Source of the DNA: Leucothrix pacifica | Lineage (GTDB): Bacteria > Pseudomonadota > Gammaproteobacteria > Thiotrichales > Thiotrichaceae | Reading direction: 5' to 3' | Length of the DNA stretch: 64,000 nt | Assembly: GCF_003172875.1 (NCBI RefSeq) | Contig: NZ_QGKM01000041.1 | Coordinates: forward strand, 1-64,000 | In this document: one piece after another, positions 1 through 64,000 of the stretch | How the letters are laid out: each line of letters starts with the position of its first letter | Position numbering within the stretch: position 1 is the first letter of the stretch | Notes under the pieces: generated by a model | The model's database searches: none | Told to the model about the DNA's origin: nothing | The model's input: the letters and a program-made list of their open reading frames with translations, nothing else | Made by a program: the position numbers and the translations under genes

Positions 1-31
1 CTACTTTCAATCATAACTCGATATAAAACAG

Positions 32-679
32 TTGGATATTTTTGGTAAAATAAACCTATCATTCAAACTTATGGAAATATTAGGGCAAATAGCTAAAAAC
101 TATTATGGATCCCTTGACGGGCCTTTAAAGGTAGAGTTAATAGAGGAAACATACAACCTAGGGCTGCGATCATTAAACTGCTTGATGCAGGGGTTCAATG
201 AATACACTGATGTCATAGAAGAGCATGTACAAGAAGCGATTGAAAAAAATGGCTATGCTTCAAAAGATGACATCACACTTCTTAGGAAAAAAATCGTCTT
301 TAACTTTGCAAGTATGATTTCTCTAAGCTTCATAGAAAAAGCAGCTAACAGTGTTGCTTCCAAAGATCTAACTAATATATTCAAAAAAGTATATGAAGAT
401 GACCCACAAATAGGTAAACGACTTATAAATACTGCGATAGAGTTGGACTTCCCGAATGGCTTAAGCAGTAACTCTATCGCAGATTTCAATAAAGACCTAA
501 AAGGAAACAACCTAGCACTAATGTTATTAAAACTCTTCGTCACTAGGCATCTATATAAGTTCAATGTCAAATATGATGTCAGACAGCGTGTATGTGAAGA
601 ACTTAGCATTGGACTAGAAAAACAAAAAAATATTTTAAGTAGTCAACAAAAGCAACTATCCTCAAGTAGCAAACACTAG
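32..679 (+). CDS. Hypothetical protein, 215 aa
   Basis: I do not recognise this protein. It is mostly helical and polar, with no signal peptide or membrane segment, a lysine/glutamate-rich middle, and a Gln/Ser-rich C-terminal tail that looks disordered. The frame is closed upstream by a stop at 14-16, so the gene is complete. The first possible start is TTG at 32; an in-frame ATG lies at 71 and would give 202 aa. Neither has a clear Shine-Dalgarno sequence. It converges on purL and is followed by a probable terminator. Its AT-rich composition differs from purL and smc and suggests an accessory gene. No function is proposed. Confidence 0.6.
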   Translation: MDIFGKINLSFKLMEILGQIAKNYYGSLDGPLKVELIEETYNLGLRSLNCLMQGFNEYTDVIEEHVQEAIEKNGYASKDDITLLRKKIVFNFASMISLSFIEKAANSVASKDLTNIFKKVYEDDPQIGKRLINTAIELDFPNGLSSNSIADFNKDLKGNNLALMLLKLFVTRHLYKFNVKYDVRQRVCEELSIGLEKQKNILSSQQKQLSSSSKH

Positions 680-700
680 CTTTTAAAACAACTCACACAT

Positions 701-729
701 AAGGGAAGCACTGCCTGCTCCCTTTTGTA
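701..729 (+). terminator. Probable intrinsic terminator after the 215-aa gene
   Basis: AAGGG and AGCA pair with TGCT and CCCTT across a 5-nt loop, with one bulged A. The second arm runs into TTTTG. The hairpin lies 22 bp after the stop codon of the upstream gene. The U-tract is short, and only the plus strand has one, so it serves purL poorly. Confidence 0.5.
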
Positions 730-762
730 TCTGCATAATAAAAAACACTTAATTTATTTTCA

Positions 763-3700
763 TCAACCAACCCAAACACGCGCATTACGGAACATACGCA
801 TCCAAGCACCATCTTCCTCCCACTCATCAGGATACCAAGAGTTCGTCACAGCACGCTGCACACGCTCAGGATGAGGCATCATAATCGTCACACGACCATC
901 ATCACTCGTTAGACCAGTGAAACCACCCACCGAACCATTCGGGTTCTCAGGGTAGTGCTCAGTCGCTTGACCTTGTGCATCCACATAACGCAATGACACT
1001 TGCTGATTCGCTAGCACTGACTCAGGTGTTACACCCTCATCAAACACAGTACGACCTTCACCGTGAGCAACCGCAATCGGCATCTTAGAGCCAGCCATTC
1101 CTTTTAGTAGAATAGATGGAGAGTCCATTACCTCAACCATCGCCACACGCCCTTCAAACTGCTCAGAGTGGTTGCGGTGGAATGATGGCCAGTGCGATGC
1201 ACCCGGAATCATGTCTTTCAACTGAGACAGCATCTGGCAGCCGTTACAGATACCCAATGCAAACGTGTCTTCACGGGTAAAGAACTCGCTGAATGCTTGC
1301 GTCGCTTTTTCGCTGTGCAAAATAGTCTTTGCCCAACCTCCACCAGCACCCAGTACATCACCGTATGAGAAACCACCACAAGCCACGAGGCCTTTGAAGT
1401 CTGCAAACGATACGCGACCACTCAATACGTCAGTCATGTGAACATCAACGGTACGGAAACCTGCTTTATCAAATGCCGCTGCCATTTCAATCTGACCGTT
1501 AACGCCCTGCTCTCGCAAGATCGCAACCGCTGGACGATTACCTGAAGCAACCAGATCAGCCGTGACATCTTCATTTACGTCAAAGCTTAGATCTGCAAAC
1601 AAACCGGTGTCGTTAGCATCTGCAATGCGCTCAAATTCTTGATCAGCACATTCCGTGTTATCACGTAGCGCCTGCATGCGGTAACTCGCTTCTGACCAGT
1701 ACTGCTGCAAGGTCACGCGTGAGTTACTGTAGACCGTCTCACCTGACAGGCTAAACTCAACCGTATCGGAGTCATTTAACTGACCAATCACATGCGCGTA
1801 ATCCGCGATTCCAGCCTTAGCAAATGCCGCTTCAACTGCTGCAAGCTCATCTGCTTTAACCTGAATCACTGCACCCAGCTCTTCGTTGAATAGCGCTTGT
1901 GTTGCATTAGCTGCAACTGCTTCAAGCTCAACAGACACACCTGTATGACCTGCAAATGCCATTTCAGCTACCGTTGCCAGTAGACCACCGTCTGAACGAT
2001 CGTGGTAAGCCAACAACTTGCCTTCTGCACTGAGCGTTTGAACCGCTTCGAAGAAACCAAGCATCATGTCAGTGTCTTTAAAGTCAGGCGCATACTTACC
2101 AACCTTAGAGTAAACCTGTGACAACGCAGACGCTGCCATGCGGTTTTCGCCTTTACCCAAGTCAATCAGCAACAGCTTCGTGTCACCTTTGTCTGTGCGT
2201 AACTCAGGCGTTAGCGTGTTGCGAATATCTTTAACCGTCGAGAAGCTTGTCACAACCAATGACAATGGTGAGGTCATTTCGCGAGGCTCATCACCCTGCT
2301 GCCAAACCGTCTTCATTGATAGCGAATCTTTACCCACAGGGATACAGATACCCAGCTTAGGACAAATCTCTTCACCCACCGCGCGTACTGTGTCGTAAAG
2401 CGCTGCATCTTCACCGTCGTGACCGGCTGCGGCCATCCAGTTAGCAGACAACACCATCTTCGATAGCTCACCAATGTTCGCTGCTGCGATATTAGTAATC
2501 GCTTCACCAATCGCCATACGGCCAGACGCTGCTGGGCTAACCAATGCAATCGGCGTGCGCTCACCTAGCGCCATTGCCTCACCTGTGTACGACTTATAGT
2601 CCGTTGCAGTGACCGCAACGTCAGCCACAGGAACCTGCCAAGGACCAACCATCTGATCACGATGAACCATACCCGTGATACTGCGATCACCGATAGTGAT
2701 GAGGAATGCCTTTGACGCAACCGTTGGTAGTCGTAGTACACGCTCAACCGCTTCTGCTAGATCAATCTGCGAGTAATCAAACTCAGGCTGTTCAAACTCA
2801 ACATGCTTCACGTCACGTAACATCTTTGGCGGCTTGCCAAGCAGTACGTTCATTGGCATATCAACAGGCTTGTTGTCGAAGTTTGAATCCGCAACTAACA
2901 AGTGCTGATCTTCCGTCGCATGACCGACCACGGCATACACCGCGCGCTCACGCTGACAAATCTCTTCAAACTGCGCTAGCTTAGTTTCATCAACCGCCAA
3001 CACATAACGCTCTTGCGCTTCGTTACACCAGATTTCCATTGGTGCCATGCCCGGCTCAGCATTTGGTACAGAACGTAGTTCAAACTTACCACCACGACCA
3101 GCATCATTAATAATTTCTGGGATCGCGTTAGAAATACCACCTGCACCCACATCGTGCATCGACAATAACGGGCTGTCATTTCCAAGCGCGTTACAACGGT
3201 CGATCACTTCCTGACAACGACGCTCCATCTCTGGGTTGCCACGCTGTACCGATGCGAAATCTAGCTTCTCAGCACTGGTTCCACTCGCCATTGACGACGC
3301 TGCACCACCACCTAAACCGATCAACATCGCTGGGCCACCTAGCACAACGATTGGTGTACCTTCTGGTAGCTCTTTCTTCTTGACGTTGTCTGGACGGATG
3401 TTACCTAGACCACCTGCCAACATGATTGGCTTGTGATATCCGCGAAGCTCCATGCCTTTAGGGCCTGGCACTTCTGCTTCAAAGCTTCGGAAGTAACCGC
3501 AAAGGTTTGGACGACCAAACTCATTGTTAAATGCTGCTGCACCGATTGGGCCTTCCAACATAATGTTAAGCGCTGAATCAATACGCGCTGGACGACCGTA
3601 GTCTACTTCCCACGGCATTTCGTATTCTGGAATTCTTAGGTTCGATACTGAGAAACCACACAGACCTGCTTTCGGCTTAGAACCGTTACCTGTCGCGCCC

Positions 3701-4656
3701 TCATCTCGAATTTCACCACCAGAACCTGTGGCTGCACCTGGGAATGGAGAGATCGCAGTCGGGTGGTTGTGTGTCTCAACCTTCATAAGCATGTGAACAG
3801 GCTCATCGTGATGCGCGTATTCATTGCTGCCATATTGCGGGAAGAAACGACTTGCCGCTGGGCCTTCGATAACCGATGAGTTATCACTGTAAGCGGTCAA
3901 TACGCCATCTGGTGAGCACTTGTACGTGTTACGAATCATGCCGAAGAGTGTTTCTGCTTCTGGCTTGCCGTCGATAATCCAATCCGCATTGAAAATCTTA
4001 TGGCGGCAGTGCTCTGAGTTTGCCTGTGCAAACATCATCAACTCAACGTCTGTTGGGTTACGACCTAGCGCTGCGTAATTGTCAGCTAGGTAGTCAATCT
4101 CATCTGGCGAGAGTGCTAGACCCAGTTCGGTGTTTGCATCATTTAAGGCTGTTTGGGCATCTGTACCTAAATCGATGTAACGAAGCTCTGCAGGTTCAGC
4201 GTGACTGAATAGCGCTTCAACGCTGTTATAATCAAACTGCACACTTTCCATCATGCGGTCATGCAGTTGCTCCGAAATAAGCGATTTTTGCTCATCACCT
4301 AGCGTGGCACTCGTCTCGATGTGATAAGCCGTTGCACGCTCTACTCTTGAAACGGTGCTTAACCCACAGTTATGCAAAATATCTGTCGCCTTACTCGACC
4401 AAGGAGAAATAGTCCCTTGACGTGGCACAACCAAAAACAACTCGCCCGACGGTGTCGTTGTATCTTGCTCTTCGCCATAGCTCAGGAGTTTATCAAGCAG
4501 TTCAGTTTGCTGCGCATCCAAGTCTTGCTCAAGATCAGCTAAGTGCTGATAGCGTGCGTGGACAGCGGTTACAGCAGGCACTACACCTTGTAACTGAGTC
4601 AGTAATTTGGATTGAATAAAGTCGGAAAAGGCTCTGCCACCGGGGATAATCAACAT
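763..4656 (-). CDS. purL: Phosphoribosylformylglycinamidine synthase
   Basis: This is the large single-chain PurL of purine synthesis, which converts FGAR, glutamine and ATP to FGAM in the cytoplasm. The 1297-aa length matches the gammaproteobacterial type (E. coli 1295). An N-terminal PurS-like part comes first, then two AIR-synthase-like ATP-binding halves with the conserved segment [20 protein letters not shown], and a C-terminal class I glutamine amidotransferase domain from about residue 1040. The amidotransferase nucleophile is Cys1137 in GICNGCQ, with the partner pair His1262/Glu1264 in MPHPE. The ATG at 4654-4656 gives the usual N-terminus. The gene is divergent from smc, with a 152-bp region between them that carries a good promoter for purL. 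Confidence 0.97.
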
Positions 4657-4687
4657 GGTTGGCTACATCGTTAGAAATGGATTCGCT

Positions 4688-4716
4688 ATAATAGTGTATC
4701 TGCGCGCTGGGTTGAA
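4688..4716 (-). promoter_or_regulatory. Predicted purL promoter
   Basis: On the minus strand, TTCAAC (4711-4716) is followed by exactly 17 nt and then TATTAT (4688-4693). This is a plausible sigma-70 promoter about 30 bp upstream of the purL start codon. On the opposite strand the same AT block reads TATAAT (4687-4692), a possible -10 for smc, but I see no good -35 for it. I found no clear PurR operator. Confidence 0.5.
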
Positions 4717-4808
4717 TGCTGATTTTTAATTTTTTCGTGCAAATAACGGGTAGCTTACTTATTATTAGCCCCCTATTGAAAATCACAATAATGGCAACTC
4801 GTCTCTGA

Positions 4809-7800
4809 ATGCGCCTTAGCAAGATAAAACTGGCTGGATTTAAATCCTTCGTTGACCCGACTACCTTTGAAATGCGCAGTAATCTGACTGCGATTGTGGG
4901 TCCGAACGGCTGTGGAAAATCCAACACCATCGACGCCGTGCGCTGGGTAATGGGTGAGTCATCGGCTAAGCACCTGCGTGGGGCCTCAATGGAAGACGTT
5001 ATTTTTAACGGCTCCTCCTCCCGTAAAAAAGTCGGCCAAGCCTCTATCGAACTGGTGTTTGATAATTCTGACGGTAGTCTTGGCGGCGAATATGCACAAT
5101 ACAGTGAGATTTCTACCAAGCGTCAAATCAGCCGTGATGGTCAATCCAAATATTTTCTGAATGGTTCACGTTGCCGACGTCGTGATATTACCGACATCTT
5201 TCTGGGTACCGGTTTAGGCCCGAGAAGTTACGCCATTATCGAGCAAGGCATGATTTCGCGTTTGATCGATGCTAAGCCTGAAGAGCTGCGTGTTTATATT
5301 GAAGAAGCAGCCGGAATATCCAAATACAAAGAGCGACGTCGCGAGACTGAGAATCGTATTCGCGCGACACGTGACAATCTTGATCGACTCACTGATTTAC
5401 AAGAGGAGATTGATAAGCAACTCAGCACATTGAAGCGTCAGGCCAGTGCTGCAGAGCGATTCAGGGATTTTAAACAGACGGAACGTCAGTTAAGCGCAGA
5501 GCTGATTTACCTGCAGTTACAAGCCGTCGATAAAGAACGCCATAGCCAACAAGAAGAAATCAATATACAGGCAAAACAACACGAGACACACTTAACAGAG
5601 CAACGCTCAATTGAGACCCAGCTGGAAACACTGCGTACTAAACAAACCGAAGCAAATGCACATTTTAATCAGGTGCAGGCAGGTGTATATGAAGCGGGTG
5701 CTAAGGTATCAAGCTTTGAACAGCAGATTCGTCATCAACATGAGATCGTGCAACGTGACAAACAGCAACGTGAGCAATTAGCGCAGGAACTGGCCAGTGC
5801 CCGCATGCACCTTCAGCATGATGAAGAGCGCCTGACTGATGCCCTCTCCTCTTTGGAACTATTGGAGCCACAAGCCGAGGAACTGCTTGAGGTCAAAGAA
5901 ACTCAGCAAGAAGCACTGGACCGTGCAGAGCAAGTACTGAATCAATGGAAGCAACAATGGGCGCAGTTGCAGCAGCAAATTGCTGAGCCTAGCCGACAGC
6001 TGAGCGTTGAAAAAAGCCGAAGCGAGCAACTTCAGCAGCAAATTAATCGCAACCAACAGCGCTTGGCTCGTCTGGAACAACAGCAATCTGATCAACAGAA
6101 CAAAGACTCTGATGCAGAAGATCTGGATGCGATCCGTGAACAGCAAGCAGTGCTTGCCGAGCAACTACAAGAAGCAATCCTGACACTGGAAGATACGCAA
6201 GCTAAAGCGACGGAGCGGCAGCAACAGTACCGTGAGCAACAACAAAAACAGGATCAGTTACGCAGTGCGATTCAAAAATCAAAGGGTCGCCTCAGCTCAT
6301 TGGAAACCTTGCAGCAAGCGGAGCTTGGGAAAGATAAAAAACAACTAAATACTTGGTTAAGAGAACACAAGCTAGATCAGCTGCCACGGCTTGCAGAACA
6401 GATTGAGGTGAGCCCCGAGTGGGAAAAAGCCGTTGAGACTCTTCTTGGGCCAACACTGGAGGCATTGCAGCTTCCGGATAGCAGGCAAGCAGCACAAATT
6501 ATTGACGCGGGCTGTACTCAATCACTGGAATTATTATTGGCAGCGTCACCACAAGGTTCAGCGGACTACCCAAGCGATAGCCTGGCGCAACAGATCAAAC
6601 AACCTGAGTCAATTAAGCCATTACTCGCCATGGTCTACTGTGTGGCAGATCATCAGAGTGCGCTAGCTCGGCAAAATAGCCTGCAAGCAGGCGAGAGACT
6701 CATTACCCCCGATGGTAGTTGCTTCGCTAAACACTGGATGCGACTCAGTGGCAGCCATCAGTCGAACGAAGGTGGTGTACTGGCTCGTCAAAAAGATATC
6801 GAGGCGTTGCAACAACAGTTAGAAGACGATCAGGTCTTGCTGGAAAGCACTGAGGAATCGCTGCAAAGTAATCAGGAGATACGTCAACAACTTGCTGATC
6901 AGCAAAAAACATTGCAACAGCAACAGCAAGCCTTGCACCGCGAAGAAAGCGAAATCAACGCTAAGTTACACAGCCTTGAGCAACAACAAATTCAACAACA
7001 GCAATTTAAGCAGCGGCTTAGCGAAGAAATTACAGAACTGACTGAGCAACAAGAGCAAGATGCAGAGGACTTGCTCGCCTCACAAGACGCTCAGGAATTG
7101 GCACAGGCACAGATAGAGCAGCTCAATGAGACGATCGAGCAATTACGTGAGCAACAGCACGATCTGGAGCAACAAGTCACGCTTAGCAGACAGTCATTGC
7201 AGAGCAGCCTCAACCAATATCAAGGCTTGCAGATTCAAATAGAAACACAACGTAGTGCTAAGCAAAACAGTGAGCAGCAAGTCTCCCGCATCACATTGCA
7301 AATAGAACACTTACAAGAGCGTGAATTGAGTCAGCAAGATGCTCAGCTTGATGAGGTGTTGATAAGTGAGCTACAGCTGCAATTGGATGATGCGCTTGGT
7401 GCGCGCAAACTCTCAGAGACTGAACTAAAAGATGCCAGAGAGTCACTCTCAAATATTGATCAGGAGATTCGCCAGAAAGAACTCGCCAGAAGCGAAGCCG
7501 AGTCAAAAGTGGTTAAGCTACGTGAACGTATTGAAACGCTGAAGCTCAATTGGCAAAGTGTCAATGTCCGTCATGAAACACTGACCGAGCAATTGGCAGA
7601 AACTGAGTTTGATCCTGAAGGCTTGCAGTTAGAAATGGATCTTGCAGCGCAGATTGAATCTCATCAAACGCAGCTGCAGGAGATCAAACAAAAGATACAG
7701 CGTTTGGGTGCGATCAACCTTGCGGCCATTGAAGAATATGATACGCAAAGCGAACGAAAAACGTATCTGGATGAGCAGCATGCAGATCTGACTGAAGCAC

Positions 7801-8318
7801 TGGAGACTCTCGAAAGTGCGATCAAGAAAATTGACAGAGACACACGCGGGCGCTTTAAAGACACCTTTGAGCAGGTCAACTCGAAGATTCAGGATATGTT
7901 CCCTCGCTTATTTGGCGGCGGCCAGGCATATCTTGAAATGACGGGTGATGACTTGCTAACCACCGGCGTCTCGATTATGGCCAGACCACCGGGCAAGCGG
8001 ATTAGTAGCATTCAGTTATTATCAGGTGGTGAAAAAGCCCTGACCGCTTCCGCGATGGTGTTTGCGATCTTTGAATTGAATCCGGCACCATTTTGTATGC
8101 TGGATGAGGTGGACGCACCATTGGATGAAGCTAATGTTGGTCGTTTTTGTGAGCTGGTAAAACATATGTCACAGCGAGTACAATTCATTTTTATCACGCA
8201 CAATAAGACAACCATGGAATTAGCGGAAAATCTAATTGGTGTTACGATGCGTGAACCGGGTGTATCCCGAATGGTAGCTGTTGATGTTGATGAAGCGTCA
8301 AGAATGATTCAGTCATAA
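4809..8318 (+). CDS. smc: Chromosome segregation ATPase SMC
   Basis: SMC is the ABC-type ATPase of the bacterial condensin complex. It compacts and segregates the nucleoid together with ScpA and ScpB, which are not in this window. The protein has 1169 aa, typical of the family. Walker A is GPNGCGKSN at residues 31-39. It is followed by a very long Gln/Glu-rich coiled coil broken by a hinge at about 510-640, then a second coiled coil, the ABC signature LSGGE at 1071-1075 and the Walker B segment FCMLDE near 1095-1100. The ATG at 4809 places the family N-terminus directly at the start. zipA follows 30 bp downstream and is probably co-transcribed. The presence of SMC means the organism does not rely on MukBEF. 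Confidence 0.97.
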   Translation: MRLSKIKLAGFKSFVDPTTFEMRSNLTAIVGPNGCGKSNTIDAVRWVMGESSAKHLRGASMEDVIFNGSSSRKKVGQASIELVFDNSDGSLGGEYAQYSEISTKRQISRDGQSKYFLNGSRCRRRDITDIFLGTGLGPRSYAIIEQGMISRLIDAKPEELRVYIEEAAGISKYKERRRETENRIRATRDNLDRLTDLQEEIDKQLSTLKRQASAAERFRDFKQTERQLSAELIYLQLQAVDKERHSQQEEINIQAKQHETHLTEQRSIETQLETLRTKQTEANAHFNQVQAGVYEAGAKVSSFEQQIRHQHEIVQRDKQQREQLAQELASARMHLQHDEERLTDALSSLELLEPQAEELLEVKETQQEALDRAEQVLNQWKQQWAQLQQQIAEPSRQLSVEKSRSEQLQQQINRNQQRLARLEQQQSDQQNKDSDAEDLDAIREQQAVLAEQLQEAILTLEDTQAKATERQQQYREQQQKQDQLRSAIQKSKGRLSSLETLQQAELGKDKKQLNTWLREHKLDQLPRLAEQIEVSPEWEKAVETLLGPTLEALQLPDSRQAAQIIDAGCTQSLELLLAASPQGSADYPSDSLAQQIKQPESIKPLLAMVYCVADHQSALARQNSLQAGERLITPDGSCFAKHWMRLSGSHQSNEGGVLARQKDIEALQQQLEDDQVLLESTEESLQSNQEIRQQLADQQKTLQQQQQALHREESEINAKLHSLEQQQIQQQQFKQRLSEEITELTEQQEQDAEDLLASQDAQELAQAQIEQLNETIEQLREQQHDLEQQVTLSRQSLQSSLNQYQGLQIQIETQRSAKQNSEQQVSRITLQIEHLQERELSQQDAQLDEVLISELQLQLDDALGARKLSETELKDARESLSNIDQEIRQKELARSEAESKVVKLRERIETLKLNWQSVNVRHETLTEQLAETEFDPEGLQLEMDLAAQIESHQTQLQEIKQKIQRLGAINLAAIEEYDTQSERKTYLDEQHADLTEALETLESAIKKIDRDTRGRFKDTFEQVNSKIQDMFPRLFGGGQAYLEMTGDDLLTTGVSIMARPPGKRISSIQLLSGGEKALTASAMVFAIFELNPAPFCMLDEVDAPLDEANVGRFCELVKHMSQRVQFIFITHNKTTMELAENLIGVTMREPGVSRMVAVDVDEASRMIQS

Positions 8319-8336
8319 CAAAATAAGCGATGAGTG

Positions 8337-8341
8337 AAGGA
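8337..8341 (+). promoter_or_regulatory. Ribosome binding site that fixes the zipA start
   Basis: AAGGA lies 7 nt before the ATG at 8349. An upstream GTG at 8334 would place this sequence inside the coding region, so the ATG is preferred. Confidence 0.6.
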
Positions 8342-8348
8342 AAGCAAT

Positions 8349-9005
8349 ATGGACATAGTTAGTATTCTGATTACCGTTGCAGGCATTATCGTCATGATAG
8401 CCCTGTATATAATGGGAAGAATCTCACAGAATAGGTTTCCGAAAGAACAAGATAACTCGATTCCAAGAATCAATGATGACTTCGGCGAAGTAACCTCCTC
8501 CATTATGGAAGACATTCCTGCGACAGATGGCTCTACGCCGGTTGTGGTCGAAGAAACCATTACCGCTTCAGACCCACCGACTAAAGAGCGTAAGCAGGCT
8601 GTAACGCCGCGTCAGGTAGTTCTGTTTATTGCTTCAGAAGAAGGCAAGATGCTCGACGGTAACAAAATCAATGAGGTGCTGCCTCAATATCACCTCAAGT
8701 TCGGTGAAATGGATTTGTTTCATTATCCGGTTGAAGAAGATGGTGTGCCATCGAAGCTGTTTAGTATCGCCAATGGCATTCAGCCATGGACACTAAATCC
8801 GGATGACCTGAAAGACTCAGAAACACCGGGATTATCGGTGATGATGCAATTACCAACACCTCTGGATGATCGCGATGCTATCGAGATTTTAGTGTCAACT
8901 ACGCAGATGATCGCGACAGATCTCGGCGGATCACTGAAAAACGGCAATCAGGAAACCTTTAGTAAAACCGACTATCAAGACCTGATTGACTCGCTAGACC
9001 ACTAA
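8349..9005 (+). CDS. zipA: Cell division protein ZipA
   Basis: ZipA tethers FtsZ protofilaments to the inner membrane and is specific to gammaproteobacteria. The protein has 218 aa. A single N-terminal membrane segment (about residues 3-23) with the N-terminus outside is followed by a short acidic linker, much shorter than the long Pro/Gln linker of E. coli ZipA, and then the C-terminal FtsZ-binding domain (about 80-215). That domain carries the family pattern LFSIANGIQPWTLNP and TPGLSVMMQLP. The gene follows smc, as in many gammaproteobacteria, but ligA, its usual downstream partner, is absent. It therefore works with the ftsZ and ftsA encoded just to the right on the other strand. Confidence 0.9.
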   Translation: MDIVSILITVAGIIVMIALYIMGRISQNRFPKEQDNSIPRINDDFGEVTSSIMEDIPATDGSTPVVVEETITASDPPTKERKQAVTPRQVVLFIASEEGKMLDGNKINEVLPQYHLKFGEMDLFHYPVEEDGVPSKLFSIANGIQPWTLNPDDLKDSETPGLSVMMQLPTPLDDRDAIEILVSTTQMIATDLGGSLKNGNQETFSKTDYQDLIDSLDH

Positions 9006-9020
9006 AAACGCAAGATAAAA

Positions 9021-9053
9021 GGTAAGCTTGACTCAGCGCTCGTTAAGCTTACC
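9021..9053. other. 9-bp stem-loop after zipA
   Basis: GGTAAGCTT (9021-9029) pairs perfectly with AAGCTTACC (9045-9053) around a 15-nt loop, 16 bp after the zipA stop codon. Neither strand has a U-tract after the stem, so it may be an RNA-stabilising or weak termination structure rather than a classical terminator. Confidence 0.45.
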
Positions 9054-9122
9054 TCTCTGATAATCGAAGCCATAACGCTCAAATAACAATAATAACAGCC
9101 CAAAGGGCAAAGTGAGTTTGGC

Positions 9123-9338
9123 ATGATGACAGACAACAAGCAGGTACTTGATAGTATTTTTCAAGCGACAGATGACTCAATCCGAGTCATGGATAATAAA
9201 TCTAAGAACGGCAAAGAGAACGAAAAGAATAAGCCTAAGCCGCATGTGCTACGACGAAATATCGAAGACTATCTTGAACGAAAGGCACTCGAGAGAAAAC
9301 TTCAGGATGTTTTCGATGACGATTATCCATTAGACTAA
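9123..9338 (+). CDS. Small PA3496-like protein
   Basis: This is a 71-aa hydrophilic protein with a Lys/Asn-rich middle and the C-terminal pattern RRNIEDYLERKALERKL followed by an acidic end (FDDDYPLD). That ending resembles the small PA3496-family proteins of gammaproteobacteria, described as putative envelope-integrity factors. The match is by memory of the pattern and is not verified. Two adjacent ATGs (9123 and 9126) are possible starts. It has no signal peptide, so a role inside the cell is more likely. It lies on the same strand as zipA, 117 bp downstream, with a stem-loop between them. Confidence 0.6.
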   Translation: MMTDNKQVLDSIFQATDDSIRVMDNKSKNGKENEKNKPKPHVLRRNIEDYLERKALERKLQDVFDDDYPLD

Positions 9339-9401
9339 ATCATCACAATAAAAACTATGACCAGAGACTGATTAGTCGCAGGACTGGCGGTCTCGCATTC
9401 T

Positions 9402-9809
9402 CTAAATGAGTAGTGGTTTTTTATTGGCTTTCTTGCGAATCCAATTGATTGAATGCAGCACTTTTGGATATGAAACCAAACGACGCTCTACTGCGTATTT
9501 TCCCGGGAAATCCATCAGGGCTATCCCAAAAAATATCGTCAATAAGCCCTGTCCGGGCAACACCAACATCAAAATTCCCATCAGCAGCAGAATAAAGCCG
9601 GCAATGTTTTTCAGAGCGATCAGCAGATACCGTAGTACGGGATGAAAGCTGGCCCAACGACTTACATGACGTTGTTCGTCACTGAAGTAATCTTCAGGAA
9701 TTCTTACGATGACAATTGGCACGATAAGCAATGTCAAAACAAACATGGCAATTGAGATAAGCCCGATAGTGACAAACCATTCGGGGTTTATTGAATCTAA
9801 TCCAAACAC
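9402..9809 (-). CDS. PGPGW-type transmembrane protein
   Basis: This is a 135-aa inner-membrane protein. It has an N-terminal hydrophobic segment (about 13-36), a short charged loop with RIPEDYFSDEQ, and then two closely spaced hydrophobic segments around LPGQGLLTIFFGIALMDFPGK. That segment matches the conserved core of the PGPGW family of uncharacterised membrane proteins. The C-terminus is basic (IRKKANKK) and probably cytoplasmic. The gene lies downstream of ftsZ in the same direction, where lpxC often sits in gammaproteobacteria, but the ftsZ terminator separates them. The function is unknown. Confidence 0.7.
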   Translation of the reverse strand: MFGLDSINPEWFVTIGLISIAMFVLTLLIVPIVIVRIPEDYFSDEQRHVSRWASFHPVLRYLLIALKNIAGFILLLMGILMLVLPGQGLLTIFFGIALMDFPGKYAVERRLVSYPKVLHSINWIRKKANKKPLLI

Positions 9810-9817
9810 TCAGCTCA

Positions 9818-9850
9818 CCAAAAAGACGTTGGCGGATATTCCCGCCAACG
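9818..9850 (-). terminator. Intrinsic terminator of the dcw operon
   Basis: CGTTGGCGG (9827-9835) pairs with CCGCCAACG (9842-9850) around a 6-nt loop. Read on the minus strand, the stem is followed by TCTTTTTGG. It lies 31 bp after the ftsZ stop and should end most transcripts of the division cluster. Confidence 0.8.
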
Positions 9851-9880
9851 AAAACATTGAATCGATATTACGACAAGCTC

Positions 9881-11032
9881 TTAGTCAGCTTGGTTACGCA
9901 AAAACGCCGGGATATCCAGGTAGTTTTTATCAGAACCTGAGCTCTTAGATTCAGGCTGCGCTACTGTAGGATTCACATCACTACCCGCAACTTTCTTCTG
10001 AGTTTGCTCAATCTGTACAGGACGTAAACGTGTGGTTGCCTGACGTTGTGGAGCAGCCGCTGCAGTTGAGGAAACCGGTCCATCCAGACCAGTGACGACA
10101 ATTGTTACACGGATCTCATCCGTCATATCAGGATCGATAACGGTACCAACTACCACTGTCGCTTCATCAGAAGCAAACTCACGGATCGCGCTGCCCACTT
10201 CTTCAAACTCGTGGATACCCATATCCAAACCAGCCGTGATATTTACAAGAATACCGCGAGCACCGTTCAGATCTACATCATCCAGTAGCGGGCTAGAAAT
10301 CGCTGCTTTCGCTGCTTTCGTTGCACGCTCTTCACCTGAAGCACTACCAGTACCCATCATGGACTGACCCATGCTGTTCATTACTGTGCGCACGTCCGCG
10401 AAATCCACGTTGATCAAACCAGGACGAGTAATTAGCTCAGCAATACCCTGAACTGCGCCTAGTAGTACATTGTTAGCTGCTTTAAATGCGTCTAGCAATG
10501 TGATGTTCTTGCCTAAAGAAGTCAGCAACTTGCCATTAGGAATGGTGATCAAAGAGTCAACGCTCTTACCCAGATCAGCAATACCAGCTTCAGCAGCTTG
10601 CATACGCTTAGGTCCTTCGAATGGGAAAGGCTTGGTAACAACCGCAACCGTCAGAATACCTAGCTCACGTGCCAGTTCAGCAACAACCGGAGCAGCACCT
10701 GTACCTGTTCCACCACCCATACCGGCCGTGATGAACAACATATCAGTACCTGTAATCAACTCCTTGATACGCTCACGGTCTTCCAACGCCGCTTCACGAC
10801 CAATTTCAGGATTAGCACCAGCACCCAATCCTTTGGTTAATGAGTTACCTAACTGCAGCAAAGTGTTTACGCCTGAACCTTCCAGCGCTTGTGCATCCGT
10901 ATTGGCACAAATAAATTCAACACCTTCAATGCCAGAATCCACCATGTTTTGAACAGCGTTTCCGCCACCGCCACCAACGCCAACAACTTTAATTACCGCG
11001 CTTTGGCCATCTGTATCCATAATCTCAAACAT
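9881..11032 (-). CDS. ftsZ: Cell division protein FtsZ
   Basis: FtsZ is the tubulin-like GTPase that forms the Z-ring. It has 383 aa, the usual length. The glycine-rich N-terminal nucleotide-binding stretch ([10 protein letters not shown]) is followed by the tubulin signature GGGTGTG at residues 106-112 and the T7-loop-containing GTPase core to about 316. A Gln/Thr/Ser linker leads to the conserved C-terminal peptide [10 protein letters not shown], which binds FtsA and ZipA. An AAGGAG ribosome site lies 6 nt before the ATG. ftsZ is the last gene of the dcw operon, 97 bp after ftsA. That gap may hold extra regulation, but I see no convincing promoter in it. Confidence 0.98.
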
Positions 11033-11129
11033 GCCTTTCTCCTTTTAATCTTCTTCTATCAATTCAATGTGACTAACAATTATTTTCCTAAGCCCTTCGT
11101 GACCTGGAATCTATCCCTTTTACGAGCTT

Positions 11130-12368
11130 CTAAAGATTTCCGTTAAACCAGCCCTTCATACGTTCCCACAAACTATCTGACGAACCTGACACAAGCGTGC
11201 CACTTCCGGTTCCGGCAGCCATTTGGCGCGCGCCATAAATCAGCAAACCAACGCCTGTCGAATGGATTGGGTTATCGACTTCCCCTTTCAAACCACCTAC
11301 TTTACGAGGCGACCCTAAACGCACTGGCATGTGGAAAATTTCTTCCGCCAAGTCCACTGCGCCCAGAATTTTTGATGAGCCACCGGTTAGCACGATACCG
11401 CCACCAATTCGCTCGGCGTAACCACTGCGACGCAGTTCTGCCAGAATCAATGAAAACAGCTCTTCATAACGAGGCTCAATCACCGATGCCAAAGTCTGGG
11501 TTGATAGCGTTCTTGGTTCACGCTCACCCACACCCGGCACTTCAATAATCTCTTCTTCCGTAATCAGCTGGCGTAAGGCACTGCCGTGCTGGATCTTTAG
11601 TTGTTCTGCAAACTGAGTCGGTGTACGTACCGCGACTGCGATATCATTGGTTACCTGGTCACCCGCAATCGGTATAACCGCTGTGTGCTGGATTGCGCCG
11701 TTCAGGAATACCGCGATATCACTGGTTCCACCACCGATATCTACCAGACATACGCCCAGTTCTTTTTCATCTTCCTCAAGCACTGCGTAACTTGACGCTA
11801 CCTGCTCAAGAATTAAATCATCCACATCAAGACCACAACGCTCCACACACTTAATAATGTTTTGCGCGGCACTCTGAGCACCGGTTACCAAATGCACCCG
11901 TGCTTCTAAACGCACACCTGCCATGCCAACCGGATCACGAATGCCATCCTGATCATCAATCACATACTCTTGCGGTAACACGTGCAAGATGCGCTGATCG
12001 GCAGGAATCGCCACCGCTCTCGCGGCATCCATCACTCGCTCAAGGTCAGCTTCCGTCACTTCCTTGTCTTTAATCGCGACAATTCCGTGAGAATTCAGAC
12101 TGCTAATATGACTTCCGGCAATTCCGGCAAACACAGAGTTAATGTTCACTCCGGCCATCAGTTCCGCTTCTTCCACAGCACGATGAATCGACTCGATAGT
12201 GGAATCAATATTCACCACCACGCCTTTCTTCATGCCGTGTGATGGGTTCTTGCCGATACCAACAATTTCTACTTCACCATTAGCCGCCACTTCACCAATG
12301 AGCGCTACAACTTTAGACGTTCCAATGTCTAAAGCGACTACCAAACTTGTTCCACCGTTACGTGACAT
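11130..12368 (-). CDS. ftsA: Cell division protein FtsA
   Basis: FtsA is the actin-like ATPase that anchors FtsZ filaments to the membrane and recruits later divisome proteins. It has 412 aa. The phosphate-1 motif VVALDIGTSKV is near residue 10, the 1C domain covers about 85-165, and the phosphate-2 motif LVDIGGGTSDIAVF is near 210. The adenosine motif GGGIVLTGGSS is near 335. The C-terminus ends in an amphipathic membrane-targeting helix, LWERMKGWF. The start lies 8 bp after the ftsQ stop codon. Confidence 0.97.
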   Translation of the reverse strand: MSRNGGTSLVVALDIGTSKVVALIGEVAANGEVEIVGIGKNPSHGMKKGVVVNIDSTIESIHRAVEEAELMAGVNINSVFAGIAGSHISSLNSHGIVAIKDKEVTEADLERVMDAARAVAIPADQRILHVLPQEYVIDDQDGIRDPVGMAGVRLEARVHLVTGAQSAAQNIIKCVERCGLDVDDLILEQVASSYAVLEEDEKELGVCLVDIGGGTSDIAVFLNGAIQHTAVIPIAGDQVTNDIAVAVRTPTQFAEQLKIQHGSALRQLITEEEIIEVPGVGEREPRTLSTQTLASVIEPRYEELFSLILAELRRSGYAERIGGGIVLTGGSSKILGAVDLAEEIFHMPVRLGSPRKVGGLKGEVDNPIHSTGVGLLIYGARQMAAGTGSGTLVSGSSDSLWERMKGWFNGNL

Positions 12369-12376
12369 GCCGTGTA

Positions 12377-13201
12377 CTACCCCTTTTTCTTGCTGGCTTC
12401 TTGTTTGAGTTGCCAGTCACTTTTCCACTTCACTGCAAAACCATTGGTATAGCGCAGATCCACTGTGTGAACTTTGTTGATCAGATCGACCAACTCTTCC
12501 TTGTATCCAATAACAAACCGGCGTAACCGCTTTTCCTGCTGATCACGGCCGATATTCACGATTAACCCACTTGCTAACTTCAACTGCCACGAACCACGAG
12601 AATCTTCACGGAACTCAACAATCTTGGCAGGAAAATCTCGCGTCCATTCCTGAACTTTCAGGTAGTTCTCAACCATGTTTCGCCCATTGTCTTCAGGGCT
12701 AAACAAAATTGGCAACTGACCCATTTTTTCCGGTAGCTGTGCATCAATGATTTCACCAAACTCATTAAGCATGCTGTCCTCACCCCAAAAAGCGATAGGA
12801 CGCTCTTCATGGATGGTGATTCTCAATTTATCCGGCCACAACTTTGTCATTGATGCCGAGTAAACCCAAGTATTGAACTCCAGCTCGGTTTCCAGATTTT
12901 TAGCTTCCAGCAGATACAAATTCGTCGAAACAAATGGCTCGATAATCGGCTGTAGCTCATCCTGATTCAGGTACTTCAGATCACCCGTCACTTCTACCGA
13001 TTGAATCGTCAGATTCTCCGGACGATTTATCCAAATGTATCCCGCAGCAATTAACAACAATGGCGCAAGCATCAACAAAAATGCAGAAACCCTTCCCCAA
13101 TTGACAGAGATATTTGGCTTCCAACGCTGCGCAATAGGCTGCTTGACGGTCTTGCGACGCGTAGCCTGCGGGCGTTTCTTTTTAGGTGCCTGAGTTGCCA
13201 T
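12377..13201 (-). CDS. ftsQ: Cell division protein FtsQ
   Basis: FtsQ is the bitopic hub of the FtsQLB divisome subcomplex. It has 274 aa. A strongly basic cytoplasmic tail (about 1-36) is followed by one membrane segment (about 38-58) and a periplasmic POTRA domain (about 63-133) beginning LTIQSVEVTGDLKYL. The beta domain with TKLWPDKLRITIHEERPIA follows. It sits in the conserved order ddlB-ftsQ-ftsA-ftsZ, 3 bp after ddlB. Confidence 0.95.
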   Translation of the reverse strand: MATQAPKKKRPQATRRKTVKQPIAQRWKPNISVNWGRVSAFLLMLAPLLLIAAGYIWINRPENLTIQSVEVTGDLKYLNQDELQPIIEPFVSTNLYLLEAKNLETELEFNTWVYSASMTKLWPDKLRITIHEERPIAFWGEDSMLNEFGEIIDAQLPEKMGQLPILFSPEDNGRNMVENYLKVQEWTRDFPAKIVEFREDSRGSWQLKLASGLIVNIGRDQQEKRLRRFVIGYKEELVDLINKVHTVDLRYTNGFAVKWKSDWQLKQEASKKKG

Positions 13202-13204
13202 AAA

Positions 13205-14110
13205 TTACCTCGAGGTCTCCAATATCTTCACGACTAACTCACCAAAGCTAATGCCTGCAGCAGCGGCCGCTTTTGGCACCAATGAATGACTTGTCATGCC
13301 CGGGCTGGTATTCAGTTCAATTAGCCAAGCCTTGCCATTAGTGTCCTGCATTAAATCAATACGCCCCCAGCCTTTAGCGCCAAGCATATCGAATGCTTGT
13401 TTCGCTAATTGCTGCATGTTCTTTTCGGCCTCTGCCTCCAAACCACATGGGCAAAAATAGCGTGTGTCATCCGACTTGTATTTCGCTTCGTAGTCATAAA
13501 ACTGACTATCCGTTTCCACCCGGATAATTGGCAGTACCGTGTCACCAACAATCGAAATCGTGTACTCCGTACCATCAACCCACTGCTCAGCAAAAACCTG
13601 GCAATCATACTGACGTGCGGTCTGATACGCACCCGGTAATTGTTCTGCACTGGTGACTTTCGTCATGCCCACGCTGGAACCTTCGTCAGCTGGCTTTACC
13701 ATCAGTGGCAAACCATAATCAGCAACAACCTGATCAAAGTCAGTATCATCATCTAACATGGCAAATGCTGGGGTTGCCAGCCCAGAGCCAGTCCAAATTC
13801 GCTTGGTCATCAGCTTATCCATACTGATCGCTGAAGCCATCACGCCACAACCGGTGTAAGGAATTTGCAGCAGCTCTAAGGCTCCTTGCAAGACACCATC
13901 TTCACCACCACGGCCGTGTAAAATATTAAACACACGATCAAAGTTACCGGCTTTTAGTACTTCCAGCACATCTCGACCTGCGTCAACCGGATGTGCATCC
14001 ACACCCTGAGCACGCAAACCTTCCAGCACTTCTGCACCACTGTTTAGGGATACTTCACGCTCTGCGCTCCAACCTCCCAGCAATACCGCAACTTTACCGA
14101 AATCAGACAT
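13205..14110 (-). CDS. ddlB: D-alanine--D-alanine ligase
   Basis: Ddl joins two D-alanines with ATP to give the dipeptide used by MurF. It has 301 aa, typical of DdlB. The N-terminal segment VAVLLGGWSAEREVSLNSG holds the first substrate-binding glutamate. The central ATP-grasp part has LMVKPADEGSSVGMTKV, and the C-terminal catalytic loop holds IELNTSPGMTSHSLVP. Its ATG overlaps the murC stop by one base. As in E. coli, murB is not found between murC and ddlB. Confidence 0.96.
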   Translation of the reverse strand: MSDFGKVAVLLGGWSAEREVSLNSGAEVLEGLRAQGVDAHPVDAGRDVLEVLKAGNFDRVFNILHGRGGEDGVLQGALELLQIPYTGCGVMASAISMDKLMTKRIWTGSGLATPAFAMLDDDTDFDQVVADYGLPLMVKPADEGSSVGMTKVTSAEQLPGAYQTARQYDCQVFAEQWVDGTEYTISIVGDTVLPIIRVETDSQFYDYEAKYKSDDTRYFCPCGLEAEAEKNMQQLAKQAFDMLGAKGWGRIDLMQDTNGKAWLIELNTSPGMTSHSLVPKAAAAAGISFGELVVKILETSR

Positions 14111-15531
14111 CAGCCTTCGCCTCCAACACTGAGTTGCTTAGGCAACGCTGCGGAAATAGCACCGACGCTTCCTGCTCCCAAAGTCAATAGCACGTCACCG
14201 TCCTGCAGCTGATGTTGCAGGTTCTCCAGAATGTCATCGTTATTCGCAATAAATACCGGATCAACCTTGCCTCGATTACGAATCGCTCGAGAAAGTGAAC
14301 GACCGTCTGCACCAGCGATGGGCTCTTCGCTGGCAGCATAAACATCCATCAACAACAACACATCCGGCTCAGATAGCACTGATGCAAAGTCTTCAAACAA
14401 ATCACGCGTACGTGTAAAACGATGCGGCTGGAATAACACCACCATACGACGTGTTGGCCAGGCAGTTCGTACCGCATTCATGGTCGCGGCCATTTCAGTT
14501 GGATGATGGCCGTAATCATCAACTAGCATGACTTTACCGTTTGGCGTTTCAATATCACCGTAACAATTAAAGCGACGACCAACACCCTGAAAGTTCGTCA
14601 ACCCACGCTGAATCGCATCATCACTGACACCAATCTCAGCCGCTACTGCGATTGCAGCTAATGCATTCAATACATTGTGCTCACCCGGCATATTCAGCTC
14701 GATATACAATGACGGCTTATCTTTACGCTCTACCGTGAAATAACTCTTTGCTCCGTCATAACGAACATTCGTACCTCGTACATCAGCATCATAATGAATC
14801 CCGTAGCTCACAATGGTACGGGACACTTCCGGCAGAATTTCACAGACGTGTTCATCATCCACACACATCACGGCTAAACCATAGAAAGGTAAGTGATGCA
14901 GGAACTCCACGAAGGTCGCTTTTAGCTTTTCGAAATCACCGTCATACGTGGACAAGTGATCCGCATCGATATTGGTGACAATAGAGATCATTGGCTTTAG
15001 TAACAAGAATGACGCATCACTCTCATCCGCTTCTGCCACCAGATACTCACCACTACCTAAGCGAGAGTTACTCGCGGTACTGTGAAGCAAACCACCGATA
15101 ATAAAGGTTGGATCTAAACCACCCTCTGCTAAGAGGCTTGTCACCAAGCTTGTAGTCGTCGTCTTTCCGTGTGTACCGGCAACCGCGATACCATTACTGA
15201 ATCGCATGATTTCAGCCAGCATTTCAGCACGAGGAACAACCGGAATACCGTTAGCACGTGCCTCCAGTACCTCAGGATTGTCCTCGCTGACCGCAGATGA
15301 AATAACCACTACATTAGCGCCAGCAATATTCTCAGCAGCATGACCAATATGAATTATCGCACCCAAGTCTCTCAGGCGATCCGTCATGGCACTTTGCGCA
15401 ATGTCCGAACCCGTTACCTGATAGCCAAGATTTGAAATCACCTCAGCAATACCGCCCATACCAGAGCCGCCAATCCCCACAAAGTGGATTTGCTTGATAC
15501 GTCTACGGGCTAATTCGTTAGCTGGCTTCAT
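14110..15531 (-). CDS. murC: UDP-N-acetylmuramate--L-alanine ligase
   Basis: MurC adds L-alanine to UDP-MurNAc, the first amino-acid step of peptidoglycan precursor synthesis. It has 473 aa. The N-terminal Rossmann-like motif is [15 protein letters not shown], and the ATP-binding P-loop of Mur ligases is GTHGKTT at residues 119-125. The Mur-ligase middle domain has [12 protein letters not shown], and the C-terminal domain has [10 protein letters not shown]. The start ATG overlaps the murG stop in an ATGA junction, which suggests translational coupling. Confidence 0.97.
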
Positions 15532-16640
15532 GCCACAACCTCTGTGTTAAATCGATAATCTGCCAATCCTGCAACTATTGCGGCGACTTCAGCCGTTGCA
15601 TCCGGACGGGCAAGCTCACGGGCTCTTTCACCCATTTGCAACAAACGCTCTGGCGTCTGCATCATTTTTTCTAAGTGCTCTGCCAAAGCAGAAGCAGTTA
15701 AATCTGTTTGCGGTAACAAAATCGCTGCACCATTTTCGGACAAGTACAATCCATTGGCTGTTTGATGATCATCAACCGCATACGGATACGGTACTAATAC
15801 CGAGGCTAACCCTGCTGCTGCAAGTTCCGCCACCGTCAACGCACCAGAACGACAGATGACAAGATCTGCCCAACCATACGCCTCTGCCATATCCTCAATA
15901 AACGGACTCACCTGCGCGTCAACCGATGCCTTCTCATAACACTCACGAGTCATTGCATCTTTATCGCGACCCGCCTGATGTCTCACTACAAGACGGATTG
16001 ATTCATCCAGCTGAGCCAATGCCACTGGTACTGTCTCATTCAATGCCTGAGCACCTAAACTGCCACCAATAATCAGCAGATGTAATTTGTCACCGTGCTG
16101 CTTCATACGCTCAGCCGGAGCAGGTAATCCCGCAATATCTTTGCGTACCGGGTTACCGATAGGCACTGCTTTATCTTTAGCCTGCGTGAAGCTTCCCGGG
16201 AAGCCTTCTAACACCTTAGTGCTGAATTTACTCAACAGACGATTCGTTAGTCCCGGAATTGCATTCTGCTCATGGATCACGACCGGAATCTTCATCAATG
16301 AAGCAACCAAGCCTCCCGGCCCTGCCACAAAGCCACCCATGCCTAATACGGCAACCGGCTTGTGTTTACGCATAATCGCGACTGACTGATACAAGGCCTT
16401 TACCAGCTTGAAGGGTGCAAGCACTAATGCCATCACGCCTTTTCCGCGCAAACCTGTCACATCAAGCCAAGCCATTTCAATGCCTGCTTCCGGAATCACA
16501 CGCGCTTCCAAACCTTTGTGCGTCCCCATCCAAACCACCGGAACGCCCTGTTCCTGTAGCGCACGCGCAACTGCTAAACCCGGATACACATGGCCACCAG
16601 TTCCACCTGCAGTAATCAATACCGGACGTTTATTTTCCAC
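15528..16640 (-). CDS. murG: Lipid II-forming GlcNAc transferase MurG
   Basis: MurG is the GT28 transferase that converts lipid I to lipid II on the inner face of the cytoplasmic membrane. It has 370 aa. The glycine-rich N-terminal loop is [17 protein letters not shown], the lipid-acceptor side has [12 protein letters not shown] and [14 protein letters not shown], and the C-terminal UDP-GlcNAc site has [23 protein letters not shown] and [13 protein letters not shown]. Its reading frame overlaps ftsW by 11 nt upstream and murC by 4 nt downstream. Confidence 0.97.
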
Positions 16641-17913
16641 GAAACGCGCCTCCGACTTTTGCAGGTGCTTTGCGTTTTTTCATCGTTTTTGCTCGCTTTG
16701 ACGGGACTTTGCGTGCCGCCACTGACTGCTTACGTTGCTTCTCACGTTCCAACTCTTTTTCAGACAAGCCGAACAATGCAATCTGCGTATCGCGATGCAC
16801 ACGCATCAGCAATGCCATTGCAATCATGATGCTTAATAAACTACTACCACCGTAACTAATAAATGGTAGCGTCAAACCTTTAGGTGGCAATATCGCCAAG
16901 TTCACACCAATGTGGAACAGTACCTGAAAGCCCAACCAAAAACCGATGCCGTAAGCGACGTATGCCCCGTAGTGAAGCTTGGCTTTATCCGCATTAAAGC
17001 CAATCACAAATGATCGCTGAACCAACCAGCCAAACAGGGCTAAGGTGAGAACAATACCCACGAATCCGAACTCTTCTGCGAGCACTGCAAACACATAGTC
17101 ATTATGTGCTTCCGGAAGGTAAAACAACTTCTGCACACTTGCGCCCAGACCAGTTCCGAACCAACCGCCATCACCAATTCCCATCAAGGAATGAACGGTT
17201 TGGTAACCTTTGTTCTGTGCATGCTCCCAAGGGTTAAGGAACGCAATCACACGAGCCATGCGATAGCCGCCGGCCATCACCATGCCGACCATAGCAACAA
17301 TTGCAATAGTGAATAAGAACAACAAACGATGCAGCTTCACGCCACCCAAGAACAACAACGCCAAACCAGTCGCCGTGATCATGATCACGCTTCCGAAGTC
17401 AGGTTCTAAAATCAATAAGGTATCAATAATCACAATCACCAGCAGTGGCATGATCAGTGGCTTATAGGAGCTTGACTCCGCAAGGTCTTTCCCATGACGC
17501 ACCAGATAGCCCGCCATATATAAAATAAAGCTGACTTTGGTTATTTCAGAGACCTGAATCGATGCGAAACCAACACCAATCCAACGGTGTGCACCGTTCA
17601 CCTCACGCCCAATAAACAGAACAGCAACCAGTAATATGATTATAGGAACCAAAATCGCTGGCCCCATGTTCTGCCAGACTGACATTTTAAAGTTGTAAGT
17701 CACGTAAGCAACTACAGCACCTAATACCAAAAATACCATTTGGCGATTCAGGTAGAAGTAGGCGTTACCGTTATTCTTTTCGGCGATAGCAACCGACGCT
17801 GAGGTCATCATGACCGTGCCCAAGGCAATTAGCAGCATGATATTGATCAATAACGCACGATCAATATAACGCTCCCATTCCGGGTAAAAGTCAGCAAGGA
17901 TACGCTTTAACAT
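16630..17913 (-). CDS. ftsW: Septal peptidoglycan polymerase FtsW (SEDS family)
   Basis: FtsW is the SEDS glycosyltransferase that polymerises lipid II at the septum together with FtsI. It has 427 aa and about ten membrane segments. Conserved SEDS segments include GREVNGAHRWIGVGFASIQVSE, in the loop before the mid-protein helices, LEPDFGSVIM, the periplasmic loop LPEAHNDYVFAVLAEEFGF, and LPFISYGGSSLL near the end. The last 50 residues are a strongly basic tail rich in Lys, Arg and Ala, longer than in E. coli. It overlaps murD by 7 nt. Confidence 0.96.
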   Translation of the reverse strand: MLKRILADFYPEWERYIDRALLINIMLLIALGTVMMTSASVAIAEKNNGNAYFYLNRQMVFLVLGAVVAYVTYNFKMSVWQNMGPAILVPIIILLVAVLFIGREVNGAHRWIGVGFASIQVSEITKVSFILYMAGYLVRHGKDLAESSSYKPLIMPLLVIVIIDTLLILEPDFGSVIMITATGLALLFLGGVKLHRLLFLFTIAIVAMVGMVMAGGYRMARVIAFLNPWEHAQNKGYQTVHSLMGIGDGGWFGTGLGASVQKLFYLPEAHNDYVFAVLAEEFGFVGIVLTLALFGWLVQRSFVIGFNADKAKLHYGAYVAYGIGFWLGFQVLFHIGVNLAILPPKGLTLPFISYGGSSLLSIMIAMALLMRVHRDTQIALFGLSEKELEREKQRKQSVAARKVPSKRAKTMKKRKAPAKVGGAFRGK

Positions 17914-19253
17914 AGCACCACCCTCTTGACAGTCTCGACAAACACATTGCCGCGCTGCTCATAGTTATCAAACATATCGAAGCTGGCACAGGCCGGAGAT
18001 AACAACACATTGTCACCAATCTGTGCCAGATCTTTCGCCTGCGTTACTGCGTCCACCATATTGCGTGCAAAAACGATTGGAATATCGCCCTTTAGCGATA
18101 AGGCAATCACTTCAGCATCTTCGCCGAACAGGACCACTGCCCGGGCATACTGGCGAACCACATCAGCAAGCGGCGTAAAGTCAGCACCTTTGCCCTGACC
18201 GCCAGCCAGTAATACCGTCTTTCCTGTCAGGCCAGTCATCGCCGCGACAGTCGCACCAACGTTAGTACCTTTTGAATCATTAAACCAGTTGATCCCGTTG
18301 TACTCAGCAATCCACTGTGTGCGATGTTCCAGACCGGTGAACTCTCTCAGTACTTCAAGACAAGGGCTTAAAGGAATGCCAGCAACCTCAGCCATTGCTA
18401 AAACTGCTAGTCCGTTAATCTCATTGTGCTGACCGGCCACTTTTAGATCATCCTTACAAATCAAAGGCTGCTTACCTTTGACTAACCATGTCCTGCCCTC
18501 GTTATCGGCTAAGCCATACTCGCCTTGATTCGGTACACCTACACCAAATGTAATGATGTCTTTATCACCCGCAGCAGTCACCACTAATGGATCATCACGG
18601 TTAACGATTTTGTAATCGCAGTGGTCATAAATTTTGGCTTTGGCGGTTGCATACAAATCCATGCGACCTGAGTACCGGTCCAAATGATCTTCTGTTATGT
18701 TCAGAATACAGGAAGCTTTGCAGTTCAAACTGAAGGTTGTCTCTAACTGGAAGCTGGAAAGCTCAAGCACGTATAGCTCAGTATCAGCCTGATCTAACAG
18801 CTCAAGTGCCGGCATGCCAATATTGCCACCCGTCGCAACCTTGACACCGGCTTGCTTAGCCATCAAATCAAGCAATGTCACAACGGTCGTCTTACCATTA
18901 GAACCAGTGACAGCAATAATCGGGGCTTTTGCCTCGCGAGCAAATAGCTCGACATCACCCACTACTTCAATGCCTAGTGAGCGCGCTTTTTCAATTTCTG
19001 GTGTCGCCAGTGGAATACCGGGGCTCACCACTAAACGCTTTGCCTCACACATCACATCAGCATCAAAGCCGCCAAAGTAACGAGGCACTTCCGGAAACTC
19101 TTCGGCTAAAGTATCTGACGATGGTGGCACTTCACGAGTATCCATCACAGCAAACGCAACGCCTTGCGTCGATAAATGACGCGCAACCGACAACCCGGTC
19201 TTTCCAAGACCGACGATCAGTGTATGCCAATTTATCTGCTCAATTCGTTGCAT
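17907..19253 (-). CDS. murD: UDP-MurNAc-L-alanine--D-glutamate ligase
   Basis: MurD adds D-glutamate to UDP-MurNAc-L-Ala. It has 448 aa. An N-terminal Rossmann-like domain begins LIVGLGKTGLSVARHL, the ATP P-loop is GSNGKTT at residues 117-123, and the Mur-ligase core has LNITEDHLDRY and GLEHRTQWIAEYNGINWFNDSKGTN. The C-terminal domain ends with LLSPACASFDMFDNYEQRG. It lies 3 bp after mraY. Confidence 0.97.
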   Translation of the reverse strand: MQRIEQINWHTLIVGLGKTGLSVARHLSTQGVAFAVMDTREVPPSSDTLAEEFPEVPRYFGGFDADVMCEAKRLVVSPGIPLATPEIEKARSLGIEVVGDVELFAREAKAPIIAVTGSNGKTTVVTLLDLMAKQAGVKVATGGNIGMPALELLDQADTELYVLELSSFQLETTFSLNCKASCILNITEDHLDRYSGRMDLYATAKAKIYDHCDYKIVNRDDPLVVTAAGDKDIITFGVGVPNQGEYGLADNEGRTWLVKGKQPLICKDDLKVAGQHNEINGLAVLAMAEVAGIPLSPCLEVLREFTGLEHRTQWIAEYNGINWFNDSKGTNVGATVAAMTGLTGKTVLLAGGQGKGADFTPLADVVRQYARAVVLFGEDAEVIALSLKGDIPIVFARNMVDAVTQAKDLAQIGDNVLLSPACASFDMFDNYEQRGNVFVETVKRVVLC

Positions 19254-19256
19254 AAT

Positions 19257-20339
19257 TTAACGTACCTTCAGGGTCGCTAAGCCGACCAAAACCAGAACAA
19301 TCGTAATAATCCAGAAGCGGACAATTACCTTTGGCTCAGCCCAGCCCTTTAATTCAAAGTGGTGATGGATAGGCGCCATGCGGAAAATACGCTTTCCGGT
19401 CATTTTGAAAGAGCCAACCTGTAGAATCACTGAGACGGCCTCCATCACAAACACACCACCCATGATTGCTAATACAATTTCCTGACGTACGACAACGGCA
19501 ACTATACCGAGGCCTGCGCCAAGTGCGAGTGCGCCAACGTCACCCATGAACACCTGAGCTGGATAAGTGTTGAACCATAAGAAACCTAAGCCTGCGCCGA
19601 AAATAGTCGCGCAGAAAACAACCATTTCACCCACTCCGGCAATATATGGAATGCCAAGGTAGCCAGAAAACACGCTGTTACCACTCACATAAGCGAAAAC
19701 ACCTAAACCTGCAGCAACCAAAATGGTTGGCATAATGGCCAAACCATCCAACCCGTCAGTGAGATTTACCGCGTTACTTGAGCCGACAATGACCAGGTAT
19801 GCCCATGGAATGAAGAAAAGTCCCAAGTTTACAGATACGTCCTTGAACACCGGAATAAACAAGGTTGTTTCAGTATCACCTGCTGCCATCAGATAAAGAA
19901 TCGTCACACCAACAAAAGCAATCAGTGATAAACCGAAGTATTTCTTGCGTGCAGACAAACCTTTACTGTTTTGGTATTTCAGTTTCAGGTAATCATCCAA
20001 GCCACCAATCAGGCCTGAGCCCAGAGTGACGAATAAGGTCACCCACACGTAATAGTTAGTCAGGTCACCCCAGAGTAATGTGGAGACCCCAATAGAAAGC
20101 AAGATTAGTGCACCACCCATGGTAGGCGTACCTGCTTTACTCAGGTGTGTCTGTGGCCCATCGTCACGAATACTTTGACCAATTTTTAGCTCGGTCAAAC
20201 GACGAATCATGAGTGGCCCAATCGCCATACTCAAGCCCAATGCCGTTAATACCGCTAAAATACCCCGCAATGTCAGGTACTTAAACACATCGAAGAAGCT
20301 AAAAAACCCAGATAACCAATCAAAAAAGAAAACTAGCAT
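19257..20339 (-). CDS. mraY: Phospho-MurNAc-pentapeptide translocase MraY
   Basis: MraY transfers phospho-MurNAc-pentapeptide to undecaprenyl phosphate, forming lipid I in the inner membrane. It has 360 aa and about ten membrane segments. The cytoplasmic loops carry the family residues: [13 protein letters not shown] near the N-terminus, [22 protein letters not shown], the aspartates in [13 protein letters not shown], the DVGAL segment [11 protein letters not shown], and the histidine cluster [16 protein letters not shown]. It overlaps murF by 7 nt. Confidence 0.98.
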
Positions 20340-21697
20340 GTGCTTGCCTCCTTTTGGTCGTGAGTAGCAATTTCCTGTTGTAATGCTTCAACCACTCGCT
20401 CCATGCGCATGCCGCGAGATCCTTTCACCAATAAGGTCATATTATTTTTCAGTTGTTGTTTTAAAGAATCCAGTAGTGGTTCAAGCTCGGTAAAAAACTC
20501 GGCTCGCTCACCAAATGCCTTTGCAGATTCCTCAGTGAATTTGCCAAGACAAAATAATTGATCAATATTTTTTTCACGCGCATATTCACCGATATGACGG
20601 TGCAGCTCGAGCACATCATCGCCCAACTCCCCCATATCACCGAGCACTAGTACCCGCTCACCTGCGGTAAAACCGGCCAATACATCAACCGCCGCTGCCG
20701 CTGAGGTTGGGTTAGCATTATAGGTATCATCAATAACACGTGTGCCGTGCTGACCAGGCACTGACGCCAAACGCCCTTTAACTGGCTGTAGCGTTTCAAG
20801 CCCTGCTTTGATATCCGCCAAACTTGCACCCACAGCGATTGCCGCACTGGCCGCTGCTAATGCATTTCGTGCGTTGTGGTTACCCAATAATGATAAGGTA
20901 ATTTCTACTGACTCATCTTCAGTAGAAAGTACCAACATCCCTGTTGGTGAGACCTTTCCTTGTACGGTGGCGGCATTATCCATGCCGAAACTGATAATCT
21001 CACGTCCAACATTGCAGCCCTTCCAATAGTCAGCATACTGATCATCTGCGTTGATAATCGCGACACCAGACTCATCCAAGCCCAGGAAAATTTCTGCTTT
21101 AGCGCGTGAAACACCCTCAATACTGCCAAACCCTTCAAGATGTGCTGCGCCTGCATTATTCAGAATCGCAACATCGGGTCGGGAAATACCGGTTAAAAAT
21201 TTAATCTCACCGAAATGGTTCGCTCCCATTTCGATAACAGCATAATCATGTTCATCTCGTAATCTAAGCAGCGTTAGCGGCATTCCCAAGTCATTATTCA
21301 GATTGCCAAGCGTTGCCAATACAGAGCCTTTTTGTGACAAAATGGCACTCAGCATTTCTTTTACCGTGGTCTTACCATTGCTTCCTGTCAGACCCACCAA
21401 CGGCTTTTTAAACTGTTGGCGCCATGCTGCCGCAAAACTCGCTAAGGCAGCCCGTGTATCCGTCACAAGCACCTGTGGAAGATTACATTCAACCAATTCA
21501 CTTACCAGAGCCGCACCAGCAATTCCGTCAAGCGCTGCCACAAAATCATGCGCATCAAAGCGCTCACCTTTAATCGCAATGAAAAGCTGATCGCTGTTGA
21601 CCGCACGTGAATCAGTGGCAAACGAATCAATTTCTACGTCGGCGCCATGGAGCTTTCCACCAGTCATCTTTGCAATATCAGAAAGCATCCAAGTCAT
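20333..21697 (-). CDS. murF: UDP-MurNAc-tripeptide--D-Ala-D-Ala ligase
   Basis: MurF adds the D-Ala-D-Ala dipeptide to UDP-MurNAc-tripeptide, the last cytoplasmic peptide step. It has 454 aa. The N-terminal domain has [22 protein letters not shown], the P-loop is GSNGKTT at 105-111, and the core has [15 protein letters not shown] and [12 protein letters not shown]. The C-terminal domain has [16 protein letters not shown] and the end motif [13 protein letters not shown]. It overlaps murE by 4 nt, in an ATGA junction. Confidence 0.97.
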
Positions 21698-23196
21698 GCC
21701 GCAGCCTCCATCGTTGCTAAAGCCTGACGAATTTGTTCACGGTCATCGAAAGGATATTCCACGCCACCAATAAGTTGTGCTTGCTCATGTCCTTTGCCGG
21801 CGATCAGTACTACATCACCCGTGTTAGCTTGCTGGACTGCGAGCTTTATAGCTGCTGAACGATCATGTTCAATAATCACCGCTTCGGGGTGTTCAAAACC
21901 TGCCGTGATATCACTCATAATATCCACTGGGTTCTCTGTTCTGGGGTTATCGTCGGTCACTATCACAACGTCTGCCAAGCGCTCAGCAACAGCAGCCATT
22001 AATGGACGCTTCCCCGCATCACGATCTCCACCACAGCCAAACACGCAAATCAATTTTGCCGAACAATGGACGCGCAATGCAGATAGCACTGACTCAAGTG
22101 CACCTGGCGTGTGTGCGTAGTCTGCTACAGTTAAAAAGTCTTGATGCTCATTTAATGCGACGCGTTCGATACGACCGGAGACAGTTGCAACTTTAGTTAC
22201 TGCATCAATAGCGACATCAATGTCGTAACCTAATGAAATCATTGCTCCTAATGTCGCCATCAGATTACTGAGGTTGAAGTCACCCAGCACTGATGCACCA
22301 AGTGAATAATTCTGGTTCTTGTAGGAGACAACAGCGGATAAACCACGATGATTATAGTTCGCACTTGAAGCAACTAAAGTGGTTTCTGTGTAATCAGAAG
22401 CGTCGCCGATCACATAAGGAACAACAGTGACATCACTACCACTCAATTTTTCAGCAAGCAATAATCCGAAGTCATCATTAAGATTAAGCACCGCTGATTT
22501 TGGTCGATGCTCAAGAAATAGTTTAGCCTTGGCTTCTGCGTAAGCCTCTACAGTCCCGTGATAATCAAGATGGTCACGCGTCAGGTTAGTCAAGATGGCG
22601 ACGTCGAAGTTGACGCCTGCTACGCGCTGCTGATCCAACGCATGTGAAGAGACCTCCATCGCCACACAGCGGCTCCCTCGCTGGCTGAGGCGTTGGAGAT
22701 TCTTATGAACAGAGATCACATCTGGTGTGGTATGGGTCGCTTTTTCCAAAGCATTAGGGTTCCCAATACCCAGTGTCCCGATCACAGCACACGATCCACC
22801 GCTTGCATTCATTGCTTGCGCCAAAAAGTGGCTAACAGAAGTTTTTCCGTCGGTTCCTGTAATCCCGACAATCTGCAGTGGCTGATTAGAATAATCATAG
22901 AGACGGGCTGCAATTCCGCCTAGGCTCGCTGGTAGATTCTTTATCGCAATCAGAGGAATTGATAACTCAGGAACATCGATACCATCGACATATTCCCAGA
23001 TAACAGCTACTGCTCCGGATTGCTCTGCTTTCTGTGCATATTTCAAGCCATGTTCTTGCGAACCATTCATCGCAACGAACAAATAACCACCAATAACGGC
23101 TCGACTATCTAAAGTCATTTCCGAAATTTGCTGATCTTCAAAACCGGATTGTACACCAATCACGCCATCTAATAAATAACTAAGCGGTTGTGACAT
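21694..23196 (-). CDS. murE: UDP-MurNAc-dipeptide--meso-diaminopimelate ligase
   Basis: MurE adds the third residue of the stem peptide. It has 500 aa. The P-loop is GTDGKTS at 114-120, with the core segments TTPDVISVHK, EVSSHALDQQRV and LTRDHLDYHG. The specificity motif DNPR at 416-419 is the one found in meso-DAP-adding enzymes rather than lysine-adding ones, so this organism should have DAP-type peptidoglycan. Its start codon shares one base with the ftsI stop. Confidence 0.97.
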   Translation of the reverse strand: MSQPLSYLLDGVIGVQSGFEDQQISEMTLDSRAVIGGYLFVAMNGSQEHGLKYAQKAEQSGAVAVIWEYVDGIDVPELSIPLIAIKNLPASLGGIAARLYDYSNQPLQIVGITGTDGKTSVSHFLAQAMNASGGSCAVIGTLGIGNPNALEKATHTTPDVISVHKNLQRLSQRGSRCVAMEVSSHALDQQRVAGVNFDVAILTNLTRDHLDYHGTVEAYAEAKAKLFLEHRPKSAVLNLNDDFGLLLAEKLSGSDVTVVPYVIGDASDYTETTLVASSANYNHRGLSAVVSYKNQNYSLGASVLGDFNLSNLMATLGAMISLGYDIDVAIDAVTKVATVSGRIERVALNEHQDFLTVADYAHTPGALESVLSALRVHCSAKLICVFGCGGDRDAGKRPLMAAVAERLADVVIVTDDNPRTENPVDIMSDITAGFEHPEAVIIEHDRSAAIKLAVQQANTGDVVLIAGKGHEQAQLIGGVEYPFDDREQIRQALATMEAAA

Positions 23197-25004
23197 TAAG
23201 ATGCCCCCCCGTTAGTTTTGCTGGATGCTCTTTGCTTTGGCAGGTCATCAGGTGGAATATCCAGCACACGTAAACTGCTCGACATAATTTTTGAGAACAT
23301 TGGCGCAACTAAACGGCCACCGTTGGCGCGCTCCACCCGAGGCTCATCCATCATGATCGCAACAATCAAACGTGGATCACTCGCGGGCGCCAAACCGATA
23401 AAGCTCACCACTTTACGATCCTTACGATACTTTTTATTGATGTACTTAAATGCTGTGCCTGTTTTACCTGCAACAGTGTAGCCATCAATCATAGCTCGGC
23501 GACCCGTCGCTCCCTCTTTAACCACTGCAGTCATCATACGCAATACAGCCCGCGCATTTTCTGGTTTCATAATGCGCTGTCCAACAGGCTCTTCAGTCTG
23601 TCGTATCAACTTAGCCGGATACATAACACCTTCATTAGCGAAGATTGTGTAAGCCTGCGCTAGCTGTAAAAGACTCACCGACACACCATAGCCATAACCA
23701 TGTGAAGCGCGATCAACCTCTCCCCACTTATCGTAATAGCTAAGGCTGCCATTAGTCTCAGCAGGCGCGCCTGAGTCCGGACGCAAACCAAGACCGACGC
23801 GATTAAGAAACATCCAGTGATCTTTGGCATCCATTAACAATGCAACCTTGCTTGCACCCACGTTACTGGACTTAGCCAATACCATATCCAGAGTCAATGT
23901 ACCGTAGTTACGCGGATCAGTAACTGTTGTCTTTCCTAGTTTCAGCTTACCCGGATTCGTATCGATCGATACTTCAGTACCAATGACCCGCGCCTCCAAA
24001 GCCGCTGCAAGCGTTAATGGCTTAAGCGTAGAACCTGGCTCATAGGCATCCATCAGTGCTCGATTGCGATAGTTTTCAGGCTTCAAAGAGCCACGTGCAT
24101 TAGGGTTAAAGCCAGGCATATTTGCCATCGCCAATACTTCACCAGAACGTGCATCCAGCACAACCACCGAACCGGCTTTCGCGCTTAGCTGAGTAACCTG
24201 TTCTTTAAGTACTTTATATGCCTGATACTGAATACGACGGTCAATACTCAACTGAACATCCTGGCCGGGAACCATGCGTTCAACTTGCTCCACATCTTCG
24301 ATTAAGCGAGCCGCACCATCCTGAATTACTCGCTTTTCGCCAGCCTTACCCGCCAACTCTTGGTTCATTGAAAGCTCGATACCTTCAACACCACTATCAT
24401 CTATGTTAGTGAAGCCAACAACATGAGCAACTGACTCAGCCATAGGATAGAAACGACGGTACTCAGAATGAGAACCTATCGCAGGAATATTCAGGTCAGC
24501 GATATCTTGCGCCAACTCAGGAGGAGCTTGTACGGCTAAGCGCACAAAACGCTTGGTTTTGTTATCAGTCAGCAACTTAGTCAACTCACCTGAAGTCATA
24601 CTCAACAATGCTTCAGCTTTTTGTAAGTTAACGTCTAAATCATCCAACTTATCTTGAGCAGCTGCAGAGTCTTCATCCTTTTCCGCTATCGCCTTACGTA
24701 AGTTGTTGCGGACATCCCAAAATTTACGAGGGTCTGTCCAAATCGTCTCTACAGGTGAACTAATGGCAAGTGCATCATTATTACGATCTATGATCTGGCC
24801 GCGGTAAGGAGGAACCGTCATCGTGCGCATCTGGCGCTTATCAGCCTGAGCCTGTAACCATGTCTGCTGGAAAATTTCCAAATAACCCGCACGCACCAAC
24901 ATCACCGCCATACCTGCAAGCAGCACCATCAATAGTACTAAGCGCCTGCCCCGGTATACGGGTGAAATTTTTGCATTTTGTGATTTACGACGAGTTACAG
25001 TCAC
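23196..25004 (-). CDS. ftsI: Septal transpeptidase FtsI (PBP3)
   Basis: FtsI cross-links septal peptidoglycan in partnership with FtsW. It has 602 aa. A short basic tail and one membrane segment (about 20-40) are followed by the PBP dimerisation domain starting PPYRGQIIDRNNDALA, and then the transpeptidase domain. The three active-site motifs are present: STLK with nucleophile Ser325 (325-328), SSN at 379-381 and KTG at 514-516. There is no C-terminal PASTA domain. The ATGA junction with ftsL suggests coupled translation. Confidence 0.97.
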   Translation of the reverse strand: MTVTRRKSQNAKISPVYRGRRLVLLMVLLAGMAVMLVRAGYLEIFQQTWLQAQADKRQMRTMTVPPYRGQIIDRNNDALAISSPVETIWTDPRKFWDVRNNLRKAIAEKDEDSAAAQDKLDDLDVNLQKAEALLSMTSGELTKLLTDNKTKRFVRLAVQAPPELAQDIADLNIPAIGSHSEYRRFYPMAESVAHVVGFTNIDDSGVEGIELSMNQELAGKAGEKRVIQDGAARLIEDVEQVERMVPGQDVQLSIDRRIQYQAYKVLKEQVTQLSAKAGSVVVLDARSGEVLAMANMPGFNPNARGSLKPENYRNRALMDAYEPGSTLKPLTLAAALEARVIGTEVSIDTNPGKLKLGKTTVTDPRNYGTLTLDMVLAKSSNVGASKVALLMDAKDHWMFLNRVGLGLRPDSGAPAETNGSLSYYDKWGEVDRASHGYGYGVSVSLLQLAQAYTIFANEGVMYPAKLIRQTEEPVGQRIMKPENARAVLRMMTAVVKEGATGRRAMIDGYTVAGKTGTAFKYINKKYRKDRKVVSFIGLAPASDPRLIVAIMMDEPRVERANGGRLVAPMFSKIMSSSLRVLDIPPDDLPKQRASSKTNGGAS

Positions 25005-25273
25005 TCTCTTATTACCCTTATATCTACAGCACGAGGAATGTGCATTCCTAATTCACGGCGCGCCTGAGCTTCGACACGCACTTCATTTAAATCTGTTCCT
25101 TGTTGAATCTTCAGTTGACTCCATTCCGCGGTTAGCAAGTCGCGTTCCTGCTGAACCTTTTGTGCTTCAACGAATAATGTTCTTGTGTAATTGCGCTGTG
25201 TCACGACCTGTATGGCTGCGAACACGACTCCAACATACAAACTCACCAACAAAATAAGCTTCCAATGCTTCAC
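25001..25273 (-). CDS. ftsL: Cell division protein FtsL
   Basis: FtsL is the small bitopic divisome protein that forms the FtsQLB complex. It has 90 aa, with one membrane segment (about residues 5-23) and a periplasmic heptad-repeat coiled coil (about 28-75) containing VQQERDLLTAEWSQLKIQQ. The identification rests on this architecture and on the position between rsmH and ftsI, with 4-nt overlaps on both sides. Sequence conservation in the family is low. Confidence 0.92.
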   Translation of the reverse strand: MKHWKLILLVSLYVGVVFAAIQVVTQRNYTRTLFVEAQKVQQERDLLTAEWSQLKIQQGTDLNEVRVEAQARRELGMHIPRAVDIRVIRE

Positions 25274-26208
25274 GACTTTCGCTCCAAAATCCTCATCACG
25301 GAACTGCGTGAACGGACATTCTCAGCAACTTCCCTACTATCTGGCTTCATCGCCTTGCCAATCGTACGAAATGGCAATGCAATATTTGTCTCTAAAACAG
25401 GCAAACCTCTTGGAACCGGTGCTGGTGTCGATAACTTCTTAAAGTACCGCTTCACCATTCGGTCTTCTAAGGAATGAAAACTAATCACTACCATCCGACC
25501 ATCGAGCGCCAAACGCTCTGCGCCTGACTCTAAGCAACTCTCCAAATCAGCCAACTCTTTGTTAATAAAGATCCGAATAGCCTGAAAGCTTTTGGTTGCC
25601 GGATGCCGCTTACCATGAAACTTTCGTGGAATCGCATCACTAATCAAATTCGCCAACTGCAATGTCGTTTCCAGTGGCTTTGTGTCTCGCTGCTCAATAA
25701 TGCGTTGTGTAATCCGGCGCGCGAACCGTTCATCGCCATATTTCCACAACACTTCCATAATTTCGGTATCCTGCGCCTCAGCCAACCACTCAGCGGCAGA
25801 CTCACCAGACTCCGGATTCATTCGCATATCAAGCGCACCATCACGCTGAAAGCTAAATCCTCTGGCAGCATCATCCAACTGAGGAGATGAAACACCCAGA
25901 TCTAACAAAAAACCATCAACGGACCCTTCAATGCCACGCTCATCAAGCGCTTGCGAAAAATCAGCAAACGACCCGTGGTGAATCATCACTCTTGGATCAT
26001 CTGCGAATAAGTCATTCGCTACTTTGATCGCTTCAGGATCCTTATCAACCACTAATAAGCGACCCTGCTCTCCTAATTGCTCAACGATTTTTTTTGAATG
26101 TCCGCCGCGACCAAACGTGCCATCAACGTACAAACCTTCTGGCCTGACTCGCAAAGCATCAACCGCTTCGTCTAGCAGTACCGTGACATGTTGATAGTGT
26201 TCAGCCAT
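25270..26208 (-). CDS. rsmH: 16S rRNA m4C1402 methyltransferase RsmH (MraW)
   Basis: RsmH methylates N4 of C1402 in 16S rRNA with S-adenosylmethionine. It has 312 aa. The N-terminus reads HVTVLLDEAVDALRV, followed by the SAM-binding motif VDGTFGRGGHSKKI, DLGVSSPQLDDAARGFSF and the C-terminal segment VISFHSLEDRMVKRYF. It is the second gene of the dcw operon, 17 bp after mraZ. The companion enzyme for the same nucleotide, RsmI, is encoded at 27.4-28.2 kb. Confidence 0.97.
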   Translation of the reverse strand: MAEHYQHVTVLLDEAVDALRVRPEGLYVDGTFGRGGHSKKIVEQLGEQGRLLVVDKDPEAIKVANDLFADDPRVMIHHGSFADFSQALDERGIEGSVDGFLLDLGVSSPQLDDAARGFSFQRDGALDMRMNPESGESAAEWLAEAQDTEIMEVLWKYGDERFARRITQRIIEQRDTKPLETTLQLANLISDAIPRKFHGKRHPATKSFQAIRIFINKELADLESCLESGAERLALDGRMVVISFHSLEDRMVKRYFKKLSTPAPVPRGLPVLETNIALPFRTIGKAMKPDSREVAENVRSRSSVMRILERKS

Positions 26209-26225
26209 TCAAGCCGCATCCTGCG

Positions 26226-26681
26226 TTAGAGAGAGACCTGACTTAAAACGTCGTCTGTTTCCAGATTAGCTTGTGCCTCGGCAATCCATGAGTCACGCTG
26301 AGCCAACCAAGTCCCTTCATCCCATAATTCAAATTTATTAGCTTGCCCCACCAGTACCGAAGCCTTCTCGATACCTGCATACTCACGTAATGGTGGAGAC
26401 AAACGAATCCGACCTTGCGAATCCAGTTCAACTTCAGAAGCATGACCCAGCACCAAACGCTGCATGTTTCTGACGCTTCGGTTCATATTAGGTAGACGCA
26501 TCAACGTTCTTTCAACATTGATCCACTCATCCATGGCATAAACCAATAAACAATGATCTGTGTGGTCCACAGTGACAACCATCTGTCCGGATGCACTCTG
26601 CTGAATCGACTCACGATAACGCGAAGGGATTGCGATGCGCCCCTTAGTGTCAACGTTGAGATTGGATATTCCACGAAACAT
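26226..26681 (-). CDS. mraZ: Transcriptional regulator MraZ
   Basis: MraZ is a ring-shaped DNA-binding protein of the AbrB/SpoVT swapped-hairpin fold. In E. coli it represses its own dcw promoter by binding repeated TGGGN boxes. It has 151 aa with two half-domains, each with an alternating D-x-K/Q-G-R-I/L pattern: VDTKGRIAIPSRYR near the N-terminus and LDSQGRIRLSPPLREYA in the second half. It is the first gene of the operon, directly behind a promoter that carries the matching repeats. Confidence 0.96.
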   Translation of the reverse strand: MFRGISNLNVDTKGRIAIPSRYRESIQQSASGQMVVTVDHTDHCLLVYAMDEWINVERTLMRLPNMNRSVRNMQRLVLGHASEVELDSQGRIRLSPPLREYAGIEKASVLVGQANKFELWDEGTWLAQRDSWIAEAQANLETDDVLSQVSL

Positions 26682-26722
26682 GTGTTTTTTCCGATTCAGG
26701 CGGAGTGATTTTTAGCAGGAAA

Positions 26723-26757
26723 AACCACAATTCCCCACATCACTCCACTTTCCGCCA
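26723..26757 (-). promoter_or_regulatory. MraZ operator: TGG boxes at exact 10-bp spacing
   Basis: On the minus strand, TGG occurs at 26755-26757, 26745-26747, 26735-26737 and 26725-26727, each exactly 10 bp apart. One more in-register TGGG lies in the promoter spacer at 26774-26777. E. coli MraZ binds TGGGN repeats separated by 5 nt, which gives the same 10-bp period. The boxes run from the -10 into the 5' leader, as expected for repression. Confidence 0.75.
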
Positions 26758-26785
26758 ATATAGCTACGAAAAACCCACAGGTCAA
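26757..26785 (-). promoter_or_regulatory. dcw operon promoter (Pmra)
   Basis: TTGACC (26780-26785) and TATATT (26757-26762) are separated by exactly 17 nt on the minus strand, a near-consensus sigma-70 promoter. The start site should be near 26750, giving a leader of about 70 nt before mraZ. Confidence 0.8.
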
Positions 26786-26789
26786 CACA

Positions 26790-26984
26790 GATTTGTGAAA
26801 AACCTCTAGAAAAGACAATTACTTAGACGACCTGAGACACCACTAACCCGAACAAAATTAAGTTTATTTTTAAAATACAAAATTGTGTCAGCACAACTTA
26901 AGAAATTACTTCAATAAAGTTGACTAAGTTGCGGATTACTGGATATAAAAATGAAAAGTGAATTATAAATAATCACCCTATAGA
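26790..26984. other. Intergenic region between the dcw promoter and rnpB
   Basis: This AT-rich stretch holds no gene. On the plus strand it has a good-looking promoter, TTGACT (26920-26925), 18 nt, TATAAA (26944-26949), which would transcribe antisense into rnpB. On the minus strand the region just past the rnpB 3' end has only a weak GTGA/TCAC inverted repeat followed by a T-rich stretch, so I cannot assign a clear rnpB terminator. Confidence 0.4.
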
Positions 26985-26985
26985 A

Positions 26986-27336
<351 letters not shown>

Positions 27337-27349
27337 CGGACTGTAGCAA

Positions 27350-27378
27350 AATAAACGCAGCATTCATAGGTCACGCAA
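27350..27378 (-). promoter_or_regulatory. Predicted rnpB promoter inside the rsmI 3' end
   Basis: TTGCGT (27373-27378), 17 nt, then TTTATT (27350-27355) on the minus strand would start transcription a few bases before the RNase P P1 helix. Both elements are imperfect. Confidence 0.4.
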
Positions 27379-28209
27379 AGCCATTGCAGCCTTATAACAG
27401 TGATTTTTATTCTCTCCGGTAATTTTTGCCGCCAGAGAAGCGCTTTGTTTGACGGAAAGCTCTGCCATTAATAACTTTAATAAAGGTTCCAGCGCCATAC
27501 CCTGTGAAGCCTCGGTGGGGAATGCGCCCTGAACCATCACAACAAACTCACCTTTTTGGTGATTTGGTTCAGATTCTAACCACTTCAACACCTCCGAAGC
27601 CGTTCCGGAAAACGACTGCTCAAACATTTTGGTTAGCTCACGCGATAATACCACCCGCCGATCCGCCTCAATCACTTCTGACAAATCCCGCAAGCTCGCC
27701 ACAATACGATGACTCGATTCATAATAGACCTGAGTACAGGTTTGCTGTGTTGCTTTTTGGAATGCTTGCTTACGTGCCGCGGACTTGGCTGGCAAAAAAC
27801 CCTCAAACACAAATCGATCCGTTGGTAAGCCAGCCACCGACAAAGCGGCAATAATGGCGCAAGCACCCGGAATTGGCACGACGGGTATAGACAACTCCCG
27901 CAAGTGCTGTACCAAATGATACCCAGGATCACTAATCAATGGCGTACCCGCATCACTAATTAACGCCAAACTCTCTCCAGACTGCAACCACTCAGTTAAC
28001 TGATCCAGCTTATCCCGCTCATTATGATCATGCAGTGCCACCAAGCGCTTTTGTAGACCAAAGTGAGTCAGCAAACGCTTACTGGTTCGCGTATCCTCGG
28101 CACACACGCGGTCAACCCCTGCCAGCACATCCAGTGCCCGCTGCGTGATATCCCCCAAATTTCCGATGGGTGTCGCCACAACGTATAGTGTCCCTGGCTC
28201 AATTTGCAT
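27364..28209 (-). CDS. rsmI: 16S rRNA 2'-O-ribose C1402 methyltransferase RsmI
   Basis: RsmI methylates the ribose of C1402 in 16S rRNA and belongs to the tetrapyrrole-methylase fold. The chosen ATG at 28209 gives 281 aa and the standard N-terminus GTLYVVATPIGNLGDITQRAL. An AAGGA site lies 8 nt upstream. A longer frame reaching to 28329 would add 40 non-conserved residues and collide with yraN. Conserved segments are CAEDTRTSKRLL, LISDAGTPLISDPGY and VVPIPGACAIIAALSVAGLPTDRFVFEGFLP. The gene ends about 30 bp before rnpB and is divergent from yraN. In E. coli lpoA lies between rsmI and yraN; it is absent here. Confidence 0.95.
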   Translation of the reverse strand: MQIEPGTLYVVATPIGNLGDITQRALDVLAGVDRVCAEDTRTSKRLLTHFGLQKRLVALHDHNERDKLDQLTEWLQSGESLALISDAGTPLISDPGYHLVQHLRELSIPVVPIPGACAIIAALSVAGLPTDRFVFEGFLPAKSAARKQAFQKATQQTCTQVYYESSHRIVASLRDLSEVIEADRRVVLSRELTKMFEQSFSGTASEVLKWLESEPNHQKGEFVVMVQGAFPTEASQGMALEPLLKLLMAELSVKQSASLAAKITGENKNHCYKAAMALRDL

Positions 28210-28293
28210 ACCGTTTTTCCTTTGAAATGTGCGGGACCGATATTCCCGTGCTAGAGTCGTCGACACCCTAACTAACAAAAATAATCCAGCTCT

Positions 28294-28683
28294 ATGAACG
28301 ACAGGCACTATACACCAAAAGCCCGCCACTCTGCGACATCCCGACAGGTCAGAGGCGAATCAGAAGAACAACGTGCCTGCGAGTATTTACAAGCACAAGG
28401 ACTTGAACTAATCACCCAAAACTTCAACTGCAGAATGGGTGAGATCGACCTAATAATGAAACACAAAGATAGCTTGGTATTTGTAGAAGTACGTTACCGC
28501 AAAAACAGAGCATTCGGTGGAGCCGCCGCCAGCATTACCCGCAGCAAACAACGCAAAATCATCCGCACCGCACTCTTTTATCAACAAAAGTACGCCCCAA
28601 AAAGCTGCATGCGTTTTGACGTCATCGCCATTGAAGGTGATAATGAACTCCAATGGTTTCCTAGCGCATTCGATGGCTTCTAG
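28294..28683 (+). CDS. yraN: YraN family (UPF0102) endonuclease-like protein
   Basis: This is a 129-aa protein of the UPF0102 family, which has a restriction-endonuclease-like fold. The core motifs are RGESEEQRACEYLQAQGLELI, then MGEIDLIMKH with the conserved GEIDLI, and LVFVEVRYRKNRAFGGAAASI with the E-x-R/K catalytic-type residues. The N-terminal 17 residues are less conserved. The in vivo role is unknown; a nucleic-acid processing role is inferred from the fold. It is divergent from rsmI, with argA beginning 40 bp after its stop. Confidence 0.88.
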   Translation: MNDRHYTPKARHSATSRQVRGESEEQRACEYLQAQGLELITQNFNCRMGEIDLIMKHKDSLVFVEVRYRKNRAFGGAAASITRSKQRKIIRTALFYQQKYAPKSCMRFDVIAIEGDNELQWFPSAFDGF

Positions 28684-28723
28684 GTACACTTTCCCACCCA
28701 GACAGACTTTTATCGGTTTTGAC

Positions 28724-30013
28724 ATGCCACTCAATCACCACAGCTTAGTAGGCTTCTTTCGGGAAGCAGCCCCTTATATCCACATGCACAGAGGTAAAAC
28801 CTTTGTTATTGCTGTTTCCGGGGATGCATTAATGCACGAATCGATTGGGAATTTATTTAGTGATATCGCGATACTATCTACGCTCGGCGCGCGGATCGTC
28901 TTAGTGCATGGTGCACGACCGCAGATTGAGGCTCACTTGACTGCCAACAACCATAAAGGACGGATTCATAAAGGCCTGAGAATTACTGACGACAAAACAC
29001 TCGCCTACTCCAAAGCAGCTATTGGTGCGGCCCGACTGGAAATTGAGAACCACCTAAACCGTGCATTGAATCGTCCACCTATTGTGAATAATAGTCTTGG
29101 GATCGTATCTGGTAACTTTATAACCGCCAAACCCATTGGGGTAATCGATGGCGTTGACCACTTACACACGGGCAAAGTCAGGAAGATAAACCATCAACAA
29201 CTGGGACAGCTATTATCAAATGGCAATATCGTACTATTATCACCCATGGGTTACTCCCCAACAGGGCAAATTTATAATGTACTGTTTGAAGAGGTTGCCG
29301 GATTTGCTGCTAACAAGCTAAAAGCAGACAAGCTCATATTTGTGCATGAACGCACCTACTTGCCTGACCTTCCAAAACAGCTCAATCTCAGCCAACTGGA
29401 TGACATCAAGAATAGCTCGACGGAAAGACTTCTTAAAGAGATCAGCCATGCTATTCATCATAACGTGGAACGAGCACACCTAATTGACCCAAACATCGAC
29501 GGAGGATTACTACTCGAACTTTATACTCGCGACGGTGCCGGAGTAATGATTGACAACAGTCACTATGATGAACCAAGACAGGCTAACATAGATGATGTGA
29601 GTGGCATACTTGATCTAATCAGGCCGCTAGAAGCAGAGGGAATACTAACTAAACGCTCACGTGAACAGCTAGAGCTAGATATTGGGAATTTTAGCGTAAT
29701 AGAGCGAGACAAAAAAGTAATCGGGTGTGCCGCGCTATATGTGATTGAAGGTACAGAATTTGGAGAGCTGGCATGTCTGGCAATTCACCCCAACTACAGA
29801 AACAGCAATAGAGGACAGAGAATTTTTGACCACATAAAAAGCAAAGCGCGCAATTTAAACATTAAAAACTTATTCATACTCAGCACACAATCCGTTGACT
29901 GGTTTACTGAGCTAGGTTTCAAGCCATTTGAGTTTAAAAAACTACCACAAAGCAGAAGGGACACCCAAATAAAGTCCAGAAAATCAAAATCAATGATTCT
30001 GCCTCTTCCATAA
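28724..30013 (+). CDS. argA: N-acetylglutamate synthase ArgA
   Basis: ArgA makes N-acetylglutamate from glutamate and acetyl-CoA, the first step of arginine synthesis, and is normally feedback-inhibited by arginine. The ATG at 28724 gives 429 aa and the classical N-terminus FFREAAPYIHMHRGKTFVI. An amino-acid-kinase-like domain (about 1-280) has LVHGARPQIEAHL, GIVSGNFITAKPIGVIDGVD and SPMGYSPTGQIYNVL. It is followed by a GNAT acetyltransferase domain (about 285-429) with GELACLAIHPNYRNSNRGQRIF, the acetyl-CoA site. An ATG at 28673 overlapping yraN is less likely. No strong ribosome site is visible for either start. Confidence 0.93.
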   Translation: MPLNHHSLVGFFREAAPYIHMHRGKTFVIAVSGDALMHESIGNLFSDIAILSTLGARIVLVHGARPQIEAHLTANNHKGRIHKGLRITDDKTLAYSKAAIGAARLEIENHLNRALNRPPIVNNSLGIVSGNFITAKPIGVIDGVDHLHTGKVRKINHQQLGQLLSNGNIVLLSPMGYSPTGQIYNVLFEEVAGFAANKLKADKLIFVHERTYLPDLPKQLNLSQLDDIKNSSTERLLKEISHAIHHNVERAHLIDPNIDGGLLLELYTRDGAGVMIDNSHYDEPRQANIDDVSGILDLIRPLEAEGILTKRSREQLELDIGNFSVIERDKKVIGCAALYVIEGTEFGELACLAIHPNYRNSNRGQRIFDHIKSKARNLNIKNLFILSTQSVDWFTELGFKPFEFKKLPQSRRDTQIKSRKSKSMILPLP

Positions 30014-30107
30014 GCATACAAATATATCAAACCTAAAAAGAACAATTTTAGAACATACCGCACATCAATTTACCTTAAATAATCGTGCCATTTAGATAAA
30101 ACTACGA

Positions 30108-30113
30108 TATAAT
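30108..30113 (+). promoter_or_regulatory. Possible -10 element for the exported 175-aa protein
   Basis: A perfect TATAAT lies 62 bp before the ATG at 30175, in the 161-bp gap after argA. There is no good -35 at the expected distance, so this may be an activator-dependent or weak promoter. Confidence 0.35.
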
Positions 30114-30174
30114 TGTACTGAACGAACTTTGCAGCCACAGCTGCATCACAATTCATCCCTTGGAGATATTACAA

Positions 30175-30702
30175 ATGGGTACAATGACAAAAATAGCTGT
30201 TGCCATTGGTCTTTCAGCTTTCGCTGGTTCAGCATTAGCAGCTGCACCTGCAGACATGCAAAACAGAACAGACACACGTGCACAGCAGATCCTTACTAAA
30301 CTAAACACAACGACTCAGGAAATGTCTTGCCGTGAGATGTCTGACCAGTTGGCTCAAGCAGGTAAATCTGGCTCAAAACTGAAAGGCGTAGTTCTTAAAA
30401 ATGCCCTTACCGAAGCGATTACTACCACTTCTGAGAAGAACAACCTCAAGGAGTGTATTTCTACTGTAATGGCCTCTAACGCTGCAGCAAAAGCATCTGG
30501 CGTTAGCACAGGCGCTAAAGGCGGCTTACTAGGTAAAGCACCTGGCGCAGCAGGTTTACTTGGCGGTGCTGGTGTTGCTGCTGCTGGCACATCTACACTT
30601 GCTACTGTGGCATTAGGCCTAGCTGGTGCTGCTGCAGTTGCAACAGTAGTTAATGAATTGGATGATGATGATGATCCAGTATCTGGTACTACTGGTGGCT
30701 AA
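30175..30702 (+). CDS. Small exported Ala/Gly-rich protein
   Basis: This protein is not recognised. The ATG at 30175 has a GGAG site 9 nt upstream and gives 175 aa. A signal peptide with a hydrophobic core (IAVAIGLSAFAGSALA) and a likely Ala-x-Ala cleavage is followed by a polar domain with two cysteines (MSCREMSDQ and LKECIST) that could form a disulfide. Next is a Gly/Ala-rich region with KGGLLGKAPGAAGLLGGAG, a second hydrophobic stretch (TLATVALGLAGAAAVATVV), a run of five aspartates, and a Gly/Thr tail. The layout resembles small exported proteins often found beside exopolysaccharide genes, but that is only architectural similarity. It lies next to the polysaccharide locus but points toward it and has its own terminator. 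Confidence 0.75.
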   Translation: MGTMTKIAVAIGLSAFAGSALAAAPADMQNRTDTRAQQILTKLNTTTQEMSCREMSDQLAQAGKSGSKLKGVVLKNALTEAITTTSEKNNLKECISTVMASNAAAKASGVSTGAKGGLLGKAPGAAGLLGGAGVAAAGTSTLATVALGLAGAAAVATVVNELDDDDDPVSGTTGG

Positions 30703-30730
30703 GCAAAATAGCATTATTTTGTGACATCAA

Positions 30731-30769
30731 AGGCGACATATCTAATAATATGTCGCCTTTTTTATTTTT
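30731..30769 (+). terminator. Strong intrinsic terminator
   Basis: AGGCGACATAT (30731-30741) pairs perfectly with ATATGTCGCCT (30748-30758) around a 6-nt loop, and the second arm runs into TTTTTATTTTT. It closes the argA-side transcripts. In the other direction the stem is followed only by TTTGATG, so it could act weakly at the end of the polysaccharide operon. Confidence 0.92.
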
Positions 30770-30789
30770 AGATAAGCAAGCATCAATTA

Positions 30790-32151
30790 TTAATTAGAGT
30801 TTTCCCTTCTAAAAAACATCCCTACCAGCAAAGCAAAAACCATCGTATTCATTGGCTCATGCAAAATAAAATCCATTGAAGAATGCAAGAGCAACATTAA
30901 AATTCCGATACCAGAGCCAACCTGAATAAACCTTTCTCTGTTCCAGACACCACCGGCCAACTTAAACCAGCCAAACAGATAAAGAAAAAAGAACCCCACA
31001 ATAATGAAAACGGCTGCAGCACCCATCTCAAACAATAGCTCTAGGTAATCATTATGAGCATTATTGATAAACCGTAACTGCTCGACAGGCTGAAACGCTC
31101 TATAAATATCAGAAAAGGTACCAGGGCCACTACCAACAGGAAAGAAAGCTTTTATACCTTGAATAGTATGCTCGAAGATACGCCAACGCTCATCTTCAAC
31201 TGGATTTTTCGAAACAAACCTATTGAGTACAGGGATTAACCCAATCGACACTGATAAGCCGATTGCAATAGTAGCAAATGCTGCGGTAAATCCGACTGAC
31301 GCCTTACCACCGATATGACGGGAGAAAACAATCGTAGACAGCAACACTGCCACCATGATTAATAACACGCCGATTCGGGATTTTGCGAATATAGCTGCCA
31401 AAAAGACAATCAAAGCAATAAAAGTGTATATCAGCACCTGATTAAAAATACGACTCAAGTTTTTGGCTCGTCGACCAGAGCTTGACCTGCCTATTGAGAA
31501 TAATAAAAGCCCAATGACAAGGGGCAGAACCATCTCAAGCAATGCAGAAAAGTGGTCTCGATTGACATAAGTACCTTGAGCACTTCCACCGCTCGATGGC
31601 ATACCAAACAAGAAAAAAGGATTACCGCTGGTATACTGAATCAAGCCTAACGAAGCTTGTAAGGTAGTAATCAACAATAAGGCATACACCAACTGAGTCA
31701 ACCTGGATTCATTCAAGCTCAGAGCCACAAAGAAAAACGAAACAGGTGCGATTAAAGTCAATAATGCAATCTTAGATTCATAGGGAATAATAGACAGATA
31801 ATGTTGCTGATTATCACTGTGGTTCCGGTTCAACCATTCAGCAACAGATTCATACAATTCTCGCCCAGGCAAGTGCAGATGATCGATAAAACTCAGAGGC
31901 ACAACATAAGCACATGCCATCAGTAAGGACGACCAGAAAAACCAAAAAACGATAGGGTAACTTTTGCCCTTGTACTCACCAGACCAAAAAACAATAAATA
32001 AGCAAACAACACCGAGTAACTGAACAATCAGCATAACCTGCTCAGGAACAAACACGCCATGAAAGCAAATGACTGACAACATTAGTACCGACAAAAATAA
32101 ATTGCTGGCAGAAGCAATCGTCCCCGGAGACCTCTCAAGCTTATGACTCAC
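30790..32151 (-). CDS. O-antigen ligase/polymerase-like membrane protein (Wzy_C type)
   Basis: This is a 453-aa integral membrane protein with about 11-12 hydrophobic segments and a larger periplasmic loop. Conserved features of the O-antigen ligase (Wzy_C) family are GTYVNRDHFSALLEMVLPL in the middle, an arginine in KSRIGVL, and the loop GSGPGTFSDIYRAF followed by NNAHNDYLELLFEMG. The family includes both WaaL-type ligases and Wzy polymerases, and sequence alone does not tell which this is. A second, unrelated polymerase-like protein is encoded at 45.0 kb, so this one may be the ligase or the polymerase of a second step. It is the last gene of the leftward locus and overlaps the upstream gene by 4 nt. 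Confidence 0.8.
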   Translation of the reverse strand: MSHKLERSPGTIASASNLFLSVLMLSVICFHGVFVPEQVMLIVQLLGVVCLFIVFWSGEYKGKSYPIVFWFFWSSLLMACAYVVPLSFIDHLHLPGRELYESVAEWLNRNHSDNQQHYLSIIPYESKIALLTLIAPVSFFFVALSLNESRLTQLVYALLLITTLQASLGLIQYTSGNPFFLFGMPSSGGSAQGTYVNRDHFSALLEMVLPLVIGLLLFSIGRSSSGRRAKNLSRIFNQVLIYTFIALIVFLAAIFAKSRIGVLLIMVAVLLSTIVFSRHIGGKASVGFTAAFATIAIGLSVSIGLIPVLNRFVSKNPVEDERWRIFEHTIQGIKAFFPVGSGPGTFSDIYRAFQPVEQLRFINNAHNDYLELLFEMGAAAVFIIVGFFFLYLFGWFKLAGGVWNRERFIQVGSGIGILMLLLHSSMDFILHEPMNTMVFALLVGMFFRRENSN

Positions 32152-33401
32152 TCTTCTTCCTGCTTTCTGGTAATTTCAATATCATCAAACCACAGACTTC
32201 CTGCAAAATACTGCTCATGCCTAAAACGACTGGTAGCCTCTAGTCTTATCAGTTGAACACGACAAGATTCAGGCACCTCAAAGTCCACGGATAATTTAGA
32301 CCAAGGATTAGAGCCCAGCAGTGGTATACTTTCAACGAGTACCTCACTACCACCCTCAATACAACGGATTCTCCAACTCAACCCCTTTGTCGTTTTTAAC
32401 GTATCGGTTCGGTAACGAAGTGCCAATTCATAATAACCTGGCTCTAGCATTAATCGTTGGGAAACATGGCGAAAGTTGATTGGAACATTCTTTCGAAGAC
32501 TGACCTGTAGGGCTTTACGACCTTTGATACCATAGGTAATATCAGGCTTAATTCTAGGATTCTTTGATCTGGATACAACCCAGCCAAACGCTTGGTTATA
32601 AATACCGCTTTCGAATCCTCCATCAAAGATCAAATTATCATATTTTTTCTGATATGGCTTTAATCCTCCAGACCAAGCATCACGAGCTTCTTGCCACTCT
32701 CCCTCCTTAACAAGACGCGATACGTAAGCCCCGCGCTCAGAATCACTCACTCCCCGCACAGAAGAAAGCACCCTAGCCTGATAAACCTCCCGAAGGCGAT
32801 CAATAGACAACTCTCTTGATAAATAAGCAAAGAAACTTGGCCACCAATTAGGAGGGGACTGAACGAATTGCCCCATCAAGGCATCCGCGCTGGGGTCATT
32901 AATCAAATTCATAAGGTAAGGGAATAATTGACTTCGTAAGCGAGGATTACGGATAAGCAACACATTCCACTCTTCAACAACTTTATCGACTCTCCCCCTT
33001 GAAAACCAATAGTCTGCTAAACGCGACCGTGTAAATGTGTGGGCTGACCAAAGCCTCCCAGATAACTCCGCCACTTCATCCGCTTTGCTATCACTTCCTT
33101 GCTTTTCATACAACTCGAGCAACCGTGAGGCCGCTCTTCCACTCGATAGGTTATTCTGTAATGCATTGAGAGCCAGCTGCTCCGCCTCTTCAAAGGAGTC
33201 AGTCTTGCTAATTGATTGAACCACTAAGGCCTCGGCAGACAGCACATCCGCGTGATGTTGCAGATTTGCCAGCGGCATCTCATAATCACTGATCACCGCC
33301 TCACTATTAATATCACTTACCGCGTAAATAGAGAGTGAATACAACAATCCCGCTGAAACGACGATCGCAAAAAGCCTAACAAACAAAGCCTGAAACCACA
33401 T
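32148..33401 (-). CDS. Membrane-anchored TPR-like / jelly-roll-like protein of the polysaccharide locus
   Basis: This is a 417-aa protein with one N-terminal hydrophobic segment (about 8-28), probably an uncleaved anchor or signal. The middle part (about 55-250) is helical with TPR-like repeats (EEAEQLALNALQNN, KADEVAELSGRLW, VDKVVEEWNVLLIRNPRLRSQL). The C-terminal part (about 255-410) begins NLIFDGGFESGIYNQAFGW, continues with beta-rich sequence, and ends LWFDDIEI, a pattern seen in carbohydrate-binding jelly-roll modules. I infer a periplasmic or inner-membrane role in polymer handling, because it sits between Wzc and the ligase/polymerase with 2- to 4-nt spacing. It does not match a named family that I can assert. 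Confidence 0.7.
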   Translation of the reverse strand: MWFQALFVRLFAIVVSAGLLYSLSIYAVSDINSEAVISDYEMPLANLQHHADVLSAEALVVQSISKTDSFEEAEQLALNALQNNLSSGRAASRLLELYEKQGSDSKADEVAELSGRLWSAHTFTRSRLADYWFSRGRVDKVVEEWNVLLIRNPRLRSQLFPYLMNLINDPSADALMGQFVQSPPNWWPSFFAYLSRELSIDRLREVYQARVLSSVRGVSDSERGAYVSRLVKEGEWQEARDAWSGGLKPYQKKYDNLIFDGGFESGIYNQAFGWVVSRSKNPRIKPDITYGIKGRKALQVSLRKNVPINFRHVSQRLMLEPGYYELALRYRTDTLKTTKGLSWRIRCIEGGSEVLVESIPLLGSNPWSKLSVDFEVPESCRVQLIRLEATSRFRHEQYFAGSLWFDDIEITRKQEEE

Positions 33402-33403
33402 GG

Positions 33404-35707
33404 TTAGGTTTTGTTCGGCAGATGATCTGCACCATAACTATAGTAATCTGTATAGTAGTTATACCCACCGTAGCTGCCACCCGTTTTTACTTTTGTAAAC
33501 AAGACACCAATCAGGTTGGCATGAGCCTGCCGTAAGCGCCGGTTTGCATCCTGAATCTGACGCTTCTTTGACTGCGCAAAGGCAGTGACCATGACAGTAG
33601 CATCCGCTCTGTTAGACAAAACCAATGCATCTGCAAGACCCATCACAGGAGGGGCATCAACAATAATGATATCAAATGTATCTGGCGCCAAAGAAAACAA
33701 CTCATTTAGTCGCTCACCTGTCAATAACTCAGAAGGATTGGGGGAAATAGGCCCGGCTGTAATGACCGAAACGCCCGAAATAGACGACTCCTGAATAACA
33801 TCAGCCGTCTCAGCTTGTGAAGTTAAATAATTAGACAAGCCAACAGAGTTGTCTAGCTTAAGTCTTTTGTGCGCTGTTGGTTTTCGTAGATCAGCATCAA
33901 CCACCAGCACACGGTTATTAGCCTGTGCAAACGCTGTAGCTAAATTTACACAACTACTAGACTTACCTTCAGAAGGCATCGCACTTGTCAGTACCAAGAC
34001 CCTCGGTAGGCCCAACTTACTCGCAAAGAGTAAATTCGTTCGTAAGGACCTAAATGCTTCTGCAATAGCAGATGACGGTTCATTCACAGTCATCAATGCA
34101 TGCGCAACCGGATCATCACCTTTTACCGATGGGGTCATTCCCAATAAAGGAAGTCCCAACAAACGTTCTAACTCATCTGTCGTCTTAACGCGATCATCAA
34201 GGAACTCCAGCAGAAATGCTACGACCGTACCCAGAAAAACACCCAACACTAAACCCAGCGCTAAATTAAGTCTCGTGTTAGGTTTATGCTTTGCAAACGG
34301 CACAATAGCCGGATCCAACACTGAAATATTATTACTCTCAACGCCACCGGCAACACTGACTTCTTTCAAACGCGTTAGCAAGCCATCATAGGAACTCTTG
34401 TTAGTTTCAACTTCACGGAAAAGCGTGTTATAACCGATATCCTGATCACGAATCTCGACAAATAACTGCTTCTGGCGTTCCAATTCCGCTGCAAGCTCAG
34501 CCTCGTTTTCTTTCGCGGCCAAAAAGTCAGTACTCAAAGATCGTTCAACCGTTTGTCTTATTGTGCGAGTCTCAGCGTCAATTTCATTCTCAATCTGCTG
34601 CATCTGCCGACGTAATTGAACCATTAACGGGTAACCAGGCTTGTAGACTTGCAATTGCTCCTGATATTTGGACTGCAGATTGACTAAATTCTTTTTAAGT
34701 GCCTGAACGGTAGGACTATCCAAAACCTTTGCATCGCCATGAGCTCGTTGTGCCTGCTCATACTTGCTCTGCATTTCTATTCTCTTTGTCTCCGCCTCCC
34801 CTAAGGCCTTACTCAGCTGAGTAATCTTGGTTGCCGTTAAGCCTGGTGACTTTTCATCTCCAAGTTTAAACAGGCCCTTCTCTTTGAGATAGTCATTGAG
34901 CTCAACCTGTGACTGTTCCAGCTTACTCTTAACATCTGCGAGCTGCTTCCCTAAAAACTCCTTCGCAAAACCAGCTGACTCGACACGCCTTTCAAGGTTC
35001 ATATCGATATAGTTTCTTGCGATAGAGTTAACGATATTAGCCGCTAGTTCTGGATCAGTACTGTCATAACTTAACTTTACAATTTGGGAGTTTTTAACAG
35101 GTGACACGGTCAAACCACGAATCAGCTTATCTTCTAATGGTGCCTTCCCGACCCGCTCGCTTGTAGTTTCAAACTGAGACTCTTCTGCAAAAGGGTCAAC
35201 CTCGTCCTCATCTGTGCTACCGAGAAACAACGACTTTAGACCATCCACTGTTTCAGCAAAGAAAGGCTTCGCTAACTGATCACCTCTAAACAGAGACTCG
35301 ATCCCCATACCCTCCATCGTTCGCTTGGCAAGTGCCCGACTCTTAAGGACTTCAAACTGAGTTTGATAAAAATCCCTGGCATTTCTGGAACCTGACTCAG
35401 CCTCAACATCATACTTCAGGACTTTTGTTCCTTCCATTTCCACCTGTAATGTTGTGCTAGCCCGGTATACGGGCTTCATCATTAAGGTCATCACAAGAGC
35501 CGCAATAAACGTCAAAATGGCGATGAGTATAATGGTGCCCTTACGACGCATAATGACACCGAAGAGCTCACGCAGATCAATCTCATCATCCGCCTCATCA
35601 TCTGACTTTGACAAGTCACGAGTATACCCTTGTGGATTGACCACCTGCTCATCGGGTGAGCGTAAGTGCCGGGGATCATCAGATACCGGAAAAGAAGTAT
35701 TCGACAT
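33404..35707 (-). CDS. wzc: Polysaccharide co-polymerase / BY-kinase (Wzc-like)
   Basis: Wzc controls chain length and export of polysaccharide through cycles of autophosphorylation. It has 767 aa. A cytoplasmic N-terminal tail is followed by a first membrane segment near 55-75, a Wzz domain, a long periplasmic coiled coil with the GNVR region, and a second membrane segment near 475-500. The cytoplasmic tyrosine kinase has Walker A SEGKSSS (GKS 581-583), Walker A' VVDADLRKP (about 602-610) and Walker B IIIVDAPP (about 680-687). The C-terminus ends in a tyrosine cluster (about 746-758), the autophosphorylation sites. It is directly followed by the TPR-like gene and preceded by wza, 1 bp away. 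Confidence 0.93.
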   Translation of the reverse strand: MSNTSFPVSDDPRHLRSPDEQVVNPQGYTRDLSKSDDEADDEIDLRELFGVIMRRKGTIILIAILTFIAALVMTLMMKPVYRASTTLQVEMEGTKVLKYDVEAESGSRNARDFYQTQFEVLKSRALAKRTMEGMGIESLFRGDQLAKPFFAETVDGLKSLFLGSTDEDEVDPFAEESQFETTSERVGKAPLEDKLIRGLTVSPVKNSQIVKLSYDSTDPELAANIVNSIARNYIDMNLERRVESAGFAKEFLGKQLADVKSKLEQSQVELNDYLKEKGLFKLGDEKSPGLTATKITQLSKALGEAETKRIEMQSKYEQAQRAHGDAKVLDSPTVQALKKNLVNLQSKYQEQLQVYKPGYPLMVQLRRQMQQIENEIDAETRTIRQTVERSLSTDFLAAKENEAELAAELERQKQLFVEIRDQDIGYNTLFREVETNKSSYDGLLTRLKEVSVAGGVESNNISVLDPAIVPFAKHKPNTRLNLALGLVLGVFLGTVVAFLLEFLDDRVKTTDELERLLGLPLLGMTPSVKGDDPVAHALMTVNEPSSAIAEAFRSLRTNLLFASKLGLPRVLVLTSAMPSEGKSSSCVNLATAFAQANNRVLVVDADLRKPTAHKRLKLDNSVGLSNYLTSQAETADVIQESSISGVSVITAGPISPNPSELLTGERLNELFSLAPDTFDIIIVDAPPVMGLADALVLSNRADATVMVTAFAQSKKRQIQDANRRLRQAHANLIGVLFTKVKTGGSYGGYNYYTDYYSYGADHLPNKT

Positions 35708-35708
35708 A

Positions 35709-36776
35709 TCAGTTCACCCAAGTACTCAATAGATTTAATGGACTAAGAATGGAAAGCGCTTGTCCTAGCCAGTAACGGCTATTTGATCGATGCACAACGA
35801 TTCTATCGCCCGATTGCACATATGGATCAGGTGCTGTGCCTTGCCTTATTGCGGTTAAATCCACACCATATGCCTTCTCGCCAGTATTATCTCTCCGGAA
35901 AAGAATGACCCTATTCGGTGCACCAAGCGACGTTAAGCCCTGACTTAAGGCAATTGACTGCAAAACAGTCGTCGGTTCTTCAAAGGTAAACACGCCTGGC
36001 TTCTTAACTTCGCCCTCAACAGTCACCCGTTGTGTTTCCATGCGCTGTATGACAATACGATCGTCATTCCGAACGAACGGGTCATTAGCCTGACCCTCCC
36101 GAATGAGATCAATATCCACATAATACACTCGGTGACCAGAGCCTTGTTTTCTAAACACTGCGACCGTATCAACTTTTGCCCGCTCACCTAAACCACCCGA
36201 CATTGCAATCGCCTGAAGCAGTGTTACCTGACCACTTAATGGATAGACGCCAGGCTTCCTAACCTCACCCTCAACGGTGACACGCTGGTTGGTAAATTCT
36301 TTGATAAACACACTAACTTGAGGGTTTTGCAACAAGTTGGCACCTAACAATTGTGCCAGCCGTTGCTCAGCTTGTACTTGGGTGAGCCCTGCTACCCTGA
36401 TATTCCCGATCAGGGGCAGTGTAATGCTACCTCGTTGATCAACCCGCACCTCACCGGATAGCTCAGAAGCCTGAAAGACCTTAATATTGAGCAGATCAGA
36501 AGGGCCGATACGATATACATCGTTGGAACGATATTGAGCAAGCTCTCGCATATCAGCAATTATCCGAGGGTTTGTGTTAGCACCACCAGCGACTCTACGC
36601 GCTTGTTGAGGCGTATTCGCTACAGACAAAGACTCAAATGTGCCACTGGGGGCCGGCGTACCAAAAGCACCGCTTAAGTTCCCACCAGCAGAACAGGCGG
36701 TCAAAAGACAAAAAACTAGCAGAATGCTTAATCGACTAAAATATTGATATGCTGAAATCACAGAATTTGTACTCAC
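35709..36776 (-). CDS. wza: Polysaccharide export outer-membrane lipoprotein (Wza-like)
   Basis: Wza forms the outer-membrane channel for polysaccharide export and works with Wzc. It has 355 aa. The signal peptide ends in a lipobox, LLTAC, with the lipidated cysteine at about residue 28. The Poly_export domain holds NDVYRIGPSDLLNIKVFQASELSGEV. Two tandem SLBB domains follow, each starting VTVEGEV-R/K-KPGV and each ending in a DRIV segment. The C-terminus ends LNLLSTWVN. A 120-bp gap separates it from the dehydratase gene upstream, so an internal promoter is possible, although none is obvious. Confidence 0.93.
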   Translation of the reverse strand: MSTNSVISAYQYFSRLSILLVFCLLTACSAGGNLSGAFGTPAPSGTFESLSVANTPQQARRVAGGANTNPRIIADMRELAQYRSNDVYRIGPSDLLNIKVFQASELSGEVRVDQRGSITLPLIGNIRVAGLTQVQAEQRLAQLLGANLLQNPQVSVFIKEFTNQRVTVEGEVRKPGVYPLSGQVTLLQAIAMSGGLGERAKVDTVAVFRKQGSGHRVYYVDIDLIREGQANDPFVRNDDRIVIQRMETQRVTVEGEVKKPGVFTFEEPTTVLQSIALSQGLTSLGAPNRVILFRRDNTGEKAYGVDLTAIRQGTAPDPYVQSGDRIVVHRSNSRYWLGQALSILSPLNLLSTWVN

Positions 36777-36896
36777 ATTATTTTGTTCGGGATACTACCA
36801 TACCAAGTGAAAAGTGCCATGGGTTTATTAAGTCTCACAACTTAGTATCGTTAAAGCACCCAACAAGTTCATTGCTAATGACGACTAGTCTACTGA

Positions 36897-38819
36897 TTAT
36901 GAAGCTTTTTTCTGCTTATCTAGTGGCAGATCAATGATTTGACCACGCTTCCCGTCGTCCAGCTTAAAACCACTCACATAAGTTTTTAACATGGCATAAA
37001 TGCGCTCCACATCACGTCGGTTACAGGCGGTATTCAGGTTATCCAATATCTCCTGATATTCCACCCAGCTTACTTTTTCTTCATGGGCATGGAAAATACG
37101 GGGGTGTGCGGTTTCGGAGGCATCGCCGTCAATCAGCAGTTCTTCGTACAGCTTTTCACCGGGCCGCAAACCAGTGTATTCAATCCGAATATCCCCCTCA
37201 GGGTGTTGTTCGGTTTGTTCCTGTAAGCCGCTGAGGCGGATCATGCGCTTGGCCAGATCCACAATTTTGACCGGCTTCCCCATATCTAGCAAGAAGACTT
37301 CACCGCCTTTAGCCATCGCGCCTGCCTGAATCACTAGTTGAGCCGCTTCGGGGATAGTCATGAAGTAACGAATGATATCGGGGTGTGTGACGGTAATTGG
37401 GCCACCGGCTTTGAGTTGCTTGCGGAATAAGGGCACGACGGAACCGGACGACCCCAACACATTGCCGAAGCGTACCATGGTGAAGACGGTATCGCCGCCC
37501 AGTTGTGCCAATGCCTGTAATGAGAGTTCCGCCATGCGTTTGCTGGCCCCCATGACATTGGTGGGGCGTACGGCTTTGTCGGTGGAGATCAGCACGAATC
37601 GTTCGATATTAGCTTCATAGGCCGCGTAAGCGGTGCGATAGGTGCCTAATGCGTTGTTTTGCAGGCCTTCGACCGGATTGTGCTCAACCAGAGGAACGTG
37701 CTTGTAAGCAGCAGCATGGTACAGAGTTTGTATGTCGTTTTGTCTAATTGCTTCTGAGACACGTACCTGATTCTGCACAGAGCCGAGTACGGGGATTAGC
37801 TCAACAGAGAGGCTTTCGTGGCGGCACAGTTCGATGAGTTCGCGTTCAATTTGATACAGAGAGAATTCGGAGACTTCGAATAAGACGAGCTTATTGGGAG
37901 ACTGGCGGACGATTTGTCGGCAGAGTTCGGAGCCGATGGAACCGCCTGCGCCGGTGACCATGACGCTTTTTTCGGTAATACACTGGGAGATCAGGGTGGG
38001 ATCCGGGGCGACAGGTGTACGACCCAGTAAGTCGTCTATTTCTATTTCGCGGATTTCTTCGATGGAGCTACCAGCCACCAGATCCACCATCGCGGGAATG
38101 GTACGTACATGAATGGGGAGGTGTTCGAGCTTGTGCAGGATTTCGCGACGCTGCCGTAGTTCCACGGAGGGCATGGCTAGCAGGAGCTGTTTGAGTTGGT
38201 AGCGGTCGATAAGGTCGCTGAGCTCTGAGGGTGCGTAGATTTTTAAGCCGTGGATAAAGGATTTTTGCAGGGCTAAGTCATCGTCGACAAATAGCACTGG
38301 GCGGTATTCCGGGCTATTGATCAGGGCTTGGGCAAGTTCGGCACCGGAGCGACCGGCACCGTAGATGGCGACGTTGGTGCGGCGGACTTTGTTATTGGCG
38401 CGGTGGTATAGGCGGCGGACGAAATGGCGACTGCCACCTACCAGCAATAAGGCGGTTCCCCAGTAGATGATGTAGACGGATCTGGGGATGCCTTGTAGGT
38501 CAAAGACCGCGGTGACCAGCAATAGTGCAATGACGGATACGCTGATGCCAGTGACAACAGCGGCGAGGGCTTCATTGCCCAGGAAGCGGATGACGGCACG
38601 GTAGAGGCCCAAGCGAATAAAGACAGGGATGCTGAGTAAGGGGGCGACGAGTAGTAGCCATACGCCGTCTTGCAGGGGTGGTGTCCAAGAGCCGTGGCGC
38701 ATGGCGAAGCTGGCCCAGACAGCAAAGGGAATCATGATGAGGTCTGCGCCCATCATAATCATTCTTTTTTGCCCTCGAGAAAGGACGAATAATTTATCTC
38801 TGACTTGGTTACGATTCAT
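36897..38819 (-). CDS. Membrane-bound UDP-sugar 4,6-dehydratase (WbpM/CapD/FlaA1 family)
   Basis: This family converts UDP-GlcNAc to the 4-keto-6-deoxy sugar used for QuiNAc, FucNAc or bacillosamine. It has 640 aa. Four membrane segments (about 20-130) are followed by a first Rossmann-like domain with NVAIYGAGRSGAELAQAL and then the catalytic SDR domain with the NAD site GAGGSIGS (290-297). The catalytic triad region ISTDKAVRPTNVMGASK has TDK (413-415) and a lysine at 427, as in WbpM and CapD. Its codon use looks more GC-rich than its neighbours. With the epimerase and sugar transferase just upstream it probably supplies the first sugar of the repeat unit. Confidence 0.9.
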   Translation of the reverse strand: MNRNQVRDKLFVLSRGQKRMIMMGADLIMIPFAVWASFAMRHGSWTPPLQDGVWLLLVAPLLSIPVFIRLGLYRAVIRFLGNEALAAVVTGISVSVIALLLVTAVFDLQGIPRSVYIIYWGTALLLVGGSRHFVRRLYHRANNKVRRTNVAIYGAGRSGAELAQALINSPEYRPVLFVDDDLALQKSFIHGLKIYAPSELSDLIDRYQLKQLLLAMPSVELRQRREILHKLEHLPIHVRTIPAMVDLVAGSSIEEIREIEIDDLLGRTPVAPDPTLISQCITEKSVMVTGAGGSIGSELCRQIVRQSPNKLVLFEVSEFSLYQIERELIELCRHESLSVELIPVLGSVQNQVRVSEAIRQNDIQTLYHAAAYKHVPLVEHNPVEGLQNNALGTYRTAYAAYEANIERFVLISTDKAVRPTNVMGASKRMAELSLQALAQLGGDTVFTMVRFGNVLGSSGSVVPLFRKQLKAGGPITVTHPDIIRYFMTIPEAAQLVIQAGAMAKGGEVFLLDMGKPVKIVDLAKRMIRLSGLQEQTEQHPEGDIRIEYTGLRPGEKLYEELLIDGDASETAHPRIFHAHEEKVSWVEYQEILDNLNTACNRRDVERIYAMLKTYVSGFKLDDGKRGQIIDLPLDKQKKAS

Positions 38820-38893
38820 TGATTCAAATACTCCGTGAACCCAAGCAATTCAATCAACTTGAGCAACTACTTTAGAGGCAACTGAAAATACAA

Positions 38894-39454
38894 TTAGGGG
38901 GACGTTTGTTTAACTTTATCACCACTCCCCTTTCCCAGCACAGTTTGGATAATGTAAGAGAAGTAACCCATTAAGTTAAGTGTTGAGAGCATTTTTGAAT
39001 CAGTGACAGCAAGTTTATTGGGTGTTGACATATCAATATTTTGTATCTGCGCGAGCCCCGTGATGCCAGGACGCGCATCAAAAACACCGTGCTTTACTCG
39101 TTCCTGAATCAACTCCTTTTGAGTAGGTAGACAAGGACGCGGCCCAACCAGACTCATCTCACCTTTTAGGACATTCCACAATTGAGGAAGCTCGTCTAGT
39201 TTGGTGCGGCGAAGGAAGTGGCCGAACGGGGTGATTGAGGTCACATCTACCAGGTGGGTTGCGACAGAAACAGTACCAGGGTTCATGGTACGGAACTTTA
39301 CTAAAAAAAATGATTGTTGATTACGCCCAATACGTTCTTGCATAAACAAGGGAGAGCGTGTGTCCAACCACCCTAGGATAAACAACAATATCAATATTGG
39401 AAAACCCAATATCAACCCCAGAGTAGAAAATAATAGATCAAATATACGAGTCAT
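38894..39454 (-). CDS. Initiating sugar-phosphate transferase (bacterial sugar transferase family)
   Basis: This enzyme transfers a sugar phosphate from a UDP-sugar to undecaprenyl phosphate and starts the repeat unit. The ATG at 39454 overlaps the stop of the upstream gene in an ATGA junction and gives 186 aa, the short PglC-like form without the extra membrane domain of WcaJ. One membrane segment or re-entrant helix (about 3-27) is followed by PLFMQERIGRNQQSFFLVKFRTM, LRRTKLDELPQLWNVLKGEMSLVGPRPCLP and DARPGITGLAQI, the conserved core. The C-terminal part is hydrophobic. A TTG at 39481 would add nine residues and is less likely. Confidence 0.92.
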   Translation of the reverse strand: MTRIFDLLFSTLGLILGFPILILLFILGWLDTRSPLFMQERIGRNQQSFFLVKFRTMNPGTVSVATHLVDVTSITPFGHFLRRTKLDELPQLWNVLKGEMSLVGPRPCLPTQKELIQERVKHGVFDARPGITGLAQIQNIDMSTPNKLAVTDSKMLSTLNLMGYFSYIIQTVLGKGSGDKVKQTSP

Positions 39455-40419
39455 AATGTCTTTTTCTGTTGTTTTAGCCAAGCTTCAGCTGTTTGCTGTA
39501 GTGCTTCATCGACACTAACAGGAGGGCTCCAGTCAAGCAAGTCATGGGTCTTACTGATATCGACTTGCAAGTTGCCGCAAAGGCGTTGAGCGATGGTACG
39601 CTTGCCTATCAGAGACAGAGAGTTCTGCAACCAGCTTTGCGGAATGGGCAGCAAGCGTGCAGACTTGCCTAAGGCTCGACCTAGGCGTTGAAGTAGCTCA
39701 GTGGTGGATAGATCCTCCCCGTCGCTAACTAGAAAAGTCTGGTTGACAGCAGCAGGGTGATTAATGCAAATAGTAATCATATCAACTAAGTTATCGAGAG
39801 CCACTAAACTTCGTTGATTGTGAACTTTGCCTAATGGTAATGGGATACCTTTATAAAGCCAGCTCATCATACTTTGGAAGTTACCTTTTACGCCAATACC
39901 ATAAACCAATGGTGGGCGAATAATAACAACCTCCAAACCAGTTTTTTGAGCAATTAACCTTAAACCTTGCTCAGCCTCTTGCTTGGATTTCCCGTAAGGA
40001 TCCAATATTGTAGGAGAATAAGTCCCTTCAGCAGTAAATGGCTGCCCCAAAGCAGTAGCCTCACCGTTGACTTTGATGGAGCTTAAGTAGATTAGGCGGC
40101 GGACTCCAGCTGTTGCGGCTTGCTGAGCGAGATTGAGGGTGGCAGCCGTGTTGGTACGACGGAACTCTGTTAAAGGCTCAGTAGCGGTATCGTGCATGAC
40201 GTGAACACGGGCAGCTAGATGGATAATAGTATCCACATTACTGAGGGCAACTGTCCAGTCGGTACTAGGTAGCAGGTCGCTTATAGGAACTTGTTGAATG
40301 CTACTGGGGAGACTATCGGTGACATGGCGTACAGCGGCAGAGAGAGAGTAACCTTGTTGGCATAGGTGTGGGATGAGTGTAAAACCGACGAAGCCAGTAG
40401 CTCCTGTGAGTAATATCAT
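39451..40419 (-). CDS. NAD-dependent sugar epimerase/reductase (SDR family, WbpV-like)
   Basis: This is a 322-aa extended SDR enzyme. It has the N-terminal NAD motif LTGATGFVGFTL, a serine pair in YLSSIKVNGEA, the catalytic tyrosine-lysine pair in YGKSKQEAEQGL (Y-x-x-x-K), and VIRPPLVYGIGVKGNF. Enzymes of this type next to a WbpM-type dehydratase and a sugar transferase reduce or epimerise the 4-keto sugar to UDP-QuiNAc or UDP-FucNAc. The exact product cannot be read from the sequence. A strong AAAGGAG site lies 8 nt before its ATG. Confidence 0.85.
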   Translation of the reverse strand: MILLTGATGFVGFTLIPHLCQQGYSLSAAVRHVTDSLPSSIQQVPISDLLPSTDWTVALSNVDTIIHLAARVHVMHDTATEPLTEFRRTNTAATLNLAQQAATAGVRRLIYLSSIKVNGEATALGQPFTAEGTYSPTILDPYGKSKQEAEQGLRLIAQKTGLEVVIIRPPLVYGIGVKGNFQSMMSWLYKGIPLPLGKVHNQRSLVALDNLVDMITICINHPAAVNQTFLVSDGEDLSTTELLQRLGRALGKSARLLPIPQSWLQNSLSLIGKRTIAQRLCGNLQVDISKTHDLLDWSPPVSVDEALQQTAEAWLKQQKKTL

Positions 40420-40421
40420 GC

Positions 40422-41198
40422 CTAGGACTCCTTTAAATTATCTCCAGCACCTTTTGTCTTAAACCAATAGCGCAAGACATTGGTAATATATATAGGTGTG
40501 GATAGAACAGTTCTTTGCCATGTTTTAGGCTGGGTGACCAAACGATGTAGCCACTGAAGCCCCATTACACTGATCCATTGAGGTGGCCTAACTTTGGTTT
40601 CTGCAAAATAATCAAATTCTGCGCCAATACCAGCAGCTACTTTGGCATTGATTAGGGATAGATTATCAGCTATCCACTCTTCTTGTTTTGGTGCAGTCAT
40701 ACCTACCCATAGGACAGTGCAGTTTGACTGATTAATTCGTCGAATGATGCTAGCATTCTCTTGATCAGTGAAGCTCCCCATCGGTGGTGAGTATGTGCCT
40801 ACTACGGAAACATTGGGGTAGTGTTTATGCATATTATTTTGTATTTTGGCTAGGACATAATCTGTTGAGCCTAAGAAAAAGTAACTAACTTCATTGTTTT
40901 CTCGATTGAGGCTTTTGCTCAGTAATTTAAAAAAAGTAGGGCCGGATAAGCGCTTAATATTGTATTTTCTAAAGAGTTTTGCGGCTAATTCTGTACCAAT
41001 ACCATCACAAAGAACGTAATCAAATTGATTGATTTTATTCAGCAGTTCAGGTTTCTTTTGCGCAGTGACCTGAGAGTGAGGATTAACGAAAGCGATTGAT
41101 TTGCATGAGCTGGAATGCTCAATATGTTGGTCGAGCTCTGTTAAAACAGATTCTTTGCTTATCTCGCTAAATCCAATGTTCCATATCTTTCTTTTCAT
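40422..41198 (-). CDS. WecG/TagA/CpsF family glycosyltransferase
   Basis: This GT26-family enzyme adds the second sugar of many polysaccharide repeat units to an undecaprenyl-linked first sugar. It has 258 aa. Conserved parts are VNPHSQVTAQKKPELL, the motif CDGIGTELAAKLF with its catalytic aspartate, FFLGSTDYVLAKIQNNM, LWVGMTAPKQEEWI and GIGAEFDYFAETKVRPPQWI. The acceptor and donor sugars are not predictable. It ends 2 bp before the epimerase gene and begins 25 bp after the GT4 gene. Confidence 0.88.
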   Translation of the reverse strand: MKRKIWNIGFSEISKESVLTELDQHIEHSSSCKSIAFVNPHSQVTAQKKPELLNKINQFDYVLCDGIGTELAAKLFRKYNIKRLSGPTFFKLLSKSLNRENNEVSYFFLGSTDYVLAKIQNNMHKHYPNVSVVGTYSPPMGSFTDQENASIIRRINQSNCTVLWVGMTAPKQEEWIADNLSLINAKVAAGIGAEFDYFAETKVRPPQWISVMGLQWLHRLVTQPKTWQRTVLSTPIYITNVLRYWFKTKGAGDNLKES

Positions 41199-41223
41199 AA
41201 CGTGGGTGACTCAAGGTTTTGAA

Positions 41224-42426
41224 TTATTTTCTTGATGACATGAGCTGAGCTTGCTTATAGATATCTATTAATCGCCTGTAGTTGGCTGCCTCATTATAGT
41301 GTCGTTCATATTCATTCCGAGAATTATGAGCCATTTGTTTTAGTGCCTCTGGATCATGCCATACTGTTTGCACTTCATTTAGCAATGAGCTTAAGTTCCC
41401 TGCTTCAAAAACGACTCCTTGAACACCATGCTTGACAATAGACGGCAAGGGGCCAATATCGGATACGGCGACTGGTGTGCCGAAAGCAAATGCTTCGCGG
41501 ATTACCATAGGAAACCCTTCAAAACATTGCGAAGGGAGAATTAAAAGCTTGGCTAATGCAATTTGGCATTCAGCCTCGTCAGGTGGCAATTGCCCAAGGA
41601 ATTGAATAGTCTTACACCGCGCTGCTGAAACTAAGCCCTCTAATCTAGGTTTTAATTCGCCATCACCCAAAATTTTTAGGATAGGTGCAACCTCTCCCCA
41701 TACCAACCATGCCTTAACAAGAGCTTCTATACCTTTCTCAGAAGTGAGCCTACCTGCAAAAATGACATAGTTTTCTTTTTTCTCCCAAGTTGTCTTTATA
41801 GGAGAGCCGGGATAAAAATTAGGCTTAACATGAACCAACTCACTGGGAAGGCCTGCTTCAATCACAAGCTCTCGCTGAAATTCGGTTAATGTAATAAAAG
41901 CATCGACATGCTTTACCCACGTCCTCAAGTAACGGTGTAAACTGATACTTAAAGCTAGTGGCAGTGTTGCCAGTCGACTACCTCGATAACAACCATGTTG
42001 AAGTGCAGGAATAACAGAGCGCTGGTTTATACATAATGTACATACATCACCGTTCCTCATAGGAACAGCATTAGGACAGAACAGGCGATAGTTATGTAAG
42101 GTTAAAACACGCGCTGCCTTTTTACCGATAGCATGAAAAATGCTAGGTGAAATCAGAGGAAAGGTATTATGAACGTGTACAATATCCGGCTGAAAGCTAC
42201 TTACTGTTGATGTAATCGCTTTCGTCATCCAAGGATTCCACGCGGTTGCTGCCGCACCTTTGATTATACCAGCAATGCCTTGCTGGCGAATTTCATCACT
42301 ATGGCGTGTGAATTCTTTGACCTCATGTTGATTACGTTTTAGTAATTTTTTTTCGATTTCAAAAACTTGATTTTCACCAGAAGGAGCAGATGACCCATAA
42401 AAATTGTGAGTTAGTAATATGTTCAT
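41224..42426 (-). CDS. GT4-family glycosyltransferase
   Basis: This is a 400-aa retaining GT-B glycosyltransferase. The N-terminal domain has NILLTHNFYGSSAPSGENQVFEIE, VHVHNTFPLISPSIFHA and LTLHNYRLFCPNA. The C-terminal nucleotide-sugar domain has FAGRLTSEKGIEALVKAW, LKILGDGELKPRLEGLV and SQCFEGFPMVIREAFAFGTPVAVSDIG with the E-x7-E element. Two close ATGs exist at 42432 and 42426. An AAGGG site lies 9 nt from the second and only 3 nt from the first, so 42426 is preferred. The sugar specificity is unknown. Confidence 0.87.
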   Translation of the reverse strand: MNILLTHNFYGSSAPSGENQVFEIEKKLLKRNQHEVKEFTRHSDEIRQQGIAGIIKGAAATAWNPWMTKAITSTVSSFQPDIVHVHNTFPLISPSIFHAIGKKAARVLTLHNYRLFCPNAVPMRNGDVCTLCINQRSVIPALQHGCYRGSRLATLPLALSISLHRYLRTWVKHVDAFITLTEFQRELVIEAGLPSELVHVKPNFYPGSPIKTTWEKKENYVIFAGRLTSEKGIEALVKAWLVWGEVAPILKILGDGELKPRLEGLVSAARCKTIQFLGQLPPDEAECQIALAKLLILPSQCFEGFPMVIREAFAFGTPVAVSDIGPLPSIVKHGVQGVVFEAGNLSSLLNEVQTVWHDPEALKQMAHNSRNEYERHYNEAANYRRLIDIYKQAQLMSSRK

Positions 42427-42448
42427 AACCATTATCCCTTAATCAACT

Positions 42449-43678
42449 TCAACTGCTAGTTTTTTTTTGGTAAATGCTATTTATATCAATAGCCTTTTGC
42501 TCCCACGACAACTCACTTGCTTTTTGCTGAGCCCCATGAGCTATATTTTGACGATAAGCTTCATCAGTAGCTAATCGAGTTACAGCCGCTGCGAAATCTC
42601 TAACCACTTGATTGGGGGTTGTAACTTCTACTTTAATACCACATGTATCATCAACAACACCGGCAAACCCACAATGATCTAAGCAGACAATAGGGAGTCC
42701 ACATGCAAGCGACTCCACTGTGACTGTTGACGTCAAATCGCGTAAACTGGTTATTAACATTACGTGGCTGTCCAGCATTACTTTCAGAACCTCGCTACGC
42801 TCTAACCAGTAATGAAAATGACAATTATTATAAATACCAAGTCGCTTAGACATCAATATCCAATCTTTTGTTAAGACACCTTTACCAAGAATATGTAACT
42901 CCCATTTCAGATCCTTGGATAGAGTAGCTAATGCACGCAACGCGATATTCAAAGCCTTTCGCCTTACATGAACTCCTGTCCAAACTAAACGCAAAGGTTT
43001 ATTTTGATCACGAGCAACCACTAACCGTTTCAGTGGCGTTTGCGGAACCCCTACTTCGCACATAAGCGCACTACTTACACCCCAATACTTCAAAGCCCCT
43101 AGTTGGTTCTCTGGTGTTGCTGCAATCAACCCCTTTCCTGCTACTCTTGCAGCCATTCTGGGACGTACTGAAAAATGCATCTGCCATAAGTTGACAACGT
43201 TATATGCAAGGTAATACCCCCCCCCCCACCCCATAGCTGGAAGGAAACGTAATGGAAATAGCCCCATCCCACCAACGGGGCCCCAAACGAAAGGAACACC
43301 AAGCTTCCAAAGATAGCCTGGCTCCCTAAAACCTACCATGGTTAACTGATGCACCAAATCAAATTGAACCTCACAATGCAGTTTTTTCCCTAAATTAAAG
43401 GCATCAACGTGCCATTGCCTATAGTACCAATAATAGGACGGAGGCCAAAACTTCCTCAGCAAACGATTTCGCTTTTTCCTAATATAGTAAAAATGAACAG
43501 ACTTTAATATCTCAGGATTTTTTGAAACATACTTATCAATATCATTACGAAATTTTTCTTCTTCAACTATAACCCATAACTCATGGTGCTTGGCCAAAGC
43601 ATTGACAAACCCCCAGCCGACCCCTGGTTCGGAGCCCATAAAGGGGCTACAAGCATAAGAACTTATAAGAATTCTCAT
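42449..43678 (-). CDS. GT4-family glycosyltransferase with an internal G11 tract
   Basis: This is a 409-aa GT-B glycosyltransferase. The N-terminus LISSYACSPFMGSEPGVGWGFVNAL and the segment VPFVWGPVGGMGLFPLRF are typical of one GT4 subgroup. The C-terminal domain has LVWTGVHVRRKALNIALRAL and VTVESLACGLPIVCLDHCGFAGVVDD. The gene contains a run of 11 Gs on the coding strand (43217-43227) that encodes part of MGWGGGYY at about residues 148-156. As sequenced the frame is intact. A one-base change in the run would shift the frame about one third into the protein. The start overlaps the upstream stop in an ATGA junction. Confidence 0.85.
   Translation of the reverse strand: MRILISSYACSPFMGSEPGVGWGFVNALAKHHELWVIVEEEKFRNDIDKYVSKNPEILKSVHFYYIRKKRNRLLRKFWPPSYYWYYRQWHVDAFNLGKKLHCEVQFDLVHQLTMVGFREPGYLWKLGVPFVWGPVGGMGLFPLRFLPAMGWGGGYYLAYNVVNLWQMHFSVRPRMAARVAGKGLIAATPENQLGALKYWGVSSALMCEVGVPQTPLKRLVVARDQNKPLRLVWTGVHVRRKALNIALRALATLSKDLKWELHILGKGVLTKDWILMSKRLGIYNNCHFHYWLERSEVLKVMLDSHVMLITSLRDLTSTVTVESLACGLPIVCLDHCGFAGVVDDTCGIKVEVTTPNQVVRDFAAAVTRLATDEAYRQNIAHGAQQKASELSWEQKAIDINSIYQKKTSS
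43217..43232 (-). repeat. Homopolymer G11 with adjacent G4 inside a glycosyltransferase gene
   Basis: The plus strand shows 11 Cs, one A and 4 Cs. Such long G tracts are unusual in this window and are prone to slipped-strand mispairing, the classical basis of contingency loci. A sequencing or assembly length error is also possible. Confidence 0.85.
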
Positions 43679-45024
43679 AGTGATTCTCTGAAACTCGTTA
43701 GCATACGGTCTATTATAAAGGAAACACTTGCATCCACCGTCACCTTTACAGCCTTGCCATCACTTTCAAATAAATTTTCTGCCGAGCTAAGTTGCCTCTC
43801 TATCTCTCTCACAGTTAATTCTGGCTTTCTCGAGTGTATTACTTCTGCAGTACCATTAAGATAAAAAACAATATCAGGCTTCGGGATTGTCAATAAAAGT
43901 AAATTTATAATGCCGGATACTGAATTCACCCTAAATCTCTTAGGATCAATTATGAGATCATAAAAAAAACGATCATAAATAATTACTGTAGGTTTACTTG
44001 CAATTATTGGTCTATCTTTGATCCAATAACCTATGATGTAGTCTAAATACAAGTAAAGTACTCTGAAAATAGATACAATAAAACCCGATGGGGCCTCAGA
44101 ATGAGGTATTTGAGGAACTCCTGGTATAGCATCTTCAATACTAGACAAAGGGCGTTTCATCTTAGATAAAGGAGGGAGTAGCCCAGGGCGTAAATGACGT
44201 GTTACAACTGCATTGTGAGTCGACTCATTAAGAACAGATGATAGTTGTTTTATCAAGGTTGATTTACCAGAACCATCAGGACCAACTAAAGCAATTATCT
44301 TACCTGAAGGTGACATATATCTTTTAATTTTATCGTAAAAATCAAGCATAAAATTACATATTAAATATGGCTTTTTTTTAAGCTTTGCTTTAAAGAAAGA
44401 GGGCTCCAACCTACAGCTGATCACACTCTTTCCATTCACTAACAAGCTCTGTTGAAAAACCGTATTGACCTCGGCGATTGTAGAAGCTCCTATACATGAA
44501 AATAAGCTTTTGATTTCTTCCCAATTTTCGTTGAGACTTAAAAGCTCCTTCTCTTGAAACTTTTTTCTCACCTCTTCGCCCACTATTCTATTATTATTAA
44601 GAAGCTCTTTAAGAAACCACAAAAATACTGAAAAATAATCTGGTAATATATGTACCCCTCTATGAGTTAATGCATTAACTGCATTAAAATCATCCAGAAT
44701 ATGAAAACCTTTATAATATAGCCCTATATTAACATCCAAGCATACACCCCACCATTTTTCTTTACCCTCAGCTCCAAGCAAAGTAAGCTTCTCAAAACTT
44801 TTGGACTTGGAGCTTCCAATTATAGATATACACTCTCCACAAGAAACCTTCAAAGTACGAATAAAATCGGTATAACTATCAGGACTAATTAAAATATCAA
44901 TATCACTCCCGTTAGTACTATCTGGTAAACTCCGGTAATTTCTCATTACAAAGTAAACAACCCCTATTTCATTCAATTTCTCAAAAAAACCAACTAAAAA
45001 TTGCCTTTCCGATGTACTACCCAT
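43675..45024 (-). CDS. Nucleotidyltransferase-like / thymidylate-kinase-like fusion protein
   Basis: This is a 449-aa protein with two parts. The N-terminal part (about 1-200) resembles small nucleotidyltransferases: YFVMRNYRSLP, then GSDIDILIS at 39-47 with two metal-type aspartates, and a possible third acid in CLDVNIGLYY near 98. The C-terminal part (about 240-449) is a P-loop kinase like thymidylate kinase, with Walker A GPDGSGKS at 248-255, a LID-like arginine-rich region, and VIIYDRFFYDLIIDPKRF, a DRF-type motif. The real substrate is unknown. Its place among glycan genes suggests phosphorylation or activation of a sugar or glycan component rather than dTMP. It overlaps the downstream glycosyltransferase by 4 nt and the upstream polymerase gene by 8 nt. 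Confidence 0.75.
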   Translation of the reverse strand: MGSTSERQFLVGFFEKLNEIGVVYFVMRNYRSLPDSTNGSDIDILISPDSYTDFIRTLKVSCGECISIIGSSKSKSFEKLTLLGAEGKEKWWGVCLDVNIGLYYKGFHILDDFNAVNALTHRGVHILPDYFSVFLWFLKELLNNNRIVGEEVRKKFQEKELLSLNENWEEIKSLFSCIGASTIAEVNTVFQQSLLVNGKSVISCRLEPSFFKAKLKKKPYLICNFMLDFYDKIKRYMSPSGKIIALVGPDGSGKSTLIKQLSSVLNESTHNAVVTRHLRPGLLPPLSKMKRPLSSIEDAIPGVPQIPHSEAPSGFIVSIFRVLYLYLDYIIGYWIKDRPIIASKPTVIIYDRFFYDLIIDPKRFRVNSVSGIINLLLLTIPKPDIVFYLNGTAEVIHSRKPELTVREIERQLSSAENLFESDGKAVKVTVDASVSFIIDRMLTSFRESL

Positions 45025-46051
45025 TAAATAAGTCCATTTGTTTCAAAAGTGTCTGAACATTAGGCACGAAGCCATATATAACAACGATTGTAATTGATAA
45101 TAGTTTGACCTTCATATTCTTAGCACTAATATTACAAAGAATCAGCAGGGCCTCAATAGTGAAATTAAAGAACAGTATTCTTGATGCACTTTCCGTTTGA
45201 TCTACCAACGTAAGCATTAAAAATATCGCGAAGAAGAAAGTTCGATAAATATTTAACTCTAAATTGATTGATGAGTTATCTATCATCCAATAATAAGTAC
45301 TCAATACATAGATAAAAAACAAAGGCAAAACTTTAGATAACCCAGAATCAACCTCACTATTTCTTGTAGTAAGATTAAAATACTCTGGAAAAATAACATA
45401 TAGAACCAACGTAGCAAAAAAAGAATAAATCAAGTACAAGAAAACCCGTCTAATCTTAAAAATCTGTTTCTTATTAATTAACCTAGATTCAATCTTTTCT
45501 CTAAAAATATTGTAAATTACTATAGGTACAATAAATAATGCGCTACTCCAGTGAAATGATTGAGCTACAACCAAAAAAAAGAAACTACGAAAATATTTTC
45601 GCTTCCGGAAATTAACAATTAGGAAAATAATAAAACAAGTTGCTAGTCCTTGCCTAAGAACATTCTCAGTCGATAAAAAGTGGCTAACACTTAAAATACA
45701 AATTGATGCTACAAAGAAAATATTCTCTTTTGGTAGCACTGCTTTATACGACCAAATCATGAAAAAACTAATGAGCAACTGCAGTGCCATAATTTTACCT
45801 GTCACACTCATGTTTGGCAGAAGAAAACCTATCACGTTATAAACAAGCTGAAAGAAGTAATCTATGTTTGCTGCCTGACTCTCGAGCTGATAGACATATG
45901 AAATTAGAACATCGCCTGTGAACTTCTGAGTAAGAATTAACGGGCTAAGCAAAGTCAGCACGATTACTGAATAAAAATATTTAGTATTTTTTAATATTAA
46001 TATAATCGAAAGCACATGAGCTAGTGACCATAGAGTAATAAAAAAATTCAT
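45017..46051 (-). CDS. wzy: EpsG-like polysaccharide polymerase (probable Wzy)
   Basis: This is a 344-aa membrane protein with about 10 hydrophobic segments. The pattern LSTENVLRQGLATCFIIFLI in the middle, followed by FRSFFFLVVAQSFHWSSALFIVP, matches the EpsG/Wzy group, where an arginine and histidine in these loops are typical (N-x-x-RQ-G and S-x-H-x-S). Such proteins polymerise repeat units on the periplasmic side. It lies next to wzx, as expected for a Wzx/Wzy pathway. It is very AT-rich, as O-unit polymerase genes usually are. Confidence 0.8.
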   Translation of the reverse strand: MNFFITLWSLAHVLSIILILKNTKYFYSVIVLTLLSPLILTQKFTGDVLISYVYQLESQAANIDYFFQLVYNVIGFLLPNMSVTGKIMALQLLISFFMIWSYKAVLPKENIFFVASICILSVSHFLSTENVLRQGLATCFIIFLIVNFRKRKYFRSFFFLVVAQSFHWSSALFIVPIVIYNIFREKIESRLINKKQIFKIRRVFLYLIYSFFATLVLYVIFPEYFNLTTRNSEVDSGLSKVLPLFFIYVLSTYYWMIDNSSINLELNIYRTFFFAIFLMLTLVDQTESASRILFFNFTIEALLILCNISAKNMKVKLLSITIVVIYGFVPNVQTLLKQMDLFNG

Positions 46052-47247
46052 TTCTGCTTTGATCTATAAAAATATATGAGAAATATTTCGAATACAATAC
46101 TAGACATTATCGCACCTACTCCTCCTAGATAACTAAAAAACATGAGTACAAATGGAATGGAAAGAAAAAAGGAAGAAATCGAGCACTGAAATTGCTCTTT
46201 AAACTTACCAAACGAAGAAATTATTAACTCCATATTATTTCTTACAACCAAGAAAAGCAAATAAATCAGCCAAATAGTAACAAAAAAACTCAAGTCTTTA
46301 TATTTCTCAAAGTAATTCATATCCAAAATATACTGAACAGAAACTAATAAAAAAAGAGAATACAAAATGTAAGCCAATATCTGAACTTTAAGTGCAACCA
46401 AGGAGAGCTTTTTTACTTTATCTTTACCATTTTCAGACCTTAATTTAGTATAGTATGGTAATAAAACATTAGATAAAACCGGCATCATCATCACAAAAGG
46501 GGTAATAAAAACTCTCGACGCACTAATTTTTGCAATATCTTCTGTTACCAGAAAAAATGACGCTAAAAGTACATGCCCTTGCGACCTTATAATATAGAAA
46601 AAGTTATTGACTAATGCCCACTTACCATTTATTAACAACTTAAGAAACAACTTATAAGTACTAACAATACCTAACTGGAGGGTGAGTCTAATTCTTAATA
46701 GCATGTAAAATGTCGAGATCACCTGTACCAAACAAAACAAAAGTAACCCAGTTGTTGCACAAACCGACAAATTTTTTACTTTAAAAAAAAATAATGCTAT
46801 CAACACTATTAAAGCTGATAATATACTTCCTTCAACACAGATAATAATTCTTTCTTCTAAAAATGAATATCTCGTAAGAACCTCTTTTATCGAAAGAAAT
46901 AAAGAAGCAACTGCAACTAAAGATAATTCAATTCTATATACATCAAATAAATATGCAAATGGAATCAACAACAAAAAAAGTATTACAATCAATAAAAGTA
47001 TCAATATTATTGCTTCGAACACAACTTCATGCTTTCTTTCATTTTTACCTGAAATAAAAATTACAACTTGGGTTGTAATAAGAGCGCTTATAGAACTACT
47101 TATAAGTAGTGTAACAGAGTATAAAATACTATATAATCCAAACTCTGACTTGCTCATTAGTACCATATAAAACAGTACAAGTAAAAATGATGTAATGCTA
47201 GTTATAGCCTGATTAACCATACCAAGTGAAAACTTTTTAAAAAACAT
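46048..47247 (-). CDS. wzx: Polysaccharide repeat-unit flippase (probable Wzx)
   Basis: This is a 399-aa membrane protein with about 12 hydrophobic segments, no long soluble domain and the N-terminal pattern GMVNQAITSITSFLLVLFYMVLMSKSEFGLYSILY, typical of the polysaccharide transporter (PST) family. It should flip undecaprenyl-linked repeat units across the inner membrane. Family assignment is by architecture, the typical FG-x-Y motif after the first two helices, and the adjacency to Wzy. It overlaps the polymerase gene by 4 nt and is strongly AT-rich. Confidence 0.8.
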   Translation of the reverse strand: MFFKKFSLGMVNQAITSITSFLLVLFYMVLMSKSEFGLYSILYSVTLLISSSISALITTQVVIFISGKNERKHEVVFEAIILILLLIVILFLLLIPFAYLFDVYRIELSLVAVASLFLSIKEVLTRYSFLEERIIICVEGSILSALIVLIALFFFKVKNLSVCATTGLLLFCLVQVISTFYMLLRIRLTLQLGIVSTYKLFLKLLINGKWALVNNFFYIIRSQGHVLLASFFLVTEDIAKISASRVFITPFVMMMPVLSNVLLPYYTKLRSENGKDKVKKLSLVALKVQILAYILYSLFLLVSVQYILDMNYFEKYKDLSFFVTIWLIYLLFLVVRNNMELIISSFGKFKEQFQCSISSFFLSIPFVLMFFSYLGGVGAIMSSIVFEIFLIYFYRSKQK

Positions 47248-47261
47248 CTTTAACTAATCCA

Positions 47262-48239
47262 TCAGCAGGCCTTTTTATATTTAATGTAAATAGAGTTTAT
47301 GTCATTTGAGTCCGGATTTCTGCTCACATTATAGGAAATCATAGATATATAACTAAATCTAATTATTTTTTCCATATAGTAAAGTTTTGTATATAAGGCA
47401 GCATTTACATCAGAAACATCAAACTCTTTACTTAGTTTATGAGAAATTTCTGAAGCAGACCACCCGAGTGAATCCAAGAAGTGACAAGCATCATACATAG
47501 GTGTTTTTAATGACACCCACTCCCAGTCTATTAATTTAATGTCATCTTTTTTAAACAATATATTCCACTTGGAAAAATCCCCATGAGATAGATTTAATTT
47601 AATTCGATAATCTTTACCAAGTTTATTTATTATATCCACAAGATCATTTCTTATATTTTTATTAATAGACCTTAAAACACCATCTTTAGAATGCAAAATA
47701 ACCAAACCCAAATATCTTTTAAAATATAATTTATCTAAAAAAACTTCACTAGAAGCCGCACTGGAAATATCCAATGATATACGTAAAATTCTTTTTATAT
47801 TTTTCTTAGAGTAAAATAAAAGCTCTCTATAACCCGCATCACTTTCAAAATACAATGTATTACTATCAATTACTTTAGGTATTTGGAAACTTACCTTTTT
47901 AAGACTCTCTTTTAGCGCTTTTTCATACCTAAAAACACCTTTAGTTGACTTTTTGGCTTTTCTTTTTTTTAAGTTCTGATATATATGTACTTTTTTTTCA
48001 TTATAGTATATATAAGTGTCCTTCCCAAAAAAATGCTCTCCCCCATGCCATACACATATTAAGCTACAATCATTGCATATATTATTTTCTATACTGAGGG
48101 GTATAGACAATTTTTCGACTTTAAATTTAAAGAGACGGACTATAAGTTTAAACGGAATAACTTTAAGAACATTGAATATATCAAAAAAATTAGCGCTAAC
48201 ATGTGCTTTCTTTGATAACTGATACAGTTTTTTCTCCAT
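47262..48239 (-). CDS. APH-like phosphotransferase of the polysaccharide locus
   Basis: This is a 325-aa protein of the protein-kinase-like phosphotransferase fold. The catalytic loop is LSHGDFSKWNILF (Brenner-type H-G-D-x5-N) at about 222-234 and the metal-binding motif is IKLIDWEWVSLKTPMYDACHFL a few residues later. These are the signature of aminoglycoside/choline/Ser-Thr sugar kinases. The N-terminal lobe is basic and poorly conserved. In this setting it more likely phosphorylates a sugar, lipid carrier or other small precursor than an antibiotic. It is very AT-rich, with A8 runs in the coding strand. It touches the GT2 gene by one base. Confidence 0.78.
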   Translation of the reverse strand: MEKKLYQLSKKAHVSANFFDIFNVLKVIPFKLIVRLFKFKVEKLSIPLSIENNICNDCSLICVWHGGEHFFGKDTYIYYNEKKVHIYQNLKKRKAKKSTKGVFRYEKALKESLKKVSFQIPKVIDSNTLYFESDAGYRELLFYSKKNIKRILRISLDISSAASSEVFLDKLYFKRYLGLVILHSKDGVLRSINKNIRNDLVDIINKLGKDYRIKLNLSHGDFSKWNILFKKDDIKLIDWEWVSLKTPMYDACHFLDSLGWSASEISHKLSKEFDVSDVNAALYTKLYYMEKIIRFSYISMISYNVSRNPDSNDINSIYIKYKKAC

Positions 48240-49105
48240 TATAACTTACTCTCAACTCTTCTTTTGATTATATAAAAAACATATAATGGACTCTCAATAA
48301 TCTCCCTTACAGAGAACCTAATACCTTTCTTCCAGAAGATAATAGTTCTTATTTTTAGTAAGAAATTAGAGGCATTTTTTTCGATTTGACTGTATTCTTT
48401 CGAACTTGAAAATATGTTTCTTTGCTCAACTATCATGGCTAATAGTGTTTTCTTATTTAGCGATATATTACTATTAATTCTATAATTTCCAAGATCACCA
48501 TAGACTTTTAGCAACCCCCCACCTAGTCGAGATACACGATAATAAAACTCATGATCTGCTGAGTAGTAACTCTCATTAAAGAAACCATATTTTTCAAATA
48601 TTACCCTATTTATAGTGAGCCCAGTCATTGAAAATGGACACTTCCATAATAAACTTCTATGACTTACAGTTTCGCTACCTGTAATAACACCGTCTTTCCT
48701 TACTGACTTTGAATCACTAAAAATATTCACATCAAAACCTATTATTGTATTTAAAGGGTCTAAGCTATGATCTTTACCAATTATTTGGTCTAGTTTCTCT
48801 AAGTGATTTTCACACAAAATATCATCATCATGCAACATTACAATAAAGCTTCCACTTGCTTGTCTGACACAATGATTCCAATTACCAACCATGCCTAAAT
48901 TTTTTTTATTCTTTATATATTTAATATATTTTGTGTTACACCGTTTAATGTGTAATTCAACAGAATCCTCTTCTGGGTTATTATTACAAACTACTATTTC
49001 ATATAACTCTTTGGAATATCTTTGGTTAACAGCACTTTCAAGTGCTTCTATCAACAGCTTTTCACGCTTAAAAGTTGGAATAACAATGCTATATTTAAAT
49101 TTCAT
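48239..49105 (-). CDS. GT2-family glycosyltransferase
   Basis: This is a 288-aa inverting GT-A glycosyltransferase. The N-terminus KYSIVIPTFKREKLLIEALESAVNQRY is typical of the family. The first acidic motif is near EIVVCNNN, and the metal-binding DXD-like motif is MLHDDDILCENHLEKL at about 92-107. A later segment, YYSADHEFYYRVSRLG, holds the likely base. There is a basic C-terminal end. Donor and acceptor are unknown. It is the first gene of the AT-rich block and follows a 295-bp gap that contains a transposase remnant. Confidence 0.87.
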   Translation of the reverse strand: MKFKYSIVIPTFKREKLLIEALESAVNQRYSKELYEIVVCNNNPEEDSVELHIKRCNTKYIKYIKNKKNLGMVGNWNHCVRQASGSFIVMLHDDDILCENHLEKLDQIIGKDHSLDPLNTIIGFDVNIFSDSKSVRKDGVITGSETVSHRSLLWKCPFSMTGLTINRVIFEKYGFFNESYYSADHEFYYRVSRLGGGLLKVYGDLGNYRINSNISLNKKTLLAMIVEQRNIFSSSKEYSQIEKNASNFLLKIRTIIFWKKGIRFSVREIIESPLYVFYIIKRRVESKL

Positions 49106-49400
49106 ATCGGTCTGTCAAATTAAAGGTCATATACCATAAGCGCTATATCTAAAGTTACTCTAATCTCGACTTCAATTGATGTAACAAGATTAAGTACTCT
49201 CTATGGCAGTTATCGACGTTATTTGTAAATCCTGTAACCGTATAAGTGATTATCGAAACGGAAAATCACTCACTGGAAAGCAGCGATATCCTTGCAAAGG
49301 TTGTCGTCATTGTTTTCCAAATACATCATCATTAAAAAGCCCATGAGCCTGACGTGACCTACAAGGTTGATACATGACCCGACAATCTTTATAAAAAAAT
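49106..49400. mobile_element. Intergenic gap with an IS1-family remnant
   Basis: The whole gap between the rfbJ-like stop and the GT2 start appears to be scar DNA of an insertion sequence. It contains the insA fragment and no other gene. A sequence beginning GGTCATATACC at 49125 could be one old terminal repeat, since it lies at roughly the right distance before insA, but I see no matching right end and no target duplication. No clear promoter or terminator was found here. Confidence 0.5.
49203..49346 (+). pseudogene. insA: Degenerate IS1-type insA fragment
   Basis: A 47-codon frame opposite to the operon encodes a protein starting MAVIDVICKSCNR and continuing RNGKSLTGKQRYPCKGC. This matches the zinc-ribbon N-terminus of the IS1 transposase InsA (C-x2-C, R-N-G-K-S/T, G-x-QRY-x-C-x2-C). 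It stops early at 49344-49346. In the +1-shifted frame the following bases read EPDVTYKV, like the segment that comes next in InsA-type proteins, so a frameshift or deletion is likely. There is no insB. The element is a dead remnant within the 295-bp gap between the rfbJ-like and GT2 genes. Confidence 0.7.
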
Positions 49401-50285
49401 TCACGCGTATTCCCTTACAATACTTTTTAGACCTGTGTGTAGTAAAGCTTTAGGGCTCCAACCTAAATTAAGTAATGTTTGGTTATTTACTGCTACTGTC
49501 ATCATTTCTCCTTCGCGATAAGGTATAGACCCAAAAGAGAGTTTTGTTTCCACTGGGTTAATTTCTATTTCATATATTTTTTTTAATTGCTCTAAAAAAC
49601 TTCTAACAGTAACCAACTTTCCTGTGCCAACATCAAATTCACAGAAAGTTGGTAGCCGTGATGATTTTTCTAAAGTGATTAAATACGCAGAGACAACATC
49701 ATCTATATGAATAAAATCACGGCGCTGCTCGCCTTGTGTGAGTTTTATTTCTGTTACATTTTCTCTAAGTTGTGACAATACCCAAGGTATAAACTTATTC
49801 GTATCATCTCTTGGGCCATACATATGCTCTATTTTTAGATTGATTACCTGAACATTACCACATTGTTGCTCCAGCCATTCGACAAATTGTTTTTTAGATA
49901 GTGCATAAATATTTAAATGTTTTTGTAGCAAAGTATCTGTATTAAAAAAAGTATCTGTATTGTATTTTATACAAGCATCAAAAACTCTTAATCCGAATAA
50001 CAAATTACTCTCAACAACTTGGTGCATAGATTCACCTTTGCGCCCATAAACACAGGCAGTATGAATCACGCTATTTATGCGTTGCTCTTCAAATACCATT
50101 TCTAATGGTTGCTTATCTACATCATAACTGACAGTACTGGGAAGAAGTTTTTCGATGCGCCATGTATTTGAAGTTGAACGTTTTAGAACAACAACTTTAT
50201 GACCTTTTTCCAACAAAGCTTCAAGCAAGTGGCTTCCTAAAAAACCAGTTGCCCCTGTCAGCAAAATAGTTTGTTGTTCGCACAT
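49401..50285 (-). CDS. rfbJ: CDP-abequose synthase-like reductase
   Basis: This is a 294-aa extended SDR enzyme that should reduce CDP-4-keto-3,6-dideoxyglucose to a CDP-3,6-dideoxyhexose. The NAD motif is LLTGATGFLGSHLLEALL and the catalytic Y-x-x-x-K is in IYALSKKQFVEW. The segments FFNTDTLLQKHLN, LKIEHMYGPRDDTNKFIPW and GEQRRDFIHIDDVVSAYL match what I know of Salmonella RfbJ (abequose synthase). Paratose or another isomer cannot be excluded without alignment. It follows the RfbH gene with a 1-nt overlap, the same order as Salmonella rfbH-rfbJ. Confidence 0.75.
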   Translation of the reverse strand: MCEQQTILLTGATGFLGSHLLEALLEKGHKVVVLKRSTSNTWRIEKLLPSTVSYDVDKQPLEMVFEEQRINSVIHTACVYGRKGESMHQVVESNLLFGLRVFDACIKYNTDTFFNTDTLLQKHLNIYALSKKQFVEWLEQQCGNVQVINLKIEHMYGPRDDTNKFIPWVLSQLRENVTEIKLTQGEQRRDFIHIDDVVSAYLITLEKSSRLPTFCEFDVGTGKLVTVRSFLEQLKKIYEIEINPVETKLSFGSIPYREGEMMTVAVNNQTLLNLGWSPKALLHTGLKSIVREYA

Positions 50286-51601
50286 TAGAAGTTTACACCA
50301 AAGAATGTTTCTAGCTTGTCTGCAACATAGTCAAGATGCTCTTTATTAAGCCCAGGGTATATACCCAACCAGAAAGTTTGATTCATCGTGTTATCAGTAT
50401 TGGTTAAGTCTCCAACAACACGGTATGGTAAGTTTTGGAAGTAGGGTTGTCTGATAAGATTTCCAGCAAACAACAAGCGTGTACCGACTTTGTTCTGATC
50501 AAGGTATTTGATCAAGTCATTACGATTAGTGTCGGTGTTTTGTTTCAGCGTAATGGGGAAGCCAAACCAAGAGGGTGTTGAATTGTCAGTTGCCTGAGCA
50601 ATATCCAAGAAATCAGTCAAAGTTGCTAAGCGTTCCTTTAAGTACTGATAATTGGCAATACGCTTTGCAATAAACTCTGGTAGGCGTTGTAATTGCGCTA
50701 AGCCACACGCTGCCTGCATATCTGTGATTTTTAGATTGTAGCCAAGATGAGAATAGGTATATTTGTGATCATAACCCTCAGGAAGATCCCCTAGTTTTTG
50801 TGTAAAGCGCTGTCCACAAGTGTCATCACAACCTGGTTTGCAATAACAATCGCGTCCCCAGTCGCGGAATGATTCGGCGATACTGATAAGTTGATTATTA
50901 TTGGTGAAAACAGCCCCACCTTCTCCCATAGTAATATGGTGTGCAGGGTAAAAACTAAGCGTTGCTATATCTCCCCATGTACCGACCATTTTATTATCAT
51001 ACTTTGCACCTAGCGCATCACAACAATCTTCTACGAGCCAAAGGTTATATTGGTCACATAAGGCCTTCACTTTAGCTAGGTTAAATGGGTTGCCCAAAGT
51101 ATGCGCTAGCATGATAGCTTTAGTTTTCGGAGTAATCGCTGCCTCAATCAGTTCAACATCAACATTATGTGTTTTTAGGTCAACATCCACAAAAACTGGA
51201 ATGGCGCCAAACTGCACAATAGGATTGACTGTAGTCGGGAAACCAGCAGCAACTCCAATAACTTCGTCGCCCTTCTTAATAGCTCGCTCACCCAGCTTTG
51301 GGGAGGTCAATGTACTAAATGCAACTAAGTTAGCCGATGAGCCAGAATTAACTGTGATCAGGTGCTTAATACCAATATAATCAGCCAATTGCTTCTCAAA
51401 TTTTTCATTAAAATGACCTGTGGTCAGCCACCCATCCAAAGAGGCTTCAACCATGTATTGCAACTCTGGCTCCCCAATCACTTTTCCAGAAGGTGGAATA
51501 ATATTGGTTCCCAGCTCAAATGGTTTATCAGCGTATTGTAGTGCTGCATATTCACTAACTAATTCTGCAATTTTTTCCCTTAAAGCTTTAGTGTTTTGCA
51601 T
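50285..51601 (-). CDS. rfbH: CDP-4-keto-6-deoxyglucose 3-dehydratase (E1)
   Basis: This PMP- and [2Fe-2S]-dependent enzyme removes the C3 hydroxyl to start 3,6-dideoxyhexose synthesis, with RfbI as its reductase. It has 438 aa, the usual length. It has the aminotransferase fold, but the PLP lysine is replaced by histidine in FYPAHHITMGEGGAVF (His at about 221-222), the hallmark of this enzyme class. The iron-sulfur cysteines are C194, C252, C254 and C262, which exactly fits the known spacing C-x57-C-x-C-x7-C. It overlaps rfbG by 14 nt. Confidence 0.96.
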   Translation of the reverse strand: MQNTKALREKIAELVSEYAALQYADKPFELGTNIIPPSGKVIGEPELQYMVEASLDGWLTTGHFNEKFEKQLADYIGIKHLITVNSGSSANLVAFSTLTSPKLGERAIKKGDEVIGVAAGFPTTVNPIVQFGAIPVFVDVDLKTHNVDVELIEAAITPKTKAIMLAHTLGNPFNLAKVKALCDQYNLWLVEDCCDALGAKYDNKMVGTWGDIATLSFYPAHHITMGEGGAVFTNNNQLISIAESFRDWGRDCYCKPGCDDTCGQRFTQKLGDLPEGYDHKYTYSHLGYNLKITDMQAACGLAQLQRLPEFIAKRIANYQYLKERLATLTDFLDIAQATDNSTPSWFGFPITLKQNTDTNRNDLIKYLDQNKVGTRLLFAGNLIRQPYFQNLPYRVVGDLTNTDNTMNQTFWLGIYPGLNKEHLDYVADKLETFFGVNF

Positions 51602-52658
51602 TTTTCATTTCACTCATGTATTTATTAATTTCACTAAGGCAAATAGCTTGCATATCTTGCTTACTTAACCAAGCTTGGTGCCATTCAATAATTTTTGCCA
51701 ATGCCCTATCCAATCGCCAAGTGGGTTGCCAACCGAGTCGTGCTTTTGCTTTGGAAATATCAAGTTTCAAATAGCCCGCTTCGTGCGGATGAGCATTTTG
51801 ATCCAAAGTCCAGCTTGAACCTTCCCAGCACGACACCATGTGATTAAGTATCCACTCAACGGGTTGAGCGTCTTCATCATGAGGACCAAAATTCCAACCC
51901 TCAGCATAGCTTTCTGGCTCTTGATAAAGTTGTTGTGCCAGCAACAGATAACCGGATAAAGGTTCGAGTACATGCTGCCAAGGTCGGGTAGCGGATGGAT
52001 TCCGGATGACAACCGCTTTTTGGAACTCAAATGCCCGCAGAATATCTGGGATAAGCCGATCACTTGCCCAGTCGCCACCTCCGATAACATTACCAGCTCT
52101 AACAGAGGCCAAACCTATTCCTTTCTCTTGCATAAACGAGCGGCGATAAGCCGAAGTTACTAGCTCTGCACAACCTTTGCTGCTGCTGTAGGGATCATGA
52201 CCGCCCATCGGCTCATTTTCACGATAACCCCAAACCCATTCACGATTTTCGTAGCACTTGTCTGTCGTAACATTAATAATCGCTTTCAAACTAGTGCAAC
52301 TTTTGGCTGCTTCTAATACCTTAGCCGTACCTATCACATTGGTTTCGTAGGTTTCAATAGGCTCCTCATAAGATAGCCTGACCAAGGGTTGCGCCGCCAT
52401 ATGAATCAGTATGTCAGGATTAAACGCCGCCATGCTGGCAGTGAGCTGTACTAAGTCCCGAATATCACCAATCTCTGATTCGATTTTTTCAGCAACACGT
52501 GCTTGTTCAAACAGGCTCGGTTGAGTCGGCGGCGTTAATGCGTAACCCTTAACGGTCGCCCCTAGCGACCCCAGCCATAGAGCAAGCCAACTGCCTTTAA
52601 ACCCCGTATGACCTGTTAAATAAACTCGTTTACCTTGCCAAAAACGTTGGTCAATCAT
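51588..52658 (-). CDS. rfbG: CDP-glucose 4,6-dehydratase
   Basis: This SDR enzyme converts CDP-glucose to CDP-4-keto-6-deoxyglucose. It has 356 aa. The NAD motif is [17 protein letters not shown], with the conserved segments [39 protein letters not shown] (the TDK triad region), [13 protein letters not shown] with the Y-x-x-x-K pair, and [19 protein letters not shown]. The C-terminal end reads [11 protein letters not shown] followed by a short tail. It overlaps rfbF by 8 nt upstream and rfbH by 14 nt downstream. Confidence 0.96.
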
Positions 52659-53436
52659 TGGCTTCTTTCCATGTTTTCCATGGTGCTTGTCCTGCTTGCC
52701 ATAATTCCTCCAGATGACATTTGTCCCTCAGGGTATCCATGGGTTGCCAGAAGCCTTGGTGTTGGTATGCCATGAGTTGATCATCCTGAGCAAGCCCCAT
52801 TAAAGGCTCTTGTTCCCAAATACAGCTATCGCCATTAATACGATCAAGTACTTTAGGCGACAGCACAAAAAAACCACCATTGATCATTGCGCCATCACCT
52901 TTGGGCTTTTCTTGGAAACTCCTTACTTGCTGATTCTTGATTTCTAAGGCCCCAAAACGTCCAGGAGGAAAAGCGGCTGTTAGTGTCGCCTGTTTACCGT
53001 GTTGCTGGTGAAAAGCGATTGTTGCCTGAATATCAACATCGCTGACACCATCACCATAAGTAAAACAGAAGGACTCTTCGTCCCTCAAGTAGCTGGCAAC
53101 ACGTCCTAAACGTCCACCAGTCATTGAGTTATCACCCGTATCAACCAACGTAACTGTCCACGGTTCAGCACGTTTCTTATGAACATCCATCCGATTATCT
53201 TTCATAGAAAAAGTGACGTCCGATTGGTGGAGAAAGTAATTAGCAAAATATTCCTTAATGAAGTACCCCTTATAGCCACAACAAATGATGAAGTCATGAA
53301 TACCATGTGAAGAATACATTTTCATGATATGCCAAAGAATAGGCTTTCCACCAATTTCGACCATTGGTTTAGGCTTAGTGATAGTTTCTTCGCTTAAGCG
53401 TGTGCCTAAGCCACCTGCTAATATAACTGCTTTCAT
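52651..53436 (-). CDS. rfbF: Glucose-1-phosphate cytidylyltransferase
   Basis: This enzyme makes CDP-glucose from CTP and glucose-1-phosphate, the entry step of the CDP-dideoxyhexose pathway. It has 261 aa. The N-terminal nucleotidyltransferase signature is [37 protein letters not shown]. Further conserved parts are [25 protein letters not shown] with the metal aspartate, and [17 protein letters not shown]. The C-terminal region has [12 protein letters not shown]. It lies 18 bp after rfbI. Confidence 0.96.
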
Positions 53437-53454
53437 GGTTTAAATTGTTCTTTG

Positions 53455-54411
53455 TTAGTTTGAAGGGAGAAAAGCATCTGCGTAAAATGAACTGGGCACA
53501 AGACCAGCCTGAATAAAGTCAGACTTAGCCGCCTCAATCATAGCTGGGCTACCACACGCGAAAACATCCATTGAACTGAGACTTGGGAAGTCAGCAAGTA
53601 CTGCATGGTGGACTAACCCTGTTCTGCCTTGCCATGAAGAGCTAGGTGTAGAACAAACAGGATGATAATTTATCCATTCATAACCTTTTGCCCATTCAGA
53701 GGGTAGTATACTGTAAAATCCCTCTGCTGTTTGATTACCCCAATAAATCCATATCGGCGTAGTTTCCTGCGTCGCCAAGATAGATTGAACCATACTTTGT
53801 ACAGGCGCGAACCCTGTCCCACCCGCTAAAAAGATAAGAGGCCTCTTAGTAACGATACTGGCTTTTCGCCTAAAGAATGTTCCAAAGGGCCCTTCAAGCC
53901 GTAACAAATCATTTATTTTAGCTTGCTCAAATAAATATTGACTAAACTTACCTTGCACCACTTTGCGTATGTGTAGCTCAATTTTATCGGCCTGTGCCGT
54001 TGATGCGATGGAGTAACTACGACGGATATCACCTATAATTAGATCAATGTATTGACCTGAAATAAATGGAAGTCTTTGATTTGGCGGTAAGCGCAGTGTC
54101 AGAACAATGACATCTTCACTGGCGTATTCGAGTAAGTCGATACGGCATGGTAATGTCTTAACTTGAACGTCATTTAATTCAGTTAATAATTCAAGCTCCA
54201 ATATCATGTCTTGACTAGGTATAGTGGTACAAGTTTTGATGGTACTGGGGCTTTGGCCTTCAGACTTTACTATAGCTACACATGAGTCGCACTTTCCCGT
54301 TTTACAGCTATAGGGTAGGGCAACTTCTTGCCGTAATGCTGCTTGTAATATAGTTTCTTCATCACTTACAGTAAAAGATAAATGTGAAGGTTGGAGGGTA
54401 ACATTGTACAT
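53455..54411 (-). CDS. rfbI: CDP-6-deoxy-delta-3,4-glucoseen reductase (E3)
   Basis: This flavoprotein passes electrons from NAD(P)H through FAD and a plant-type [2Fe-2S] centre to RfbH. It has 318 aa. An N-terminal ferredoxin domain has cysteines in SCKTGKCDSCVAIV (C36, C41, C44) and TIKTC (C61). It is followed by an FAD-binding domain with RRSYSIAS and an NAD-binding domain with FLAGGTGFAPVQSMV, IYWGNQT and VFACGSPAMIEAAKSDF. The spacing C44-x16-C61 is shorter than in standard plant-type ferredoxins. The sequence is otherwise clearly of the RfbI/AscD type. Confidence 0.92.
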   Translation of the reverse strand: MYNVTLQPSHLSFTVSDEETILQAALRQEVALPYSCKTGKCDSCVAIVKSEGQSPSTIKTCTTIPSQDMILELELLTELNDVQVKTLPCRIDLLEYASEDVIVLTLRLPPNQRLPFISGQYIDLIIGDIRRSYSIASTAQADKIELHIRKVVQGKFSQYLFEQAKINDLLRLEGPFGTFFRRKASIVTKRPLIFLAGGTGFAPVQSMVQSILATQETTPIWIYWGNQTAEGFYSILPSEWAKGYEWINYHPVCSTPSSSWQGRTGLVHHAVLADFPSLSSMDVFACGSPAMIEAAKSDFIQAGLVPSSFYADAFLPSN

Positions 54412-54417
54412 ATTAAT

Positions 54418-55350
54418 TTACGGTTCTATTAGTTGCGAAAAATCAAGATATGTCTTTTGAATCCCCTGCTTTAGATTGGTTTTAGCTGCCCAACCACACG
54501 AGTGCAATAAGCTTACATCTAAAACCTTCCGCATCGTCCCATCTGGTTTACCAACATCAAATACAACCCTCCCTGTAAAACCCACCTCATCCATTATGGT
54601 TTCCGCGAGTTCCCGAATCGTCACATCCTGTCCCGTACCTATATTGAGCACTGAACCTGTATAGTCTTTCTCCATAAAAAACACACAAGCATCGGCTAGA
54701 TCGTCCACATACAAAAACTCACGCCGTGGCGTACCCGTCCCCCACACCACTAGCTCCTTATCCCCACGCAACTTTGCCTCATGCGCCTTACGTAATAGAG
54801 CGGGAAGGACGTGGCTGTTTTCCAGGTCATAGTTATCATTCGGTCCGTACAAGTTCGTGGGCATCACACTAATGTACTGCCGCCCATACTGTGCGTTATA
54901 GGCCTCACATAACTTTATCCCAGCAATCTTTGCAATCGCATACGGTTCATTAGTGCACTCCAGCGCTCCAGTAAGCAAATACTCTTCCTTAATAGGCTGC
55001 GGGCAATCACGCGGATAAATACAACTGCTACCCAAAAACATCAACCGTTGTATACCTGCTAAATGTGCTCCGTGTATTAGATTGGCTTCAATCATCAGGT
55101 TTTGATATAGGAATTCAGCTCGATAGATATTATTTGCATGAATACCACCAACTTTTGCCGCCGCAATAAAAATATAGTCCGGCTGCTCATCCGCTAAAAA
55201 CTGATGCACCGCCGCCTGATTGAGTAAATCCAGTTCCTGCCGCGAACGTGTAATAATGTTAGTATAGTCACCTGCTTTCAGACGACGCACCAAAGCGCTG
55301 CCGACCATGCCACGATGCCCAGTAACAAAAATTTTTGCATTTTTATTCAT
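54418..55350 (-). CDS. fcl: GDP-L-fucose synthase
   Basis: This is a dual epimerase-reductase that turns GDP-4-keto-6-deoxymannose into GDP-L-fucose. With the ATG at 55350 it has 310 aa. The NADP motif is [18 protein letters not shown]. Further family segments are [39 protein letters not shown] with the catalytic cysteine region, [17 protein letters not shown] with Y-x-x-x-K, and [21 protein letters not shown] start at 55374 would add eight residues inside gmd and is less likely. It overlaps gmd by 8 nt. Confidence 0.96.
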
Positions 55351-56440
55351 GGTAATTAAAGGCACTAAAGCCATGTTTTTTAGTCAACTCATCCCGTTCT
55401 GCAATCCGTAGGTCTTCCTGAACCATCTCCTGCACTAGCTCTGCAAATGAAGTACGTGGAGTCCAACCAAGCTTCTCCTTAGCTTTCGTCGGATCGCCTA
55501 ACAAGGTCTCCACTTCCGTCGGACGGAAATAACGCGGATCAACGGCCACAATACATTTACCGTTGTCATCATAACCTTTCTCATCAACCCCTTCGCCTTC
55601 CCAACGAACCTGCATTCCTAGCTCTCTGGCAGCAATCTCAATAAATTCACGTACACTGTATTGTTCGCCCGTAGCAATCACAAAATCTTCCGCGTTATCC
55701 TGCTGCAACATCAACCACTGCATTTCCACGTAGTCTTTCGCATGCCCCCAGTCACGCTTGGCATCCATATTGCCCAAAAACAAGCAATCTTGTAGCCCCA
55801 GTTTAATACGCGCCAAAGCACGGGTAATCTTACGAGTCACGAAGGTTTCACCACGCTTAGGAGATTCATGGTTAAACAAAATACCGTTACAAGCATACAT
55901 CCCATACGCCTCACGATAATTCACCGTGATCCAATAAGCATACATCTTGGCAACCGCATAAGGGCTACGCGGATAAAAAGGCGTTGTTTCTTTCTGCGGT
56001 ATTTCCTGTACCAAACCATACAATTCCGAGGTAGAGGCCTGATAAAAACGCGTTTTCTTTTCGAGCCCCAAAATACGGATGGCTTCAAGAATTCGCAAAG
56101 CACCCAACGCATCAGAGTTAGCCGTATACTCAGGCTCTTCAAAACTCACCGCAACATGACTTTGTGCCGCAAGGTTATAAATCTCATCCGGTTGCACCTC
56201 CTGAATAATACGCACCAAGCTGCTAGAATCGGTCATGTCACCATGGTGCAATACAAAGCGCTGCTCAGTCTCATGTGGGTCTTGATATAAATGATCAACC
56301 CGGTCGGTATTAAACAAGGAGGTGCGGCGTTTGATGCCGTGTACCACATAACCTTTTTCCAGTAAAAACTCCGCAAGGTATGCGCCGTCTTGTCCAGTGA
56401 CACCCGTGATTAGAGCGACTTTTTTATTAATTCCTGTCAT
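55343..56440 (-). CDS. gmd: GDP-mannose 4,6-dehydratase
   Basis: Gmd makes GDP-4-keto-6-deoxymannose, the precursor of GDP-L-fucose. It has 365 aa. The NADP motif is [19 protein letters not shown], followed by [18 protein letters not shown] and [18 protein letters not shown]. The catalytic region has [20 protein letters not shown] and the Y-x-x-x-K segment [12 protein letters not shown]. Later parts, [17 protein letters not shown] and [21 protein letters not shown], are near-invariant in the family. It lies 22 bp after manC. Confidence 0.97.
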
Positions 56441-56462
56441 TTGTAATTACCTATAAGTATTC

Positions 56463-57890
56463 CTAACTACGCCCGTAGACATCTTCAAACCGCACAATAT
56501 CATCCTCACCCAGATAACTCCCTGATTGCACCTCTATGATTTCTAAAGGCACTTTACCAGGATTACCGAGAGAGTGAGTTTCACCTAGAGGGATATAGGT
56601 AGATTGATTTTCTGTCAGCAGCAAAGTTTTATCACCACATCGGACTTCTGCCGTGCCGTTAACCACAATCCAGTGCTCTGCACGATGGTGGTGCATCTGC
56701 AAAGAAAGTTTCTCACCGGGTTTGACCACGATCCGCTTTACTTGAAAGCGCCCACCTTCATCAATGCAGTCATAGCTACCCCAAGGGCGATTGACCTCGC
56801 GATGAATACTAGCCTCGCTACGTTGTTGGTCTTTCAGTTGTCCGACAACATGTTTGACGTGTTGCACTTTGTCACGGTGTGCCACCATAACCGCGTCTTT
56901 GGTTTCAACCACCACTAAGTCATCAACACCCACTAACGTGACCAAGCGATGTTCTGCATGCACTAAGTTGCCTTTGGCCTGATGTGTTAAGACATCGCCG
57001 TGCAGTACATTCTGCTGAGCGTCCTGCTGACCCACCTCCCACACTGCTGACCATGCGCCAACATCATTCCAACCTGCATCGAGCGGTATCACGACAGCGT
57101 CTTGAGTTTTTTCCATCACCGCATAATCAATCGAAATAGCCGGTGCTGCCGTAAATGCCGCAGTATTCAAACGGATAAAATCCAGATCATGACTAGGGTC
57201 AGCAAGTGCTGCCTGACAAGCCTGTAATACCTCAGGTTGATACGCTTCAAGTGCTGCTAATAATCGATCCACACGAAACAGAAACATCCCACTGTTCCAC
57301 AAGTAATTTCCGCTATCGACATAGGTTTGCGCAGTTCCAGCATCAGGCTTTTCGACAAAAGCAGCAACACGACTGGCATCTAAATCCGTCAGACTCTCAC
57401 CCTGCCGGATGTAACCATACCCCGTTTCCGCTCGTTGCGGCACAATCCCGAATGTGGTCAGATAACCGTCTTGCGCCGCCTGTGCTGCCTGCTGGATTGC
57501 TTGGTGAAACGCGTCGTTATCCGTAATCACATGATCGGCCGGAAGCACTAGCATCAAAGCGTCGCTTTTCCCCTGCTGAGTGAGGTGTAACGCTGCTAAG
57601 GCAAGCGCAGGGGCAGTATCACGTCCAACTGGTTCCAACAAAATACCTTGATGCGCCAGCTGTAATTCACGCAATTGTTCGGCTACCATAAAGCGGTGCT
57701 CTTCATTACACACCACCAAAACATCCTCCAGATTCGGGATACCTTGCAAGCGTTGTACGGTATTTTGAAAGAGGGTCAGCTCATCCACCAAGGGTAAAAA
57801 CTGCTTTGGACGTAACTGACGTGACAAAGGCCAGAGGCGCGTACCCGAGCCACCAGATAAAATAACGGGTGTAATTGTAGGTGTCATCAT
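56463..57890 (-). CDS. manC: Mannose-1-phosphate guanylyltransferase / mannose-6-phosphate isomerase
   Basis: ManC makes GDP-mannose and, in its C-terminal cupin, carries phosphomannose isomerase activity. It has 475 aa. The N-terminal nucleotidyltransferase motif is [26 protein letters not shown]. The product-side motif is YGYIRQG followed by FVEKPDAG. The C-terminal isomerase domain has [38 protein letters not shown] and the metal-binding histidines. Its first ATG overlaps the manB stop in an ATGA junction; a second ATG follows directly. Confidence 0.97.
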
Positions 57891-59257
57891 GTGTTTTGAA
57901 TTATTTTGCTAATTAAATGTGTTTTCTGTTGCATCAGAGAAGCATCGTTGCGACTTTCGACATTGAGACGCAACACCGGCTCAGTATTGGAGCCACGTAA
58001 GTTGAACCGCCAGTTTGCAAATGCCATGCTGAGACCATCAGTCTTATCAATGTCAAGCGCATCTGACACGAAGTTTTCCTTGACTACCTCAATACTCGCT
58101 TGCGTATCCTTCACTTTGAAATTGATTTCACCACTACATGGATAGGCAGCTACACGCTCACCAACTAAGCCTGACAATGACTTACCAGTGACACACAGTA
58201 GTTCGGCCACCAACAGCCAAGGAATCATACCACTGTCACAATATGCAAAATCTCGGAAATAATGGTGCGCACTCATTTCACCACCATATACCGCATCCTC
58301 AGCCCGCATCCGTTCTTTAATAAACGCATGTCCTGTTTTGGATTGGATAGGTACACCACCGTTGGTTTGCACTATATCCACCGTATTCCACGTTAATCGC
58401 GGGTCATGGATAATCTTTGCGCCCGTTTGTTTCTGCAAGAAGGCTTCCGCTAACAAACCGACGATATAATAACCTTCAATAAAATCACCGTTTTCGTCAA
58501 ATAAAAAACAGCGATCAAAATCTCCATCCCAGGCGATTCCCATATCAGCATTATGCGCTAACACAGCACTGCTGGTATCGGCACGACACTCTGGCAACAA
58601 TGGATTCGGAATACCGTGCGGGAACGTACCGTCCGGCTCGTTATGCACCTTGATGAAAGTAACCGGCATCAGCATGCGTTGAAATTCAGCTTCGAGCGCA
58701 TCAACAACGTGCCCTGCCGCGCCATTACCTGCGTTAACCACCAACTTCACAGGCTTAAAATTATGAGGATCAATATAGCTAAGTAAGTGCTGCACATAGT
58801 CCGTCAAGCAAGACTTTTGAGTTAAAGAACCTCGTTGAGTGACCGGAGGAAATACATTAGCTTCCGCGATACGTTGGATCTCGTTCAGCCCTGTATCGCC
58901 ACTAATCGGCTTGGCGCTTTCCCGAACCAGTTTCATGCCATTATAGTCCATGGGATTGTGACTAGCTGTTACTTCAACACCACCATCCACAAACAGATGG
59001 AATGTCGCAAAGTAGACTTCCTCTGTCCCAGTCATGCCTAAGTCGATAACATTAATTCCTGCATCCATAAGCCCATTGGCCAGTGCAAGTTTGAGCGACT
59101 CAGAAGTAAGACGCACATCGCCGCCAACAACTACGGTTTTCCCAGCACTTAAGAATGTGCCGTATGCACGCCCAATGCGGTAGGCGATATCATCATTGAG
59201 TTCTTCGCCCAATCTTCCACGAATATCATAGGCTTTGAAACACGTTAACTTATCCAT
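57887..59257 (-). CDS. manB: Phosphomannomutase
   Basis: ManB (CpsG) interconverts mannose-6-phosphate and mannose-1-phosphate for GDP-mannose synthesis. It has 456 aa and begins [19 protein letters not shown], as in E. coli CpsG. The catalytic phosphoserine loop is [18 protein letters not shown], the metal-binding loop is [18 protein letters not shown], the sugar-binding loop is [13 protein letters not shown], and the phosphate-binding loop is [16 protein letters not shown]. It is the first gene after the ops element, 71 bp downstream, and so heads the RfaH-controlled operon. Confidence 0.97.
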
Positions 59258-59409
59258 GTATTTTTACTCGAAATTTTGAGCTGAAGCACAACAACCATGA
59301 ACGCACCAATCGAATTTAGCACTCCAAGCACGCTACCGCCCTGCCATGTTTTCGTAGCATCAAAGAATTATTTATTTGAAAACAGGGAATCATCCCCAGA
59401 GACACATTA
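59258..59409 (-). other. Leader region between rfaH and manB
   Basis: This 152-bp stretch carries the ops element and no gene. Upstream of ops, on the minus strand, GAAAACATGGCAG precedes the ops core and resembles the 3' part of a JUMPstart sequence. A short GGGG-ATGATT-CCC hairpin followed by TTTT lies just after the rfaH stop and could be a weak terminator. I see no clear promoter, so the operon may start upstream of rfaH. Confidence 0.5.
59329..59340 (-). promoter_or_regulatory. ops element (RfaH recruitment site)
   Basis: The minus strand reads GGCGGTAGCGTG, an exact match to the 12-nt ops core of E. coli. In E. coli this element pauses polymerase and loads RfaH from the exposed non-template strand. 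It lies 70 bp after the rfaH stop and 71 bp before manB, the right place to convert the roughly 28-kb downstream operon to antiterminated transcription. Confidence 0.92.
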
Positions 59410-59925
59410 TCAAGCCATTTTATACAAATCAGCCGGCGCAACCGTAACCTTCGCCTGCTCATTCAACACATTCATCAGCAGTATCGCTCTTTCCTCACCA
59501 CTGTAGCGCTCAAATACCGCTTCCAGCCCCTGGAAAGAACCGCTGGTGATTATAACCCGATCCCCACGATGAAAGCGATCTAAATCTATCGCCTTTTCCT
59601 GAAATTGTGCTTCACGCTGCCGAAGCTCACTAACTAGCCCGTCTGACACACTCAACGGATAATCACCAAACTGCACAAACCCGGAGACCCCATACGTCGA
59701 TCGTATTGGCGCCCAGTTATCATCCACGCGGTTCAACTGAATAAACAAATAACGGGGAAACAAAGACTCAGTCACTTTCACCAACTTACCTCTGCGACGA
59801 CGCTCTCGCATCGCAAGGGGCCGGTAAGTTGTATAACCTTGATTATTTAACTGTTCCTCGGCATAGGCTTCTTGTCGGGGTTTACTAGTCAGCACATACC
59901 AAGCCGAACTATTAATTTGAGCCAT
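59410..59925 (-). CDS. rfaH: Transcription antiterminator RfaH
   Basis: RfaH is the specialised NusG paralogue that joins RNA polymerase at ops sites, suppresses Rho-dependent termination and helps recruit ribosomes. It has 171 aa. The N-terminal NGN domain has SAWYVLTSKPRQEAYAEEQL, the basic stretch RERRRRGKLVKVTESLFPRYLFIQL and TYGVSGFVQFG. The C-terminal KOW domain has GDRVIITSGSFQGLEAVFERYSGEERAILLMNVLN, the RfaH-type ending. An AGGG site lies 7 nt before the ATG. Here the gene sits directly at the head of its likely target operon, unlike in E. coli. Confidence 0.93.
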   Translation of the reverse strand: MAQINSSAWYVLTSKPRQEAYAEEQLNNQGYTTYRPLAMRERRRRGKLVKVTESLFPRYLFIQLNRVDDNWAPIRSTYGVSGFVQFGDYPLSVSDGLVSELRQREAQFQEKAIDLDRFHRGDRVIITSGSFQGLEAVFERYSGEERAILLMNVLNEQAKVTVAPADLYKMA

Positions 59926-60258
59926 TTTGACACCCTAAAATAATTTAAATTATTCAATGAATTTCGGAAATACTACCAATCCAGAGATGAACAAGCAATC
60001 AATAACCCGGTCACCATGTCTCATTATTAAGATTTCACAACTTGATTTTATTATTGCAGCAATATTAACAATACGTGAATAATGACGTAATCTACCAACT
60101 TACAGATAAGCGGTCAAACTCATCCCAGAAGCCAACATCACTTAAACCGATACCTATAGCAAAAAAGATCGTAACAAGACGCAACATCCATCCTTACACG
60201 CCACACAACCACTCTGATAAGGTATTCGCCACTCAAACAACACTCAGGAACCACCCAA
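59926..60258. other. 333-bp divergent intergenic region between rfaH and sat
   Basis: This region separates leftward rfaH from rightward sat and should hold both promoters. A perfect 16-nt palindrome, AATAATTTAAATTATT, lies at 59939-59954, just upstream of the rfaH ribosome site. On the plus strand TTGATT (60042-60047) and TATTAA (60063-60068) are 15 nt apart, a poor match to a sigma-70 promoter. An AGGA site (60246-60249) lies 9 nt before the sat ATG. I see no gene here; the small open frames lack ribosome sites and coding character. Confidence 0.5.
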
Positions 60259-61959
60259 ATGCTTCACGCCCCCATCCCTGAACTCTACGTTTCCTATGAA
60301 AGCGCCCAAAAACTCAAATATGAAGCGGCCGAGCTACCCTCATGGGATCTTACCCCACGACAAATCTGCGACCTCGAACAACTCCTGAACGGCGGCTTCC
60401 ACCCACTCCGGGGGTTCAACAACGAACAAGATTATAACGCAATCCTCAGTAATATGCGATTAGCCGATCACTCACTTTGGCCCATACCCATCACTCTCGA
60501 CGTCAGCGAACACTTCGCCAGCAGCATCGACATCCAACAAGATATCGCACTGCGCGATCAGGAAGGCGTTATCCTAGCCATCCTCACCGTCACCGACCGC
60601 TGGATACCTGACAAGCAACACGAAGCCACCAGCATCTTCGGCACTAACGACACCCAACACCCCGCCGTCAACTACCTGCACAACACCGCTGGCAATGTCT
60701 ATCTTGGCGGCCCCGTCACCGGCATCCAACCACCCGCACACTACGACTTCCGCGCCCGCCGCGACACTCCCAATGAGCTGCGCGCGTATTTCCGCAAGCT
60801 TGGATGGCATCGTGTGGTTGCGTTTCAAACACGTAATCCACTGCACCGCGCCCATCAGGAACTCACCTTCCGCGCCGCCAAAGATACACAGGCTAACTTA
60901 CTCATTCACCCCGTGGTTGGCCTCACCAAACCCGGCGACATCGACCACTTCACCCGCGTGCGCTGCTACGAAGCCATCCTCGACCAATACCCCTCATCCA
61001 CCACCACCATGAGCCTGCTCAACCTCGCCATGCGCATGGCCGGCCCACGTGAAGCCATCTGGCACGGCTTGATACGCAAGAACTATGGCTGCACTCATAT
61101 CATTATCGGTCGTGACCACGCGGGTCCGGGAAAGAACTCTCAAGGTGAAGACTTCTACGGCCCTTATGATGCACAAGAACTATTCCGCGCCCACCAAGAT
61201 GAAATGGGCATCGAAATGGTTGACTTCAAACACATGGTTTATGTGCAAGAGCGTGCTCAATATGAGCCAGCGGATGAAATACAAGACAAGGACGATGTCA
61301 CCATCCTGAACATATCAGGGACAGAGCTACGTCGCCGCCTAAGTGAAGGTCTTGAAATTCCTGAGTGGTTCTCTTTCCCCACAGTGGTTGAGGAGTTACG
61401 CCGCTCTAAACCACCTCGCGCCAAGCAAGGCTTTACGGTATTCCTCACTGGCTTCTCTGGCTCTGGTAAGTCAACCATTGCCAACGCGCTCATGGTCAAG
61501 TTGATGGAAATGGGTGGTCGCCCCGTTACATTGCTGGACGGGGATATCGTTCGTAAGAACTTATCATCTGAACTTGGCTTCTCGAAGGAGCACCGTGACT
61601 TAAATATTCGCCGCATCGGTTATGTTGCCTCTGAGATCACTAAGAATGGTGGTATCGCTATTTGTGCTCCGATAGCGCCCTATGAGACTACTCGTCGTGC
61701 GGTTCGTGAAGATATCGAAGCCTTCGGTGCCTTCATTGAAGTCCATGTTGCCACCTCTATTGAAGAGTGTGAGCGTCGTGACCGTAAGGGCTTATACAAG
61801 CTTGCGCGCGAAGGTAAGATCAAGGAGTTCACAGGTATTTCTGATCCTTATGATGTACCGAAAAATCCTGAGCTAAGCATTGAGACTGAGAACGTTGATG
61901 TTGATCACTGCGCTCATCAGATCATTCTGAAGCTTGAGAATATGGGCTTGATTAGCTAA
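60259..61959 (+). CDS. sat-cysC: Bifunctional sulfate adenylyltransferase / adenylylsulfate kinase
   Basis: This is a 566-aa fusion that makes APS from sulfate and ATP and then PAPS. The N-terminal ATP sulfurylase (about 1-390) has FQTRNPLHRAHQEL (190-201, Q-T/S-R-NP-x-HRAH), HPVVGLTKPGDIDHFTRVRCYEAIL, MRMAGPREAIWHGLIRKNYG and IIIGRDHAGPGKN. The C-terminal APS kinase (about 390-566) has the P-loop TGFSGSGKST at about 397-406, LLDGDIVRKNLSSELGFS and APIAPYETTRRAVRE. PAPS is used for cysteine synthesis or sulfation. The first two thirds of the gene use C-ending codons much more than the last third. Confidence 0.96.
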   Translation: MLHAPIPELYVSYESAQKLKYEAAELPSWDLTPRQICDLEQLLNGGFHPLRGFNNEQDYNAILSNMRLADHSLWPIPITLDVSEHFASSIDIQQDIALRDQEGVILAILTVTDRWIPDKQHEATSIFGTNDTQHPAVNYLHNTAGNVYLGGPVTGIQPPAHYDFRARRDTPNELRAYFRKLGWHRVVAFQTRNPLHRAHQELTFRAAKDTQANLLIHPVVGLTKPGDIDHFTRVRCYEAILDQYPSSTTTMSLLNLAMRMAGPREAIWHGLIRKNYGCTHIIIGRDHAGPGKNSQGEDFYGPYDAQELFRAHQDEMGIEMVDFKHMVYVQERAQYEPADEIQDKDDVTILNISGTELRRRLSEGLEIPEWFSFPTVVEELRRSKPPRAKQGFTVFLTGFSGSGKSTIANALMVKLMEMGGRPVTLLDGDIVRKNLSSELGFSKEHRDLNIRRIGYVASEITKNGGIAICAPIAPYETTRRAVREDIEAFGAFIEVHVATSIEECERRDRKGLYKLAREGKIKEFTGISDPYDVPKNPELSIETENVDVDHCAHQIILKLENMGLIS

Positions 61960-61968
61960 CCCGGATAA

Positions 61969-62520
61969 TCACTTCCGAAAACGCTGAAAAACACGCTCAA
62001 AACTGAGCGGGAAAGGGCAGCTGATACCATCAAACTGAAACAAGTCGATATCACATTCAGCTGCCTTTTGATACTGTCCATTGATCAGATGATAAACCTT
62101 TGCAACTAATTCATCCGGATAAACCAGCACATAATAACGCACGCCCTCTTCCTGATAGAGTCGATACTTCAGCCCCTCATCACGCCTCGCGGTTGACGGA
62201 CTCAATACCTCGAACACAACATCAGGCGTTTTACTAATAAACTTTGGATTCTCATCACCACACACCACCGACAAATCCGGCTTAAGGATGGTTTGGCTAC
62301 TGACCTTCCAGTCCTCATCTAACAACACATCACAGTCCGGGCAATGTTCCAATGCCTCTGACACATACTTAAACAAGTAACCAACCAGCTGCTGGTGAAT
62401 TTTAACGGGCGCAGGCACCATGGCATAAGGCACTCCTTCGACCAACTCCCAATCGCCTTCCCACAGATAATAGTCCTCATAGGTGTAGTTCGGTAAGTCT
62501 TCCGCCAGTAACTTATACAC
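61969..62520 (-). CDS. Uma2-family (DUF820) putative endonuclease
   Basis: This is a 183-aa protein of the Uma2/DUF820 family, which has a restriction-endonuclease-like core and unknown cellular function. Typical segments are YTYEDYYLWEGDWELVEGVPYAMVPAPVKIHQQLVGYL, LKPDLSVVCGDE and PDVVFEVLSPSTARRDEGLKYRLYQEEGVRYYVLVYPD, with the acidic and lysine residues of a PD-(D/E)xK-type site. The GTG at 62518-62520 is chosen because AGGAGG lies 6 nt upstream. The longer frame to 62604 would start inside a terminator. It converges on sat, with 9 bp between the stops. Confidence 0.85.
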   Translation of the reverse strand: MYKLLAEDLPNYTYEDYYLWEGDWELVEGVPYAMVPAPVKIHQQLVGYLFKYVSEALEHCPDCDVLLDEDWKVSSQTILKPDLSVVCGDENPKFISKTPDVVFEVLSPSTARRDEGLKYRLYQEEGVRYYVLVYPDELVAKVYHLINGQYQKAAECDIDLFQFDGISCPFPLSFERVFQRFRK

Positions 62521-62526
62521 AAATAG

Positions 62527-62532
62527 CCTCCT
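62527..62532 (-). promoter_or_regulatory. Perfect ribosome binding site deciding the Uma2 start
   Basis: AGGAGG on the minus strand lies 6 nt before a GTG codon at 62520. It is the strongest Shine-Dalgarno match near this gene and supports the GTG start. Confidence 0.7.
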
Positions 62533-62582
62533 GAGCTGCTGATACCCTAAATATTGACACACAAACGCCCCACCACCAAAAG

Positions 62583-62628
62583 AAAAACGCCGCGAGATTG
62601 GCAAAGTAGCTTCTCGCGGCGCTTTTTT
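62583..62628. terminator. Bidirectional intrinsic terminator after pgk
   Basis: CGCCGCGAGA (62588-62597) pairs perfectly with TCTCGCGGCG (62612-62621) around a 14-nt loop. Read on the minus strand, the stem is followed by TTTTTCTTTT; on the plus strand by CTTTTTT. It lies 43 bp after the pgk stop and should end the tkt-pgk transcript. Confidence 0.9.
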
Positions 62629-62664
62629 AGCACATCAGAATTATGTGTTGTTAGGTCGCTAGTA

Positions 62665-63855
62665 TCAGCTTTCAGATTCAGCCGCGCGCGCCTCTAACAT
62701 CGCAACAACCGGCAACTTTTTCCCCTCTAAAAACTCCAGGAATGACCCACCACCGGTTGAGATATAAGACACCTTATCTGCAATACCGTACTTATCAACT
62801 GCAGCCAGCGTGTCACCACCACCAGCCACTGAGAAACCATCAGACTCTGCAATCGCCATCGCAATCGCTTTAGTGCCTTCACCAAACTGATCGAACTCAA
62901 ACACTCCCACCGGCCCGTTCCAGACAATCGTTCCGGCATTTTTAATCACCTCAGCGAGCTGCTTAGCAGACTCAGGGCCGATATCAAACACCATATCGTC
63001 ATCTGCTATTTCATCAACTGGCTTTAATGTTGCTTCTGCTGTCTCTGAAAACTCTTTTCCACACACCACATCTATTGGTACTGGAATATTTCCACCATTA
63101 GCTTCTGCAGCTGCACTCAGACTTTTACAGGTATCGATTAAGTCGTCTTCATATAATGACTTACCCACATTATGGCCGTCCGCCGCGATAAAGGTATTAG
63201 CAATACCACCACCCACAATCAGTTGATCAACCACTTTAGATAAAGACTCTAATACTGTTAGTTTAGTAGACACTTTAGAGCCACCAACCAACGCCACCAT
63301 TGGGCGCGCCGGATTATCCAGCGCCTTGCCCAATGCATCTAACTCAGCGGCCAGCAAAGGCCCTGCTGCGGCAACGGGCGCATACTCACATGCTCCATAG
63401 GTAGAAGCTTGCGCACGATGCGCGGTTCCAAATGCATCCATCACATACACATCACACAAACTGGCGTACTGACGTGATAATGTTTCGTCGTTCTTTTTTT
63501 CACCGGCATTGAAACGAACATTCTCCAGCAAGACGATCTGACCGTCTTCCAGCTCAGGCGCATTCTCCAGATAATCTGACACCAATGCGACAGACTGACC
63601 GAGTGCTTCAGTCATATAATCCGCCACTGGCTTCAGTGAGTACTGTTCTTCAGGCTGCCCTTCAGTTGGACGACCCAAGTGAGACATCACCATTACTTTG
63701 GCACCAGCCTCAAGCGCGAGCTTTAGACTAGGAAGTGACGCTTCAATACGTTTCGCGGATGTTACTTTCCCATCTTTGACTGGCACATTAAGATCTTGTC
63801 GGATTAGCACGCGCTTACCGGACAGGTCCAAATCAGTCATATTAACAATAGACAT
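62665..63855 (-). CDS. pgk: Phosphoglycerate kinase
   Basis: Pgk interconverts 1,3-bisphosphoglycerate and 3-phosphoglycerate in glycolysis, gluconeogenesis or the Calvin cycle. The ATG at 63855 with a GAGGGA site gives 396 aa; the longer frame adds seven residues without support. The N-terminal substrate motif is [14 protein letters not shown]. Further segments are [35 protein letters not shown] and [13 protein letters not shown], with the C-terminal nucleotide site [11 protein letters not shown] and [16 protein letters not shown]. It lies 24 bp after tkt, with no gapA/epd gene in between. Confidence 0.97.
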
Positions 63856-63879
63856 AAATATTCCCTCAGATTCCAATCT

Positions 63880-64000
63880 TTATGCTACAACGTCATCAAT
63901 CGCTGCCAATACTGCTTTGGTGGTAATACCAAAGTATTCATATAGCTCTTCTGCCGGTGCTGACTCACCAAAGCTAGTCATACCTACAACTGCACCATTC
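63880..64000 (-). CDS. tkt: Transketolase, C-terminal fragment (truncated by the window edge)
   Basis: The minus strand encodes the last 40 residues of a protein ending [19 protein letters not shown] and then [15 protein letters not shown]. The [10 protein letters not shown] segment is typical of the C-terminus of transketolase. The rest of the gene lies beyond the window. With pgk just downstream, both belong to central carbon metabolism and are probably co-transcribed. The fragment is short, so the identification depends mainly on this one motif. Confidence 0.85.

Follow-up and report, generated by a model that had tools for sequence, protein, structure and literature searches.

The 64-kb stretch of DNA that we analyzed (the window) very probably carries a self-contained RfaH/ops antitermination module, in which a gene for an RfaH-type antiterminator is followed on the same strand by an exact ops element and then by a long run of polysaccharide genes. 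The rfaH gene (59410..59925, minus strand) encodes a 171-amino-acid protein of the NusG family of antiterminators that belongs to the RfaH equivalog family. Sixty-nine nucleotides past its stop codon, in the leader of the phosphomannomutase gene manB, lies the ops element GGCGGTAGCGTG (59329..59340, minus strand), matched at 12 of 12 positions, and manB begins 71 nucleotides beyond ops. The initial annotation of this DNA had placed an exact ops about 70 bp downstream of rfaH on the same strand and manB 71 bp past it, and had reasoned that rfaH, preceding ops, would not itself need RfaH; the distances and the order were borne out.

The window protein scored above the cutoff of the RfaH model TIGR01955 (E = 9.7e-50; 168.6 bits, cutoff 144.5) and below the cutoffs of the models for NusG (57 bits, cutoff 135.7), UpxY (79.4 bits, cutoff 100), and LoaP (47.2 bits, cutoff 125), which agrees with its original designation as RfaH-type and speaks against the possibility, raised with that designation, of an ordinary NusG or a LoaP-type protein. 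Its best matches in the PDB were to E. coli RfaH (E = 4e-25), and a fold search matched both RfaH and NusG chains, with which either state of the CTD is compatible. The whole assembly (5.02 Mb, 146 contigs) encodes one RfaH and, besides it, a separate NusG-like protein on contig C92. In an alignment of the window protein, E. coli RfaH, and the genome's own NusG, the Rho-binding I-F-G loop was kept in the NusG and absent from the window RfaH, which has V-L-N at this place (L145-I146-N147 in E. coli RfaH). The rfaH promoter presumably lies in the gap that separates rfaH from the divergent sat-cysC (59926..60258), in which promoter-like sites were not above chance. The sat-cysC gene itself occupies 60259-61959, and sat-cysC or cysC-like genes were also found near rfaH in three other loci (L074, L112, and L097); these recurring sulfate-activation genes may point to a sulfated polysaccharide.

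The gap between rfaH and manB measures 152 bp in total, and the ops element within it was the single exact copy both in the window and in the 5.02-Mb assembly. Assuming uniform bases, 0.0076 exact copies would be expected per 64 kb on both strands, and 8e-6 in the 152-bp gap on one strand. Run on the assembly, a model covering ops and its flanks (24 positions, built from 25 rfaH-linked sites with the window site among them) likewise matched the window site alone (E = 1.8e-4). The genome thus has a single RfaH and a single exact ops, in line with the proposal of a self-contained system. The 11-base ops core was not enriched genome-wide (12 matches versus 18 for the reversed control), and we rejected other ops variants as further targets, as none of the 12 core matches besides the window's own precedes polysaccharide genes: nine lie inside ORFs, one (L005) has neighbors on the opposite strand only, and one (L010) may stand before a TRAP transporter gene. 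The minus strand of the 152-bp gap contained no promoter-like site. A candidate terminator between rfaH and ops (59385-59397) was discarded, given that it has only a 5-bp stem, that terminator-like sites occur at chance level, and that it is absent in a related genome (G030); the leader as a stable RNA was likewise rejected, with a folding z score of 0.17, no better than shuffles.

The first gene past ops is a manB/cpsG-like phosphomannomutase gene (57887..59257, minus strand) with a product above the cutoff of NF011943 and with weak Shine-Dalgarno pairing (duplex energy −2.5 kcal/mol). It opens the presumed target operon, 24 co-oriented polysaccharide genes spanning 28.5 kb (30790..59257, minus strand); ops does head a long co-oriented run, from 59257 to 30790, although the count of manB and about 24 more genes given previously was one too many, manB being among the 24. 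The operon encodes functions for GDP-mannose/fucose and CDP-dideoxyhexose-type sugars (the latter genes being named by sequence resemblance), glycosyltransferases, EpsG-like and flippase-like proteins, WecG, a sugar transferase, and CapD-like, Wza, Wzc, and O-antigen-ligase-like proteins. The largest gaps inside it are 295, 120, and 74 bp, and its GC content falls to 28–33% at 44–50 kb, compared with 47–49% around the cell-division cluster. Median predicted Shine-Dalgarno pairing was −2.85 kcal/mol for the operon versus −7.9 kcal/mol for the neighboring division genes (p = 1e-5), a comparison that is supportive only, start codons having been set mechanically and base composition differing between the two gene sets; the weak pairing is in line with the lack of Shine-Dalgarno elements described for RfaH targets (PMC7819879). 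The 295-bp gap in mid-operon (49106-49400; 36% GC, no long ORF) has a strong predicted fold (−68.9 kcal/mol, a raw value without shuffle comparison) and could contain a promoter. Across the region, promoter-like and terminator-like sites were no commoner than in shuffled sequence. A 13-bp inverted repeat between the convergent gene ends (30729..30760) is a possible operon terminator, although its T-run is better on the plus strand.

In the mechanism that we propose, rfaH, lying before ops, would be transcribed independently of RfaH. RNA polymerase would pause at ops in the manB leader, and RfaH would bind the exposed non-template strand, exclude NusG, thereby block Rho, and aid ribosome loading, so that the polymerase could cross the AT-rich middle of the 28.5-kb operon. 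From the genes, the element and its uniqueness in the genome, the recurrent pairing, and the conserved flank, we infer binding at ops, antitermination, a single 28-kb transcript, and a role for a stem that precedes ops.

This stem was not part of the initial annotation. It is a predicted 5-bp helix (TGCTA/TGGCA, 8-nucleotide loop; 59342..59359, minus strand) with a 3′ arm that stops at −2 relative to ops, and it has counterparts at other rfaH-linked ops sites. With G-U pairs allowed, it was present at 20 of the 26 rfaH-linked sites, compared with a mean of 3.4 and a maximum of 10 in 500 controls in which the 5′ side was shuffled. Swapping the 5′ sides between sites lowered pairing from 77% to 31%, and the count of stems was highest when the 3′ arm ended at −2. 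An A at −2 was found at 25 of the 26 linked sites versus 8 of 20 chance sites, and ops 12-mers of genomes lacking RfaH had the stem no more often than expected by chance (6/20; shuffle mean 3.0). The stem was first spotted in the same 26-site data; rechecked on nine fresh rfaH-linked sites, it was present at six, and the A at −2 at all nine. In G030 it occupies the same place with a G-C to G-U change, and it is also present at a one-letter ops variant in another relative (G028), in two contigs filed as viral (L159 and L160), and in the E. coli JUMPstart, the 39-mer of which we confirmed in E. coli genomes. At sites where ops would be used in trans in Thiothrix-like genomes, the signal was weaker (13/23; shuffle mean 5.3). 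A probable role of this conserved stem is to assist pausing or to restrict backtracking; given the pause reported at U11 (PMC11001881), its base would sit about 13 nucleotides upstream of the RNA end.

Within the family Thiotrichaceae, 40 of 63 genomes encode RfaH. An exact ops follows rfaH by 68–225 bp in the window genome and in G030, G024, G035, and G036, with manB and manC after it in G030 and other sugar or transport genes in the last three, so that the proposed order of rfaH, ops, and sugar genes recurs among relatives with different sugar genes. The variant site of G028 lies 52 bp before rfaH, and in G033 neither ops nor sugar genes follow rfaH. In the 16 genomes of genus g8, which we take to be Thiothrix-like, rfaH is unlinked to ops, and exact ops copies total 64 versus 11 of the reversed pattern. 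Two Thiothrix-like genomes have exact ops pairs 69 bp apart (G048, C12:56885 and 56954; G060, C2:1699163 and 1699232). The rfaH–ops pair of G024 (L063, 10628-13068) stands directly past ftsZ at the end of a cell-division cluster; in the window, the cell-division cluster is found just past the polysaccharide operon, at its far end.

To the class as a whole the layout is no exception, contrary to what had been supposed. Among 232 gammaproteobacterial genomes drawn evenly, 49 encoded RfaH, and 22 of these (the window genome included) had a same-strand exact ops within 2.6 kb of rfaH, a lower bound because several contigs stop soon after rfaH; RfaH-like genes near polysaccharide operons had, moreover, already been published (PMC7593976). 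In the 47 loci read besides the window, 21 had such a site (18 downstream, 3 upstream), when 0.017 would be expected by chance with uniform bases, and one had an opposite-strand ops at 5.9 kb. The first gene past ops was a sugar or envelope gene in 8 or 9 of 10 loci scanned, and chance ops copies in RfaH-less genomes lay inside ORFs in 19 of 20 cases. A MarR_EPS-like gene separated the pair in 12 of the 18 loci with ops downstream; its scores against TIGR04176 (64–68 bits, cutoff 88) make it a relative rather than a certified member of that family. The intervening gene of L074, L072, L080, L112, and others is conserved and encodes about 200 amino acids with a PANRYLYY motif, a MarR_EPS-like N-terminal half, and a conserved C-terminal half (LCG.SDLAEIA..RA). 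The two contigs filed as viral (L159 and L160, from IMG/VR) have near-identical rfaH genes and ops at 1643 and 1641, about 150 bp after rfaH, but the gene past ops is galE-like on one contig and UDP-glucose-dehydrogenase-like on its counterpart; as far as their sequences tell, cargo is exchanged directly past ops. A quick tree of 88 RfaHs implied 16–17 changes between linked and unlinked states, of which well-supported branches force at least 3–5, compatible with either direction; a larger search around G163 found four genomes only.

The module reading is favored because the protein is a member of the RfaH family with the single ops 69 nucleotides past its single gene, because the same order precedes other sugar genes in relatives and recurs across the class far above expectation, because chance ops copies fall mostly in ORFs while sugar or envelope genes follow linked ones, and because the operon has weak Shine-Dalgarno pairing and an AT-rich middle. 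The 295-bp non-coding gap inside the operon counts against it, as do two features of the protein. E. coli RfaH contacts ops through K10, H20, R23, and R73 (PMC5995543), at which the aligned window protein has K, Q, N, and Y, three of the four being replaced, and an AlphaFold model (pLDDT 83) predicts a beta-barrel CTD rather than the autoinhibited helical form. Both would fit recruitment in cis without ops, by a constitutively active, NusG-like (monomorphic) RfaH that would load on polymerase as it transcribes the RfaH's own operon, with ops as a pause site or relic, and monomorphic RfaH homologs that adjoin operons and act without ops have been described (PMC13015549). We nevertheless consider this explanation unlikely: 22 of the 49 sampled genomes retain the exact 12-mer next to rfaH while spacing and surrounding DNA vary, and the model drew on a mixed 34-row alignment of mainly distant viral-contig paralogs without an E. 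coli control (an earlier model from a 3-row alignment was unusable). Moreover, the window protein keeps all four autoinhibition residues, E48, F130, R138, and L142, which suggests an autoinhibited protein. E48 was replaced in 8 of 18 downstream-linked RfaHs versus 6 of 26 unlinked ones, numbers too small to judge. At the four contact positions, the majority of ops-linked RfaHs in the class carry K, N, R, and, at 73, a hydrophobic residue, and there is little variation at Q24, T72, G74, and V75, which the window protein keeps. An unchanged ops is thus paired with changed readers, and this wide variation suggests that the four contact residues mark the E. coli type rather than the family. A late origin of R73 was inferred earlier (PMC7593976); in our own reading, R73 would be dispensable for the use of ops.

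Two further explanations concern the site and its transcript. A promoter past rfaH could start the manB transcript, with RfaH acting in trans on it, and perhaps at other places, and the linkage reflecting co-inheritance only; the extra gene or several hundred base pairs between rfaH and ops in most class loci fits such separate units, as do the Thiothrix-like genera with unlinked rfaH and several ops sites. We regard this as a possible but doubtful account of the window, where neither the exact nor the flank-aware search found a second ops-like site in the genome and where the gap is short and its minus strand free of promoter-like sites; a separate promoter would in any case leave the RfaH/ops mechanism unchanged. 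That the 12-mer matched by chance is extremely improbable: uniform sequence of 5 Mb would by itself yield about 0.6 exact copies, and the core is not enriched in the genome, but neither point accounts for its place, its strand, its recurrence beside rfaH, or its conserved flanks, which chance copies lack.

The module is of a known kind, the layout appearing new in detail and far commoner than the initial annotation supposed. Going further, it is plausible, if somewhat short of probable, that linked rfaH and ops represent a general mode of RfaH targeting in Gammaproteobacteria, that ops was read before the E. coli forms of H20, R23, and R73 arose, and that the recruitment signal comprises stem plus ops rather than ops by itself. 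If so, the published order of events, which has ops reading arise late and serve control in trans, would change. With a cassette of gene and site that is present in many families and carries interchangeable polysaccharide genes, it becomes testable how cis-encoded NusG paralogs find their operons, which residues read ops without H20, R23, and R73, and whether the stem matters; the rfaH–ops pairing would also serve as a simple predictor of RfaH targets in unstudied genomes.

Cis-encoded paralogs and RfaH near polysaccharide genes have been published (PMC7593976 and PMC7819879), and 17 of 212 metamorphic rfaH genes adjoin an operon (PMC13015549). We found no paper pairing a cis-encoded rfaH with ops in a search that took in few subscription journals, and an earlier mention is possible. 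UpxY (Bacteroides), LoaP (Bacillus), TaA (Myxococcus), and ActX (IncX plasmids) are NusG paralogs with genes inside or next to their long target operons, an arrangement that the window shares; the window protein differs from UpxY and LoaP in scoring below both cutoffs and in having ops. The monomorphic RfaH homologs of PMC13015549 likewise adjoin a long polysaccharide operon, but some of their ops-binding residues are missing and they work independently of ops, whereas the window has an exact ops that is conserved next to rfaH. In clusters CL2–CL8 of PMC7593976 (among them CL7 of Shewanella), an RfaH-like gene adjoins envelope-polysaccharide genes, as here, and CL4 lies beside an HTH regulator, an HTH gene being likewise common between rfaH and ops in our class loci; the text consulted deals with no ops sites in these clusters, and in it, as in PMC6391919, the way cis-encoded NusG paralogs find their operons is called unknown. 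The textbook case is that of E. coli, where rfaH lies far from its targets. The window differs from it in having rfaH beside the target, one ops in the genome, and replacements at H20, R23, and R73; the 39-bp JUMPstart element is not matched in its upstream letters, and the arm sequences of the stem differ. What the two systems share is an RfaH equivalog, a 5-bp stem ending at −2, and a 12-nucleotide ops identical to that of the rfb, rfa, hly, and tra operons in the leader of a long operon.
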